In this document: piece by piece, positions 1 to 64,000 of the stretch | Layout of the letters: each line of letters begins with the position of its first letter | Position numbering within the stretch: position 1 is the first letter of the stretch | DNA from: Prosopocoilus inquinatus | Lineage: Eukaryota; Arthropoda; Insecta; Coleoptera; Lucanidae | Assembly: GCA_036172665.1 (NCBI GenBank) | Contig: CM069875.1 | Coordinates: 12,604,001-12,668,000 of the forward strand | DNA length: 64,000 bases | Reading direction: 5' to 3' | Notes under the pieces: generated by a model | Database searches by the model: none | Told to the model about the DNA's origin: nothing | Seen by the model: the letters and a program-made list of their open reading frames with translations, nothing else | Position numbers and translations under genes: made by a program

Positions 1-334
1 ACCGCCAACACAGGTTCGGAAAATTATAGTATGAACTTCAAAGGTGCCGACAGAAGATGTCCCTACTGATTAATGTCTATACTGTGCTGTCATTTCTTCC
101 ACCACTAGCAAACCGATACAAGAAACTAATAATACCAATAGCCTCTGAAAGGTTTGTAAAATCATAGCAAAACGTACTTGCTCGTTACATTAGTAAATAT
201 CTTTTTACATCTGTTTGATTTAAAAAAAATAAAATTTGAATCACGTAACTATGCACTACTTTTGACTTCCTCGTTTTGTAGGTTTTGTATGGGGAAGATA
301 GGCAAGTGCGCGTACCAGTGTTCTGTATATCGTG
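1..334. other. AT-rich non-coding flank
   Basis: I see no gene, RNA or clear repeat boundary here. It is the left flank of the hAT-type element that starts at 343; the last eight bases before that element (335-342) are its target-site duplication. Confidence 0.5.
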
Positions 335-342
335 GCCGTACT

Positions 343-1857
343 CAGGGTTGAAAAAATAAACTGTTTTTTTTTAAAAAAGAACAAAATTTGTTTTTTTTTG
401 TTTTAAAGTTTTTTTTTGTTTAAAATATGTTTAAAATTGACCCTAAATTAAACATGTTTTAAACAAAAAAAACAACTGTTTAAAACAACTTTTAAATGTT
501 TAAATTGTCCTTACAACGTACATAAAAAGATACGTATTATTATTATTTGATATTTGTGTAAAAAGAAGAATTTATTCAAATTCTATCTCTAATTAAAAGA
601 AAGATGAAAAGTTTATAATGTTAGATTATGTACCCTTTTAAAAATAATGTATGTACTTTGATAATAATTTAAATCATTTAAGGCAGAGCTTGTTTTATTT
701 AGGATCTATGGTCGCGGTGTTTTAAATGATTTTCAAAGAAAGTATGAAGTATTTGGTATCAACATACTGAGAAAAATATTCCCAATAAAAACTAAAATCA
801 AATACAATCCAAAGTATTTTTTTTCAAATTATTTGATCGCGTTAGAACTAAAATACATGACTGGTGGCTTTCAATACTGGAAAACAAATATTTCAAATAT
901 GTAAAAACCTGTAGGATATTCCATTTAAAATAACAAAGTTGATATTACTTCCGGCGAAACCAAAAGTCCAGTAGGTATATGTCTGAAAATTCAAATTAAA
1001 TTTTTGTTTAATTCATCGTTTCCAAATTTTAAACAAACTTCAAAAGACTAGAAGGGCGAATATACGGCCTTGGGACACAAGGTAGAAATTCAATGAAGAA
1101 ATTCAATGAAGACAAATGAAACGATAACGTTATAAATTGTTTAAACAGCGACATCCCACGATCGCTTTTTGACCTAACATTGCATTAGGATTGACAAATT
1201 GAAACAAGTTTGCTACATAATAACTTGTCTCGTAGCCCATAGTATGAACAGGAAAGTGGAAGCCCCCGGTATCTTTCAAATCTAAATGAAATAATAAAAG
1301 GTTAAATATTGAAAATATATTTTAAAATTTTATAATATAAGTATTATTCTAGTGATCAGTAATAATTAATAAACTTATTATAATCAATCTAATGCAATTC
1401 AAATTTAGTTCAATTCAGAGCTACAGTGTGGTCATCACGTCATCAGCTCAGCCACGCATTGTCTACAACTGTTAAAACAATTGATATGAGAACAAATTAA
1501 AGTTTAAAGTTAATCTGTCAGTGAAATATATACCCTAAACAATTAACTACTGGTTACACAGTATTACGTTGCAAAAATAAAACACTTATATCAAAAGTGT
1601 TCTTTTTTAGCTTAAAACTAAAAAAAAATGAATTTAAACCTTTAACAAAAAAACATGTTTAAACTTAGAAATAAAGCATTTACATCAAAAGAGTTCTTTT
1701 TTAACTTAAAATTACAAAAAATTAATTTAAAACATTATCAAAAAAAAACATGTTTAAAACATTTTGTTTAAAACAAATGGTATGTTTTTAATTCGGTGTT
1801 TTAAACATGTTTTAAACACTATGTTTTAAACAGTTTGTTTTAAACTTTCTAACCCTG
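343..1857. mobile_element. Non-autonomous hAT-type element
   Basis: The element begins CAGGGTTG and ends AACCCTG, giving the short CAGGG-type terminal inverted repeats usual for hAT elements. It is bracketed by an exact 8-bp direct repeat, GCCGTACT, at 335-342 and 1858-1865, which is the hAT target-site length. Subterminal regions (360-500 and 1600-1850) are packed with variants of TGTTTTAAAC, a plausible transposase-binding array. No transposase ORF is present, so it would move only in trans. The interior holds at least two other repeats: about 815-1065 is related to 39190-39490, and about 1145-1235 is related to the repeat at 2332-2456. The boundaries are read directly from the sequence; the superfamily is inferred from TIR and duplication length. 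Confidence 0.8.
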
Positions 1858-1865
1858 GCCGTACT

Positions 1866-2331
1866 AGAGTGCCTTAAATAAGAGTGTGGACATACGTGAA
1901 GTCGATTTCTATTGGTCGCGAGCGATTTTCGACTTTACTTACCAAGGTCGGTAGCCATATTTGTTCTAAGCGCGGTAAGAGGAAAGTTATTCATATTGTT
2001 ATTCGCAGTTATTCGTTAATTTAACCTACATTGAGACGATTGTGACTGTGTAATAGTGTTGATTAATCAGTTAATTGTTTCTGTTAATAGTGTATATATT
2101 TTTGTTGACTTTATTGTTATTGACTAAGAAATTAGTTGTAAAATTCATGTACAAGAATTTTTTTAATATTAAATACAAACATTTTTTAAAAACCGTAGCC
2201 CAGAAGTATAGTATTGTGTAACAACTAATAAAAAGAAATGACGTCCATACTCTTATAACCTCGTAAGTTATTTTTAGGCATTATACATTTATTAATGAAT
2301 AAAAGTTACAGAAAAATTATAAACAGATAAA
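1866..2331. other. Non-coding stretch, nothing recognised
   Basis: Unique-looking AT-rich sequence between the hAT element and the next repeat. No coding frame, RNA gene or terminal repeat could be supported. Confidence 0.4.
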
Positions 2332-2862
2332 ATAGCGACATCTTACGATCGTTTTTTGACCTGACATTGCAGTAGGATAGACAAATTGAAGCGGGATTTG
2401 CTCCTAATAAGTCCCCCATGCAAGGCGGTCATGCTTGCTGTCAAAGCATAATGAAAGTTTTTAGAAAAAAATTGTACAAATCGTTTTTGATTGCAGTAAA
2501 AACCTCGAGCAGCCTCTGTACAGCTGTTTCAGCCCTACTCGGGGCTTCTTCAGCAGAGACGTAGCTCGACATTCCCACTGCAAACAGAAACGACTTGTCC
2601 AATTTATTCACAATTGCGATGTAAGAGTGATGAACAGATAAAATAGCGACATCTTACGATCGCTTTTTGACCTATTTTATCTGTTCATCATTCTTACATC
2701 GCAATTGTGAATAAATTGGACAAGTCGTTTCTGTTTGCAGTGGGAATGTCGAGCTACGTCTCTGCTGAAGAAGCCCCAAGCAGGGCTGAAACAGCTGTAC
2801 AGAGGCTGCTCGAGGTTTTCATTGCAATCAAAAACGATTTGCACAAAATTTTTCTAGAAAAA
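2332..2862. repeat. Foldback repeat with about 190-bp inverted arms
   Basis: The arms at about 2457-2646 and 2672-2862 are near-perfect inverted copies separated by a 25-nt spacer. The left side (2332-2456) carries an extra segment of the same family, starting CGACATCTTACGATCG. Related pieces occur at about 1145-1235, 20216-20395 (inverted) and 26610-26762, so this is a dispersed family. No coding capacity and no clean target duplication was found. It could be a foldback DNA transposon or two copies inserted head to head. Confidence 0.65.
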
Positions 2863-2966
2863 TTATATTTTTTTTTTTGATCCTGCAAATTAACGTTGAT
2901 GAGGTTTATAAATATGGTATAAAAATATGCACTTATGGTATTTATAACACAATTCTTTACAGTACT

Positions 2967-3119
2967 ACGGTTGGGTGTGTTGCAATTGGTTATTCGAATC
3001 AGTCATCGCAAGGATTTCTGATGAAAGCCTCTCCTCGAGATCCTGTTAGGAGGAAACAATGGGCTGATCAAGTAAATCGGAGGGACTGGGAACCCACAAA
3101 TTATTCACGGCTGTGTGAG
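2967..3119 (+). pseudogene. THAP-domain protein, first THAP exon (degenerate)
   Basis: This exon encodes the N-terminal half of a THAP zinc-finger DNA-binding domain: the conserved R..QW, W.P and final RLC-E elements are visible. It stops at a good splice donor (GAG|GTAAG), and its phase matches the exon at 10119, which supplies the last zinc-ligand His (C-E-V-H). Two features suggest decay. The residue four after the first zinc-ligand Cys is Tyr (TAT) where THAP domains have the second Cys. The position where such proteins normally have their initiator Met is ACG (2967-2969), with no upstream ATG in frame. THAP proteins are transcription factors or P-element-type transposases; which one this was cannot be told. 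The start is uncertain: an acceptor-like TTTACAG ends at 2962, so an upstream exon is possible. Confidence 0.6.
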
Positions 3120-3369
3120 GTAAGACTTTTACCAATATAATAGAAGTAGTGATGAGTATGATATGTACAGCAATAAAGAACATTATTAATTAATTAATAG
3201 ATTAATAAAGTAATCCTAGATGTAAATGTAAATAAAATTATTCAGCATTCAAGTAGTTTTAAACCAACGATGTAAGTGCTAGTTTACTTCTGTAAATGTT
3301 GCGACATTAACAATTTCATTTGTAGATATTTACAGATTTTCCATTAAAATCTATTGTAAGATTTCAATG

Positions 3370-3713
3370 TGTGGCGAGCCGCTCAGTGCTGCGTCACGCT
3401 GAGGGCGTCAGGAGGTCGGTTCGCTGTTGTGCGTCATCGGCCATCACGCCACCGGGGCCTACACCGGGGTCATATCGAACAGACTGGAATCTTCCCGCAT
3501 AGAGAGTTCCAGACGGCGGCGAATAATATAAAATCGCCCCGGGTTGACTCACGAGTCAGTCGAATTCGAACAGCGATCGTCGAAGTTAGATTTTAGTGTG
3601 AAAATAAATTGTTAGAAATAAATTAGTTTTTAAGCTTTATTAAATTACGGTTAAGTTTTTATCGAGTGTTTTATTCGTTTAAATAAATAAACTCAAACCC
3701 TAGAAACGTAACA
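3370..3713 (+). repeat. E1 5' LTR
   Basis: Starts TGTGGCGAGCC and ends CGTAACA. It includes a core promoter (TATAAAA at 3527, TCAGT at 3556) and AATAAA-type signals in its 3' part. It looks identical to 9559-9902. A 75-codon open frame inside it is a by-product of its GC-rich half, not a gene. Confidence 0.95.
3527..3560 (+). promoter_or_regulatory. E1 LTR core promoter (TATA plus TCAGT initiator)
   Basis: TATAAAA at 3527-3533 is followed by the arthropod initiator TCAGT at 3556-3560; the T of TATA to the A of the initiator (3558) is 31 bp, the canonical distance. The same pair recurs in the 3' LTR. This predicts the transcript start, and so the R region, at about 3558. Confidence 0.7.
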
Positions 3714-3714
3714 G

Positions 3715-3732
3715 TGGTGTCGGTGTGCGGGT
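3715..3732 (+). other. E1 primer-binding site (tRNA unassigned)
   Basis: TGGTGTCGGTGTGCGG starts two bases after the LTR end. It begins with TGG, the complement of a tRNA CCA tail. E2 has the same sequence at 31184. I cannot name the primer tRNA without a tRNA set. Confidence 0.6.
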
Positions 3733-3810
3733 TTGTGCAAATAAATAAACAATTTAAAGTAAATTAAATTTAATCAGATTATTAAATAAGTACAGTATCG
3801 AAAAAAAACA

Positions 3811-6800
3811 ATGGCTACGAGAAAAGTGTTGTTGAAAGACTTAAAAGTGGCCGAATTAAAAACCGAATTGGAAGAACGAGAGTTAGAAACCTGTGGTTTG
3901 AAAGGCGCACTTCAACAGCGTCTCCGATCCGATTTGTTGACAGCTGGTGAAGATCCAGAGACGTTCCTTTTCGAAATTTCGTGTGGTCCCGTCGATTTTA
4001 ACAAAATCTTGAAGGATGAACTTCGAGAACAATCCAGAAATTTGGACGAGAAGTTTCTAGAACAATCTGGAAATTTCAAGGACGAACTTCGAGAACAATC
4101 CAGAAATTTGGACGAGAAGTTTCAAGAACAGTCTGGAAATTTAGAGAAGAAACTTCTAGAACAATCTGGAAATTTCAAGGACGAACTTCGAGAACAATCT
4201 GTAAACTTCAAAGACGAGTTGCGAACTAAATTAATGGAACAATCCAGAAATTTAGAGGAGAAGCTTCTAGAACAAGCTGGAAATTTCGACAAATCACAGA
4301 ATAAATTGTTGGAACAATCTAGAGACTTAGACGAGAAATTTCGAGAGCAATCCAGAAATTTCGACGAGAAATTTCTAGAACAAACAAAAGGACTTGAAGA
4401 TCAACTAGTGGTAAAAATATCGGAAGAAACAAGGAACTTGCAAGAAAATGTGGAAGAAATAATATTCCAGCAGGATAATAAAATCAAAAATCTGGAACAA
4501 ATCATGGCGGGGTTGCGAGTGTTCGGGGATCAGCCACCAGTAGAAACACTAGAAAATAATGAAACCCGAATTGTGGAAGGACCAACAGAAAATTCGAAAT
4601 TGAAAGTAAAACCACCGACGTTCGATGGAAAGTCTTCTTGGCCCAACTACTTCAAACAGTTCGAAGCAGCAGCAAAGGCGAACAGATGGACGGCCAGCGA
4701 AAAAGCCACTTCGTTAATTGTGGCCTTGAGAGGGGACGCTATCGATGTGCTACAGACGATGCCGCCAGAGGAACAAGAAGACTTCGACAAGCTGGTGAAC
4801 AGGATGGAAATGCGTTACGGACAGGCCCATCTGACCGAGGTATACCATGCGCAGTTGAGGAATCGCTGCGAATTCGAAGCGGACGTAGCGCGGCTGGCCC
4901 AGTTGGCATATCCCACAGCTCCTGTTGAATTCCTCAAATGTTTGACGGTGCAGACCTTCATAGATGGAATCCGTGACCCAGACAACCAGCAGGCATTGAG
5001 AATGACCCATCCGAAGACGTCCAAGAACGCATTGGCTTATGCCTTGGAATTTGAAGCGGCGAGACGAGTTTCAAGAGGGCATGTCAAGGTGCGAGCGGCT
5101 ACGGACTTCCAAGAGGAAGAAGAGGAAGAATCCGCTAACTCCAAGGTGGGATCTGCTATAAAGGAGCGACCCAGGGAATATACCACCGCCGAGGATGTTC
5201 GCCGCATTGTGGAACAGGTCTTCAAGCAGAAGAAGCCTCTGGTGTGGCCAGGAGGAAGGACATGTTCGCAGGCGATGTCCAAAACCCAGACAGGATCCAA
5301 GGAAGCCACAGTTAAACTAAGCCGGGTCGGTGCAGAGGGGCAAACGTCGACCCGTATTCAAAGGCCCCCAAAGACGAAAGCCAACCAAGTAATATCTCTA
5401 CGGCAGTTAACCAGCAGTATCTTCGTGGATGTTACCATTGATGACATTCCTCACACCATGTTATTGGATACGGGTGCGACGAAGACCATCCTAAGACCCG
5501 ACGTCATTAAGTCATCTGGACGCACCGAGCCGACCAAGTGGAAACTGAAAACTGCAACTGGAACATCAGCAACTGTCCACGGTGAAGTAGAGGTTATCAT
5601 CACCATTGGTTCAACTCCAATAAAACACCGTGCACTGGTGGCAGATATAGAGGACGAGGCAATTTTGGGCATGGACGTCATGTGTGCCCGCGGGTTCCAA
5701 TTGGACTTAAAGCGTGGCGTGATGGCGGTCAATAATGAGGAGTTGGTTCTACATCAACGAGGAGACGTGGCCGCTCGAGTAGTCCTCGCTGAAGACGTTG
5801 TATTACCCAGCAGGACTGAGGTTAACGTCGACGCAAAACTGGACGGTGTTTTTCAAGATGGGCAAGTCATTATGGTTGAACCTAATACTGATGATCAAAG
5901 GATTGGAAGAGGAGTCCTCGTTGGGAAAATGTTGTTGACGGCGAAGAAGGAAGTACCTGTCCGCCTGATGAACGTCAATTGTTTCTCCGTTAATATCAAG
6001 AAAGGAACCATCTTGGGAAGCTGCACCATGGTGTCCTCCATCTCCCGCCACCTTGAAGCAAACGTGCCAGAAGCGAAAGTCCCAAGGAAATTATGGGAAA
6101 TGGTTATGTCAACAGCCCAGGAATTGACTCCAGACCAGAAGACAAAAGCGAAGAACCTGATCGGCCGCTATCAAGATGTATTTGAGATAGAAAATGGATC
6201 CAAGGGAAGAACTGATGTGAAACACAAAATAGAGACTGGAGAAGAAAGACCTATCCGTCAAGCTCCAAGGCGATTACCGTTGGCGAAGCGTGAGGAAGCG
6301 GAACGCATTATTCGCGAGATGGAAAAGGATAATGTAATAGAACCATCAAGCAGCCCGTGGGCGTCACCAGTAGTGCTTGTGAAGAAGAAGGATGGGTCCA
6401 CCAGGTTCTGTGTAGACTACCGGTTACTCAATAATGTCACCAAGAAGGACAGCTATCCCCTGCCACGGATTGATGATACCCTGGACACCCTGGCCGGCTC
6501 AAAGATCTTCTCAACTTTGGACTTAAAGAGTGGATATTGGCAAGTGGAGCTGGCGCCCGAAGATCGAGAAAAGACGGCGTTTTCCATTGGTATGGGTCTG
6601 TGGCAGTTCACAGTGATGCCATTCGGATTATGTAATGCCCCAGCGACATTCGAGAGGTTAATGGAGACGGTTCTGAAAGGTCTGTCCTGGACAACGTGCA
6701 TGGTGTACCTTGATGACATAATTGTCGTGGGAAAGACGTTCGACGACCACCTAAGGAACCTGGAAGGAGTGTTCCAGCGGCTTCGCGGAGCTGGACTAAA

Positions 6801-9591
6801 GCTTAGCCTCAAGAAGTGTCACCTGTTCCAGAAGGAAGTGAATTACCTGGGGCACATTGTTAATGGAAACGGAATCGCCGTGGACCCTGTGAAGATTCAG
6901 GTGGTGAAAGACTGGCCAACTCCCAGAAATAAACACCAAATAAGGAATTTCCTTGACCTGTGCACTTACTATCGGCGCTACGTTCCTGGATTTGCAGACA
7001 TTGCTAAGCCGTTGACAAAACTCACTGAAGAAGGTCGTCCATTTGAATGGGACCAACAGTGTCAAATTGGCTTTGAACAACTAAAGCAGTACTTGATTAG
7101 TGCTCCTATTTTGAGTTATCCTCTCCCGGAAGGCAAATTCGTCGTGGACACAGATGCTAGCAACGTTGGGATTGGTGGCGTACTCTCCCAGATACAAGAG
7201 GGGCAAGAGAAGGTGATCGGCTACTTCAGTAAAGTCCTATCAAAGCCGGAACGAAACTATTGCGTCACAAGAAGGGAATTGCTAGCCGTCGTAAAAACGA
7301 TAGAACACTTCTACAAGTACTTGTATGGTAGACGCTTCCTGCTGAGGACCGACCACGCCGCTCTAAAATGGCTTCTCCGTTTCAAGAACCCAGAAGGGCA
7401 AGTTGCACGATGGATCGAACGACTTCAGGAGAACGATTTTGAAATTCAGCATCGGGCAGGAACTAGCCATCGAAATGCCGATGCTCTGTCGAGAAGACCC
7501 TGTGCCGAAGACTGTAAGCACTGTAGTCGTTTGGACGAGAAAGTAGCCACGACTGCGAGGACAGCCATTGTTGATGACAAATGGCAAGCCGAAGAACTGC
7601 GAAGAGACCAGGAGAACGACCCGGATTTGAAATTAGTGCTAGAGTGGAAAAGCAGGGACGCGAGGCCTACCTGGGAAGAGGTAGCACCATGTGCACCGTC
7701 CGTAAAATCATACTGGGCGCAGTGGGACTCCATAGTGTTGGATCGTGGTCTTCTGAGACGAAGCATAGAGAATCAGGAAGGCATGGAACAGAAGACACAG
7801 TTACTGATCCCCAAGAATAGGGTGCCAGAAGTTCTGAGGGAACTTCACGATGGAACTTCGGGAGGGCATCTGGGAGTTAAGAAGACTATGGAGAAGGTGC
7901 GCGAAAGATTTTACTGGGTGAACTGCAAGGAAGACGTGAAGGATTGGTGCAGAAAGTGTGCAGTCTGCGCAGCCAGTAACGGTCCCCACAGGCGGGGTAA
8001 GGCTCCCATGAGACAGTACAACGTTGGAAGTCCTTTTGAGAGAGTTGCCATCGATGTAGCCGGCCCGTTTCCAGAAACGAATGGTGGAAACAAGTACATC
8101 GTCGTGGTAATGGACTACTTTAGTAAGTGGGTTGAAGCTTACGCCCTACCTAACCAAGAGGCAGTCACTATTGCGGAAGTCCTTGTCAGGGAATGGATCA
8201 GTCGGTATGGTGCACCTATGGAACTGCATTCAGACCAAGGAAGGAACTTTGAATCGGCCTTGTTCAAGAACGTGTGTACTCTGCTCGGCGTACGAAAAAC
8301 TAGAACAACTGCACTCCACCCACAGTCGGACGGAATGGTGGAAAGGTTCAATAGAACCATCAACCGACATTTGTCCAACGTCGTTTCCAATCATCAGAGG
8401 GACTGGGACACGTACATCCCCCTGTTTCTAATGGCATACCGCTCATCTGTTCATGAGACAACAGGGGAGACTCCCGCGAAAGTGGTATTCGGGCGAGAGC
8501 CGAGACTGCCCTGCGACCTGAAGTTTGGTGTGAAGCCTGGCGAAGTCTCTGCCGACGAAGATCACGTGAGCAAATTACGCAGGAAAATGGATGATATCCA
8601 CAACCAAGTGCGTCACAATATACAGACGGCCAGCGATCGGATGAAGGAGCACTATGACATCAACGCTCAACACGGGGGATACCAACCTGGAGCACTGGTC
8701 TGGCTTTATAACCCCCAAAGACGTCGAGGCCTCTCCCCAAAATTACAGACCTCTTGGGAAGGTCCTTACAAAGTGATGAAACGGATCAACGACATCGTTT
8801 ACCGCATCAAGAAGGTCCCCCATGGCAAACCCAAAGTAATCCACTTCAACCGGATAGCCCCTTACCATGGAGAAGCAGATGAAGGGACAGTACAAAGGGC
8901 GCAAGTTTCCGAAGTGAACTTCGAAACCTTCATGTCTCATCACGCCAAAGGAAGCAAGGCACGGTTTGGAGTGACCACGGAGAAGCAACAAGATCTCTTT
9001 AAAGTGCCACTGGAGTACAGTCTGGCCCACTGCGTAGCAGAAGACCTGAAAATGTCCAAAGGAATCGCTCAGGTGTTTAGGAAGAAATTTGGCCAAATCG
9101 AGGAGCTACGAAGACAGGATCCCGTGGTAGGCAAGAGCTTGCAGATCATTGATTCGACGGCAGATCGGAGGCGCCACGTGCATTATTTAGTCACTAAGAA
9201 GACATCAAGCGGTAAACCTGACTATGTGACTATGTGGAGAGCCCTATATAGCCTGAGGAGACAGCTAATAGAGAACCATCAGATGAAGTTGGCCATCCCC
9301 AAATTGGGCTGCGGATTGGACGGACTAGACTGGAGAGTAATACGAAGCATGCTGGAAGTCATCTTCCACAGAACGGGAATTGAAGTCCTAGTCTGCAGCC
9401 ATCACCCACAGGCAACAGTCAGCAACAGCAAAACCGTAGACTGCTACTTCTTCCAGACGGGAAATTGCAAGAATGGGCCAGCTTGTAGATTCCGACATCC
9501 TCCTTCAAGACTATCACCAGGAACATTTCGAGACGAAACGTTTTTAAGAAGGGGGCAGTGTGGCGAGCCGCTCAGTGCTGCGTCACGCTGA
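3811..9591 (+). CDS. E1 Gag-Pol polyprotein with C-terminal macro domain and CCCH finger
   Basis: A 1926-residue retrotransposon polyprotein in one frame. In order: SAP-like motif (about residues 5-45); 11-residue coiled-coil repeats (about 73-200); Gag capsid-like region (about 268-430); aspartic protease with DTGA at 553; reverse transcriptase with YLDD at 966-969; RNase H (D1113/D1115 region); integrase zinc finger (H1346, H1353, C1383, C1386) and D1415, D1475, E1511 with D35E spacing; then a GPY/F-type module. Residues about 1724-1866 form a macro domain like TARG1/OARD1, an enzyme family that removes ADP-ribose from protein; Lys1796/1797 in YLVTKK and Asp1837 in GCGLD match the catalytic pair. 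A C-x7-C-x5-C-x3-H finger follows (C1878-H1896). The Gag zinc knuckle is cut by an 8-bp deletion relative to E2, which also fuses gag and pol into one frame. A 9-codon deletion lies near 4868. The macro assignment rests on motif recognition. Confidence 0.92.
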   Translation: MATRKVLLKDLKVAELKTELEERELETCGLKGALQQRLRSDLLTAGEDPETFLFEISCGPVDFNKILKDELREQSRNLDEKFLEQSGNFKDELREQSRNLDEKFQEQSGNLEKKLLEQSGNFKDELREQSVNFKDELRTKLMEQSRNLEEKLLEQAGNFDKSQNKLLEQSRDLDEKFREQSRNFDEKFLEQTKGLEDQLVVKISEETRNLQENVEEIIFQQDNKIKNLEQIMAGLRVFGDQPPVETLENNETRIVEGPTENSKLKVKPPTFDGKSSWPNYFKQFEAAAKANRWTASEKATSLIVALRGDAIDVLQTMPPEEQEDFDKLVNRMEMRYGQAHLTEVYHAQLRNRCEFEADVARLAQLAYPTAPVEFLKCLTVQTFIDGIRDPDNQQALRMTHPKTSKNALAYALEFEAARRVSRGHVKVRAATDFQEEEEEESANSKVGSAIKERPREYTTAEDVRRIVEQVFKQKKPLVWPGGRTCSQAMSKTQTGSKEATVKLSRVGAEGQTSTRIQRPPKTKANQVISLRQLTSSIFVDVTIDDIPHTMLLDTGATKTILRPDVIKSSGRTEPTKWKLKTATGTSATVHGEVEVIITIGSTPIKHRALVADIEDEAILGMDVMCARGFQLDLKRGVMAVNNEELVLHQRGDVAARVVLAEDVVLPSRTEVNVDAKLDGVFQDGQVIMVEPNTDDQRIGRGVLVGKMLLTAKKEVPVRLMNVNCFSVNIKKGTILGSCTMVSSISRHLEANVPEAKVPRKLWEMVMSTAQELTPDQKTKAKNLIGRYQDVFEIENGSKGRTDVKHKIETGEERPIRQAPRRLPLAKREEAERIIREMEKDNVIEPSSSPWASPVVLVKKKDGSTRFCVDYRLLNNVTKKDSYPLPRIDDTLDTLAGSKIFSTLDLKSGYWQVELAPEDREKTAFSIGMGLWQFTVMPFGLCNAPATFERLMETVLKGLSWTTCMVYLDDIIVVGKTFDDHLRNLEGVFQRLRGAGLKLSLKKCHLFQKEVNYLGHIVNGNGIAVDPVKIQVVKDWPTPRNKHQIRNFLDLCTYYRRYVPGFADIAKPLTKLTEEGRPFEWDQQCQIGFEQLKQYLISAPILSYPLPEGKFVVDTDASNVGIGGVLSQIQEGQEKVIGYFSKVLSKPERNYCVTRRELLAVVKTIEHFYKYLYGRRFLLRTDHAALKWLLRFKNPEGQVARWIERLQENDFEIQHRAGTSHRNADALSRRPCAEDCKHCSRLDEKVATTARTAIVDDKWQAEELRRDQENDPDLKLVLEWKSRDARPTWEEVAPCAPSVKSYWAQWDSIVLDRGLLRRSIENQEGMEQKTQLLIPKNRVPEVLRELHDGTSGGHLGVKKTMEKVRERFYWVNCKEDVKDWCRKCAVCAASNGPHRRGKAPMRQYNVGSPFERVAIDVAGPFPETNGGNKYIVVVMDYFSKWVEAYALPNQEAVTIAEVLVREWISRYGAPMELHSDQGRNFESALFKNVCTLLGVRKTRTTALHPQSDGMVERFNRTINRHLSNVVSNHQRDWDTYIPLFLMAYRSSVHETTGETPAKVVFGREPRLPCDLKFGVKPGEVSADEDHVSKLRRKMDDIHNQVRHNIQTASDRMKEHYDINAQHGGYQPGALVWLYNPQRRRGLSPKLQTSWEGPYKVMKRINDIVYRIKKVPHGKPKVIHFNRIAPYHGEADEGTVQRAQVSEVNFETFMSHHAKGSKARFGVTTEKQQDLFKVPLEYSLAHCVAEDLKMSKGIAQVFRKKFGQIEELRRQDPVVGKSLQIIDSTADRRRHVHYLVTKKTSSGKPDYVTMWRALYSLRRQLIENHQMKLAIPKLGCGLDGLDWRVIRSMLEVIFHRTGIEVLVCSHHPQATVSNSKTVDCYFFQTGNCKNGPACRFRHPPSRLSPGTFRDETFLRRGQCGEPLSAASR
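4027..4400 (+). repeat. 33-bp tandem repeats coding an 11-residue coiled coil
   Basis: About eleven imperfect 33-bp units, each coding a variant of EQSRNLDEKFL or EQSGNFKDELR, with occasional 3-4 residue insertions. An 11-residue (hendecad) period with regularly spaced hydrophobics suggests a right-handed coiled coil in Gag, probably for multimerisation. E2 has about twelve units at 31496-31880 in a different order, so the array expands and contracts. Confidence 0.8.
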
Positions 9592-9902
9592 GGGCGTCAG
9601 GAGGTCGGTTCGCTGTTGTGCGTCATCGGCCATCACGCCACCGGGGCCTACACCGGGGTCATATCGAACAGACTGGAATCTTCCCGCATAGAGAGTTCCA
9701 GACGGCGGCGAATAATATAAAATCGCCCCGGGTTGACTCACGAGTCAGTCGAATTCGAACAGCGATCGTCGAAGTTAGATTTTAGTGTGAAAATAAATTG
9801 TTAGAAATAAATTAGTTTTTAAGCTTTATTAAATTACGGTTAAGTTTTTATCGAGTGTTTTATTCGTTTAAATAAATAAACTCAAACCCTAGAAACGTAA
9901 CA
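9559..9902 (+). repeat. E1 3' LTR
   Basis: It appears identical to 3370-3713. The gag-pol frame runs 33 bases into it before its stop at 9589-9591. Followed by the target duplication AATG. Confidence 0.95.
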
Positions 9903-10118
9903 AATGTATTCAAAATATATTAAAAGATAACTATTTATTCAAATAGTCAAATGTATTGATGATTTCTCAGAAGCACTGAACTGATAATACTGAAGCTGTA
10001 TGATTGCTATGTTTACACCTGAGATCCTAGTTGTCCAGGATTACTAAGTAACTGAACCTTTACAAAAACACTGTAACATATTAAAAATATGAAACTAACT
10101 AAAGTGTGTATCTTTCAG

Positions 10119-10541
10119 GTACATTTTACACCTGAAATGTGGAAAGAGCCCAGAGTTGATGGCAAGAGAGTATTGAGAAGAAATGCAGTGCCAACATATT
10201 TAACTATAGTCAGGAGTAACCTTTAAAAAAACGGAAACCACTTGCCGAAAGAACAATTCCACAGCCTACAGTTTATTTACACATTTAATTTTTTTATGAG
10301 GCTAGAAATTGTATTCCGACGGTATTTTGAATTTGTTAAAAGTAAAAACATTGATTTGACAGGTTTTTTTATAGAAAAATGTAGTAATATAACAAACTGT
10401 GAATTCATTCTAAATTGTCATCGACTAAAAATGAAAATAATAAAAAGATTCATTACATTTAGACTAAAAATTTCGAGTAAGAAAATTAACAAAAGGAAAA
10501 AAATCCACTCAAGCAAGTCGATGATGGCATCACAGTTATAA
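10119..10541 (+). pseudogene. THAP protein, second exon and downstream frame
   Basis: After the CTTTCAG acceptor the frame supplies VHF, the rest of the THAP fold and the AVPTY box that closes THAP domains, then stops at TAA 10224-10226. In the same phase the frame is open again until 10541: about 100 further residues ending in a Lys/Arg-rich tail (KKINKRKK). That tail has the look of the basic C-termini of insect THAP/P-element-type proteins, but I am not sure of this. The simplest reading is one eroded THAP protein with a premature stop; alternatively the short THAP-only protein ends genuinely at 10226. Confidence 0.5.
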
Positions 10542-11171
10542 TAAAAAGTAAGTACTATTGGTTTATACAGTGAGAGTCTTGTAACGCTGCACATAGACGA
10601 AAATTACGTGATCAGATAATACATTTCTGAATCATATAAAATTGCACATAGGGGTTTTAACATTACGTTGCCATAGTTACTACTTAATTCTTAATGCTGA
10701 ATCATTTACAAATTGCACATAGGAAGTATTAAGGAAGGGAATAATTGATCTATCTGGAAAATGGCGGCAAATAACGCAAAGACCTCTATCAATGAAGCTC
10801 CATTAGAGAATAATGTGTACTACATTTCCCCTTTTTCGGCGGTTGTATACATTTTACGGTAAATCGAAAGAGCAATTTAATTCAAGCTGACAATTCAAAA
10901 TCAGTAGTGTTATTACTAACAACACATGGTAACCATGGCGAATAAAATAAATTTGGAAATAATGTAATAAAGCTTCCGTTGATAATAATTACTATGTGCA
11001 GTCTTATAAGAATCTCAGTGTATATTAGTGATATTTGCTGTAAATTATATAATTATTTTTATTTTATAAGTATTTTCGTATCTACATATTAGCATAATTT
11101 CATTTTATAATATCTGTTTATATTCATTTCCTAATTGCGTAATTATGTTCTATGAATAAATATACTTAAAA
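10542..11171. other. Non-coding stretch with one possible small first exon
   Basis: Mostly AT-rich without features. At 10761 an ATG in good context (GGAAAATGGCGG) opens a 33-codon frame ending TAA at 10860-10862; the end overlaps a GTAAAT that could act as a splice donor. I cannot connect it to a downstream exon, so it is not called as a gene. Confidence 0.3.
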
Positions 11172-11231
11172 GTGAAGTGCTTATGTTTTTCGTACTTGAA
11201 ATGCAGTCGTGGTAATAGTCGGAGGAAGAAA

Positions 11232-12943
11232 ATGGCAAATTCGAATAAGTCAATGGACGCCTACCTAATTTCAAATTTGCCTCCTAAGTTAGAACAAACA
11301 TGGTGCTCGTATGGCCACACTCTTATTTTAAGACACTCTAAGCTGTACGATCCGTCAGGAGTTGCGGTGTCAGAAGCGGAAATTTCAAGAATGAAGCTGT
11401 GCGAGTTAAAAGTAAAAGAGCTGCGTGAGGAATTAGAAGAAAGAGGTCAGGAAAATTCGGGAAAGAAAAGCGTCTTACAAGAACGACTGAAACAAGCTCC
11501 TTGTAGATGAAGGTAAAGACCCGGAAACATTTGAATTTGAAATTGAAGACGCAGCAGCTCTACTGAAAGTGAAAGAAAAAATGGAAAAAGGTAACGAAAA
11601 TATGAAATTAGAAATGTAGAAGTGAAAGAAAAAATGGAAAAAGTAACGAAAATATGAAATTAGAAATGCCGGAAGTGAAAGAAAATATAAAAGAGCAAAC
11701 GCAAGAAGTGAGAAAACAAATGGAAAGTTTGGATATGAAAATGGAAACTTACAGTTTAAAAACCGATCAGAATATAGAAAACATGAAGATGCAAATCGAT
11801 GAAACGATTGAAGATCTTAAAACCGAATGTGACGAGAAAATTGAAGGCGTACGAAATCAGTTTGATAGTACAATAAAGGAAATGAAATTGGAATTCGACG
11901 ATAAACTTGATGAGAAATTTGGTAGAATAAAAATTCAGTTCCAAGATAAATTTGAAGCCTTAGCGAAACAACTGCATAAAGTGGAACTGGGTCGTTCGAT
12001 TGCACCATCGTCTGCGTCGTCAAACCAGAAACTAAAACCACCCAAATTCGAAGGCGACTTACCTTGGTGTACTTTCATCAGTTCAAAATTGCTGCTGACG
12101 TGAATGGCGGGAATGACTGTGACAGAGCTGCATATTTGGCTCTGCGAGATACAGCATTGAGTGCATTACAGTCCATTCCCAAAGAAGTAGAGAACAACTT
12201 TGATCAACTGGTGGAGAACTTAGAAATGCGTTTTGGTGATGCACACATGAAGCAAGTCCATACCATCCAATTGAAAACTCGTACCCAGAAGAATGGTGAG
12301 TTACTTCAAGAGTTTGCACTCGACATTGAGAGACTGGTAAGCATGGCATATGGAAATTTCTTACCTGAACCAGTTTTTCATCGTTTGGCCATCCAAGCAT
12401 TCATCGACGGCATTAGAGATCAGGAAATGCAACAAGTATTACGATTGGGTAACTTCTGCAAATGCATAGATGTACTGGCCCGTGCACTGGAATTCGAGGC
12501 AAGCATCTCGAAGCCTAGTACGAGTACGAGACATGAAAGCTACCGACGACAATGCACTAACGGAACTCTCTGAAAGAATCGAGCGACTAGAAGAAAATAA
12601 ATCTACAAGTTATACGAGACGGATTATGACTTGTTCGAACTTTGGTAAACAAGGTCATGTAAGTTCCAACTGTAGGCGCAAACGGGCGCGTCAAGACGAA
12701 GACTTTGAATTAAAACCAGTCAGAAAGAAGTGCCGAATGGTGACTGACACTGCGAAGAGCCCCAGGATTGTCTCCATTTCCAGGATAAGGAACAATGAGA
12801 ATAGCTTGATAACAGATGGAAAAATTGACGAGAGATCTTTCCAATTCACAATTGATACCATCATAAGAACAGATCTTTTACCAAAATGGAAAGGTATATC
12901 ACATCCAAACAGCTACTGGCGAGGTTACTCCAATTTGTGGTGA
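11232..12943 (+). pseudogene. E3 gag relic
   Basis: Begins at ATG 11232. A SAP-type motif follows (after KLCELKVKELREELEERG, near 11391-11450), then a frame break near 11510, a charged coiled-coil segment (11654-11960), a Gag capsid-like segment (12064-12573) and a zinc knuckle whose first ligands read C-S-N-F instead of C-x2-C (near 12640). At least three frameshifts separate these pieces, so no Gag can be made. An 18-bp word at 11345-11362 is identical to the R-region start of the 3' LTR (18387-18404), hinting at a rearranged 5' end. Confidence 0.75.
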
Positions 12944-15900
12944 AGCCAAAATTGACATGAAGATTGGAAGTATGAAATTCAGACACAGGGTGTTAGTGGC
13001 AGACATTGTTGACGACTTCATACTAGGAGTGGACTTCATAAGGAAAAACAGTTTGGTTGTAGATTTAAAAGATAAAGTTCTACGAATTAGATCTGAAGAA
13101 ATACCTCTCCACGTTCCTGGAAATCTATCTACAGTGCTAAAAGTAATATTGGAATAAAGTGTAAACATTCCAGCCTTAACCGATAAGTTAATTCTGGGAA
13201 TTAGGCAATCTTGGCAGCTATCCTGCCGGAATCATAGAGCCAACTGAGATCAGCAGCGCCAAGAAAGGAATTTTATTGGCTGGGACTCTGGTGAAGATCC
13301 AAGAAACAATTCCTATTCGTCTTGCAAATGTCAACAGTTACCCGGTGACCATACCCAGCGGAACAGTGGTGGGCCAATGTGAAGCAATTGTTTCTGTGAA
13401 CCACATTCAAGTAAACGATGCATCCGCTCGGCATCAGTCTGACACTCTACCACCACTACTAGAGAAATTGCTGGAAGCTGTATCAACATCGTTAACACTC
13501 ATGGAAACAAAAGACATAGAAGGACTGTTTCGAAAATACAAAAGAATCTTCGCCTTTACCGATGAAGACTTAACCCGGACGGACGTTGTTCAGCACAGAA
13601 TAAACACTGGCGATCGAATCCAATTCGTCAACCCGCACGAAGACTGCCGTTGACGAGGAGAGAAGAGACTGACAAGTTAATCAAGAAGATGTAAGGCCAA
13701 GGATATACTGAACCGTCGCAAAATCCACGGGCATTTCCTGTTGTATTTACTTGTAACTAAAAATGATGGCAACACGCGTTTCTGTGTGGACTACAGGCGA
13801 TTAAATATCACGAAAAAATATAGCTATCGCTTACCCCAGATTGAGGACACAATTGACACCTTATCCGGTGCGAGATGGTTCTCTACTCTGGACTTGAAAA
13901 GTGACTATTGACAAGTTGGAATGCATCCCGAAGACAAGGAAAAGACAGCCTTCACTGCAGGTACTGGTCTGTGGCAGTTCAAGGTGATGCCTTTTGGTCT
14001 ATGTAACGCCCCAGCCACTTTTGAACGACTCATGGAATTGGTATTGCATGGACTTAGCTGGAATACTTGCCTCGTATACTTAGATGTTGTGATTATGGTT
14101 GGAAGAACCTTCAAAGAACACCTTGCAACTCCGAGGAACGTTTTCCAAAGGATTGAAGAGGCGAAGCTAAAATTAAATCCGGCCAAATGCAAGTTTTTCA
14201 AGAAAGAAGTGAATTACCTTGGACATGTCATCTCTGAGGCAGGAGTTGCGACCGACCCAAACAAGATTTCAGCTGTTAAGAACTGGCCACCACCGAAGAA
14301 TGTGCATGAATTAAGAAGTTTCTTGGGGCTCTGCACCTATTACAGACGATTCGTTAAGGACTTTGCAAAGGCAGCGAAACCTCTGCATGCACTGACCGAA
14401 GGAAAAACCACATTTTTCTGGAGTAGGGACTGCCAATAATCCTTTGATAATCTGAAGGATCTTTTGGTGACTGTTCCTATATTGTCTTATCCAAGATCAG
14501 AGGGCAAGTTTATTATTGATAGTTGTTACGTTCGTCTTGTCGTTTTTCTCCGTTTCGGTCAGGCTGTGTTTTCTTCTTCTGTTCGAGATCCGATTTTACA
14601 CTTCTTCCCCCTTGTTTTGGTTACGCTGGATGTCTTTCACAGGGCGTATTTCTGCAAATGTTACTCGTGTACTCGCTTTCTATCTAATTGTTGTCATTTC
14701 GCTGCGTGGCATTCACGGGTTGTTTTCCATCTTTGCGCATTTCCTCGAGCGTATTTCTTCGTTTCCATCAACCGCCTTCGGGTCCGTGCCCTTTTGCGTA
14801 CCGTGAAATGTTTGTTTGTTTACTCTTTTAGTAGAGGTTATGTGTTGCCCGGCTGACTTGACTAAGTGTTGCCATCTGTAGCTTCTTCTTTGGGGTGTTT
14901 GGCGACACGTTTGTTTTTACGGTGTGCCACTGACGGGTTCTCGTTCCCTTTTTCTTATTTCTCTCCTCATCCTTTTTTTTCCCTGTTGGGCTCAGTTTGT
15001 TTTCTCTTCGTTCCACCAACTTTCGGTATTCTTCATTAAGTTGTTTCTCCCTCCTCTTGTTGCTAATTTCATGTGCGACGCGCGTTTAGCTTGTCTCCGT
15101 TTTCCGCGTTCCGTTCAGTCGTTAACTGATTGCGACGAAGTGAAGGTTGTCGTCGGGGCTGAGGTTTGGCTTTGCCGAAATTTTGGGAATTTAAGATTCT
15201 ATTTTGGCTTGAAGAATCGGCTACCCGTGTTGGGATTTTGCCTCCTCAGTTTTGGTGGTTGAAAAGTTAACCTTCGCTTGGATGCGGATAGATTTTCCCG
15301 ACCTCGTGTGATCTCCTTCACCGCCATTTTATCGACGTTCGCCACGTACTCTCCGTTTGAGGATTTTGGAAGCTTTAAGTCACTTCGAGAGGCGTGGTAA
15401 GTTCCCTCCACCCCTCTCTTTTTTTGACGGTGGTCAACCCACGGTGCAATCTAAGGCCAGCATCGTCGTTGCTCGACTCGAAATTCACCGGCCCTCAGAA
15501 TCCCCGTCTTTTAGACGTGGTACATCGGGACCGAGGCGTGCTAAATTCCGCCAGTCGAGGAGTCATCCTTCTCCTTCGAGCCTGCTGAGCTGCTACGGAA
15601 GCGATTGGACCGCCTACCAGTTTGGGGAACACGATAAGTCTGTATTTTTACTTCTACTTCGAATTCGGACTTCTTTAAGTGCGTGTTCCATTGCACTGTA
15701 CGTCGCGCCCCCTTCCCCCCATTTTGGTTATCGCTTTTGGCTCCGTCAATTTACCTATCTTTATATATATATACATATATATAATTTAATTTTCTCTGTT
15801 AATTTTCCTTTGCGGACTACGAGTCTATTTTATTGTTTTTTTTGTTTGTCATATTTCTGAAATTCAGCCCTTCCGGCCTACTTTTATTTTTCTTGCCCCG

Positions 15901-18245
15901 CCCATCAGGCTAATATTGCTCCCCCCCCCCCCGTTCCGGGTTTTCTTTTTTTGTTGTTTTGCTGTGTTTTCGTAACCTTTTTTGGTACATATTTATTTTT
16001 GATGTTATTATGTACATGTAAGGCGAACGCTTGGATCCATCGCGTAACGCATAACCGGGTACCATCCGTACCATTGTATCAGCCTACCGTTAGACAAACC
16101 ACATTTTATTTGTGTAATCTATTGTGGCAAATAGATATATTTCTCTTATACCCGTACGGATTTAGTTTTTTTTTCTCTCTCTTTTGGGGATTTATTCGGG
16201 GAAAGTGAACCTTTTGGGTTTATTGAGAAAGATCCCGGGACCTTTAGAGTTGAACCTCACTGTGGGACCCGAATACTTTCCTAGCGAAGTATTTGGTAGC
16301 TCACTCCCTCGCAAAGCTACACTAGGTGGCGCCCCTTCTCCCCTGTCGGAGTGTATCGCTACGGCTATCTCGCCGCGTAACTTTGTTACCCACGACCGTC
16401 TCCCTGAGCTGGGCACTACTTTGCGAGAGAATACCCTCCGACCACACACAGGTAGGTTCGACCGTCCCGATCGCGACAAACAACAAGCGAGAGATAGTCC
16501 ATTGTTGCGAAGGTCGTAGCATAGAGATGCTAGCAACTACGGAATTGGAGGCGTACTGTCACAAGTGCAAGACGGGCAAGAACGTGTTATTGGTTACTTC
16601 AGTAAAGTTTTGTCGAAAGCTGAAAGGAATTACTGTGTAACCAGAAAGGAGCTTCTTGCTAACAGAACATTTCACAAGTATGGCCGACGGTTTCATCTTC
16701 GAGCAGAAAATGCAGCATTGAAGTGGTTGCTTCAGTTTAAGAACATAGAAGGCCAGCTTGCCTGATCGATAGAAAGGTTACAGGAGTATGATTTTACAAT
16801 CGAACATCGTCCAGGTCGTGTCCATAATAATGCGGACGCACTCTCCAGAAGACCTTGTCCTAAGGATTGTCGACAGTGTTGAAAAGCAGAAAATAAAGGA
16901 GGGATAATATCCACCAGAAGAACTGGCGTCTTAGTAGACAGGTGGCAAACCGAGACCATTAAGAGGGAACAGCGAGAAGATCCTGAAATAAGAACCATAA
17001 TCGAATGGAAGGAAAGACAACAACGTCCCACCTGGGCAGAGATATCGGGGAAGAATCCAATGTTTAAAACCTATTGGGCACAATGGGATTCTCTGGAGTC
17101 GAAGAGTGGGTTGCTAATTAGAAAATGGGAAATACCTAACGGAAGTGAGGTGAAGGACCAACTCGTGCTTCCAAGGGTAAGGGTCGCTGAGGTCCTGGAA
17201 GAAATTTATGACGGTACGTCCTGTGGACATTTGGGCATCAACAAGACATTGTCGAAAGTACGAGAAAGGTTCTACTAGGCGAAATGTAGATCTGATGTGG
17301 AAAATTGGTGTGCCAGATGTACTACATGTGCTGCAGTATCCGGTCCCGCGAAAAAGACTCAGGGAAAATTACAGCCTTACAACGTTGGAGCACCAATCGA
17401 GAGGATTGCCATTGACGTAGCCGGCCCATTTCCAGAAACCAACCATGGAAACAAATACATTACGGTAGTGACTGATTATTTCACCAAATGGCCAGAAGGT
17501 TATGCTTTGCCAAACCAAGAGTCAGTAACCGCTGTGAATGCCTTAATAGAGAATTGGATAACAAGATTTGAAGTACCCATGGAGATCCATTCCGACCAAG
17601 GCAGGAACTTTGAAGGACACATTTTTCAGGAATTGACCAGGTTACTAGGCATTTTCAAAACGCGAACAACTCCCTTGCACCGACAGTCAGATGGAATGGT
17701 GGAGCGTTTCAATAGAACTTTGGAGAGACATCTGGCTAAAGTTGTTTCGAAGAACCAAAGGGACTGGGACGAACATCCTCCCCTTTTCCTGATGGCGTAC
17801 CGTTCTGCAGAGCACTAAACGAACTACTAAACGAACTCCATACAGTGTCTTATTCGGAAGAGAAATGCGTCTGCCTTGTCACTTAAAATTTGGGCGACCA
17901 GAAACTCGACTGGGACTAAGTGAATACTCGCAAGAACTCGAACGCCATTTAATGAACACTCACGAATACGTCCGACGTAACATTAGTTTGGCGACAGACA
18001 AAATGAAGACCCGCTATGATTGACGAGCCAATGAAACAAGATTCCAAGAAGGGGACCAGGTGTGGCTGTATAACCCTAGAAGGACTCATGGTCTGTGCCC
18101 CAAACTACAGGCGCCTTGGGATGGACCCTATCAAATAATTAAGAGGATCAATGATGTGGTCTATAGGATACAAAAGCTACCCCGTGGGAAGATGAAAGTG
18201 AGCGACCGTTTGGCTCCGTACTCTGTTCGGGACGAACAGAACTAA
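12944..18245 (+). pseudogene. E3 pol relic, split by insertion
   Basis: Protease, RT, RNase H and integrase homologous to E1. The protease motif is cut: the DT at about 12854 runs straight into IIRTDLL, where E4 keeps DTGANVS, a 15-nt deletion removing the active-site Gly. In RT the YLDD box reads YLDV (near 14080), losing a catalytic Asp. RNase H is interrupted between its first two acidic positions by the 14523-16520 insertion. Integrase keeps H..H and D/D/E segments in pieces (17060-17818), with stops at 17277 and 17817. The frame resumes at 18060 and ends at 18245. Confidence 0.85.
14523..16520. mobile_element. 2.0-kb insertion in E3, possibly a solo LTR
   Basis: The E3 RNase H frame is interrupted exactly here and resumes after it; the flanks carry a 4-bp direct repeat ATAG at 14519-14522 and 16521-16524. 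The insert starts TTGTTACG and ends CGTAGC. It is pyrimidine-rich on this strand, has a C11 run near 15921 and a TATATATATA tract near 15763, and holds no frame resembling a transposon protein. No terminal inverted repeat is seen. A 4-bp duplication, near TG...CA ends (one base inside) and lack of coding fit a long solo LTR of an unrelated retrotransposon, but its identity is unproven. Confidence 0.6.
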
Positions 18246-18256
18246 GAGAGGCGCAG

Positions 18257-18591
18257 TGTTACAGCCGTCACGCGCAAACACATCTATTTTTAGCATCAGT
18301 ACGCCACCTTGCCTCACAGAACATGACTGGAGACTACTCGATCATTCCAGTATGTTGGAGCAATAGAGGGCTCTGCTATATAAGCCGTACGATCCGTCAG
18401 GAGTGATAATTATTAAGATAGCCAGCGAAGGGTTCGTTCGTACCTAGAATAAATAGAAAGTACATTTTGTAAAAGTATTATTTGATAGACAAGTTCTTTA
18501 CTATTATGATGTTAATTGTGTAAAGCGACAGCTTGTAATTAGTGTTCTGAAATTTAATGACTACAATTTGTGAACCCGCAAATTCGTAACA
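18257..18591 (+). repeat. E3 3' LTR
   Basis: Follows a purine run ending GAGGCGCAG. Starts TGTTACAG and ends CGTAACA. It contains TATATAAG at 18377-18384, a TCAG at 18397 and AATAAA near 18449. No second copy is visible in the window, so the boundaries rest on the TG...CA ends and the polypurine tract. Confidence 0.7.
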
Positions 18592-19585
18592 GTATCCAGA
18601 CGGGCAGATGAATCGGCTATGTTTACGGTTAGATTTGATTGGCCCGGCATTTTTTGTTTTCGATAGTTTGAGATTGTGTCAAATTTTGATTGCTTTCTAC
18701 TTAGCCTAAAAACTCTTATCTTTGGATTCGGATTTTACTAAAAGCCGTAGGTATAAAGGTTGTCGCACATACATATAGCGCGGCGAAGAATATTTCTTTT
18801 GGTGTATTGTTATGAGAGGACGCACACTATTGCGACCCGGGGCGAACCGCGGCACCGCTACTCAGCTAACGAATTCTTGTTTGTATTTGGTTGATATAAA
18901 ATTTTTGAACGTTGAAGTTTTGAATCGACTAATCACGAATAGAGCAAATGCTTCTTAGTGTCATTGGAAGATGACGGTTCATATTAGAGCTACTCGTTAA
19001 ATTTACATCAAGCAAAGTGTTTTGGCGGCGACAGTAAATGAATTAGTTAACCACATGTAAGAGGTAAGTACCTAATGCTCATTTATTGCTTCACATCTTA
19101 GAAAATCAAAAATCTTTTTTCGAAATATTGCGCCATAGAAAATTTTGTCTGAATATCAAGCAATATATTTTACGAAAACTTATCGGAACCTATTCAAATT
19201 TTATCTAATTTCCCCAACAATTCCAAATTATAACAATTTTTTAAGTGTCACATTTTAGAAACATACTATTTTTATCCACACTAAGAGCGCGTTCGTCAAA
19301 TTGGGTGAAAAGGTAGGATAAAGTAAACACACGGCAAATAGGTCGTTTCTTTTTCTAAAATTTGAACGAACGCATAAAGGGAAACAAATAAGAAACTAAC
19401 CTCTACTTGTTAGTTTGTTGCTGTCACCAAATATTTCGATTACACATTTTAATACAAATAATTGTACCTTGTTCAAAATAATGAACATTATTTTCTTAAA
19501 AAGAAATACTACAAAAAATAATATTAAAAAAGTTATTGAAGTTGGTTCTTGTCCGATGAATACTGTAAAAACAAAGTTTTTTTCA
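18592..19585. other. Non-coding stretch, nothing recognised
   Basis: AT-rich sequence with no supported gene. A segment at 18780-18850 is more GC-rich but has no long frame. Confidence 0.35.
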
Positions 19586-19746
19586 TCTCGAGCCGGACAG
19601 AATTATGATGGGAACACAATCAACGTTTCACTATAGACTTATAGCTTCATCAGGAGCTATAAATCTATATATCTATATCTGACGAAGCTATAAATCTATG
19701 GCGAAACGTTGAGTGTGTTCCCATCATAATTCTGTCCGGTTCGAGA
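19586..19746. repeat. Short foldback element
   Basis: Inverted arms of about 68 bp (19586-19653 and 19678-19746) with a 24-nt loop. Each arm carries the order (C)CGGACAGAA...CAACGTTTC...TATAGCTTC. The same arm sequence forms the larger foldback at 26981-27449, so they are one family. The outer motif TTCTTGTCCGATGAA at 19549 also recurs, inverted, at 27458. Confidence 0.75.
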
Positions 19747-20215
19747 TTAAAAAAACTTAAAAAAAGTTGTAGTGACGGCAAGATGTTAACCCGTTCTTCT
19801 AGATTTTATAATATTTCCATTCGCGTCTCTCATTACTTAATGCGTACATGCAGTTATATTCCATTGCTAATATTTTTTCACGTTTTCAAACATGTTTACC
19901 TCCTTACAGCTACACTATACAAATAGGTTACGAGGATTCTGACAGCTTTCGCCAGTCTTCCCTATGTTCCCACACTGCTGACTGCGGGAACAAAAGTAAC
20001 TCCTGGGTAATTCTCCGGCACGTTCGTAAAGTCGCTTACCTTATTTCCCTCGATTTTACGAACGAACAGGGGAGTAGTGAGAATTGCTTCATTTAAAACA
20101 ATGGCAGCTTTTAGAAGCAGCAAAATGACGCGATGCGATGCGCTGTCGTGTGAGAATTGAGCCTAAAGGTTGCTCACTGGATCTGTTCTGCTTATATTTG
20201 GTTAACGAGGCTGCT
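19747..20215. other. Non-coding stretch, nothing recognised
   Basis: No gene or repeat boundary supported. The 20080-20160 part reads like ordinary unique sequence. Confidence 0.35.
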
Positions 20216-20395
20216 CAGGGGATTCACTGCAATCAAAAACGATTTGCAACAAAGTTTTTTAAAACTTTCATTATGCTTTGACAGCAAGCGTGGCCGCCTT
20301 GCATAGGATGACTTATTGTGTAGGAAAGCCGCTTGAATTTGTCTAACCTACTGCAATGTCAAAAAGCGATCGTAGGATGTCACTGTTTTACCTGA
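20216..20395 (-). repeat. Dispersed repeat copy (family of 2332-2862)
   Basis: An inverted, diverged copy of the 2332-2500 segment: it runs from the GCAATCAAAAACGATTTG word through CTTTCATTATGCTTTGACAG to the AAAAAGCGATCGTAGGATGT word. It lacks the long second arm present at 2672-2862. Confidence 0.65.
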
Positions 20396-20888
20396 ACAAA
20401 TAAACATTTGTTTCCATGGCCAACCATATTAACAATTTCAATGAAAAACTGCCGAATATCTGTTATTTTTTCAAATAAACATATCGAATGATACATCGCC
20501 GGAAAGGCAAACAAATGCAATTTTTTTACAATCATGGCCTACTAGGGTTTCCATTAAAAAAACGATCTTCATATCATAACTCGAAAATAGGAATTTGTAT
20601 GAAAAATTTAGTTCGACTAATTAATTAAGAACATATGTAATTCAGTACAACTTTTGCCTTCACAACTTTTCTCTAAAATCAAGAATAACAGAGCTACTTG
20701 CATTTAACGAAATTAAAGAAAATCAGTTTTATCGAAATATCTAGCCACCCATGAATTTTAAATAAGAAACAAAAATTACATTAAACTGACTACCTAAAAC
20801 TACAAATCTTTCCCCATTTAACCGTCTCTCTAACCTCTGCTAGTTTCCAAGATCCCCAAGCTAAACATCGAAAAAAACTATATTATGT
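20396..20888. other. Non-coding flank of E5
   Basis: AT-rich, no gene seen. It ends in ATATT (20889-20893), the target duplication of E5. Confidence 0.4.
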
Positions 20889-20893
20889 ATATT

Positions 20894-21064
20894 TGTAATG
20901 TAGTAGAAAGAACCCTAGAGGGCGTATGCGTACACAGTCAGTTTTAGATGCGACGCCATGCGGGAGTCTATTCATAGCACTAGGTTAGCGAAGATGTACA
21001 TGGTGTTGTTTGCCCGAAAGAAATAAATAAAAACATGTATAAAACATTATTACACTTTATTACA
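20894..21064 (+). repeat. E5 5' LTR
   Basis: Starts TGTAATG, ends TTATTACA. It carries a TCAGTT initiator-like word near 20938-20943 and an AATAAATAAA poly(A) signal near 21021-21030. It has no clear TATA box. Confidence 0.9.
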
Positions 21065-21186
21065 TTGGCGACGAGGTAAAAGCAACAAAAAGAAGAAAGT
21101 TCATTAAGTAAGCAGGGCGTTTATTTAAGGAAAATTTTAAGTGCACAAGGTGTGTATCGAATTAGTGTATCCATTTTTGAAGTAAC

Positions 21187-23094
21187 ATGGCGGAACAAGA
21201 GGGAACCCGAATGCAAGTTTGCGGGAACATTGGGAGTTTGAGAGAATACAACACATCAGAAAATTGGAAATTGTATTTTGAGAGGTTAGATCAGTATTTA
21301 CTTGCCAATTATGTTGCAGAAGATAGAAAAGTGGCAGTTTTGCTAACATCTATAGGGGATGAGGCTTACAGAATTTTGAGGGATTTATGTGACCCGATTC
21401 TTCCCAAGGATAAAAGTTACAGGGAACTTTGTGAAATTTTGGACCGTCAGTTTTCGCCAAGAGTTTCGGTATACAGGAAAAGAATTGAATTTTACAATAT
21501 TAAGCAAAACACTAATGAAAGCGTGAATGAATATTATGTTCGTATTAAAAATGCAGCTGCTTTGTGTAAATTTGGTAACAGATTGCAAGAAATATTAGCC
21601 GATAAGTTTGTAACGGGATTAGCGAATAGGAAAGTGCTCGATAGACTGTGTGAGGAAGATGAAAGTAAAAAATTAGAAGATTTGATGGAAATTGCTCTCA
21701 AAAGAGAAGCAGCGGCCAAGGTGGAGGCAACGGAGGTAAATCGTTTAGAATTTAAGAAGAAACCAGCAAAGGAGTGCAGCTTTACGAAGAAGGAGCAGGG
21801 TGCAAACAGTGTAAAGGAAATGAACCAAAAGGAACATTTTCAAAACTCTAAAGTGCGATGCAAAGCATGTGGAAAGGGGGCGCACAATTTTGCAAACTGT
21901 AAGTACAAACAGTACATATGTAAAATTTGCAAAAAAAAGGGACACTTAGCAGTAGTATGTAACAGTGTTGCAAAGAATCATTTTGTTGAGGTAGAAGGAC
22001 AGATTAGTAACGATGAAGATGAAAAGATAATCGACATGTTTCATGTAAATGCGTCTGAAATTGTAAAACCAATTACGGTTAAATTAGCCATTGAAAATGT
22101 ACCCATTTACATGGAAGTAGATTCAGGAGCAGGGGTGTCATTATTGCCAGAAAATGTTTACGAGGAAAAATTTTCACACATAAAATTGTTAACTACGGCA
22201 GTTAAATTAAGAACATATGATGGAAACTGTATTAAACCAGTAGGCGAAATTTTTGCAGAAGTTAAATATAAAAATAGTCAGAAACGTTGTAGATTTATAA
22301 TAGTAAAAGACGGTAGTAAACCCTTATTAGGTAGAGATCTTTTAAAATCATTTAATATGATAGATGCTATTACACAAACCGTAGCAAGCATTAAAGTTGT
22401 AGAGAAAGAAAATCCATTAAATTTAGATATATTGTTAAGTGAATTCCAGGATTTATTTAAGGTCGAATTAGGTAGTTTTAAGTATAAAAAAATTAGCTTA
22501 AATTTAAGAGAAAATGTAACGCCTGTATTTCATAAACCTAGACCGATACCTTTTGCTTTTAAGGACAAAGTAAATGCGGAATTAGATAAATTAGAAAAAG
22601 AAGGAGTAATAGTAAAAATTGAGAGTAGCGAGTGGGGTACGCCATTAGTGCCGGTGATAAAACCAAATAACGTTTTGAGACTCTGTGCAGATTATAAAGT
22701 CACAATAAATAAATTTATTGAAGATTGTCAATATCCTCTTCCAAGGATTGAAGAAATTTTTGCGGCATTACAAGGAGGTCAAGAATTTACCAAGCTAGAT
22801 TTTAGAAATGCTTATAATCAGTTATTAGTAAGTGAAGACACTGGTAAACTCTTAGCCTGGAGTACACATCGCGGTATATATGCATTAAATAGATTACCAT
22901 ATGGGACCAAGCCAGCTTGTGGTATTTTTCAAAAGGTGGTCGAGAAAGTTTTGCAAGGAGCAAAAGGGGTAGTAAATTTTATGGACGACATTGTGGTAAC
23001 AGGTAAAACAAAGAAAGAGCATCTGGAGAATTTAAAGGCAGTTTTTATTCGATTAAATGATGCAGGATTTAGATTGAATTTAAAAAAAATGTAG
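21187..23094 (+). CDS. E5 Gag-Pol, first part (Gag, protease, RT)
   Basis: 635 codons from ATG 21187, the first ATG after the primer-binding site. Residues about 15-180 are a Gag capsid-like region; two zinc knuckles follow (C-x2-C-x3-GAHNFANC and CKICKKKGHLAVVC). The protease has DSGA at 312-315. RT has LDFRNAYNQL and FMDD at 598-601. The frame ends at a TAG right after an A-run, inside the RT connection region; the rest of Pol continues in another phase from about 23092. Without a frameshift only a truncated RT product would be made. Confidence 0.9.
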   Translation: MAEQEGTRMQVCGNIGSLREYNTSENWKLYFERLDQYLLANYVAEDRKVAVLLTSIGDEAYRILRDLCDPILPKDKSYRELCEILDRQFSPRVSVYRKRIEFYNIKQNTNESVNEYYVRIKNAAALCKFGNRLQEILADKFVTGLANRKVLDRLCEEDESKKLEDLMEIALKREAAAKVEATEVNRLEFKKKPAKECSFTKKEQGANSVKEMNQKEHFQNSKVRCKACGKGAHNFANCKYKQYICKICKKKGHLAVVCNSVAKNHFVEVEGQISNDEDEKIIDMFHVNASEIVKPITVKLAIENVPIYMEVDSGAGVSLLPENVYEEKFSHIKLLTTAVKLRTYDGNCIKPVGEIFAEVKYKNSQKRCRFIIVKDGSKPLLGRDLLKSFNMIDAITQTVASIKVVEKENPLNLDILLSEFQDLFKVELGSFKYKKISLNLRENVTPVFHKPRPIPFAFKDKVNAELDKLEKEGVIVKIESSEWGTPLVPVIKPNNVLRLCADYKVTINKFIEDCQYPLPRIEEIFAALQGGQEFTKLDFRNAYNQLLVSEDTGKLLAWSTHRGIYALNRLPYGTKPACGIFQKVVEKVLQGAKGVVNFMDDIVVTGKTKKEHLENLKAVFIRLNDAGFRLNLKKM

Positions 23095-25282
23095 CTTTTT
23101 CGAAACAAAAATAAATTACTTAGGACACATTATTAGTGCAGAAGGCTTACAAAAAGATCCATTAAAAGTAAAAGCAATTTTAGACTCACCTAAGCCAACA
23201 GATATTAACGAAATTCGAAGCTATGTAGGGATGGTTAACTACTATGGAAAATTTTGTCCAAAGCTCAGTGGAGTATTAGAACCTTTGTATCAATTGTTAA
23301 AAGCAAATACACCATTCAAGTGGACTAAGGAATGTGAGTTAGCGTTCAAGACGTCAAAAGAAATGATAACTTCAGATATGGTATTAGTACATTATAATCC
23401 CGATTTTCCATTAAAATTGGCTTGTGATGCATCATCCAAGGGAATCGGAGCTGTTCTATTGCATGTTTTTCCCGATAACATAGAAAAGCCTGTTTGTTTT
23501 GCTTCACGTGTTTTGAATAACGCAGAAAGAAGATATTCGGTGATTCATAAGGAAGCACTAGCGTTATATTGGGGCGTCAAGAAATTCCATCAGTATTTAG
23601 CAGGACGTAAATTTATCTTGGCGACCGACCACAAACCACTTTTAGCACTTTTCGGAGAGGAAAAAGGAATTCCTACAATGACAGCTGGAAGACTGCAGAG
23701 ATGGGCAGCATACATAGCGGAATTTAATTATACATTGAAATACATTAAAGGATGCAAAAATGCAGGAGCAGATGGTCTCTCACGTTTACCCTTAGATGTA
23801 AAAGATGAGGAAGAAATGAAGAATGATTATCTACATTTCATAGAAGGATCGATGCCAATAGATGCATTAAAAGTGAGAAGTGAAACCAGAAATGATCCTA
23901 TTTTGAAAAAAGTCTACGAATTTATCAATGGAGGATGGCCAGAAAAGGTAACAGAAGAATTAAGACCATATACAAAAAGAAAACTCGAACTCAGCATTGA
24001 TAAAGGAATTATCATGTGGGGATACAGAGTGGTCGTACCAAGGAAACTACAAAAAGCTTTACTAGATAATGTTCACAGCACACACATGGGAATGACTAAA
24101 ATGAAGACATTAGTTCGTTCTTACTTTTGGTTTCCAGGAGTGGATAAGCAGATTGAATACCTAGTGAATGGTTGTTCAGCGTGCGTTTCTGTAAGACCCG
24201 AACCAGAAAAAGCTAAATTAATAAAATGGGAACAAGCAGAAAGACCATTTGATAGAGTTCATTTAGACTTTTTTGGACCGGTGGAAGGAAAGATCTATTT
24301 AATTTTGATCGATACGTTTACGAAGTGGCCAGAAGTAATAGAAATGCAGAGGACAGACACGAATACGACAATCGAGAAATTACGAGAGATTTTTGCGAGA
24401 TTTGGGTTACCTAGGAAAATAATAACAGACAATGGTAGACAATTTACTTCTTCAGAATTCATGACATTTTGTTCTAAAAATAAAATAAAATTTATCACGT
24501 CACCGCCTTACCATCCAGCGACTAACGGAGCTGCCGAGAATACAGTAAAATCTGTGAAACGAGGGATATTTAAAGCGTTAAAGGATAAAAGGAATCGCAA
24601 TGTTTCTTTAAGTACCATAATTAGCAGATATTTATTGACTTATAGAAATACACCTCATTGCGAAACACAGGAAAGTCCGGCAGTGCTGATGTTTGGAAGA
24701 AGACTTCAAACACATTTAGACTTCTTAAATAGTAGAAACTTGTTAAGTCAGGGTACGCAGGAATTGTATTTTAAAGGAAAAAGAGAAGTAAGTTTTGAAG
24801 AAGGTGAAGAAGTGTATGCAAGGGATTACAGAAATCCAAACAAAAAAGGGTGGAAGAAAGCAAAAATAGTAGAAGTGTTAGGTCTGAGAACATATTTAGT
24901 GAAAGTTATGGAAGAAAATTTAGTGTGGAAAAGGCACAGTGATCAGTTACTAAAAAGCAATGACTGTAATAAAGACATAGATGTAAGTTTAGAGAGTAAG
25001 GAGACTTCAGAGAGTAATAGGGAAGTTAATGTAATACCAGTACCAATCTTACCCTTATTTAATGACAGATTAAACACAAGCAAAAAGGTAGCTAGTATTA
25101 CAGAAACTGCTCCAATGGAAAAAGAAAAAGTGAACGTAGCTGAAAAAGAGATTAAGAGTAAAGTAGAATCTAAAGATAATGAAGAGAATAGGAAAATTGA
25201 AAATGTGTCAAAATCGAAAATCGATATAGTATTGTCGCGACCAAAACGTACAATTAAACCGCCAAATCGTTTAAATTTGTAA
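23092..25282 (+). CDS. E5 Pol, second part (RNase H, integrase)
   Basis: The frame opens at the break in the A-run and has its first ATG at 23231. It carries the end of RT, RNase H (LACDASSKGIGAVLLH and ATDHKPLLALFG), the integrase zinc region (H-S-T-H, C-S-A-C) and the core with LDFFGP, TDNGRQF and AAEN at D/D/E positions. A charged, Lys/Glu-rich tail follows. The stop at 25282 lies just before the polypurine tract. Whether the break is biological or an assembly error in a homopolymer cannot be decided here. Confidence 0.88.
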
Positions 25283-25298
25283 TCTAGGGAGGAAGGGA

Positions 25299-25469
25299 TG
25301 TAATGTAGTAGAAAGAACCCTAGAGGGCGTTTGCGTACACAGTCAGTTTTAGATGCGACGCCATGCGGGAGTCTATTCATAGCACTAGGTTAGCGAAGAT
25401 GTACATGGTGTTGTTTGCCCGAAAGAAATAAATAAAAACATGTATAAAACATTATTACACTTTATTACA
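25299..25469 (+). repeat. E5 3' LTR
   Basis: 171 bp, one visible difference from the 5' LTR. Followed by the target duplication ATATT at 25470-25474. Confidence 0.95.
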
Positions 25470-25474
25470 ATATT

Positions 25475-26418
25475 AAAATAATTAAATTAATGACGCGCCT
25501 CTTATTCTGGTAATGTTTATTTTATATTAAATTACGTAATTGATTATTAGAAATAAAAATGTGCTTAAAATTTTTAGTAGAACATAGCATGAGGCTAGGA
25601 GTTAACATAAAGAACAATTATATTGATAGGTGCGAACTGTAAAATTTTATTTCGGCTTTATATGAATTCTAAAACTGTCAACTGGTTAAAACCGGTTAAC
25701 ACTTACCATGGGGCGGAGCTAGCGCGGTTTTCAAATACTGCGCCATCTGTTCGAAAAGAATGGAATTAAAAATTTTATTTATTAAATAACTGGTTTTCTA
25801 ACAATTTTTTTACTTTTCTGACTACTAGATTCAACTATAAGATAAATTACATGACTGTAAAGAAAGGTTTTTTCATATTTTTTAAAATAACATTGAATAT
25901 TTACAGTTTCAAATATAGTGTTCAATATAAATATTATTTATACAAAAATATAAAGTACATTGTCGATTGATTGAATAGTCTTTAGCGCCATAAATAAAAG
26001 GTTCGGCAATGCGTATGTCAAATTTCAAAAGAATAGGTCCATTTTTCATGGAAATATTTAATTTCTACACACTATTGCATTCGCAATACTCTGGTATATG
26101 TCGCACTCCCCCTTAAGAACAAATGTGTGTCTTGAAAACAGTGGAGGACATTTCGAGGATTTACTTTAATTTATTTAGTTTACATTATTTTTTTCACAAC
26201 TCATGTTCTTCTTCTATAATTTTTATTCAATTTATTTATTTTGTTCTTGTAATTTAATGTTTGTACTGCTGTTTAATTTTTGTTTGTGTTAGCCACCTAA
26301 TATCATTATGTTTTTTATGTTGAAGTTTTAAGTTTCAAAGCTCTCAAACACTTATGTTAGTTTAATGGTACTTGACTTCTTTGAAAAATTTGTACAGGTA
26401 TAAACATGTATGTTACAG
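25475..26418. other. Non-coding stretch upstream of exon-like blocks
   Basis: AT-rich, no gene seen. It ends in a usable splice acceptor (TGTTACAG) at 26418. Confidence 0.35.
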
Positions 26419-26551
26419 ATAGAATTGGACTACCTTCAAGAACACGCCCAAGTTGACTTTGAAACTAAATTTGATGCCGATGTGGACAAAATTTTAAATA
26501 TATATAAGGAGACTGTAAAAAATCCAAACATAACGTTAATTGGAGAACCAG
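26419..26551 (+). pseudogene. Exon-like block A of an unrecognised gene
   Basis: A 44-codon open stretch bounded by an AG acceptor at 26417-26418 and a GT donor after 26551, coding acidic sequence (QEHAQVDFETKFDADVDKI). Its phase connects to block B at 26781 (CCAG|...|AATGG gives E-W-D). I do not recognise the product. Position and style suggest the N-terminal part of the gene whose later exon is 28257-28577. Confidence 0.4.
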
Positions 26552-26609
26552 GTATTATTTATAAATAACATTTTAATTGTTAATGTTCTTAGAAATTGTA
26601 TTGCAAATC

Positions 26610-26762
26610 GTATTTGATTGCAGTGGATCTTTCGAGCAACCCCTGTACAGCTGGTTTGTCTCGTCAATAGAAGCGTAGCTCGACAGTTCCACTGCAAACC
26701 AAAACGATTTGTCCGATTATATTCGCAAATACGATGAAAAGTTAATGTTTTCGTTCACTTAG
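26610..26762. repeat. Dispersed repeat copy (family of 2332-2862)
   Basis: A diverged single arm of the foldback family, sharing TTTGATTGCAGT, CCTGTACAGCTG and CGTAGCTCGACA words. It sits in the intron-like gap between blocks A and B. Confidence 0.6.
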
Positions 26763-26780
26763 TATCTTTCTCATTTTTAG

Positions 26781-26947
26781 AATGGGACAGAAGCATTCGA
26801 GCTTTACTTGCGTTGGTTGAAATGTTGCCGCCAGCACCACGAGGAAGGAATAAGGTGGTTAATCAGGAATATTGTTCCCAAGAAAAAAAATTAATAGTGT
26901 TTAAAGCTATAAGTAACTACTTCAATTACTGTTTACGTCAAGAATGA
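26781..26947 (+). pseudogene. Exon-like block B of an unrecognised gene
   Basis: Follows an acceptor CATTTTTAG. It codes RALLALVEMLPPAPRGRN and about 30 more residues before TGA at 26945-26947. An internal GTAACT could be a donor. Between it and the next exon-like block lie two foldback elements (26981-27449 and 27690-28205). No function can be named. Confidence 0.4.
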
Positions 26948-26980
26948 AATGATTAAATTCGAGTTAACTAATTAATTAAC

Positions 26981-27449
26981 AAGTACAATTTTTTTAATCT
27001 CAAACCGGACAGAAAAATGAAGGGAAACACACTCAACGTTTCGCTATAGATTTATAGCTTCGTCAGGAGTGAAAAAAAGTAAATAAACAAGTTGTCAAGA
27101 GAAACAAGTCGTCAAGAGAAACGAAAAGGTAACATGATTTTAAACTAAAATACGAGTTGTCCGGAATTAAGAGAAAAGTAACGAGAACTAAATTAAAACT
27201 AATTTTTTTTTTTAATATAATTAATTGACAGATCTATATCCTGTTTAAAGAGTGGTTTTTAAATTTGAAAAAATTAAATTTAAATTATTCACAGATTTAC
27301 TGGCTTATTATTTATTTATTTATTGAATTATTAGACAACTTGTTTATTTACTTTTTTTCACTCCTGACGAAGCTATAAATCTATAGCGAAACGTTGAGTG
27401 TGTTTCCCTTCATTTTTCTGTCCGGTTTGAGATTAAAAAAATTGTACTT
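26981..27449. repeat. Foldback element with about 116-bp inverted arms
   Basis: Arms at about 26981-27098 and 27334-27449 are nearly perfect inverted copies and share the CCGGACAG...CAACGTTTC...TATAGCTTC order with 19586-19746. The 235-bp interior is AT-rich and non-coding. The outer word AAGTACAATTTTTTTAATCT is part of the arms. Confidence 0.8.
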
Positions 27450-27689
27450 ACTATTTTCATCGGACAAGAACAAACTTCAAATAATTAATTAACGAGATGT
27501 TTATTTAATTAATTTATTGCCAGGTTCATCAATATTAGACATTAGATTAAATATTTGTGCATTCATTTCTTGGATACATTTGTTAAAACTGTAGTAACAA
27601 TATTACGGCGAGACTACACATACGTAATTCGCCGGATTCCGATTAGTGCAGATGTGTGTTCGTCTATTCGCTTAGCATCGGCTTTCGTA

Positions 27690-28205
27690 GTCTTGAATAT
27701 TGGCTTTCCTAATTCTTTTACAGGAAAATTTCATTTATGTTTTTTAATGTACTCTTTATCATGAGTCTATCTGTGCAGTTTGAGAACTTTCCATTTGGTT
27801 AGTTTCAAGATATTTAAAAAAGATTCAGTAACAGAATTCAATTTACACCAGACTATCAGCACGGTCTTGATCAGTAAATGTTAAAATAAATTACTGGAAA
27901 AGCTTCTTCTATCAATTTTCTTCAAAAACATTAATTATTTTAGAGGTTTCACTATCATAGATCAAGACTGTGCTGATAATTTGGTATAAATTGAATTTCG
28001 TTACAGAATCTTTTCTTAAACATCTTGAAACTGACCAAATGAAAAATTCTCAAATTTCACAGTAAGATTCATCTTCAAGAGCACTTTAAAAAATTTAAAT
28101 GGAATTTTGTTGTAAAATTATTGGGGAAGCCGATATTCGAGCACCTTGAAATAAACATGTGATTTCCTATGTTGCGTTGAAAAATGCAGCACCCTGTATA
28201 ACAAA
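27690..28205. repeat. Foldback/MITE with long diverged inverted arms
   Basis: The arms at about 27690-27880 and 27945-28150 pair with scattered mismatches (centre words CACGGTCTTGATC and GATCAAGACTGTG). The right end closes with CACCCTGTATA (28190-28200), a MITE-like terminus; the left terminus is not preserved. No coding capacity. Confidence 0.65.
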
Positions 28206-28256
28206 CTCCTTAGTTATTTAATTGAACTCTTCAGTTATATAAAAAAAATGTTTTAG

Positions 28257-28577
28257 ACTAATACTACTATTTCGGAAATTATTGATAACAGAAACATTTC
28301 TCAGCCTTTTCTCCTAGCGCAAGGAACGAACAAAGGGGCAATTACTGAATGTAATGTTATTGTGGACCAGAAAAGTATCCCGTGTCCATATTTATGCACA
28401 AGCAATAAAGCTTTTCAGTACCTTTTTATGGCCCACTTTGTTTTCAATACAGATTATGACAAGACATTAAAACACTTCTATGAGTTTATTCAAGATTATT
28501 ATTTTGGAGTTAAACATCCCGTGGTATTCACTCCAAAAATGATAGAACTCCGAACAAGACTAGCAAGTTACAATTAA
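28257..28577 (+). CDS. Unrecognised transposon-associated or host exon
   Basis: 106 open codons after an acceptor GTTTTAG (28256), ending TAA 28575-28577. Sequence features: QPFLLAQG, a CPYLCTSNKAFQYLFMAHFVFN core with aromatic residues, then YEFIQDYYFGV. Its style resembles uncharacterised insect proteins found beside CACTA-like transposases, and such a transposase starts only 26 bp downstream. No ATG lies at the start of the block, so it is an internal or terminal exon. I do not assign a function. Confidence 0.45.
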   Translation, partial: TNTTISEIIDNRNISQPFLLAQGTNKGAITECNVIVDQKSIPCPYLCTSNKAFQYLFMAHFVFNTDYDKTLKHFYEFIQDYYFGVKHPVVFTPKMIELRTRLASYN

Positions 28578-28603
28578 GAGAAAATATATTACTTTGTTAA
28601 AAA

Positions 28604-31008
28604 ATGTTTACGTGTTTTATTTGTTCGTTTAAATTGCCTGATGTTATACAAACCTTAAAGCATTTCAGATTAGTTCATTCATTTTTTGATGGTCCAAATT
28701 TAATATTAAGATGTTGTTTTCCTAGTTGCTCGTTCTTATTTAATACTTTCAGTGGCTTCAGAAAACATCTTTTAAAACATCAAAAGGAATTTATGAAACA
28801 AAAGCAACAGATAGAAACAATATGTCAGCCAAATTCGAGTAGTTCATTCTGGACATCACAATCAGAAACGCCAGCGTCTGTCAATACAAATATCAGTAAT
28901 TCTGAATCATGGAGTACTGATTTTTCTGCTCAACTTCCTGAAGGTACACCTGATGATGATATTTCAAATATATTTAAAATATTTACTGCACAGCGGTCTG
29001 TTTTGCCTTTACCAAATGCACACTCACAAATCGTATTCAATTCAGTTTTTGAATTATTAGATAGTATTTTTGATAATGTACTTAAATACGCAATCCAACA
29101 AAATGTCCAGCTTACTGATATTTTTCAGAAGAATACACAAGAGTGTTTAAAGTATAATTCCGTCTATAAACGCAAACGGTTTTTAAATTCTTTGGAATAT
29201 GTAGAACCAACGGAAATTGTAATAGGTATGAGAACTGACAATGTTTTGAACAGAGACTTACAACATGTTGAACGCAACAAACCACTAACATTTCAATATA
29301 TACCCATATTGGAAACTCTTCGGTTGTTAATTACTAAAAATATTACAAATATTAGAAATCAATTAAAATCAAGCAATTTTTTCAACTTCGATGATTTGAT
29401 TATTATTGGTTCCTGTCTTAAAAATAATTATTTGTTTAGATCTAAAAAATATGTTCTTCAACTACAATTGTATTATGATGATTTTGAAGCAGTAAATCCT
29501 TTAGGAAGTAAAACAAATACACACAAAATGGGAGCTATTTACTGTACTATAAAAAATTTTTGTCCTCATGTCAATAGTCATCTAAATAACATTCATTTAG
29601 TAGCTCTATTTTTTGCACCTGATTTGAAAACTGAAAACGTGGATATACAATACAATATTAAAACCCATTGTAAGAGATATTAAAATATTAGAAACGGAAG
29701 GGATTATTATTGACGGATTAGAAGAGCCAGTGTTTGGTACGTTAGTTTCATTATCTCACGATAATTTAGCTAGTAATGCCTTACATGGAATTGTAGAATC
29801 ATTTCAGGCAAATTACTATTGTAGAATATGTTTACTGCATAAATCTGACATTCAAAATATTTTTTCAGACAAGGAAGTTATTTTACGTACTTATGTTGCA
29901 TCTGAGAGACACAGTTTAAGAGTGTATTAAATGACCTTTCTTATTTTAAATTATTTGATACTTCTGTTGATATAATGCACGATGTTTTGGAGGGTGTTGT
30001 GCCACTAGAAATTAAATTATTCGTAACAAATCTTATTAATGAAAAAGTCATAACATTAGAAAATTTAAATGAAAGAATTTACTTATATCACTATGGATTT
30101 TTAAATCAAACAGTAAAACCAAGTCCAATTGTTATAGATAAACCTGGAAATTCAATTGGACAGCGGGCAATGCAAAATTGGACCTTAATCAGATATTTTC
30201 CTCTCATCATTGATGACCTTGCTTTACCCACTGATTTGAAACTTCAGTTTGACGTTATTCTTCTTTTACTGCAGATTATGTTAATTATATTTTCATCCCG
30301 CATTACGGAAAATATGGTTCATCAACTTGAAAAACTCGTCGAAAAACATCACACACTCTTCAAAATTGCATTTGAATATTCAATAACACCAAAGTTACAC
30401 TATATGATTCATTATGGTACAGTAATTAGACGCATGGGCCCTCTTAACTTCTCTTTGGTGCATGCGATATGAAGCTAAACATTTCCAACCTAAAAAAAGT
30501 TACAAAATGTAATAATTTTAAAAATGTAGCTAAAACAATTGCAGTAAATATTCAACAGCTATCTATATTTCAGAATAAATTTGAAATGAACGTTAAGCTT
30601 GGACCATTCAAAACTACATCTTTCGGAACTTACTCCTTTAAGGATGTTATTGAAAGAAATATAGAACAATTTCCAAATGACTTGGTAGTAAAAATGACTA
30701 AATGGGTTAAACATGGATACATTTATAAAAACAATTTCGTACTTTACTCTGGCGTGACGGATTTATCACTGCCGCAGTTTGAAGTAATTATTGACATAAT
30801 AATAATTGAGAATATTTTTTTTATAACAAAGAAATGGAAAACTACAGAGTTCGTAGCAAACTTAAATGCATACAAACTAGTACCTAATAACGAATGTTAT
30901 AATGCATTAAGATATTGTGACCTCATTTATAAGGAATCTTTTAATACACATCAAACTCATAATGCAACAGATTTTTTTGTAGTGCCTAAATATTATTTTG
31001 TTCATTAA
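28604..31008 (+). pseudogene. Transposase-like protein (CACTA/EnSpm-like), broken
   Basis: It starts at ATG 28604 with two C2H2-like zinc fingers (C-x2-C...H-x4-H and C-x4-C...H-x3-H). Then comes a region with NPLGSKTNTHKMGAIYCTIKN, a CRIC segment near 29820 and an HDVLEG motif at about 29977, followed by ITPKLHYMIHYG. Together these resemble the large transposase-like proteins of animal CACTA-type elements. The coding sequence is in four or five phases, with breaks near 29660, 29930 and 30470, so it cannot be expressed whole. No terminal inverted repeats were identified. The family name is from memory of motif style and is the weakest part of the call. Confidence 0.6.
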
Positions 31009-31121
31009 ATAGTATATTAATTTGGAATGCTTTAAGGTATTTGTTTTCACTATTAGTATTCGTTCTAACATTACATATATATTTTTTTTTAATATTTTTA
31101 TAATGGTCTTATATTTAATAT

Positions 31122-31182
31122 TGTTACGTTTCTAGGGTTTTAATTTATTTATTTAAACGAATAAAACCCTAGAAACGTAACA
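31122..31182. repeat. E2 5' LTR remnant, inverted plus direct LTR end
   Basis: TGTTACGTTTCTAGGG (inverted) and CCCTAGAAACGTAACA (direct) flank a 21-nt spacer that continues the inverted LTR sequence. The direct copy abuts the primer-binding site exactly as in E1. Confidence 0.85.
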
Positions 31183-31279
31183 GTGGTGTCGGTGTGCGGG
31201 TTTGTACAAATAAATAAACAATTTAAAGTAAATTAAATTTAATCAGATTATTAAATAAGTACAGTATCGGAAGAAAACA

Positions 31280-32839
31280 ATGGCTACGAGAAAAGTGTTG
31301 TTGAAAGACTTAAAAGTGGCCGAATTAAAAACCGAATTGGAAGAACGAGAGTTAGAAACCGGTGGTTTGAAAGGCGCACTTCAACAGCGTCTCCGATGCG
31401 ATTTGTTGATAGCTGGTGAAGATCCAGAGACGTTCCTTTTCGAAATTTCGTGTGGTCCCGCCGATTTTAATAAAATCTTGAAGGATGAATTTCGAGAACA
31501 ATCCAGAAATTTGGACGAGAAGTTTCAAGAACAATCTGGAAATTTCAAGGACGAACTTCGAGAACAATCCAGAAATTTGGACGAGAAGTTTCTAGAACAA
31601 TCTGGAAAATTCAAGGACGAATTTCGAGAACAATCCAGAAATTTGGACGAGAAGTTTCAAGAACAGTCTGGAAATTTAGAGAAGCTTCGAGAACAATCCA
31701 GAAATTTAGAGGAGAAGCTTCTAGAACAATCTGGAAATTTCGACAAATTACAAAATAAATTGTTGGAACAATCTAGAGACTTAGACGAGAAATTTCTAGA
31801 GCAATCCAGAAATTTCGACGAGAAACTTCTAGAACAGTCCGGAAATTTGAAGGGTGAATTTCTAGAACAGACGAAAGGACTCGAAGATAAACTAGTGGTA
31901 AAAATATCGGAAGAAACAAGAAACCTGCAAGAAAATGTGGAAGAAATAATATTCCAGCAGGATAACAAAATCAAAAATCTGGAACAAATCATGGCGGGGT
32001 TGCGAGTGTTCGGGGATCAGCCACCAGTAGAAATACTAGAAAATAATGAAACCCGAATTGTGGGAGGACAAGCAGAAAATTCGAAATTGAAAATAAAACC
32101 ACCAACGTTCGATGGAAAGTCTTCTTGGCCCAACTACTTCAAACAGTTCGAAGCAGCAGCAAAGGCGAACAGATGGACGGCCAGCGAAAAAGCCACTTCG
32201 TTAATTGTGGCCTTGAGAGGGGACGCTATCGATGTGCTACAGACGATGCCGCAAGAGGAACAAGAAGACTTCGACAAGCTTGTGAATAGGATGGAAATGC
32301 GTTACGGACAGGCCCATCTGACCGAGGTATACCATGCGCAGTTGAGGAATCGCTGTCAGAAATCCGGAGAAAGTCTTCAGGAATTCGAAGCGGACGTAGC
32401 GCGGCTGGCCCAGTTGGCATATCCCACAGCTCCTGTTGAATTCCTCAAATGTTTGACGGTGCAGACCTTCATAGATGGAATCCGTGACCCAGACAACCAG
32501 CAGGCATTGAGAATGATCCATCCGAAGACGTCCAAGAACGTATTGGCTTATGCCTTGGAATTTGAAGCGGCGAGACGAGTTTCAAGAGGGCATGTCAAGG
32601 TGCGAGCGGCTATGGACTTCCAAGAGGAGGAAGAAGAAGGGTCCGCCAACGCCAAGGTGGGATCTGCTAATAAGGGGCAATCCAAGGAATATGCCACCGC
32701 CGAGGATGTTCGCCGCATTGTGGAACAGGTCCTCAAGCAGAAGAAGCCGCTGGTGTGTTGGAATTGCCAGGAGGAAGGACATGTTCGTAGGCGATGTCCA
32801 AAACCCAGACAGGATTCAAGGAAGCCACAGTTAAACTAA
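31280..32839 (+). CDS. E2 Gag
   Basis: 519 residues from ATG 31280, the same start as E1. SAP-like N-terminus (about 5-45), about twelve 11-residue coiled-coil units (about 73-200), Gag capsid-like region, then an intact CCHC zinc knuckle (CWNCQEEGHVRRRC) near the C-terminus. It keeps the nine residues around QKSGESLQE that E1 has lost. The stop at 32837-32839 lies directly after G TTA AAC, a candidate -1 frameshift site leading into pol. SAP motifs bind DNA or chromatin in cellular proteins; a role in Gag nuclear targeting is conjecture. Confidence 0.93.
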   Translation: MATRKVLLKDLKVAELKTELEERELETGGLKGALQQRLRCDLLIAGEDPETFLFEISCGPADFNKILKDEFREQSRNLDEKFQEQSGNFKDELREQSRNLDEKFLEQSGKFKDEFREQSRNLDEKFQEQSGNLEKLREQSRNLEEKLLEQSGNFDKLQNKLLEQSRDLDEKFLEQSRNFDEKLLEQSGNLKGEFLEQTKGLEDKLVVKISEETRNLQENVEEIIFQQDNKIKNLEQIMAGLRVFGDQPPVEILENNETRIVGGQAENSKLKIKPPTFDGKSSWPNYFKQFEAAAKANRWTASEKATSLIVALRGDAIDVLQTMPQEEQEDFDKLVNRMEMRYGQAHLTEVYHAQLRNRCQKSGESLQEFEADVARLAQLAYPTAPVEFLKCLTVQTFIDGIRDPDNQQALRMIHPKTSKNVLAYALEFEAARRVSRGHVKVRAAMDFQEEEEEGSANAKVGSANKGQSKEYATAEDVRRIVEQVLKQKKPLVCWNCQEEGHVRRRCPKPRQDSRKPQLN

Positions 32840-35800
32840 TCCGGGTCGGTGCAGAGGGGCAAACGTCGACCCGTATTCAAAGGCCCCCAAAGACGAAAGC
32901 CAACCAAGTAATATCCCTACGGCAGTTAACCAGCAGTATCTTCGTGGATGTTACCATTGATGACATTCCTCACACCATGTTATTGGATACGGGTGCGACG
33001 AAGACCATCCTAAGACCCGACGTCATTAAGTCATCTGGACGCACCGAGCCGACCAAGTGGAAACTGAAAACTGCAACTGGAACATCAGCAACTGTCCACG
33101 GTGAAGTAGAGGTTATCATCACCATTGGTTCAACTCCAATAAAACACCGTGCACTGGTGGCAGATATAGAGGACGAGGCAATTTTGGGCATGGACGTCAT
33201 GTGTGCCCACGGGTTCCAATTGGACTTAAAGCGTGGCGTGATGGCGGTCAATAATGAGGAATTGGTTCTACATCAACGAGGAGACGTGGCCGCTCGAGTA
33301 GTCCTCGCTGAAGACGTTGTATTACCCAGCAGGACTGAGGTTAACGTCGACGCAAAACTGGACGGTGTTTTTCAAGATGGGCAAGTCATTATGGTTGAAC
33401 CTAATACTGATGATCAAAGGATTGGAAGAGGAGTCCTCGTTGGGAAAATGTTGTTGACGGCGAAGAAGGAAGTACCTGTCCGCCTGATGAACGTCAATTG
33501 TTTCTCCGTTAATATCAAGAAAGGAACCATCTTGGGAAGCTGCACCATGGTGTCCTCCATCTCCCGCCACCTTGAAGCAAACGTGCCAGAAGCGAAAGTC
33601 CCAAGGAAATTATGGGAAATGGTTATGTCAACAGCCCAGGAATTGACTCCAGACCAGAAGACAAAAGCGAAGAACCTGATCGGCCGCTATCAAGATGTAT
33701 TTGAGATAGAAAATGGATCCAAGGGAAGAACTGATGTGAAACACAAAATAGAGACTGGAGAAGAAAGACCTATCCGTCAAGCTCCAAGGCGATTACCGTT
33801 GGCGAAGCGTGAGGAAGCGGAACGCATTATTCGCGAGATGGAAAAGGATAATGTAATAGAACCATCAAGCAGCCCGTGGGCGTCACCAGTAGTGCTTGTG
33901 AAGAAGAAGGATGGGTCCACCAGGTTCTGTGTAGACTACCGGTTACTCAATAATGTCACCAAGAAGGACAGCTATCCCCTGCCACGGATTGATGATACCC
34001 TGGACACCCTGGCCGGCTCAAAGATCTTCTCAACTTTGGACTTAAAGAGTGGATATTGGCAAGTGGAGCTGGCGCCCGAAGATCGAGAAAAGACGGCGTT
34101 TTCCATTGGTATGGGTCTGTGGCAGTTCACAGTGATGCCATTCGGATTATGTAATGCCCCAGCGACATTCGAGAGGTTAATGGAGACGGTTCTGAAAGGT
34201 CTGTCCTGGACAACGTGCATGGTGTACCTTGATGACATAATTGTCGTGGGAAAGACGTTCGACGACCACCTAAGGAACCTGGAAGGAGTGTTCCAGCGGC
34301 TTCGCGGAGCTGGACTAAAGCTTAGCCTCAAGAAGTGTCACCTGTTCCAGAAGGAAGTGAATTACCTGGGGCACATTGTTAATGGAAACGGAATCGCCGT
34401 GGACCCTGTGAAGATTCAGGTGGTGAAAGACTGGCCAACTCCCAGAAATAAACACCAAATAAGGAATTTCCTTGACCTGTGCACTTACTATCGGCGCTAC
34501 GTTCCTGGATTTGCAGACATTGCTAAGCCGTTGACAAAACTCACTGAAGAAGGTCGTCCATTTGAATGGGACCAACAGTGTCAAATTGGCTTTGAACAAC
34601 TAAAGCAGTACTTGATTAGTGCTCCTATTTTGAGTTATCCTCTCCCGGAAGGCAAATTCGTCGTGGACACAGATGCTAGCAACGTTGGGATTGGTGGCGT
34701 ACTCTCCCAGATACAAGAGGGGCAAGAGAAGGTGATCGGCTACTTCAGTAAAGTCCTATCAAAGCCGGAACGAAACTATTGCGTCACAAGAAGGGAATTG
34801 CTAGCCGTCGTAAAAACGATAGAACACTTCTACAAGTACTTGTATGGTAGACGCTTCCTGCTGAGGACCGACCACGCCGCTCTAAAATGGCTTCTCCGTT
34901 TCAAGAACCCAGAAGGGCAAGTTGCACGATGGATCGAACGACTTCAGGAGTACGATTTTGAAATTCAGCATCGGGCAGGAACTAGCCATCGAAATGCCGA
35001 TGCTCTGTCGAGAAGACCCTGTGCCGAAGACTGTAAGCACTGTAGTCGTTTGGACGAGAAAGTAGCCACGACTGCGAGGACAGCCATTGTTGATGACAAA
35101 TGGCAAGGCGAAGAACTGCGAAGAGACCAGGAGAACGACCCGGATTTGAAACTAGTGCTAGAATGGAAAAGCAGGGACGCGAGGCCTACCTGGGAAGAGG
35201 TAGCACCATGTGCACCGTCCGTAAAATCATACTGGGCGCAGTGGGACTCCATAGTGTTGGATCGTGGTCTTCTGAAACGAAGCATAGAGAATCAGGAAGG
35301 CATGGAACAGAAGACACAGTTACTGATCCCCAAGAATAGGGTGCCAGAAGTTCTGAGGGAACTTCACGATGGAACTTCCGGAGGGCATCTGGGAGTTAAG
35401 ACTATGGAGAAGGTGCGCGAAAGATTTTACTGGGTGAACTGCAAGGAAGACGTGAAGGATTGGTGCAGAAAGTGTACAGTCTGCGCAGCCAGTAACGGTC
35501 CCCACAGGCGGGGTAAGGCTCCCATGAGACAGTACAACGTTGGAAGTCCTTTTGAGAGAGTTGCCATCGATGTAGCCGGCCCGTTTCCAGAAACGAATGG
35601 TGGAAACAAGTACATCGTCGTGGTAATGGACTACTTTAGCAAGTGGGTTGAAGCTTACGCCCTACCTAACCAAGAGGCAGTCACTATTGCGGAAGTCCTT
35701 GTCAGGGAATGGATCAGTCGGTATGGTGCACCTATGGAACTGCATTCAGACCAAGGAAGGAACTTTGAATCGGCCTTGTTCAAGAACGTGTGTACTCTGC

Positions 35801-37092
35801 TCGGCGTACGAAAAACTAGAACAACTGCACTCCACCCACAGTCGGACGGAATGGTGGAAAGGTTCAATAGAACCATCAACCGACATTTGTCCAAGGTCGT
35901 TTCCAATCATCAGAGGGACTGGGACACGTACATCCCCCTGTTTCTAATGGCATACCGCTCATCTGTTCATGAGACAACAGGGGAGACTCCCGCGAAAGTG
36001 GTATTCGGGCGGGAGCCGAGACTGCCCTGCGACCTGAAGTTTGGTGTGAAGCCTGGCGAAGTCTCTGCCGACGAAGATTACGTGAGCAAATTACGCAGGA
36101 AAATGGATGATATCCACAACCAAGTGCGTCACAATATACAGACGGCCAGCGATCGGATGAAGGAGCACTATGACATCAACGCTCAACACGGGGGATACCA
36201 ACCTGGAGCACTGGTCTGGCTTTATAACCCCCAAAGACGTCGAGGCCTCTCCCCAAAATTACAGACCTCTTGGGAAGGTCCTTACAAAGTGATGAAACGG
36301 ATCAACGACGTCGTTTACCGCATCAGGAAGGTCCCCCATGGCAAACCCAAAGTAATCCACTTCAACCGGATAGCCCCTTACCATGGAGAAGCAGATGAAG
36401 GGACAGTACAAAGGGCGCAAGTTTCCGAAGTGAACTTCGAAACCTTTATGTCTCATCACGCCGAAGGAAGCAAGGCACGGTTTGGAGTGACCACGGAGAA
36501 GCAACAAGATCTCTTTAAAGTGCTACTGGAGTACAGTCTGGCCCACTGCGTAGCAGAAGACCTGAAAATGTCCAAAGGAATCGCTCAGGTGTTTAGGAAG
36601 AAATTTGGCCAAATCGAGGAGCTACGAAGACAGCATCCCGTGGTAGGCAAGAGCTTGCAGATCATTGATTCGACGGTAGATCGGAGGCGCCACGTGCATT
36701 ATTTAGTCACTAAGAAGACATCAAGCGGTAAACCTGACTATGTGACTATGTGGAGAGCCCTATATAGCCTGAGGAGACAGCTAATAGAGAACCATCAGAT
36801 GAAGTTAGCCATCCCCAAATTGGGCTGCGGATTGGACGGACTAGACTGGAGAGTAATTCGAAGCATGCTGGAAGTCATCTTCCACAGAACGGGAATTGAA
36901 GTCCTAGTCTGCAGCCACCACCCACAGGCAACAGTCAGCAACAGCAAAACCGTAGACTGTTACTTCTTCCAGGCGGGAAGTTGCAAGAATGGGCCAGCAT
37001 GTAGATTCCGACACCCTCCTTCAAGACTATCACCAGGAACATTTCGAGACGAAACGTTTCTAAGGAGGGGGCAGTGTGGCGAGCCAACCTGA
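32794..37092 (+). CDS. E2 Pol with C-terminal macro domain and CCCH finger
   Basis: Open frame of 1432 codons from an in-frame ATG, overlapping gag by 46 nt in the -1 phase; the true product probably starts by frameshifting at 32830-32836. Order: aspartic protease (DTGA, D65), RT (YLDD at 478-481), RNase H, integrase with HHCC finger and D,D35E, GPY/F-type module. Then comes a TARG1-like macro domain (nt about 36489-36927) with YLVTKK and GCGLD, and a CCCH finger (C1389 to H1407). All catalytic motifs are present. One codon is missing in the integrase zinc region compared with E1 (VKTMEK versus VKKTMEK). The frame ends in the first bases of the 3' LTR. Confidence 0.93.
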   Translation: MSKTQTGFKEATVKLIRVGAEGQTSTRIQRPPKTKANQVISLRQLTSSIFVDVTIDDIPHTMLLDTGATKTILRPDVIKSSGRTEPTKWKLKTATGTSATVHGEVEVIITIGSTPIKHRALVADIEDEAILGMDVMCAHGFQLDLKRGVMAVNNEELVLHQRGDVAARVVLAEDVVLPSRTEVNVDAKLDGVFQDGQVIMVEPNTDDQRIGRGVLVGKMLLTAKKEVPVRLMNVNCFSVNIKKGTILGSCTMVSSISRHLEANVPEAKVPRKLWEMVMSTAQELTPDQKTKAKNLIGRYQDVFEIENGSKGRTDVKHKIETGEERPIRQAPRRLPLAKREEAERIIREMEKDNVIEPSSSPWASPVVLVKKKDGSTRFCVDYRLLNNVTKKDSYPLPRIDDTLDTLAGSKIFSTLDLKSGYWQVELAPEDREKTAFSIGMGLWQFTVMPFGLCNAPATFERLMETVLKGLSWTTCMVYLDDIIVVGKTFDDHLRNLEGVFQRLRGAGLKLSLKKCHLFQKEVNYLGHIVNGNGIAVDPVKIQVVKDWPTPRNKHQIRNFLDLCTYYRRYVPGFADIAKPLTKLTEEGRPFEWDQQCQIGFEQLKQYLISAPILSYPLPEGKFVVDTDASNVGIGGVLSQIQEGQEKVIGYFSKVLSKPERNYCVTRRELLAVVKTIEHFYKYLYGRRFLLRTDHAALKWLLRFKNPEGQVARWIERLQEYDFEIQHRAGTSHRNADALSRRPCAEDCKHCSRLDEKVATTARTAIVDDKWQGEELRRDQENDPDLKLVLEWKSRDARPTWEEVAPCAPSVKSYWAQWDSIVLDRGLLKRSIENQEGMEQKTQLLIPKNRVPEVLRELHDGTSGGHLGVKTMEKVRERFYWVNCKEDVKDWCRKCTVCAASNGPHRRGKAPMRQYNVGSPFERVAIDVAGPFPETNGGNKYIVVVMDYFSKWVEAYALPNQEAVTIAEVLVREWISRYGAPMELHSDQGRNFESALFKNVCTLLGVRKTRTTALHPQSDGMVERFNRTINRHLSKVVSNHQRDWDTYIPLFLMAYRSSVHETTGETPAKVVFGREPRLPCDLKFGVKPGEVSADEDYVSKLRRKMDDIHNQVRHNIQTASDRMKEHYDINAQHGGYQPGALVWLYNPQRRRGLSPKLQTSWEGPYKVMKRINDVVYRIRKVPHGKPKVIHFNRIAPYHGEADEGTVQRAQVSEVNFETFMSHHAEGSKARFGVTTEKQQDLFKVLLEYSLAHCVAEDLKMSKGIAQVFRKKFGQIEELRRQHPVVGKSLQIIDSTVDRRRHVHYLVTKKTSSGKPDYVTMWRALYSLRRQLIENHQMKLAIPKLGCGLDGLDWRVIRSMLEVIFHRTGIEVLVCSHHPQATVSNSKTVDCYFFQAGSCKNGPACRFRHPPSRLSPGTFRDETFLRRGQCGEPT
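32830..32836 (+). promoter_or_regulatory. Candidate -1 frameshift site GTTAAAC
   Basis: G TTA AAC is in phase with the gag codons (CAG TTA AAC TAA) and is followed at once by the gag stop. A -1 slip enters the pol frame. GTTAAAC is a known variant slippery heptamer in arteriviruses. I did not find an obvious downstream stem. Confidence 0.45.
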
Positions 37093-37401
37093 CTTAGCGC
37101 AAGGCGTCAAGAAGTCGGTCCGCTGTTATGTGTCATCGGCCGTCACGCGGTCGGGGCCTACATCGAACAAACTAGAATCTTCCAGCGTAGAGACTTCCAG
37201 ACGCCAGCAAATGATATAGAATCGCCCGGAGTTGACTCACCAGGCAGTCGAATTCTAACAGCGAACGTCGAAGTTAGATTTTAGTGTGAAAATAAATTAT
37301 TACAAATAAATTAGTTTTTAAGCTTTATTAAATTACGGTTAAGTTTTTATCGAGTGTTTTATTCGTTTAAATAAATAAACATAAACCCTAGAAACTCAAC
37401 A
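37075..37401 (+). repeat. E2 3' LTR (diverged variant)
   Basis: Starts TGTGGCGAGCC after a purine run GGAGGGGGCAG and ends AACTCAACA. The first 200 bp differ from the E1 LTR by many substitutions and short deletions, while the last 120 bp are close. Contains AATAAA-type signals. Confidence 0.88.
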
Positions 37402-37405
37402 ATAT

Positions 37406-37790
37406 TAATATCTTCAGGACAGATTAACAGACACATCCGAAGGTTGCGGACCTTCTGCTCAGTAGGATATTTCCACTAAGCAAATTGATGCAAATTCCAG
37501 AGAATTTATATATATGGCCCAGACATCAATGAAAATTAACAAAATTATTGATGTATTTCATCAAGTATGACGATTTCCCAGAGTGATTGGCGGCGCCATC
37601 GTCTATACGCATGTGAAAATAATATCCGTAACATTACATCTGCGTTCTCTCTTTTCCATTTTCAAAGGCACACAAAATAGAAACTGACGCAAGTGACACA
37701 TCTAAGTACAAACTTGATATAAACGAACTGGATAAATGGCCAATCGTAATGCTAAACGTCACCGTTTCGATATCGTGTTAGTGACGTTGC
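37406..37790. other. Non-coding stretch, nothing recognised
   Basis: Right flank of E2. No gene or repeat could be supported. Confidence 0.35.
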
Positions 37791-38142
37791 AAATCAACTA
37801 ATTCAAGTTAAATATACGTCGGTGCAACAGCGTTTGTTTTAACATGAATTAAATTTTAATCACGGATTAACTAACATAGATTTATAGTCGTTTGCACCAT
37901 GTCTAGTTAAAAATTAAACCAGGTTTAACAGTAAACCCAGTTTGCACCGCGGCTTAAACCGTAGTTAAAAACTCGCTAAACAACTCAACGTTAAATCATC
38001 ACGGAAGGCGGATTAAATTGAATTTTCAGATGTCGGTGCAACTCAGCCTTAATCCATGTTAGTTAATCGGTGATTAAAATTTAATTCATGTTAAAACAAA
38101 CGCTGTTGCACCGACGTATATTTAACTTGAATTAGTTGATTT
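37791..38142. repeat. Foldback/MITE with about 90-bp inverted arms
   Basis: Arms at 37791-37880 and 38053-38142 are nearly perfect inverted copies (AAATCAACTAATTCAAGTTA at the left end and its complement at the right). The interior has GGTGCAACTCAGCCTTA, a word that recurs at about 39916, 40062 and 40108-40172. No target duplication was resolved. Confidence 0.75.
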
Positions 38143-38788
38143 CCGATTAAAGTGAAACGTCATTACTATAGAGACGTGTCACGAGTAAGTATGACGTTAC
38201 TGTTATGGTTTGTCATTACCCAGTCCGTTTTATCCGATAGTCAATTTATATACAACTCACTTGCGGCTTTTCTTTTAAAAAGGGAACGTTAAACCAACTT
38301 CGTTCATTTAAATTAAATTCATAATAGCAGTTAACTCTTGTTCGATGAATTATAATATTGTTTATTATTAGTATTAATGTAATTAACTAATGTAAGCTTA
38401 ATTAAATATAAAAATATACCGTCAATGTTTAGAATTAAAAAAAATATTAGTTCTGGCTTAATTAAAACAGCATTTTGTAGCTGAAGTAAGTACTTTATTG
38501 ACCGTTAAAAACTATCGTAAAATTTGTAGGGTAAAACTTGCCTAATTTGTACTAACGCTTAAATGGTGTCTCCACAATTTTTGATAAGCCTGTGAAGCAT
38601 CTCTAGTCGCAGAAACTGTAAATGACAATGAACTATACGGTTTAAGCTAGCCATAGTATTGTGATATGCCCTCCAGTTTTCATAATGATTTAGTTTCACT
38701 TTTGACAAAGATAAAGAATGAAGGAAGTTTTTAGTTGAGTATAATTTCATAAAGTTCTTGCTCTTTGGTAATTAATTAAATTATGTAA
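38143..38788. other. Non-coding stretch, nothing recognised
   Basis: AT-rich sequence without a supported gene. Confidence 0.35.
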
Positions 38789-38886
38789 CAAATAAAAGAC
38801 TTTAGAAACAAGCTGAAAATATCTTGACGTATCCTAAACTGGTTGTTTGCTTTTGATAAAACTGCTTGTTTCTAAAGTCTTTTATT
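38789..38886. repeat. Small 22-bp inverted repeat
   Basis: AATAAAAGACTTTAGAAACAAG (38789-38810) is matched by its complement at about 38864-38885, with a 53-nt spacer. Possibly a tiny MITE or a hairpin; nothing else marks it. Confidence 0.6.
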
Positions 38887-39179
38887 TTTTTCATAAATTC
38901 TGTTAATATACTTCTCAGCATTTATTTTTGTTGGTTGTTGAACGCTTGACCAAACTATTAGGCGTGGGTTTGAATCGTTTCCTGGTATGTGTGAATTCTA
39001 TATGAGAAAAACAATTTTCATGTGTCGGTGAGTGTACGGATTCTGACCGGCTCCTTGGAATTGGATTTTCTGCGTTTTCCGGGTTTAAATTGAATGCCGA
39101 AAGAGTTATAAACATCTGTTAGTCGATCGCAGTCTCCACGGGCAATATTAGTAACTAGCCAGCCGCCTCCTCAATGGAA

Positions 39180-39500
39180 TGGCTTTCTCGAATTACTTGA
39201 TCGCATTAGAATGAAAATACATGATTTATAACTTTGAAAAAAAAAAACAAAATAATTTCGTTGTCGTGGAAACAAAAATTGCCAAGTCACATGTATTCGG
39301 ACTCACAATGACCTGTACATTCTAAATATGTAAAAATGTAAAAGCCGTTCCAATTAGAATAAGAAAGTTGATTTAATTTTCAGTGAAACCGGAAGTCGTA
39401 CGGTGGCCAGTGCTACGTCAGAAAATTTTTATTTAATTTATTTGTCCCAAATTTTATGTAAAAAATTAAAATTCTAGAAGAGTGAACATATATCATGGAC
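39180..39500. repeat. Dispersed repeat related to 815-1065
   Basis: Shares an ordered series of words with the interior of the first hAT element: ATTACTTGATCGCATTAGAA, AATATGTAAAAA, CCAATTAGAATAAGAAAGTTG, then GAAACCGGAAGTC. The copies are old and diverged. Confidence 0.55.
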
Positions 39501-40384
39501 ACTCTGTATTGTGTACTGGATATGAGATTATTAGAATTTTTTTCTTGTTTTGAACTACACTATCATCTGCCAAACTTTGTCCAGGTTTTTTATAACACCC
39601 TGTATATTTTATGAATTTACGTAATTTTTTAATTTTTAAAGAGAAATTTGTATTGTTATCAAATTATGTTAGTTCAATTAGTAATTTCTTCGTGTTAAAC
39701 AAACCACCGCTGCTTGTTCCAATATAATAATAATTTATTATTCATTTTTAATACATTTTCGGTCGTAATCGTTCAGAAGAATTCGTGATTAACGCTCTTG
39801 TATGCTTCAGAAATTTATAATAAATCCTTTTAACTCGTGTTAGACACGCTAATCGAACAATAATCACGAATTAACTAATTCAGATTTACTAATTAAGATT
39901 AGGACAAACTACGGTCGGTGCAACTCGAAAGTCTCTAATTCAGATTAGTTAATCTGTGTTAACGTTAATTGAGGCTGAAATTGCAGGTCGTTACTATGGT
40001 CGTTACTTGCCGAATCAACTAACTCAAGTTTGTTAATCATAGATTAGGGCAAATTAAGGTCGGTGCAACTGAAAACTCGCTAACTCAGATTAGTTAATCT
40101 GTGTTAACGTTAATCAAGGTTGGTGCAACTCAGCCTATGGGATTTAATTTCAGATGTCGGTGCAACTCAGCCTAAGTTATAAATAAATAACAAATCGCAC
40201 TTCTATTACGTCGCCACTTATGGCTTCGTGATACCTCGCATTCTTCGCTTACTAGATAAGAAGTGCTCTCGCTCGACAATCCTCCTATTATATAGGCAAG
40301 TCCACATACTCCAGAAAACGTATCGAAGCATCCAGCACTATTCAGGTACCTACCAGGGAATTCTAGGCCTTTCCGGACCCTCTA
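39501..40384. repeat. Diverged GGTGCAACT-type repeats
   Basis: From about 39800 to 40175 short inverted and direct units (TTAATCTGTGTTAACGTTAAT, GTCGGTGCAACTCAGCCTA) repeat several times; they are related to the foldback at 37791-38142. 39501-39799 and 40176-40384 hold nothing I recognise. Confidence 0.5.
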
Positions 40385-40513
40385 GTCGAGTCTTCATTTT
40401 GTCGGTCGCCAAGTTGATATTACGTCGCACGTACTCGTGAGTGCGAGTTAAACGGCGTTCCAGATCTTGCGAGTACTCACTTAATTGCAGTCGAGTCTCT
40501 GGTAGCCCAAATT

Positions 40514-41230
40514 TTAGTCACAAGGCAAACGCATTTCCCTTCCAAACAAAACACTGTACGGTGTTCGTTTAGTTGTGTCGTGCTCTGCAAAACGGTAAGC
40601 CATCAAGAAAAGAGGAAGATGTTCATCCCAATCTCGTTGGTTTTTCGAAACAACTTTGCCCAGATGTCTTTCCAGAGTCCTATTGAACCGTTCCACCATT
40701 CCATCTGATTGCGGATGCAAAGGAGTTGTTCGCGTTTTGAAAATGCCCAGTAACCGAGTCAATTCTTGGAAAATATGTCCCTCAAAGTTCCTACCTTGAT
40801 CGGAATGGATCTCCATGGGTACTCCAAACCTTGTTATCCAGTTCTCTATCAAGGCATTCGCAACCGTTGCGGACTCTTGATTTGGCAAAGCATAACCTTC
40901 TGGTCATTTGGTAAAATAATCCGTCACTATCATGATGTATTTGTTCTCACGGTTGGTTTCTGGAAATGGCCCGGCGATATCAACGGCAATCCGTTCAAAT
41001 GGGGCACCAACGTTGTAAGACTCTAACTAAGATCTTCCGCGAGTCTTTGGCAGGTCCGGATACTGCAGCGCAAGTCGTACATCTGGCACACCAGTTTTTT
41101 ACATCAGTTCTACATTTCGCCCAGTAGAACCTTTCTCGCCCTTTCGATAATGTCTTATTGATGCCCAAATGTCCACCGGTTGGCCCACCATGAATTTCTT
41201 CTAGGACCTCAGCGATTCTTACCCTAGGTT
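40514..41230 (-). pseudogene. E4 integrase relic
   Basis: The minus strand carries an integrase segment with the EIHSDQGRNFEG and HPQSDGMVERFNRT core (40888 down to 40514) and, upstream of it (41020-41230), an HHCC zinc-finger region (IHGGPTGGHLGI). Stops and frame changes separate these pieces. Confidence 0.8.
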
Positions 41231-42625
41231 GTCAAAAGCCTCTTGACAGTTTTCACTCCAGACAAATGTGGTCTTTTCTTCGGTCAGTGCATGTAGAGGT
41301 TTCGCTGCCTTTGCAAAGTCCTTGACAAATCGTCTGTAATATGTGCAAAGTCCCAAGAAAATTCGTAATTCATGCACATTTCTCGGTGGTGGCCAGTTCT
41401 TAACGGCTGAGATCTTGTTTGGGTCTGTCGTGACTCCAGCTTCAGAAATGAGATGTCCGAGGTATTTTACTTCCTTCTGAAAAGAACTTGCATTTGGCTG
41501 GATTCAATTTCAGGTTCGCCTCTTCAATTCGTTCGAAGACGTTCTTCAAATTCGCAAGGTGCTCTTTGAAGGTCCTTCCAACGACAATTACGTCTTTAGA
41601 AAAATTACGTCATCTAAGTACAGGGTGGCCCAACGATGCGTATTTCTTCTGTGAGGGTTATGGGAAAAAAATTAGGAAAAAAATATATAAAGAATTTTAT
41701 ACTAGACAATACGCGACTTATTGTAAAATTGAAATACTTGTAAAAAGAAAATTTTTAGTGACGAAATTATAAAAAATAAACATATATAACCTTATATCGG
41801 CAGAAAGCTACATTTAAGTGCTATCCATTTCTGAAATAAAAAGTAGGCCGTTCCATTTAAAAAAAATAAAATACCGAATGTTTCGTAAGTATCGATCGCT
41901 CGGTATAATGCAAAAAGATATCTTAATTTTGTTCACATTTTCATAAAGGCCGAAGTCCCAAAAATATCGTGTTAGATTTTCGTTCGTCTGTGTTATCTCA
42001 TTAATCAGAAATTCAAATTCAAACTGACTGAATTTTCGAAGAATTCTTCAAGAACAAAATTTATTTTACGAAAGTAGTTCAATGAAATCAATATATCTTT
42101 ATACCGTTGTAATCTGCTCATTGCGGCGTATCCAAATATCTAAAAATATACAGGGTGTTCCATTTAAAAAAAATAGTTTCCACGAACCACAATTTTTCTG
42201 ATCACTCTGTATACTTCAAAATAATTTTACAATATGCCGCGTATTATCTAGTATAAAATTCTTTATCGATCTTTTTCCTAATTTTTTCCTACAGGCCTCA
42301 CAGAAGAAATACATAACCCAAAAGGCATGACTTTAAACTGCCATAGACCATTACCTGCAGTGAAAGCCGTCTTTTCCCTATCTTCGGGATGCATTCCAAC
42401 TTGCCAATAGCCATTCTTCAAGTCCTGAGTCTAAAACCATTTCGCAATGGATAAGGTGTCAATTGTGTCGTCGATCCAGGGCAAGGGATAACTGTCCTTT
42501 TTCGTCACGTCATTCAATCGCCTGTAGTCCACACAAAAACGCGTGCTGCCATCCTTCTTAGTCACAAGTACAACAGGAGATGCCCATGGACTTTGCGATG
42601 GTTCAATAACTCCTTGGTCCTGCAT
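41231..42625 (-). pseudogene. E4 reverse transcriptase relic with insertion
   Basis: The RT N-terminal part (GSTRFCVDYRRLND and SYPLPWIDD) is at 42625-42431. The palm and connection parts lie at 41230-41620, and the segment with the YLDD box is disrupted at 41590-41620. A TIR element occupies 41621-42312. Confidence 0.75.
41621..42312. mobile_element. TIR element inside E4, right end truncated
   Basis: Inverted repeats starting from TATTTCTTCTGTGAGG (about 41640) and its complement (about 42293-42312) extend more than 60 bp inward. The left side continues outward to CAGGGTGGCCC at 41621, but the right side jumps to RT sequence before the matching CAGGG end. The E4 sequence on the two sides lacks about 90 bp of RT, so terminal and flank were deleted together. 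The interior contains a second CAGGGTGTTCC word at 42151. Non-coding. Confidence 0.65.
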
Positions 42626-44092
42626 CTTCTTTGATTAACTCATCAGCCTCTTCTCTCTTCGCTCTCTTCGCCAATGGCAGTATTCGTGTGGGTTGACGAA
42701 TTGGATTTGAATCGCCAGTGTTGATTCTGTGCTGCACAATGTCCGTCCGGGTTAAGTCATCTTCGGTATAGGCGAAGATTCCCTTGAATTTTCGAAACAA
42801 TACTTCTACTTCTGTGGCTTCCTTGGGTGTTAACAATGTTGTTGTATCTTTCAGCAATTTTTCCAGTGGTGGACGAATAGGAATTGTTTCTCGAATCTTC
42901 ACCAGTGTCCCAGCTTCTAAAATTCCTTTCTTGGCGCCGCTGATCTCGGTTGGCTCTATAATTCCGGCGGGATAGCCACCAAGACTACCAACTTTGCCAG
43001 AATCAACTTATGGATTAAGGCGGGAATGTTCACACTTTCTTCCAGTTTAACTTTTAGCACTGTTGGTAAATTTCCAGGAACGTGAAGAGGTATTTCTTCA
43101 GACCCAATTCGTAGCACTTTATCTTTCAAATCTACAACTAAACAGTTTTTCTTCATGAAGTCAATTCCAAGTATGAAATCATCAACAATGTCTGCTACTA
43201 ACACCCTGTGTCTAAATTTCATACTTCCAATTTTAATGTCAATTTCGGCTTTACTACAAACTGGAGTAACCTTGCCAGTAGCTGTTTGGACGTGGTATAC
43301 TTTTCCATTATTCATTAGCTTCCACTTTGGTAAAAGATCTGTTCTTATAATGGACACATTCGCTCCCGTATCAATCGTGAATTATAAAACTGTTTTCATT
43401 GTTTCTTATCCTGGAAATAGAGACAATCCTGGGGCTATCCAGAGAATCAATCAGCTTGCGCCCCTTCTTGCTGACTGGTTTTAGTTTAAGACTCACTGTC
43501 ATCGTCTTGGCGCGCTCGTTTGCGCCGGCAGTTGGAACTCAAATGACCTGCTTTACCACAGTTCCAACAGATTGTAAATCGTCTGCTATTGTTCATGGAT
43601 TTTCTCTCTTCAAGGTGTTTCAGCCTTTCCCGGATTTCTGTTAAGGTACTCTCATCAGCAGCTTTCACCTCTCGTACGCGTACCAAATTTCTGGAGGCTT
43701 GCTTGGCTGCCTCGAATTCTAATGCACCGGCCAGTACATCAGTTATTAGAGAAGTTACCCAAATGCAGTACTTGCTGCATTTCTTGGTCTTTAACGCCGT
43801 CGATGAATGCTTGGATAGCCAAGCGATGAAAAACTGGTTCAGGCAAGAAATACGCCATGCTTACCAATCTTTCAATGTCAAGTTCAAAATCTTGGAGTGA
43901 CTCACCATTTTTCTGGGTACGTGTTTTTAATTGAATGGTATGGAGTTTTTTCATGTGTGCATCACCAAAACACATTTCCAAATTCTCCACCAGTAGATCA
44001 AAATTGTTTTGGACTTCCTCAGGAATAGACTGTAAGGCATTCAATGCTAGACCTCGCACGCTGTCTGACCATCCGGGCTCACGGCGTAACAA
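42603..44092 (-). pseudogene. E4 gag and protease relic
   Basis: The minus strand holds a Gag capsid-like piece (44092-43739), an intact CCHC knuckle (CWNCGKAGHLSSNC, 43686-43486), a protease with DTGANVS near 43350-43380, and the linker to RT (42902-42603). The protease active site is intact here, unlike in E3. Frame breaks at about 43700, 43390 and 42960. Confidence 0.8.
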
Positions 44093-44234
44093 TATTTACA
44101 TCTGCATAAAGTCAGCTGCTTACTATTAGACAAATAGTATCTGCTAATAGAGCAGTTTTTTTTTTAGTGTTGGATATTAGGTGTTTACGATAATTTAAAA
44201 TTAAATTTAAATTTTAAGTAAACATAAAAACAAA

Positions 44235-45640
44235 TTGCCTGCAATGATTGCTTTGGATTTTAATGTGGATGTTGCAATTTTTTTGTGGATCTACTAAACC
44301 ACCTTTGAAAGAATACTTTAAAATGTTTGTAATTGAACTGAAAAGTTGTTTAGAAAATGGAATTGTTGTGAATAATTTTAATGTGAAAGAACATGTAGAT
44401 CATTCTGTTGTGATACACCTGCAAAGTCATATATTAAAAATGTTATGGGTCATAATGTACGATATGGTTGTGATAAGTGCATCGTGGAGGGAATTCGTCA
44501 TGAAGAAACAATGACTTTTACTAACCTAAAAGCTCCACTCAGAACAGATAAAGATATTGAACTAAAAGTAAATTTAGAACATTACAAACAAGAAGGAACG
44601 CCACTAAATGAATTAGATATTGGAATTATATCATGTTTTCCTATTATATATGCTCAGTGCATGTCTAGGTGTGATGAGAAAATTGCTTACTGAATAGAAG
44701 GAAGGAAGTCAGTATCGCTTGCAGTCAAATAGAAAACAACTTTTGGATAGTAGAATATCTGCCTTGAAATCTTTCTGGCCAATTGAATTTAACAGAAAAC
44801 CAAGAACAATTTCTAAGCTAGATAGGTGGAAATCCACAGAATTTCGGCAATTTCTTCTTTATGTCGGTCCAGTTGTTTTAAATGAAGTTTTACCCACACA
44901 CTTATATAGTAATTTTTAATTGCTAAAATTTGCAATTTCTATTTTGTTAGCTCCAAAACTTAATGAAATTTATAATGATTATTCGGGCCAGTTTTTTGTA
45001 ACAAATTGTGTACAGATATATGGTTCTACATTTTGTATTTACAACTGTCATTCTCTTATACTTTGGTTAATGCAAGAAATTTGGTACTTTAAATACAATT
45101 AGTTGCTTTCCTTTTGAAAACTATTTAGGAAGTGTGAAACGGTTATTGCGAGAAACCAAATTGTAGTTAATAACAAGTAGTTCGTAGAATACAAGAAAGT
45201 TCCTTCTTAACATATTTAGATTCTACATTCAATGGTGATGGTGAATTGTGTGAAGTACAATTAATAGCACATAAAGTACCTCTGGATTTAAAAGATAGTA
45301 TTGAAGGAGAATTTTATTAAAAACTTTACTTTCAGAAGTATATTTTCAATAACAATTGTGCTGATTCTTTTATATACATGAAGAATGGACAAATTATTAA
45401 GTGTTTATATTTAGTTAAAAATCATAACGAAATAACTATTGTTGCCAATAATTTTATAATATTGAAATCATTTTGTCATTATCCAATTGATAGCAGTTTG
45501 CTACAGTTATTTCTTGGACGATAGCATCGTCAGATTGTATTCAGTTAACGATATTTTATGTAAATCTGTTATTTTGCCATTCAAATCACATTTTGTTTGT
45601 ACACCACTTCTTCATGCACTAATATAATTGATAAAATATA
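44235..45640 (+). pseudogene. CACTA-like transposase relic
   Basis: In shifting phases the plus strand shows CGSTKPPLKEYFKMFV (44285), GHNVRYGCDKC (44447), FNRKPRTISKLDRWK with STEFRQFLLYVGPVV (44790-44870), YNDYSGQFF (44970) and PFENYLGSVKRLLR (45106). These fit the C-terminal part of animal CACTA-like transposases (DUF4218-like segment). Several stops make it a relic. Together with the DUF4806-like relic just downstream it looks like the remains of one two-gene transposon. Confidence 0.6.
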
Positions 45641-45755
45641 ATTTGTAATGAACGAAAAATTTGCTGCGTTAATCGTAATACTGATATTGTAACAATATTT
45701 ATTTTATAATGTGATTTAGTTATTGGGTGGTTGAGTTCCCGGAAGAAAAAAGAAA

Positions 45756-46913
45756 ATGTTTGTAATATCAAGGACATGGGTAGTTCCAAAAACTACAAAT
45801 AAAGGTCCTTTGGAATGTTATTGGCCAGGGTACTTTAAGTCTGATCAACTTAGAGAACCAGCTACCAAAAATCATTGTGAAATATCTAAAAAGAATTGTG
45901 GATTAAGTAAGTTAATGTAATAATACACTTTATACCGGCTGTTTATACGAGAAAACGACCCACAGCCATAACATTATAACTCCTGTACTACTAAATGCCA
46001 GTTTTGGCTATTTTTAACAACATTTAACATTTTTTGAACTCATAGTGTAATATTTTAGTATATATAACCATTCTTATGTGATTTTCTGAGTTCTAGTGTG
46101 CATCGTTTTTTGTAAAGCAGTGTGTATGTACATACAAAAATATTAAATTTACTGGTAATTATAAAGAAGCACAAAAAGCAATAGACACATTGGAATTTAA
46201 AAAAAAAACACTGAAACAGAAGATAAACATCATCAGAGGAGTAAAATAGAACACATAGGCTAAAAAAGAATACCCATCATCCAAGTTACTTGTATACCTT
46301 TGATAGTGAGGAAGAATTAATTTCACAGGTACCTCAACGGAAAATTAGCAAAATTACCTCAAAAAATGTTAATGATATTTCAACAACTGCAGCGAACGTA
46401 TCCTGTACACAGTGTTTAAAGAATGAAGGTAATGTAATCATAAAGTGCGTAATAATAGCAAAATCATTTGTGTAATTTTTCAGCATTAATAATAGCTTCT
46501 ATGGTACAATAGAAGTACACATTGTATGTATTTAGATTTTTATGTTGTATTTTTTGAAGGTGGCAGCTTTACAATTAGTTAGTGGCAAAGATACTCAAGA
46601 TACTACTAGACGCATTCTTAACAAATTAATTTTGATAATAATATAGCTCTTGAAACCAATTGGTCAGGCAAGAATAACAAGACATGCTTTTCCCAATACT
46701 CCAATATTATAAATTTACTTACGGGTTGGTTAGTGTTTTATTTTTATGTAAATATCTCATTTTCAAAATTTAGTTGCTGTTAGAAGAAACCCTATTTGTA
46801 GAGAAGCAATGAAGAATGAAATAGAAAAGGTAATTAAAGTTTGGTTAAGAAATGCAGTAGATCGAGAAGGAGGACGTAATCGAAGAAAGAAAATTAATAA
46901 AGGTACTGGATAA
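45756..46913 (+). pseudogene. DUF4806-like protein relic, multi-exon
   Basis: The first exon (ATG 45756 to 45906) codes GPLECYWPGYFKS and ends at a strong donor AA|GTAAGT. Later blocks: 46140-46260 (YKEAQKAIDTLEFKKK), 46290-46440 (FDSEEELISQVPQRK), 46560-46700 (TTRRILNKL, then NNIALETNWSGKNNK in a shifted phase) and, after an acceptor ATTTAG, 46774-46913 (NPICREAMKNEIEKVIKVW, DREGGRNRRKKINKG). The last two match the DUF4806 region found in many insect transposon-linked proteins. Unclear acceptors and a frame change near 46630 suggest decay. Function unknown. Confidence 0.55.
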
Positions 46914-47115
46914 TTATCTACAAACATATTTTTTAAAGATTTTTATTTTGTTATCAAAGGAAAAAGTTCCTTATTTGAAATGAGAATTATATTTATTTTG
47001 TTATTTTTTTATAAAAACGAGAATTATTTGTTTATTTAATTTTTTAACTAAAAAATTATTTATTTATTTATTTTATCTGATGTTAACGAATATTTTTTTA
47101 ATAAAAAATATCAAA
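46914..47115. other. Short non-coding flank of E6
   Basis: Very AT-rich. It runs up to TATAT (47116-47120), the left target duplication of E6. Confidence 0.4.
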
Positions 47116-47120
47116 TATAT

Positions 47121-48239
47121 TGTAGTATATTAGAGCGGTTTCAGTTAGGACTGATAATAGATAGTCAATGTTTTTTAAAACGGAATATAGATAGTAGAGA
47201 TGGGCAGAGTGACTCTTTTAGTGGAGTTAACTCTTTGCATCAGACTCACCGATGCGAGCTGACTCACTGAATCAGCTCAAAAGATCTGCTTGCTTCACTT
47301 TGTTCTGTAAGCATCGCGGGTATACGGAGCTGTACGGATGATAGCTCCGTACAAAAATTACGCTTAGCTTCAGCCTTGATGGTCACATACTTACGCGCTT
47401 GGATAAAAAAAAACGAATGAATAAGGTTTAATACTTTGCTAAAGCAGACCTTTTGTTGCTCTGGATTAGAATTAAGCAAAGTTTCGAACGTTCAGCTTTT
47501 GTTACCCACGATGTATACATTCATTTACATTACGAATGTAAAGTCACAATTCAATCCTCGTAAACAATACATTAAGTATTAAAAAAAAATCGTATCGATA
47601 ATCGCATTCGAATTAGATAGTGAATACCTAACGAATATATAATAGTTAAAGTTTCTTTTAAGAATGGTGTTTATCGTTAAAAGTTCACAAAAGCTACAAA
47701 TTTTGCTTGGTTTTTTTTTATTTACATGTTTTTCTATATTTCGTGCAACAGTTCAAAATGTTTTGTAATGTTTAAAGAAAAATCATTTTTATGAACTACA
47801 AAAACAACAAAGAATTTAATGTAAAGCAAATTCTGTACGAACGTAAACGCAAATTAATTATACACGTTATTTTCACGGGCTGAAATTATTTTATTTTAGT
47901 ATTGCTCTACCCGAGATCGTAAGCAAGATTCGAAAATAATCGGTATCGGTATTGAGCACCGAGACACAGAGGCAAGAGCTGCCTGCGATAATAAATGTAA
48001 TAATTGCGAAGGCAAGAGCTGAGAGCTACTTCGCATAAATACAAGCGAGTTGTTTCATCGACTCTTTTCGTCGAATCGACTCGGTGAGTCAGCTCACTCA
48101 TGAGTTACACATCTCTAATAGATAGAGAGGTAATAATAAGATGGCGACCAACTGTAAAACGACGCACGTTGTTTTCTAGTTAATAAACATTAAATACAAC
48201 CAGTTTTCAACATTATTGAAGCCCCTATCCGTTACAACA
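47121..48239 (+). repeat. E6 5' LTR, interrupted
   Basis: LTR sequence 47121-47194 and 48118-48239 with a hAT element between. It contains TTTCAGTTAGG, an initiator-like word shortly after the start, and AATAAACATTAAA near the end. The insertion lies downstream of the presumed initiator, within the transcribed leader. Confidence 0.92.
47195..48117. mobile_element. Non-autonomous hAT element in E6 LTR
   Basis: 923 bp with ends TAGAGATGGGC... and ...CACATCTCTA, flanked by an exact 8-bp direct repeat ATAGATAG (47187-47194 and 48118-48125); the uninterrupted 3' LTR has this 8-mer once. Subterminal GAGTCA/TGACTC words are repeated at both ends. No transposase gene. The empty site in the 3' LTR proves the boundaries. 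Confidence 0.93.
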
Positions 48240-48313
48240 ATTGGCGACGAGGAGCAAAAAACAACTTTTTGAAGAGAAGTTTAACAACAAGAAAATTTGT
48301 TGATACGTAGAAA

Positions 48314-51300
48314 ATGGCTGCAGTTACGGTTATCAATAGTGCAAATTTGTCCAGTTTAAACATTTTTAATGTGGGTGACGACTGGGAGATATTTTCAGAA
48401 AGGCTGGAACAGTATTTCTTAGCTAATAACGTTGAAGATAATAGGAGAGTGTCGGTGTTGTTAACAGCCGTAAGCGAAGACACTTACAAGATACTCAGAA
48501 ATATTTGCCACCCAGCAAAACCGAGTAACAAGACTTATAAAGAACTGGTGGACTTGTTATCTTTGCAATTTAAACCTAAAATTTCTCTGTATCGGAAAAG
48601 GATTCAGTTTGAGATGCTGCGACAAAAGGATGAATCGATCAATGAATGGTATGTCAAGGTAAAAAAAGCAGCAGCGGACTGTGAATTTGGCAATCAATTA
48701 GATGCAAGGCTGTTAGACAAATTTGTAGTTGGCATGCGTCCAGGAAAAATATTGGATCGTTTGTGTGAGGAGTCTATTAAGAAGCCACTGAAGGAAATGC
48801 TGGAAATAGCGCTCACAAAGGAGGCAGCATTGAAAGAGACACGAGGGGTAGAAGTGCATAAAATCCAGAGGGTACCTGCCAAGATAATTCCTTTACAAGA
48901 AAGGGAGAAGCTAAAAAAGTATAGTGAGAAGAAGGAACTGGAAAAGGACAAGGTCAAATGTTTTCATTGTGCGAGAGGTAATCACGATTTTAAAAACTGT
49001 AAGTTTAAATCATTTATTTGTAATAAATGTAAGCGCAAAGGACATATTGCTAGTGCATGTAAATTTAAACTAGAAAAAAATAATTATGTAGAGACAAAGG
49101 TTGATGTTGACGAGATGTTTAATGTAGAAACTGAGGTAGATTTTAGAACTGATGTGTGTTATGTAGAACCTGTAAGTGTAACTGTTATTGTAAATGATAA
49201 ACCCTTGCTTATGGAGGTAGACACAGGGGCAGGTTTGTCTTGTATACCATTTAAAGTGTACGAGGAGCATTTTGCAAATGTTAAGTTAGAGGATAGCAAG
49301 ATTGCATTGAAAGTGTATCATGGTCCAGTAGTATTTCCTAGAGGTAAAATCAGAGTTAGCATTACCATAAATGAAGTTATAAAGCAATGTACATTAACGG
49401 TAGTTGACGGGGCTACTAAATCATTGCTAGGGCGTGATATTTGGGTAAAATTAGGACTAAAGTTAGATGGGAAAAATGATGTGTTTTTAGATAATACAAG
49501 ATTAAATCAGTTTCAAATAAATACTGTAAATTGTAGTAACAGAACACCGGAATTGGAAAGGTTGTTAAATCAGTATTCAAATTTGTTTAAGAATGAGTTG
49601 GGAACATACAAGATGGAGAAAATTAAATTAGAAATTGAACCGAATGTGACACCAATATTTAGAAAACCACAACCAATACCATTTGCGTTTGGAGAAAAAG
49701 TTTTTGCAGAGTTAGAAAAACTGGAGAAACAAGGTGTTATAGAAAAAGTTCCGAGCACATCATGGGGTACACCTTTAGTACCAGTAATGAAAGCTAATGG
49801 GAAAGATATTCGTGTATGTGCCAATTATAAAATCACCATAAACAAATATCTTAAAGATGTTAATCACCCATTACCTCGGGTAGAGGATGTTTTTGTAGCA
49901 CTCCAAGGAGGACAGAAGTTCACAAAACTAGACTTCTTGAATGCTTACAATCAGTTGGAAGTTGATGATGCTACGTCAGATCTCCTAGCATGGAGTACGC
50001 CTTGTGGTATTTACAAAGTTAAACGTTTGCCTTACGGAACAAAACCAGCATGCTCCATTTTTCAAAATGTGGTAGAAAAAACATTGCAAGGTTGTAAAGG
50101 AACCGTAAATTATCTAGACGATATAGTGGTAACTGGAAAGAATGATAAAGAGCACATTAAAAATTTAACGGAAGTTCTAAGTAGATTAGACAGAACTGGT
50201 TTTAGGTTAAATTACAGTAAATGTCAATTTTTCCAGGATAGTATATTCTATTTAGGTCACAAGATTTCATCAGAAGGTTTGGAGAAAGATGAGTCTAAAT
50301 TGGAAGCGATACTTCGCACCCCACGACCAAGAAACGTGACAGAAGTTAGATCTTTCATTGGGATGGTGAGTTATTACTCAAAGTTTATACCAAATCTTTC
50401 GGTAAAACTGAAGCCAATGTATAATTTGTTGCAAAAGGATGCCATATTTAAGTGGACTACAGCTTGTGAACAAGCATTTGAATTTGCAAAACGGGAACTC
50501 ACGTCAGACAGAATATTAATACATTTTGATCCAGATAAACCGTTACGTTTAGCTTGTGATAGTAGTCAATACGGAATCGGTGCTGTACTCTTACATGTAG
50601 TAGATGGAATAGAAAGACCAATCAGTTTTATTTCAAGAATATTGTCAAAAGCAGAGAAAAATTACAGCATGGGAAATAAGGAAGCTTTAAGTATTTATTG
50701 GGCGGTGCAAAAATTCTATCAGTATTTGGCTGGAAGAAAATTTGAGATTGTGACTGATCACAAATCATTACAAACTTTGTTTGGCGAATTTAAGAGTTTA
50801 CCTAAAATGGCGTCAGGTAGATTGCAGAGGTGGTCTTTATTTTTGTCAGGTTTTGACTATACAATTAGATACATAAAAGGGAAAGACAATGTTAAAGCAG
50901 ACGCTTTAAGTCGCTTACCACTGCGTGAAGAGAAATTGAATGAGACTGAAGAAAATGATTATCTGAATTTTGTGGAAAAGTTAGTACCAGTCGATGTGAA
51001 CCGAATCAGATCAGAGGTGAGAAAGGATAAAGTCTTAGGACAAGTTTTTAATTGGGTTAGATATGGTTTCCCAGAGAATACTGACAATGAAATGTTGAAA
51101 CCATTTTTAATGAGGAAGGAAGAGCTATTTGTAGATAAAGGAGTATTGATGTGGGGCTATAGAGTGGTGATACCGGCTAAACTGAGAAGGCAGTTGTTGT
51201 CAGAGTTACACGCTACCCACGAAGGAATAAGTAAGATGAAAGCCAATGGTAGATCATATTTTTGGTGGCCATCACTTGACAAGGAAATCGAGAGATATGT

Positions 51301-52390
51301 AAATAATTGTAGAATATGTACAGTATACCGACCGGAACCTCAGAAGGCTGCTGTATTTCCATGTGTAAAATCAGAATATTTTTTTGAAAGGATACAGGCA
51401 GATTTCCTAGGTCCGATTGCTGGAAAGATGGTGTTAGTCATCACGGATACGTATTCAAAATGGCCGGAGGCATTTATAATGTCAAGGACAGACAGCAGTT
51501 CTACAATAGAGAAGTTCAGAGAGTGTTTTGCCAGGTTTGGTTTACCAAGGATTGTTGTTACCGACAATGGTCCACAATTTTGCTCGGACGAGTTTTCAAA
51601 ATTCCTATATAATAACGGTATTAGACACATGACATCGCCACCCTATCATCCGGCAACCAATGGGTTCGCTGAAAATTGCGTAAAAACTTTTAAAACTAGC
51701 ATGTTAAAAGCTTTAAGGGATAAAACCAATAGTGAATTTTCTTTCGAAACCTTAATGAATAAACATTTGTTTCATTATCGAAATTCAGTGCACGTCACTA
51801 CTGGTGTTACACCTTCTAGTTTAATTTTTACTCATAAAATTAGAACTAGGCTAGATTTGTTAAATGAAAAACATTTTAAAGAGAAAAATAAGGTTAATAG
51901 TTTTAAGAATAATAGAAATGAACGATTTTGTGAAGGAGAAAAGATATTGTGTAGAGATTACAGAAATCCTAATAAAAAGGGTTGGGTAGAAGCGATTGTA
52001 GATGAAGTATTAGGCGACAGGATATACTTATGTAAGCTAGTAAGAGAAGAAGTAGTTTGGAAAAGACATATTAATCAAATAATAAAGTCTCATCGTGAAG
52101 ATGATATAACGGAAAGGATTCCTGAAGCGGCAGAAATAGTCACACCACATGAGGAAGAATTAGCGCTGGGGGAAGCAAGTGAAGCCAGTGAAACGTCTGT
52201 TGGTGAAGATATGACAGATTGCGCAAAGATTCCCATTAGTGTGGAAGCAAGCAAGGAAGAAGAAGAGAAAGTTGAAGAAAAGTCGTCTTCTACACCAATG
52301 TCGGCGCGAAATCAAAAGGTTATGCGGAGGACACCTACGTCTGTTGTAAACGAGAGACCTAAAAAAATATTAAACCACCCGTACGCTTAA
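48314..52390 (+). CDS. E6 Gag-Pol polyprotein, intact
   Basis: 1358 residues from ATG 48314. Gag capsid-like region (about 15-180), basic linker, two zinc knuckles (CFHCARGNHDFKNC and CNKCKRKGHIASAC), aspartic protease DTGAG at 303, RT with YLDD at 600-603, RNase H (LACDSSQYGIGAVLLH), and integrase with D1030, D1084, E1120 (D35E). The C-terminal tail is Glu-rich then basic. All catalytic motifs are intact, so this is the best candidate in the window for an active element. Its integrase lacks an obvious chromodomain. Close in style to E5. Confidence 0.95.
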   Translation: MAAVTVINSANLSSLNIFNVGDDWEIFSERLEQYFLANNVEDNRRVSVLLTAVSEDTYKILRNICHPAKPSNKTYKELVDLLSLQFKPKISLYRKRIQFEMLRQKDESINEWYVKVKKAAADCEFGNQLDARLLDKFVVGMRPGKILDRLCEESIKKPLKEMLEIALTKEAALKETRGVEVHKIQRVPAKIIPLQEREKLKKYSEKKELEKDKVKCFHCARGNHDFKNCKFKSFICNKCKRKGHIASACKFKLEKNNYVETKVDVDEMFNVETEVDFRTDVCYVEPVSVTVIVNDKPLLMEVDTGAGLSCIPFKVYEEHFANVKLEDSKIALKVYHGPVVFPRGKIRVSITINEVIKQCTLTVVDGATKSLLGRDIWVKLGLKLDGKNDVFLDNTRLNQFQINTVNCSNRTPELERLLNQYSNLFKNELGTYKMEKIKLEIEPNVTPIFRKPQPIPFAFGEKVFAELEKLEKQGVIEKVPSTSWGTPLVPVMKANGKDIRVCANYKITINKYLKDVNHPLPRVEDVFVALQGGQKFTKLDFLNAYNQLEVDDATSDLLAWSTPCGIYKVKRLPYGTKPACSIFQNVVEKTLQGCKGTVNYLDDIVVTGKNDKEHIKNLTEVLSRLDRTGFRLNYSKCQFFQDSIFYLGHKISSEGLEKDESKLEAILRTPRPRNVTEVRSFIGMVSYYSKFIPNLSVKLKPMYNLLQKDAIFKWTTACEQAFEFAKRELTSDRILIHFDPDKPLRLACDSSQYGIGAVLLHVVDGIERPISFISRILSKAEKNYSMGNKEALSIYWAVQKFYQYLAGRKFEIVTDHKSLQTLFGEFKSLPKMASGRLQRWSLFLSGFDYTIRYIKGKDNVKADALSRLPLREEKLNETEENDYLNFVEKLVPVDVNRIRSEVRKDKVLGQVFNWVRYGFPENTDNEMLKPFLMRKEELFVDKGVLMWGYRVVIPAKLRRQLLSELHATHEGISKMKANGRSYFWWPSLDKEIERYVNNCRICTVYRPEPQKAAVFPCVKSEYFFERIQADFLGPIAGKMVLVITDTYSKWPEAFIMSRTDSSSTIEKFRECFARFGLPRIVVTDNGPQFCSDEFSKFLYNNGIRHMTSPPYHPATNGFAENCVKTFKTSMLKALRDKTNSEFSFETLMNKHLFHYRNSVHVTTGVTPSSLIFTHKIRTRLDLLNEKHFKEKNKVNSFKNNRNERFCEGEKILCRDYRNPNKKGWVEAIVDEVLGDRIYLCKLVREEVVWKRHINQIIKSHREDDITERIPEAAEIVTPHEEELALGEASEASETSVGEDMTDCAKIPISVEASKEEEEKVEEKSSSTPMSARNQKVMRRTPTSVVNERPKKILNHPYA

Positions 52391-52409
52391 ATTTGTGAGT
52401 GGGGGTATT

Positions 52410-52596
52410 TGTAGTATATTAGAGCGGTTTCAGTTAGGACTGATAATAGATAGTCAATGTTTTTAAAACGGAATATAGATAGAGAGGTAATAATAAGATG
52501 GCGACCAACTGTAAAACGACGCACGTTGTTTTCTAGTTAATAAACATTAAATACAACCAGTTTTCAACATTATTGAAGCCCCTATCCGTTACAACA
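52410..52596 (+). repeat. E6 3' LTR
   Basis: 187 bp, TGTAGTAT...TTACAACA, preceded by the purine run GTGAGTGGGGG. Contains the uninterrupted ATAGATAG site that the hAT element used in the 5' LTR. Confidence 0.93.
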
Positions 52597-52601
52597 TATA
52601 T

Positions 52602-53130
52602 GTTTATTATTTTAATTATTTGATCCTTAAACTTAAAAAAATAACATATTTTTATTAATTCATTATTTAATACTTAACGGTAGTGGTAGTAACATTACAT
52701 AATAGTGATGCTAATTTTTTTATAGTATTAAAAGTTTTGTCGAAGTTTGAGTCGAGTTGAGTTTGAGAGTTGGTTTCCAACTAAAGTTACTGGATTAAAA
52801 CTAGGGCAGACATTGATGAAAATGTCGGTGTTTGTTAATGTTATTAATATTAACATTAATAAGATTAATAAACATACAATACACTCATAAACGTACCCAA
52901 ATTTGAATCTGCTAGGCATATTTCCTATACTTTTTGATCCCTAAACGTTCCTGACCTGACCACCTATAACCGATATATAAAAGTGATCGGCGCTATTCTT
53001 CGATATTAATAATAATTAATATCTGGTACTTTTTCCTTGCATTTTGGCCTGCTTGTGGCAGGCATATGTATCGAGATAGGTTCGATACCGATTTCCGGCA
53101 TCAGCCCGATGAACGCTATTCTGGCAACAA
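52602..53130. other. Non-coding stretch, nothing recognised
   Basis: AT-rich, no gene seen. The downstream integrase relic starts without a recognisable element boundary. Confidence 0.35.
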
Positions 53131-53133
53131 GTT

Positions 53134-53500
53134 ATGAAACCAGCATTGGCCCGTTACATTTGTGTTTGTTGGGAACAAGTTCATATAGACATTTTCATTT
53201 GGAATAATACGAAATTTTTAATAATAATCGATAACTTTTCAAAATTATACAAAATTAACAATCGTTTTACCACATCGTATCATCAGGAAGGAAATGCCCC
53301 AGTTGAAAGATTTTATAGTACACTTATAGAACACTTACGAATACTTATACGATAAAAATTTGAACATAAAAGCAGCTATTAATCGATCAATTTTAGCATA
53401 TAATTCAACGATCAATCCGATTTTCAAGTTAACCCCCTTGGAAATTTTATTTGGACGTACAAAGTCAAGAGATCCTATTGATTTAGATTAAGAACAAAAG
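53134..53500 (+). pseudogene. E7 integrase relic
   Basis: Shows DIFIWNNTKFLIIIDNFSKL, the first catalytic Asp region, then jumps to TSYHQEGNAPVERFYSTL around the catalytic Glu; the stretch with the second Asp is deleted. Stops follow at 53353 and later. The downstream 53500-53790 has scattered integrase C-terminal remains in several phases. Confidence 0.7.
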
Positions 53501-53800
53501 TATATGCAAAATTATATTAATGAGCATAAAGATTTAACATAATAAACCTTTACAAAAAAAAAATACATGATAAACAACAAGAAATGAAGCAAAAGGTAAT
53601 AGATAAAAGAGAATCAAGACAGGAAATATCATATAAAATAAATGATGAAGTATATCTGAAACAAAGTAAGCTTAGCAAAAGTAAGCAAAAACATTATATC
53701 TTGGACCCTATAAAATTACGAAAATCCTAGAAAATAACAAATATGTCATTGATCCCTTAAATAAGAGATGTAAAACTAAAGCGGTTCATCTAAAAGAATT

Positions 53801-54856
53801 AAAACATCGAATTGTTTCAGATTCATAATCCTGCTCCTCGCCATCGGAGGAAACGGAAAATTAATTGAAGTTAAGGAAATTATAGGACTTCTACCACATA
53901 GATTAGGTATCGCCTACAATTCGAAGACACACTTCGAACTTATTATTAAGCTAGATTTAAAACCCCTTTTAAATGTTCTTGATACCTACATAGATATTCT
54001 TAAAAATAATCATAATAATGATAATTTAGAATTTGAAATCAAAACTAAATCAGAAGCACTTAATATTAAAACAAACAAACGTCGCGCATTCAACTTTCTT
54101 GGCAGGGCTGCCAAACTTATAACTGGAAACCTAGATAGTGGCGACGGTGAACGGTATAAAACGCTAATTAAGCAACTTGAAGACAATCAGGATATACTTA
54201 AGAATACTTTAATTCAAAACATAAAACTGATGAATAAAATTTCTAATGAGATCAATAAAAATATTTTAAAATTAGCCAATGCCCAAAAAGAATTAACTAA
54301 AGTTACCAATGATCTTCAGGTACCTATGGCAAACCAAAAATTGATAAATAATTTGCATCTAATTAAGGTACAGTTATCCGATTTAATAAATATAATATCT
54401 TTAGCGAAACGTAATATATTGCACCAAAGTTTAATAAAACCTCATCAACTCCTGGATGAAATTAAATTCGTTCATCTAGACAATTTTCATAAATTTCCCT
54501 TTGAACCTTTATTGCAGGACAATTATCTTATTCAGTCGTTAATAACAATACGTTCTTATCAATCTCAGTATACTTATGTTTTTATTCTGCGAATCCCAAT
54601 AATTGAAAATATGGAGTACCAATATTACCAACTTTATTATTTGCCAGTTCGATCGATTGTTGAGATAATTCCACAAATTAATTATTTGGCCTTGTCTCAA
54701 AAGGATTACTTGCAATCGAGCGAATTGTGTCAATTAATTCATAAGAACGAATATTTATGTAAAAATAAAATCAGTGGTCACTTTGATAATTTTCATGAAC
54801 CCTGTGAAGTAAATCTAATAATGCATAATTATCCTAAAAAACTGTTTTCATTATGA
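53801..54856 (+). pseudogene. E7 envelope relic, N-terminal block
   Basis: Open for about 350 codons with no clear ATG; errantivirus env mRNAs are spliced, so a start elsewhere is expected. It opens with a hydrophobic, signal-like stretch (FIILLLAIGGNG). A basic NKRR at about 54074-54085, a furin-type site, is followed by FNFLGRAAKLITGNLD with a DG, the pattern of the fusion-peptide region in insect F-type envelope proteins. A helical region follows. Known role of the family: membrane fusion. The frame stops at 54856, and the remaining part continues in another phase before the insertion at 55009. Confidence 0.7.
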
Positions 54857-55008
54857 GGTACTTATTGAAGACTATGAAATTAGAGAATATCGTGATTTAA
54901 CCATTGCTGTATTATAAACAGAAAGTAAAATTGCTGAAAATTGTAAGATCATTTTCATAGGAACGTATGTAGTGTATAATGAAAATACCTGTATCTACTG
55001 GGTGTCTC

Positions 55009-55900
55009 ACAACGTACGGAGGAGATTGAAAGGGTAGCTGTAGGACATCAAAATAAAGCTTTTTTCTTAATTCGCTTTTGACCAAAACCCAATAATATGA
55101 AAGTTACAGCAGTTTAACTTTCTTAATTTCTTCTTTAATTTACACCTATAACTACTTAATTAATCAAAATTATTTCACAAAATGCAATTTTATTATTAAA
55201 TAAACTCTAAATTTATCAACACCACCATTCATAAAATGTATATGTTAATCTGTTTCCTAGTTTTATTTTTATTTAGTAGGCGGTGCACAACGAGATGAAA
55301 ACCCACTTTTGGGAATTAAAAGAAAAAATGAAATAGCTGTAACTTTAACGTTTTTTCTTAATTCGCTTTTGACCAAAACTCAATATTAAGAAAGTTACAG
55401 CAGTTTAACTTTCTTAATTTCTTCTTTAATTTACACCTATAGCTTCTTAATTAATAAGAATATTTCACAAGATGCAACGTTATTGTTAAATAAACTCTAA
55501 ATTTATCAAATCCACTATTCATAAAATGTCTATGTTAATCTGTTTCCTAGTTTTGTTTTTAATTAGTAGGCGGTGCACAACGATATGAAAACCCGCTTTT
55601 GGGCATTAAAAGAAAAAATGAAATAGCCGTTACTTTAACGTGACTACATTTTTTAAAATAGTTGTTTATTGTAAAATAGTTGTTTATTGTAAACCAATTA
55701 ACTCCCAAATGCCTCAAATTTGAATTTAAAACGTAAAATATTACTACAGGGAGTAACTTTTGCTTGTTAATTAATTTCACTTTAAACTCTTGTAATTTTT
55801 TAGTTATTGCTTTTTTACCTAAAATTTATTAGGAAAAAATATTTAGTTTGATCTCTCTTAGCTATCCTTTTAATCTCCTCCATAGGTTATGAGACACCCA
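55009..55900. mobile_element. TIR element inside the E7 envelope gene
   Basis: Ends TGGGTGTCTCA... and ...TGAGACACCCA are inverted repeats, with matching GGAGGAGATTGAAAGG and CCTTTTAATCTCCTCC subterminal words. It is 892 bp and non-coding; two 290-bp tandem copies fill much of the interior. Target duplication unresolved (flanks GTATCTAC and ATATAATC). Confidence 0.75.
55061..55640. repeat. 290-bp tandem duplication
   Basis: Units 55061-55350 and 55351-55640 both begin TTTTTTCTTAATTCGC and end ACTTTAACG. They are exactly the same length with scattered substitutions, so the duplication is not fresh. Confidence 0.85.
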
Positions 55901-55904
55901 ATAT

Positions 55905-56189
55905 AATCTTAGAGGAATTTCAATTCAAAATTATAATAAAGAAGCTAGCAGTAAGAAATTAGAACTTATAAACTTATATAATGGTGTTGAAATTAATGAT
56001 ATTCATGAAGAACTTGGGGAACAGTTGGAAACTTTAAATAATGTAAAGGGTATACACTTCGTAAATTATACAGTTTATACTCTGATCGCTGTAATTGTAT
56101 TAACAATTGTAATTCTTATTATAATTAAAAAATGTACGCAAGGAGAACGAAAGATTTCGAGGACGAAAAATAATCTCAAGGAGGGATTA
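55905..56189 (+). pseudogene. E7 envelope relic, C-terminal membrane anchor
   Basis: After the TIR element the envelope frame resumes with a charged stretch, then one hydrophobic segment of about 22 residues (nt about 56064-56131, TLIAVIVLTIVILIII) and a short basic tail (KKCTQGERK). This is the classic single-pass anchor and cytoplasmic tail of an envelope protein. The polypurine tract follows. Confidence 0.7.
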
Positions 56190-56347
56190 GTTACGAATTC
56201 CAAGAATTTTGGTGACAACAACAGCGCACAAAATGCAATCAGCACGTTTCTATCTTTTAATCTTTGTTTTCATATTTATACAACACGTACCTATGTAACG
56301 CGTTGGTTCCAAATAAACTTTTTTTAAATTAATCAGTCTTATCAACT
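56190..56347 (+). repeat. Putative E7 3' LTR
   Basis: Starts AGTTACG directly after the polypurine tract; a possible AACT end is at 56347. No second copy is available, so the right boundary is a guess. Confidence 0.35.
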
Positions 56348-56360
56348 ATCAAATTTAGAG

Positions 56361-56430
56361 TAATAAAACAGCGAGTCCTACTCCGACCGACCTTTCTCGA
56401 TCGGAGTAAGACTCACTCGCTGTTTTATTA
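56361..56430. repeat. Perfect hairpin, two nested stems
   Basis: TAATAAAACAGCGAGT (56361-56376) pairs exactly with 56415-56430, and an inner TACTCCGA (56379-56386) pairs with 56401-56408. The inner loop is 14 nt. Nothing else marks its function; it could be a small MITE, a terminator-like hairpin or a viral end structure. Confidence 0.7.
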
Positions 56431-56540
56431 GATTTTTTATTTTCATATAAAAGCACCGGTCAATAATTCAATTATTATTATAATTATTATTATCATTTAT
56501 TTTCACCAGTTTTCATTACATGGCTCTAATACACAAGATA

Positions 56541-57136
56541 TACAGGCATCATTTTTCGAGCCCAAGCATGGGGATCTCGGTTATCTTAAGAGATACGAGG
56601 TCGGTTAAATTAGGCCAAAGTTGCGTATTTTCATGCTAATTAATAATCTGAAAAGCAATCTAAATTATACCTTTTCGTTTTGAAGATATTGAGAAAAATC
56701 TAAAAATTTTCATTTTCGTTTTTATTTTTTAAATCGAAAACCGATAAAGCTAGCCCTTTATAACTTACACATTATTAAGGCAGTTTTTGACGTAGAATCT
56801 AAATCTTTCATTATATTTACCCGAGCTGTCAAGATTGCAGAGATACGACTGTCAACTTTTTTTTTCTTATGGCCGCCATATTGGATTTTCATATTTCTAA
56901 ATAAAGATTTTTCTACGATTCTAACAATGTATCAGACATTATGGTTGATTCGACTTTTTGACCGAAATTTCAATTTTCTAATTTTTAGTTTTTAAAACGA
57001 AAAAGAATAATTTAGATTGCTTTTCAGATTATTAATTAGCATGAAAATACGCAACTTTGGCCTAATTTAACCGTCCTCGTATCTCTTAAGATAAGTGAGA
57101 TCCCCATGCTTGGGCTCGAAAAATGGACAGCCTGTA
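56541..57136. mobile_element. Mariner-like MITE
   Basis: 596 bp beginning TACAGGC and ending GCCTGTA, flanked by TA on both sides (56539-56540 and 57137-57138). Inverted arms of more than 100 bp contain CGAGCCCAAGCATGGGGATC and its complement. Non-coding interior. TA target duplication and TACAGG ends fit Tc1/mariner-type MITEs. Confidence 0.8.
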
Positions 57137-57229
57137 TACATACATATACACATACAATCTTATGTCCCACATGCTAGTCTGGGGTTTCCGCACTACTCCG
57201 TTGACCTCAGGATCTCCGTGGCTGGTGGA

Positions 57230-57625
57230 GTAGTAGGAATAGGCCGATCTGGAACCTTAAACTTCAAGGCCATGACCTTGAGGTGACCTCGATCAAGGTC
57301 AAGATTAGAGGAGGTTCCAGAATCGACCTGTTCCTAACGTAACCGAGAGGTAACTTTGAAATGACCTTGAGGGTTCAAGGTTATGATCGGAGGAGGTTCT
57401 AAAATTTGCTTTGTGCCGATGTAACTACAAGGTTAAGGATCAAGTCAGAGGAGGTTGCAAAATTTTCAATGTCATTGACGTGACCTCATCATTACCTCTA
57501 AAAGCGAGGTCAGTGGAGGGTTCCAAAAATTATCTATCCTTGACGTGACCTTAACTTGACGGAGGATCCAAAAACGGTTTATCTTGAATACGACCGTAAG
57601 GTTGGAGGAGGTAGGGACCCCCACC
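57230..57625 (+). promoter_or_regulatory. Degenerate repeats with nuclear-receptor-type half-sites
   Basis: Six loose copies of GGAGG(A)GGTTC-type words (about 57308, 57391, 57448, 57513, 57562, 57604) alternate with TGACCT/AGGTCA words. Exact TGACCTTGA or TCAAGGTCA, the extended half-site of FTZ-F1/ERR-type receptors, occurs at 57273-57281, 57293-57301 and 57362-57370, the first two as an inverted pair. The block ends just upstream of the TATA box, so it reads like an enhancer of the capsid cassette. Binding is inferred from motif only. Confidence 0.5.
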
Positions 57626-57636
57626 TAAAATCTTGT

Positions 57637-57670
57637 TATATAAGGTTCTTCATTTGGGAATAGATTCAGT
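57637..57670 (+). promoter_or_regulatory. Core promoter of the virus-like cassette
   Basis: TATATAAG at 57637-57644 and TCAGT at 57666-57670; T of TATA to A57668 is 31 bp, identical to the spacing in the E1 LTR. Predicts a transcript starting at about 57668 with a short leader. Confidence 0.75.
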
Positions 57671-57726
57671 TGTTACAGAACTGTGAGTTGTGTTGTTAAG
57701 TTAATCACCTACCTACATACATAAAA

Positions 57727-57788
57727 GTAAGTTTAAGTCATCTTATTGTAATAATTTATAATTTGTATATTTTTATTGTATTTAACAG
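57727..57788 (+). other. 62-nt leader intron whose splicing makes the start codon
   Basis: Donor AAAA|GTAAGTTTAAG at 57727, acceptor TTTAACAG at 57788. Exon 1 ends in A and exon 2 starts TG, so the first ATG of the downstream frame exists only in the spliced RNA. Confidence 0.65.
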
Positions 57789-58252
57789 TGACATCTAAAC
57801 AAGTGGATTTTTTCCTGAAGCAAAAGAGAAGGCACGTGAACGATCCTTTTGATGACGTACAGAAGAAAAGACTTCTGACTGAAAACGTTGACAAACCAAA
57901 AGAAGAAAAGCCGGATGAGCACGGTTTGAATATGCCCTCAGTTCGAAACGAGTTTCAATTTGAAATACTCTCCCAGCCTTACTTCACAGATGAAGATTTT
58001 CGTCAATGTGATACTAATGAGACAGCACCTTCCGAGATTTCAGAAGCAAGAGAGGTGACTGACGTAGATCAGTTGCCACTTTTAGCTCAAAGTGTATATT
58101 TTCTAAATAAGAGCCGTACGAAGTGGATTTGTGTCGGACTGTGTACCGAAACATTTTTTGATCCGATAATACGTATTATGGGTTCCAAAAGGCAGAGCAT
58201 ATCGTTTTTAGAAGAGGAATGGAAAGAATTTTGTTCTTATAACTACATTTGA
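57789..58252 (+). CDS. Virus-like cassette ORF A (unknown function)
   Basis: With the spliced start (A of 57726 joined to TG of 57789-57790) this is a 154-residue protein beginning MTSKQVDFFLKQKRR, basic at first, then acidic, then a C-terminal domain ending SFLEEEWKEFCSYNYI. No signal peptide or membrane segment. ORF B follows in the -1 phase with a 4-nt overlap, and the end of A plus B reads like one domain in style; either a frame break or a deliberate second ORF. I do not know a function. It sits first after the promoter and ahead of the capsid genes, so a regulatory or replication-side role is possible. Confidence 0.65.
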
Positions 58253-58644
58253 AGTCGTATTTTACTGAGAAGAAAACTATTTATCCGGTAATGAAAATCA
58301 GCTCAGTAAAGGCGTCTTTCGAACGCATCGAAGGAACGAAAATACTGAAATTAGAAAGAGGAGTGGAGACATTATATATATCTTATAAAGGTCTATTGGA
58401 ACTCTGGAAATTGTGTGATATTGTATTATATCGTTTAGAAGTTTTGAAACAATTGAACTATAAATCATTCTACAGCAACATGATTCCATGTTTGAGTGTT
58501 ATGGAAAGTGATATGAAGACAAATGTTAAATCATTTCTCAATAATGAAATATCTGAGAAAGGAGCAATTACAAATGAATTAATGATGTTTGGAATTAGTA
58601 AATTAATTTTTGATATAAGTATGCATAAAGCTGTTAATATGTAA
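58249..58644 (+). CDS. Virus-like cassette ORF B (unknown function)
   Basis: The frame is open from 58243 and has its first ATG at 58291. It codes about 130 residues, rich in Leu, Lys and Tyr, with helix-like pattern (YKGLLELWKLCDIVLYRLEVL). No ATG lies at the overlap with ORF A, which favours a frame break in one protein; only about 10 nt are available for a switch and no slippery heptamer is present there. A poly(A) signal follows at 58698. Confidence 0.5.
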   Translation: MKSYFTEKKTIYPVMKISSVKASFERIEGTKILKLERGVETLYISYKGLLELWKLCDIVLYRLEVLKQLNYKSFYSNMIPCLSVMESDMKTNVKSFLNNEISEKGAITNELMMFGISKLIFDISMHKAVNM

Positions 58645-58697
58645 ATGTTATGTGATTTAATATGTATATATTTCTAGATATGACACTGTCAGTTATA

Positions 58698-58703
58698 AAT
58701 AAA
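58698..58703 (+). terminator. Poly(A) signal AATAAA
   Basis: AATAAA 51 bp after the ORF B stop, with a T-rich and GT-containing stretch after it (CACTGTTTGATCC). It separates transcription units A/B and the PLA2-protease unit. Confidence 0.55.
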
Positions 58704-58782
58704 ATTTTCTAAGAACACTGTTTGATCCTTTATTTAATAAACTAACGATACTTAACCAAAAAATTAAGAGAAATTTTTACGC

Positions 58783-58790
58783 TATATAAA
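58783..58790 (+). promoter_or_regulatory. TATA box before the PLA2 gene
   Basis: TATATAAA 74 bp upstream of the PLA2 ATG. About 30 bp on is TAGTA, a weak initiator. Suggests a second promoter for the structural genes. Confidence 0.5.
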
Positions 58791-58856
58791 GATAAGCAGT
58801 GAGTATTGAAGTAGTACACATGTAACATCGTTGACTGTTAGAAAGAAAAGCCATAA

Positions 58857-59669
58857 ATGCGACGTCGTGTCAAAACAGATTACACTGCGAGAAGCACCTT
58901 AAAACGAAAAGGTCGTGGTTTACTTAATACGTTAATTAATAAACTACCAGTAGAGTTACACTTACCAGGTTACAATTACTGCGGTCCGGGCACAAAATTA
59001 GACGTTCGACTTAAAAGAGGAGACAGAGGTGTGAATGCGTTGGATGAGGCGTGCAAGCAACACGATATCGCATATTCTGTAAGTAGCGATTTAGAAAAAC
59101 GTCACGAAGCAGATAAAAAATTGTATCAAGCGGCAGTGAAAAGAGTGAAGAGTACAGAAGCGGGATTTGGTGAAAAAGCATCTGCGTTATCTGTAGCCGC
59201 CTTAATGAAAGCTAAGACAAAGCTTGGAATGGGAAACGGAGTGAAGAGAAAGCGTAGTAAAAGGAAGAAGCGTGGTGGTAAATTATCATTTCGACAAGCT
59301 GTAAGGAAAGCACAACATGCAATATCACGTAATGGTAACAAGAGTCTGTTAGAAAATGTGAAATTGGCGCAGGCTGTTTTAAAGAAGGACCACAAGAAAA
59401 TAAGACCTCCACGTCAAAGAGTGATACCAATTCCTAAGAGAGGAGGGTTTTTACCTTTAATTCCATTATTTGCGGCTTTGGGCGCAATAGGATCGCTCGG
59501 CGGCGGTGCAGCTGCAATTGCTAAGGCGGTAAACGATGCGAAAGAGCAACTGAAAGAGGCAGAGCGACATAATCGCGCTATGGAAACAAAAGCAGTGGGA
59601 AGCGGATTCTATATAAAACCTTACAAAACAGGGTGTGGGTTATATTTACGATCCAATCCAAAAAACTGA
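58857..59669 (+). CDS. Capsid-associated protein with parvovirus-type phospholipase A2 domain
   Basis: 270 residues from ATG 58857. Basic N-terminus; PLA2 domain at about 35-100 with Ca-binding loop YCGPG (41-45) and catalytic H69-D70 followed by Y73 (HDIAY), as in the PLA2 of parvovirus VP1, which acts on endosomal membranes during entry. Then a Lys/Arg-rich nuclear-targeting type stretch (130-142), a Gly/Ala-rich hydrophobic segment (about 196-225) and a C-terminus with GSGFYIKP. No parvovirus NS1 gene is near; adintoviruses and Polinton-like viruses also carry such PLA2 proteins. The stop at 59667-59669 follows A AAA AAC in phase, and the protease frame lies at -1. Confidence 0.85.
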   Translation: MRRRVKTDYTARSTLKRKGRGLLNTLINKLPVELHLPGYNYCGPGTKLDVRLKRGDRGVNALDEACKQHDIAYSVSSDLEKRHEADKKLYQAAVKRVKSTEAGFGEKASALSVAALMKAKTKLGMGNGVKRKRSKRKKRGGKLSFRQAVRKAQHAISRNGNKSLLENVKLAQAVLKKDHKKIRPPRQRVIPIPKRGGFLPLIPLFAALGAIGSLGGGAAAIAKAVNDAKEQLKEAERHNRAMETKAVGSGFYIKPYKTGCGLYLRSNPKN

Positions 59670-60040
59670 AATATTTGCCTCGGCGACCGTTGACTAACAT
59701 TGACATACTGAAATATGCTAAAATATGGAAATTACCTTTCTTTCGAGGTGTGTTTATGAGAGATACTTTACCTAAAAAGATATGGAAGCATGAAAGTGGA
59801 GTAGTGAATTTAGATAGCGATTCTGGTGAAGGAACGCATTGGGTGGCATATTATAAGAGAGGAGGAATCGTAAAATATTTTGACAGCTATGGAGATCTAC
59901 GACCTCCAGTTGAAGTAGAGAAATATCTTTTGTCGAACGGATTGGGAGTTATTAACTATAATTATGAAAGGTATCAGAAACAAAATACACAAAATTGTGG
60001 ACACTTATGTCTACAGTTTTTAAAGTCCTTTACAAGTTAA
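59633..60040 (+). CDS. Adenain-like cysteine protease
   Basis: Open for 135 codons from a GTG, with no ATG before residue 42, so it is expected to be reached from the PLA2 frame by a -1 shift at 59660-59666. Counting from 59633: a RRPLTNIDILKYAK segment (17-30), FRGVFMRDTLPKK (37-49), His69 in GTHWVAYY, Asp84 in KYFDSYGD, Gln at 115/117 and Cys122 in NCGHLC, in the order of the adenovirus protease family (His, acidic residue, Gln, Cys). The family cleaves virion precursor proteins. It is shorter than adenovirus protease (about 200 residues) but similar to Polinton/adintovirus versions. The stop comes right after a C-terminal LKSFTS. Confidence 0.8.
   Translation: MWVIFTIQSKKLKYLPRRPLTNIDILKYAKIWKLPFFRGVFMRDTLPKKIWKHESGVVNLDSDSGEGTHWVAYYKRGGIVKYFDSYGDLRPPVEVEKYLLSNGLGVINYNYERYQKQNTQNCGHLCLQFLKSFTS
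59660..59666 (+). promoter_or_regulatory. Slippery heptamer A AAA AAC before the PLA2 stop
   Basis: Codons CCA AAA AAC TGA: the heptamer lies in the correct X XXY YYZ phase, and the -1 frame is the protease frame. No downstream pseudoknot was identified by eye. It may be real programmed frameshifting or one lost base in a formerly continuous gene. Confidence 0.55.
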
Positions 60041-60062
60041 GTAAGAATGTAGTACTTGAAAG

Positions 60063-60536
60063 ATGGTCAACATGGAATCTTCACCCGTTGCGTGTACATT
60101 CACTCTTACGGGAACTGAATCAGTTTTATTTTGTGAATTGAATCCACCACTATACCTCGATGAAGAGGCAACATATGAAATGTGCTTGTTAAATTTTGAA
60201 ACGTTTAATGCAATACCTAACATAGATGAAAGTAATAATTTGATACATTATGAAGAAACAGGAAAAACGACGGTTTGGAAAACTATCGTTATACCTACAG
60301 GTACATATGAACTAGACGATATCAACCAATATCTGAAAGATTGTTTTCAAAATAACAATATCCCTGATTATATAAACATTAAAGGAAATAATAATACTTT
60401 AAAGGCAACCATACACAGTTCGGTTAAGCTCGATTTTAGTAAACCAAATTCATTGGGAAAATTGTTGGGTTTTAAACCGCGAACGTTGAAAGTAAACGAT
60501 AATAACATTGGTGATTTTCCGGTGGAAATAAAGTAA
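60063..60536 (+). CDS. Minor capsid (penton-like) candidate, N-terminal part
   Basis: 157 codons from ATG 60063 (a second ATG is at 60072). Beta-rich sequence (ACTFTLTGTESVLFCELN, YEMCLLNFETFNAIPN, TTVWKTIVIPTGTYELDDIN, LGKLLGFKPRTL) without catalytic motifs. It ends IGDFPVEIK at a TAA; the following sequence in the -1 phase continues the same style, so the gene is split. No slippery heptamer was seen in the overlap window (60515-60536). The jelly-roll/penton idea comes from position between protease and capsid gene and from overall style, not from a detected domain. Confidence 0.5.
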   Translation: MVNMESSPVACTFTLTGTESVLFCELNPPLYLDEEATYEMCLLNFETFNAIPNIDESNNLIHYEETGKTTVWKTIVIPTGTYELDDINQYLKDCFQNNNIPDYINIKGNNNTLKATIHSSVKLDFSKPNSLGKLLGFKPRTLKVNDNNIGDFPVEIK

Positions 60537-60793
60537 ATGCTATAAGAATAGAATGTAATCTAACCGGTGGATCTTATAACAACGGAGAACCCGGTCATGT
60601 TTTGTATCATTTCTTTCCAAATGTACCTCCAGGGTTTAAAATAATAGAATCCCCTCTTCAAGCTATTTATCTTCCAGTGACCGTGAACGTGATTACGAGA
60701 ATAGTCATTCGACTATTAGATCAAGAGAATCGATTAGTAAATTTTAGAAACGAAGTAATTACTCTAAGACTTCATTTGAGAAGATTCACATAA
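60533..60793 (+). CDS. Minor capsid candidate, C-terminal part
   Basis: 86 codons in the -1 phase relative to 60063-60536, without its own early ATG. It reads NAIRIECNLTGGSYNNGEPG, then PGFKI, IYLPVTVNV and a terminal RLHLRRFT. Most likely the second half of the same beta-rich protein after a frame break. Its stop overlaps the next ATG as TAATG. Confidence 0.5.
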   Translation, partial: VNAIRIECNLTGGSYNNGEPGHVLYHFFPNVPPGFKIIESPLQAIYLPVTVNVITRIVIRLLDQENRLVNFRNEVITLRLHLRRFT

Positions 60794-60966
60794 TGATTAT
60801 TTACGATAGCAATTATTCGAAACGGAAAGAGTGTAGCAGAATTAGACGTAATGTATTATTTAAACCACGGAAACAGATACTGAACTGTTGTCGACAAAAA
60901 AAACTGAAATTGACACAGAGAAATCGAATATATTTAGAGAGTTTAGGTTATAAGGTGCTAACATAG
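60793..60966 (+). CDS. 57-residue basic ORF
   Basis: ATG 60793-60795 overlaps the stop of the preceding frame (TAATG). 57 residues, about a third Lys/Arg, with two adjacent Cys (NCCRQKK) and an end NRIYLESLGYKVLT; stop 60964-60966. The tight coupling and the conserved-looking C-terminus argue for a real gene, perhaps a core or DNA-binding peptide as in other small DNA viruses. Function not known. Confidence 0.5.
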   Translation: MIIYDSNYSKRKECSRIRRNVLFKPRKQILNCCRQKKLKLTQRNRIYLESLGYKVLT

Positions 60967-61053
60967 GGGGAATTATTCTGTAGAAGAAACGTAACCGTCA
61001 AAGGGTGAACACCATCATTACACGTAAGGCAATCATCATCTAAACAGAACGAC

Positions 61054-62109
61054 ATGGATATTTTGGGAGTAACTGATAAAATTAAATTGGACACTTCAAT
61101 AACCAGTATGGAGTTCCATTCACACTTACCATTCAGTTCATCATTTGGTAATAACGATGAAGTGCGTATCACCGTACCTGAGATCGACAATTACACCCTC
61201 CCTTGCGAAAGTTATTTGTACGTAGAGGGAAGACTGCGTTTGGTTAGTGATAATACTAAACACAGTGCGACGGCACAATTGATAAATAATCCGGTAGCTT
61301 ATATGTTTAGCGAGATTAGATATCTTCTGAACGGAGTACAGGTGGATTCGGTAAGAAATGTTGGCATAACATCAACAATGAAAGGGTATTTTTCTTTTAC
61401 TCGCAACGATACAGTAAAATTGGAAAATGCAGGATGGATTCAGGAGAATGATAAAATGAGCGATATACTCAACGTTAAGGGAAATTTCTCAGCAAGTGTA
61501 CCTTTAAAGACACTATTAGGTTTTGGGGAAGATTATAAAAAGATCGTCTTGAATATGAGGCAAGAATTAGTATTGATCAGAGCAAATGATGACGTTGATG
61601 CAGTTGTGGAAACAAACAAGACGGAAAAGATTAAATTAATAATTGACAAAATTGTATGGCGTATACCTCATATTTCTGTTGGACTACGTGAGCAATTGGC
61701 TTTAACGAGAGTGACAGACAGAGATGTTGAAATACAAATTCCTTTCAGAAGCTGGGAGTTGCACGAGTATCCGTCGCTCCCAACTACGACAAGTCATTCT
61801 TGGACAGTAAAAACGGCTCCGCAGTTGGAAACGCCAAGGTACATAATCATCGGTTTTCAAACTAAGCGAAAGGGTGTCGTCGATGCAAACATGAGTCTGT
61901 TTGATGACGTTAAGTTAAAATCATTAACGGTATTTCTAAATGGCGAACGCTATCCGTACGACAATATTGAAATTGATATTGAAAATAACAAATACGCCGT
62001 TATATACGACATGTATTCTAGATTTCAGGAAAATTACTCTATTTTTCCAGATATATCTTTTGTATATTTAATTGTTTTTAACAATTTAACTGTAAGTATT
62101 ATTAAGTAA
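61054..62109 (+). CDS. Candidate major capsid protein, probably shortened at the C-terminus
   Basis: 351 residues from ATG 61054. Mixed beta-rich sequence: IDNYTLPCESYLYVEGRLRL near 45-64, a region with MFSEIRYLLNGVQVDSV, IPFRSWELHEYPSLPTTTSH (about 229-248) and a segment with PRYIIIGFQTKRKG. The WELHEYP...IIGFQTKRK signature is one I associate with capsid-like proteins of virus-derived elements in insects. No transmembrane segment. The last 22 residues are hydrophobic and unlike the rest, so the ORF probably lost its normal end; from memory, related proteins are longer. A double jelly-roll fold is expected if this is the Polinton/adintovirus-type capsid, but I cannot show it. Confidence 0.55.
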   Translation: MDILGVTDKIKLDTSITSMEFHSHLPFSSSFGNNDEVRITVPEIDNYTLPCESYLYVEGRLRLVSDNTKHSATAQLINNPVAYMFSEIRYLLNGVQVDSVRNVGITSTMKGYFSFTRNDTVKLENAGWIQENDKMSDILNVKGNFSASVPLKTLLGFGEDYKKIVLNMRQELVLIRANDDVDAVVETNKTEKIKLIIDKIVWRIPHISVGLREQLALTRVTDRDVEIQIPFRSWELHEYPSLPTTTSHSWTVKTAPQLETPRYIIIGFQTKRKGVVDANMSLFDDVKLKSLTVFLNGERYPYDNIEIDIENNKYAVIYDMYSRFQENYSIFPDISFVYLIVFNNLTVSIIK

Positions 62110-62149
62110 GATTTACGTTTTAATGTTTTAATATACTCCGTATTTTTGC

Positions 62150-63853
62150 ATGCTAGTAATGTCCTTTGGAAATGAACGCCCAATTTTACAGCAATATTTA
62201 CAAGGAAATCCTTCTTCAACAGTAACTACTAGCGTGGAATCTGCATTTAGAGAAACACAGACAGGAGTGGCAAGTACTGCTCAAGTAAATGTTTCTCAGA
62301 GTGCATTTACCACTCAAGCAAATGTGCCGCCTTCATGGTGGAATGAAATTGATAATTCCTCTTTCCTGTTGCAAGAAGGAATTATCAATGATTCTACACT
62401 GAACGCAGTTGGTGACGTAATAGATCGTGTGGATTCTCGAGACATTCATTCCAGTCAACCAATTGTTAGCCAATTGCTGGTTCCTAGCCCTTGTATTCTT
62501 AATCAGCAATCTACCCAACCTCCTTTTATTATTCCACAACAATTAATCGCTACTTCTTCTTTAATGAAACCACCAAATCAAACTTCGAAACCACCAAATA
62601 AACCAGTTTCCCCATCAAATAAATCAGTTCCCATTCTTAAACAACCCACTCAACCCCTTATTTCTTCTTTCCTTACGCAAACCAAACCTACTCAACCCCT
62701 CATTTCTCAACAGTCAATAGTTACTCCTATTGTAACATCCACATCAGCCTCTACTACTTTGGTTGCTGTTACATCCGTTCCTATTGCTACATCGGAAACT
62801 GTTCCTATTACATCCGTCTTTACAACTCCGAGTGCCATTTCTAGATCTGTTATTTCTAAATCAAAAACTCCGAGTTCCATTTCTAAATCTGTTTCTAAAT
62901 CCGTTTCTAATACTCGTGAACCCACACAATATTTACGCACCCTACGTGGCAACCAATATTCTCGTCTAAGGACCGTTAGCGACAAGTATGAAAGAGTGTG
63001 GTTGCCTAAAGCAGAATATTTGCAACGCAGAAGGGAACGCACAATGGAACGTAGATTGGAAAGAATTGCTAATGAAAGAGTTTTTCTTTCTTCTTTGCGT
63101 TCAAATGATGACTTGATGCATAGTGCGGAGTTGCAAGGTCAACTTAGTCAGTCGCAACCCCGTGTTGTTGCAGATAATATCCCGCTAAATCCTAATGACT
63201 CAGTTTATGATATAATTGATATATCAGACCGTTCAATGGAGATATCTCAATTATCACCAATTGGGAATAATAATAACACGAACTCATCAATTAATATTAA
63301 TCCAGTAATGATTAATAATTCTCCTTCTGTTCGTCGACCGAGGACTATTAATCTACCGAGGACTAATGTTAGTGAATCTGCTAATATTATATCCAATATT
63401 CAGAATTTGTCATCTTCACAATCACAACCGGAACTACTTATCCCACCCTCTCAAATTCCACCTTCTCGACTTCAGATTTCACCTTCTCGGCTTGAAATAT
63501 CCTCTCCTAGTGTCCGAACCTCTACACCTATTCGATCCCTTTCCTCATCACAACATGTTATACCCCTTCCTTCACCCTCTCCCAATTTAGTGGGAGTTAT
63601 CTCAACAGCAGTCCAAAATTATTATGACGGAATTATGCCTGAAGTCAGGAACTGTTGTTTAGAGGGTGAGAAAAATCTTAGAAAAGTCACGGATGAGTTG
63701 CAATCTTGTCGTGAAATTTTACGTACAGTTCGCTTAAGGTCTCCGACTGACCAGGCTTTAAACGAACAATATGACAAAATTTCCCTCATTCACAACCGTC
63801 TGAGCCTGATCCAAGATTTGTTTCATAATCTTGTCGCAGACATATCTATTTAA
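62150..63853 (+). CDS. 567-residue Ser/Pro-rich protein of the cassette
   Basis: ATG at 62150, with a second in-frame ATG at 62159 in better context. Residues 1-270 are low-complexity, rich in Ser, Thr, Pro and Gln, with runs such as KPPNKPVSPSNKSVP. A basic helical segment (RRRERTMERRLERIANERV) lies at about 290-309, then more Ser/Pro/Asn-rich sequence, then a helical C-terminal domain from about 480 (YYDGIMPEVRNCC...). No enzyme motif or membrane segment. It could be a structural or tegument-like protein, or the first gene of a different unit. It follows the capsid candidate by 40 bp on the same strand. Confidence 0.6.
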   Translation: MLVMSFGNERPILQQYLQGNPSSTVTTSVESAFRETQTGVASTAQVNVSQSAFTTQANVPPSWWNEIDNSSFLLQEGIINDSTLNAVGDVIDRVDSRDIHSSQPIVSQLLVPSPCILNQQSTQPPFIIPQQLIATSSLMKPPNQTSKPPNKPVSPSNKSVPILKQPTQPLISSFLTQTKPTQPLISQQSIVTPIVTSTSASTTLVAVTSVPIATSETVPITSVFTTPSAISRSVISKSKTPSSISKSVSKSVSNTREPTQYLRTLRGNQYSRLRTVSDKYERVWLPKAEYLQRRRERTMERRLERIANERVFLSSLRSNDDLMHSAELQGQLSQSQPRVVADNIPLNPNDSVYDIIDISDRSMEISQLSPIGNNNNTNSSININPVMINNSPSVRRPRTINLPRTNVSESANIISNIQNLSSSQSQPELLIPPSQIPPSRLQISPSRLEISSPSVRTSTPIRSLSSSQHVIPLPSPSPNLVGVISTAVQNYYDGIMPEVRNCCLEGEKNLRKVTDELQSCREILRTVRLRSPTDQALNEQYDKISLIHNRLSLIQDLFHNLVADISI

Positions 63854-63915
63854 AAGATTAAGTTTGATTTAGTGTCTTAAGATTTAACTTTTTCTCTTAA
63901 GTAGATATGTCTGCG
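63835..63915. repeat. 14-bp inverted repeat at the end of the 567-aa gene
   Basis: CGCAGACATATCTA (63835-63848) is exactly complementary to TAGATATGTCTGCG (63902-63915), with a 53-nt loop that holds TTAAAAGATTAAG and CTTAAGATTTAAC words. The left arm covers the last codons and the stop (63851-63853 lies just after). Could be a transcript-ending hairpin or part of a terminal structure. Confidence 0.65.
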
Positions 63916-64000
63916 AATTATATTGTTGTTCAATGGTATGTTCCTCACATGAAGTTGGAAATGTTGTCGAGGTATTAGGTATGTTTTCGAGGATATAAAA
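63916..64000 (+). other. Window edge, possible next gene start
   Basis: An ATG at 63907, inside the right inverted-repeat arm, opens 23 codons that end TAG at 63976-63978. Too short to call. Confidence 0.25.

What the first reader, a model, noticed from the sequence alone, without database searches (positions are those of the whole stretch)
8980..9501. A gypsy retrotransposon carrying a TARG1-like macro domain and a CCCH finger
The E1 polyprotein runs without a stop from integrase into about 145 residues with the order SLAHCVAEDL, GIAQVFRKKFG, YLVTKK, IPKLGCGLDGLDW, matching the ADP-ribosyl hydrolase TARG1/OARD1. Lys1796/1797 and Asp1837 occupy the catalytic positions of that family. A CCCH finger (C1878, C1886, C1892, H1896) follows. 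E2 has the same extension with few substitutions and no stops. ADP-ribosylation is an antiviral and DNA-damage signal; a retrotransposon erasing it, or guiding RNA with the finger, would be new to me. The enzyme match comes from motif reading; activity and role are inference.
Basis: partly seen in the sequence, partly recalled or inferred. Interest (0 to 1): 0.92.

Follow-up and report, generated by a model that had tools for sequence, protein, structure and literature searches.

The report
TARG1 enzyme domains in beetle retrotransposons
Several families of jumping genes in one insect genome, probably a beetle's, carry at three different places in their proteins a copy of a host enzyme domain (TARG1) that erases ADP-ribose marks, which suggests the elements use it to undo a cellular signal that would otherwise hinder them.

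The parts
3366..3369 (+). target-site duplication AATG, left copy
   Evidence: flanks read
3370..3713 (+). 5' LTR of E1 (TGTGGC...GTAACA)
   Evidence: identical to 9559-9902
3811..9591 (+). E1 Gag-Pol ORF, 1926 aa, one frame
3832..3933 (+). SAP domain at the start of Gag
   Evidence: Pfam SAP E 2.4e-06
5425..5682 (+). aspartic protease
   Evidence: Pfam gag-asp_proteas E 2.8e-10
6301..6861 (+). reverse transcriptase (start approximate: the Pfam match in the piece searched begins at 6502, model position 68)
   Evidence: Pfam RVT_1 E 1e-29
7126..7431 (+). RNase H
   Evidence: Pfam RT_RNaseH E 5e-33
7807..8862 (+). integrase: H2C2 zinc domain, core, p58-type C-terminal domain
   Evidence: Pfam PF17921, PF00665, PF22938
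8971..9393 (+). TARG1/OARD1-like macrodomain; K84 equivalent 9196-9198, D125 equivalent 9319-9321
9442..9498 (+). CCCH zinc finger C-x7-C-x5-C-x3-H
   Evidence: Pfam zf-CCCH E 4.4e-06, above cut-off
9546..9558 (+). polypurine tract AAGAAGGGGGCAG, inside the ORF, encoding the RRGQ residues of the C-terminus
   Evidence: sequence; motif seen in most rows of the alignment
9559..9902 (+). 3' LTR of E1; the ORF ends 33 bases inside it
9903..9906 (+). target-site duplication AATG, right copy
32794..37092 (+). E2 pol ORF with the same macro-CCCH tail
36487..36909 (+). E2 TARG1-like macrodomain (by alignment with E1)
36958..37014 (+). E2 CCCH finger (by alignment with E1)

Best explanation
The element carries a TARG1-type ADP-ribosyl hydrolase as an extra Pol domain. 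Shown: the domain is a TARG1 macrodomain with the catalytic pair; it is kept under purifying selection; it is intronless where the candidate host gene has introns; and in one genome it sits at three different Pol junctions in eight gypsy families. Inferred: it is made and packaged with protease, RT and integrase, is enzymatically active, and removes ADP-ribose that host transferases put on element proteins, on single-stranded cDNA or on factors at the integration site, so that the element replicates in the face of an ADP-ribosylation-based restraint. In this family the CCCH finger may help hold the module to nucleic acid (guess).
For: Fold and sequence. Catalysis: of 23 element domains that I chose from eight families, K84 is kept in 23, T83 in 23, P118 in 23, D125 in 22. 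Constraint: pooled pN/pS 0.25 for the macro domain over 42 family-A copies; dN/dS 0.10-0.35 over ten within-family pairs. Positions: protease|macro|RT in B, C, D, G; RNase H|macro|integrase in H, I; integrase|macro in A, F. The best PDB match is TARG1 in all five other families tested (B, F, G, H, I; E 7.6e-29 to 1.2e-42). Candidate host gene with a phase-2 intron at the same site in both tandem domains, absent from the element copies read. A module that works from any junction fits a free enzyme better than an integrase-bound tether (inference). Precedent: TARG1 reverses thymidine-linked ADP-ribose on DNA (PMC8501950, abstract); the review PMC8066025 (passages) says that PARPs silence retrotransposable elements and that RNA viruses use macrodomains against PARPs.
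Against: No activity is measured and the target is unknown. The first Gly of the phosphate loop (G121) is Ala or Cys in the D, G and I rows and Ala or Ser in many family-A relatives; only 16 of 143 proteins that I labelled as element-borne meet the strict published TARG1 pattern, 139 if that Gly (and the residues beside it) are left free, and 97 of those 139 are one motif variant, PKIASGLD. Y150, an adenine contact, is Cys in E1. Degraded copies left out of the 23 include L173, with three stops and Asn at D125. PARP-domain matches in the genome number 5 at 4 places, so no transferase expansion was seen. The same review says PARP1 silencing of retroviruses did not need its catalysis in the cases cited, which weakens PARP1 marks as the target.
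Confidence: 0.55

Rival explanations
1. One reading: the macro domain binds ADP-ribosylated chromatin (for example at DNA breaks) and steers integration, as integrase chromodomains do in chromoviruses; hydrolysis is secondary or lost.
For: In families A and F it sits at the integrase C-terminus, the place of chromodomains (recalled). Changed phosphate-loop Gly in D, G, I and many A relatives.
Against: In B, C, D, G it lies between protease and RT and in H, I between RNase H and integrase. K84 and D125, the catalytic pair, are nearly invariant.
Confidence: 0.22
2. The domain serves the element's own chemistry: it clears ADP-ribose, O-acetyl-ADP-ribose or ADP-ribosylated RNA/DNA ends that hinder reverse transcription or joining, with no host defence involved.
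For: TARG1 acts on DNA as well as proteins (abstract). Found at several Pol positions.
Against: The window's own close relatives of family A at 12064-18272 and 40499-44058 show no macro match; they are broken, so this is weak.
Confidence: 0.12
3. Passenger: host sequence captured by template switching and carried along without function.
For: Elements can pick up host sequence (general knowledge).
Against: dN/dS 0.10-0.35 and catalytic residues kept across families; the fusion is conserved in elements of several beetles.
Confidence: 0.03
4. Assembly or gene-model chimera.
For: None found.
Against: The 150 scored copies of the tail in the genome are 98-100% identical and 149 of 150 have no stop in it; the same fusion is in assemblies of other beetles.
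Confidence: 0.01

Closest known systems
Human TARG1/OARD1/C6orf130 (PDB 4j5q, 4j5r, 4j5s, 2eee)
   Different: A domain inside a retrotransposon polyprotein; Y150 is Cys; S35 is Ala, as in the fly TARG1s and domain 2 of the candidate host gene; a few residues longer before the strand that leads to K84 (alignment)
DarG macrodomain of DarTG systems (PDB 5m3i, 5m3e) and stand-alone relatives on viral contigs
   Different: Bacterial; 21-23% identity. The viral-contig loci were not read one by one, so their hosts and neighbours are not known to me
Macrodomains of coronaviruses, alphaviruses, rubella and hepatitis E virus
   Same: A macrodomain carried by a replicating parasite and thought to counter host ADP-ribosylation (PMC8066025, passages)
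Ty3/gypsy chromoviruses with an integrase chromodomain (recalled)
   Same: Extra domain after the integrase C-terminal domain
   Different: No chromodomain among the Pfam matches of the pieces; here a TARG1 domain, and in six other families it is not at the integrase end
CPSF30/CPSF4 zinc fingers
   Same: Best PDB match of the CCCH finger, ZF4
   Different: One finger only; of the ZF4 residues 127 and 131 at the Fip1 interface (PMC9512404, passages), Y127 is Phe and F131 is Asn in E1

Membership tests
TARG1-like macrodomain | TARG1 fold | tested here: met
TARG1-like macrodomain | catalytic K84 and D125 | tested here: met
   E1 K1796 and D1837; 23 of 23 and 22 of 23 chosen element domains
TARG1-like macrodomain | pattern TKx(30,35)Px[IL]GxGxD (PMC6397177) | tested here: met
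   Met by E1 (sequence). Over the proteins labelled element-borne: 16 of 143 strict, 139 of 143 relaxed; stand-alone TARG1s 101 of 104 strict
TARG1-like macrodomain | ADP-ribosyl hydrolase activity on Glu/Asp or DNA | not testable with these tools
   needs protein
Pfam Macro PF01661 | score above the curated cut-off (a detection threshold) | tested here: not met
   E1 18.1 against 22. Of seven stretches of other families, three exceed it (L130 36, L141 33.7, L169 23.8) and four gave no Macro match at E 0.001
Ty3/gypsy LTR retrotransposon | LTR pair with target-site duplication | tested here: met
   344-base identical LTRs, AATG on both sides
Ty3/gypsy LTR retrotransposon | Pol order protease-RT-RNase H-integrase | tested here: met
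Ty3/gypsy LTR retrotransposon | tRNA primer-binding site after the 5' LTR | not tested
   TGG lies one or two bases after the LTR but no tRNA was matched
Chromovirus | chromodomain after integrase | tested here: not met
   no chromodomain among the Pfam matches of the pieces
CPSF30 ZF4-type Fip1-binding finger | contact residues Y127 and F131 | tested here: not met
   Phe and Asn at these places (alignment; residues)

The most novel reading that the evidence does not exclude
Beetle gypsy retrotransposons have repeatedly captured host TARG1, at three separate junctions of Pol, because insects restrain retroelements by ADP-ribosylating element proteins, cDNA or integration intermediates; the elements carry the eraser in the particle, and host and element ADP-ribosylation are two sides of an arms race that has not been described.
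Probability: 0.4. Interest if true: 0.94.

Novelty: new variant of a known kind. Interest (0 to 1): 0.88.

Why it matters
Macrodomains as counter-defence are known from RNA viruses, and DarG-type domains occur on viral contigs. A catalytic-looking ADP-ribose eraser in eight LTR-retrotransposon families of one genome, at three positions, would point to an ADP-ribosylation-based restraint on retroelements in insects, for which I found no description. It is directly testable: there are several natural homologues with and without the canonical phosphate loop, and a candidate host gene to compare with. It also shows that annotation tends to miss the domain: the Pfam Macro model falls below its cut-off in E1 and gave no match in four of seven other stretches, and the names shown are mostly 'hypothetical protein', 'uncharacterized' or 'C3H1-type'.

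Tried and rejected
Single-copy host OARD1 candidate at C4:18968479 (L137): rejected, it lies between protease and RT of another element. CPSF30-mimic idea for the CCCH finger: the two ZF4 contact residues are changed. CCCH as a replacement for a lost Gag zinc knuckle: 11 of 137 proteins have a CxxCx4Hx4C knuckle, all of them Molorchus family-A hits, and 10 of these 11 also have the CCCH, so the two can coexist.

Number of captures. In one search (21 family-A rows, 38 others, no other element family) family A is one group at 100/100. In one search, A plus D (97/94) sit beside the candidate host gene (93/89) and B plus C elsewhere (99/95). In the fuller tree the deep joins are weak and the host gene no longer groups with A plus D; holding A, D, G and host together gives p-AU 0.0675. 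Holding all element domains in one clade is not rejected (p-AU 0.169, 0.204), nor is the protease|RT group (0.12) or A plus F (0.179). One capture with later moves, or several captures, both stand. Cys at the Y150 position is shared by both host domains, all 9 A rows, all 3 G rows, I, D2 and one C row, but the two D rows, B, F and two C rows have Tyr and H has Phe, so it does not settle origin.

Not done: a search for DarT-like transferases and for family-H copies in the genome did not complete. Other species were searched only for the macro domain and the family-A tail, so the spread of families B-I is untested; one search listed 120 of 154 hits and one search listed 120 of 6080. A paper search for PARP, copia, retrotransposon silencing and Drosophila gave 0 papers. 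Protease queries gave no rows, so the protease of family C rests on reading the frame only.
Full report
CHECK OF THE OBSERVATION. The ORF 3811-9591 is open for 1926 codons between two identical 344-base LTRs (3370-3713, 9559-9902) with AATG on both sides, so E1 looks like a young, complete insertion. Pfam gives SAP, aspartic protease, RT, RNase H, integrase zinc domain, core and p58 C-terminal domain in Ty3/gypsy order. From about 8971 the frame matches human TARG1 over 141 residues (2eee_A E 7.5e-29; 4j5r_A 1.2e-28), then a CCCH finger (PF00642 26.9 bits, cut-off 20.5). Pfam's Macro model scores 18.1 against a cut-off of 22. The E2 tail is 97% identical.

COPIES IN THE SAME GENOME. The window lies in a 650-Mb assembly of 173 contigs. 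The tail gave 1430 first-look candidates; 150 were scored, all listed at 98-100% identity, and 149 of 150 have no stop in the stretch. I fetched 40 of these 150 as short tail pieces. With E1 and E2 (42 rows) the pooled pN/pS is 0.25 for the macro domain, 0.20 for linker plus finger and 0.36 for the C-terminus; pairs are not independent. In that 203-codon stretch 24 of 42 rows have one stop; in E2 it is the ORF's own end inside the LTR, and one of the fetched copies has a stop before residue 174; the other stops were not looked at one by one.

OTHER SPECIES. The macro domain alone found 15 proteins, among them Aromia, Pyrocoelia, Gonioctena and Leptinotarsa proteins and stand-alone fly TARG1s. 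A region search with a part of Pol found 154, of which 120 were listed: mostly Aromia moschata and Molorchus minor, with Callosobruchus maculatus and unnamed sources. One search adds Exocentrus. One hit is named Erysiphe pulchra, a fungus. At 80% identity the 137 proteins then held (E1 and E2 tails included) form 23 clusters: six of stand-alone TARG1s and 17 of the element type, the largest with 95 members. The CCCH pattern is in 118 of 137; it is absent from the 8 stand-alone TARG1s and from 11 others, several of them partial or gene models.

THREE POSITIONS IN POL. A search of the same genome with a fly TARG1, and later with a family-F domain, brought up other families, which I named B to I. 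B (L129, L130, L140, L142, L147, L148, L149, L152, L164): protease, macro, RT; in L130 Pfam gives protease 45-132, macro 321-427, RT 730-892 in one frame. D (L137, L150, L172; D2 L143, L170): in L150 protease 67-168, macro about 231-373, RT from 619. G (L165, L169, L171): in L169 protease 88-172, macro 273-370, RT from 636; in L165 protease 57-142, macro about 215-351, RT from 604. C (L138, L139, L146): macro with RT downstream and a protease-like end upstream by reading; the copies fetched have frames of 210-411 codons, so they are broken. H (L166, L168) and I (L167): macro between RNase H and integrase; L166 RNase H to 645, macro about 690-826, integrase zinc domain from 908; L167 RNase H to 490, macro about 546-679, zinc domain from 854. 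F (L141, L144, L151): integrase C-terminal domain 447-481, macro 545-644 in L141, no match to the CCCH tail query. A: E1, with CCCH. In L150, L165, L166 and L167 the Pfam Macro model gave no match at E 0.001; there the macro rests on tblastn and phmmer. TARG1 is the best PDB match in all five other families tested: B 3e-39, F 1.2e-42, G 2.5e-37, H 3.2e-35, I 7.6e-29; C and D were not sent. Listed copies are lower bounds: F 9; H 6 with a 1784-codon frame; G 17 with a 1764-codon frame, and D 14 over the whole query plus one over 127 of 143 residues; B 11 by score.

BACKBONES. An RT tree of 25 rows puts D and G together (100/99), B, C, H and I together (99/93), F apart, and family A with two macro-less relatives from this window (81/89, unresolved inside). 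When 44 macro sequences are run against the window, the best match outside the E1 and E2 tails is E 0.018. So the macro is on several distinct gypsy backbones, and relatives without a detectable macro exist, though those two are broken.

CATALYTIC RESIDUES AND SELECTION. In an alignment of 44 rows (23 element domains chosen by me from eight families, 21 stand-alone or host), K84 is kept in 23 of 23 element rows and D125 in 22 of 23; one D2 copy has Asn. G121 is Gly in 14, Ala in 8, Cys in 1; G123 is kept in 22 of 23. Near-duplicates and degraded copies (among them L137, L140, L144, L147-L149, L151, L152, L164, L168, L173) were left out; L173 has three stops and Asn at D125. Pairwise dN/dS (NG86, Jukes-Cantor) is 0.14 and 0.35 in B, 0.18-0.26 in C, 0.10-0.18 in G, 0.15 for D against D2, and 0.28 for E1-E2; E1-E2 rests on 3 synonymous and 3 other changes in the macro, and some dS values exceed 1.5 and are rough. 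The macro evolves faster than RT in the same copies (G: 0.56-0.65 against 0.87-0.88 amino-acid identity), as expected of an accessory or conflict gene (inference).

ORIGIN. A candidate cellular TARG1 gene lies at C5:3749555-3753230: two tandem macro domains joined by one open exon (L145:318-1565), each interrupted at the same phase-2 place after Phe-Arg, with GT donors and TTTCTAG/TTTCAG acceptors (sequences, reading mine). RT and integrase queries found nothing in the 18 kb around it (L153, L145, L154). No transcript was available. The element copies read have no interruption there, so the source was probably a spliced mRNA; template switching during reverse transcription is the likely route (inference). 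How many captures took place is not settled (see Tried and rejected).

MECHANISM. The domain has the residues for TARG1's lysyl-ADP-ribose reaction (PMC6397177). Because it is found at three junctions it probably does not act only as an integrase tether (inference). TARG1 removes ADP-ribose from thymidine in DNA (PMC8501950, abstract; PMC9967889, passages), and reverse transcription makes single-stranded DNA. PARPs are reported to silence retrotransposable elements and RNA viruses carry macrodomains against PARPs (PMC8066025, passages); the same review says PARP1 silencing of retroviruses was independent of its catalysis, which weakens a simple PARP1 story. The genome has 5 PARP-domain matches at 4 places. 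The CCCH finger is nearest to CPSF30 ZF4 but both contact residues checked are changed; holding of nucleic acid is a guess.

LITERATURE. Searches: macro domain/retrotransposon/TARG1 (4 reviews listed, not opened); OARD1/gypsy/integrase; macrodomain/LTR retrotransposon/ADP-ribose; macro domain/Ty3/gypsy/integrase; ADP-ribosylhydrolase/retrotransposon/polyprotein (2 listed, not opened). The library holds open-access papers only, no preprints, so a report elsewhere is not excluded. With its pattern PMC6397177 found insect TARG1 only in flies and mosquitoes; the candidate host gene here would add to that.

Noticed in passing
9546-9591: The polypurine tract and the first 33 bases of the 3' LTR are coding: the C-terminal LRRGQC motif shared by many of these proteins is the PPT plus the LTR end read in frame, so its conservation may be for DNA, not protein.
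   Followed up: partly
3811-9591 and 31280-37092: E1 has Gag and Pol in one frame; E2 has two overlapping frames (519 and 1432 codons). Among the genome copies many open frames are about 1430-1525 or about 1830-1990 codons, as if both layouts were common.
   Followed up: no
3976-4257 and 31445-31930: The Gag coding region holds a 33-base tandem repeat (EQSRNLDEKF-type residues), with different numbers of units in E1 and E2.
   Followed up: no
12064-18272 (+) and 40499-44058 (-): Broken gypsy relatives close to family A in RT and integrase (about 63% in integrase) with no macro domain found.
   Followed up: partly
20894-25469 and 48314-52390: Two more distant gypsy elements (RT about 35% identity); the first is flanked by 171-base repeats at 20894-21064 and 25299-25469, 99% identical, which look like LTRs.
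   Followed up: no
2458-2860: Inverted repeat, 189-base arms 95% complementary with 25 bases between.
   Followed up: no
L153:5556-5687 and L145:345-1931: Candidate host TARG1 gene with two tandem macro domains, each interrupted by an intron at the same place and phase.
   Followed up: partly
L143 and L170: At both places read, a family-D2 element lies just downstream of a family-A tail; whether one is nested in the other, or the places are duplicates, was not examined.
   Followed up: no
G000 contigs C5, C6, C15: Many hits come in pairs at similar offsets (for example C5 40.27/48.66 Mb and C6 37.13/42.81 and 37.56/43.22 Mb), which suggests segmental duplications or retained haplotypes and may inflate copy counts.
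   Followed up: no
P0100: A protein named as from the powdery mildew Erysiphe pulchra is a family-A type element protein; contamination is likely.
   Followed up: no
L009-L088: 80 loci on viral contigs encode TARG1/DarG-like domains; their neighbourhoods were not read.
   Followed up: no
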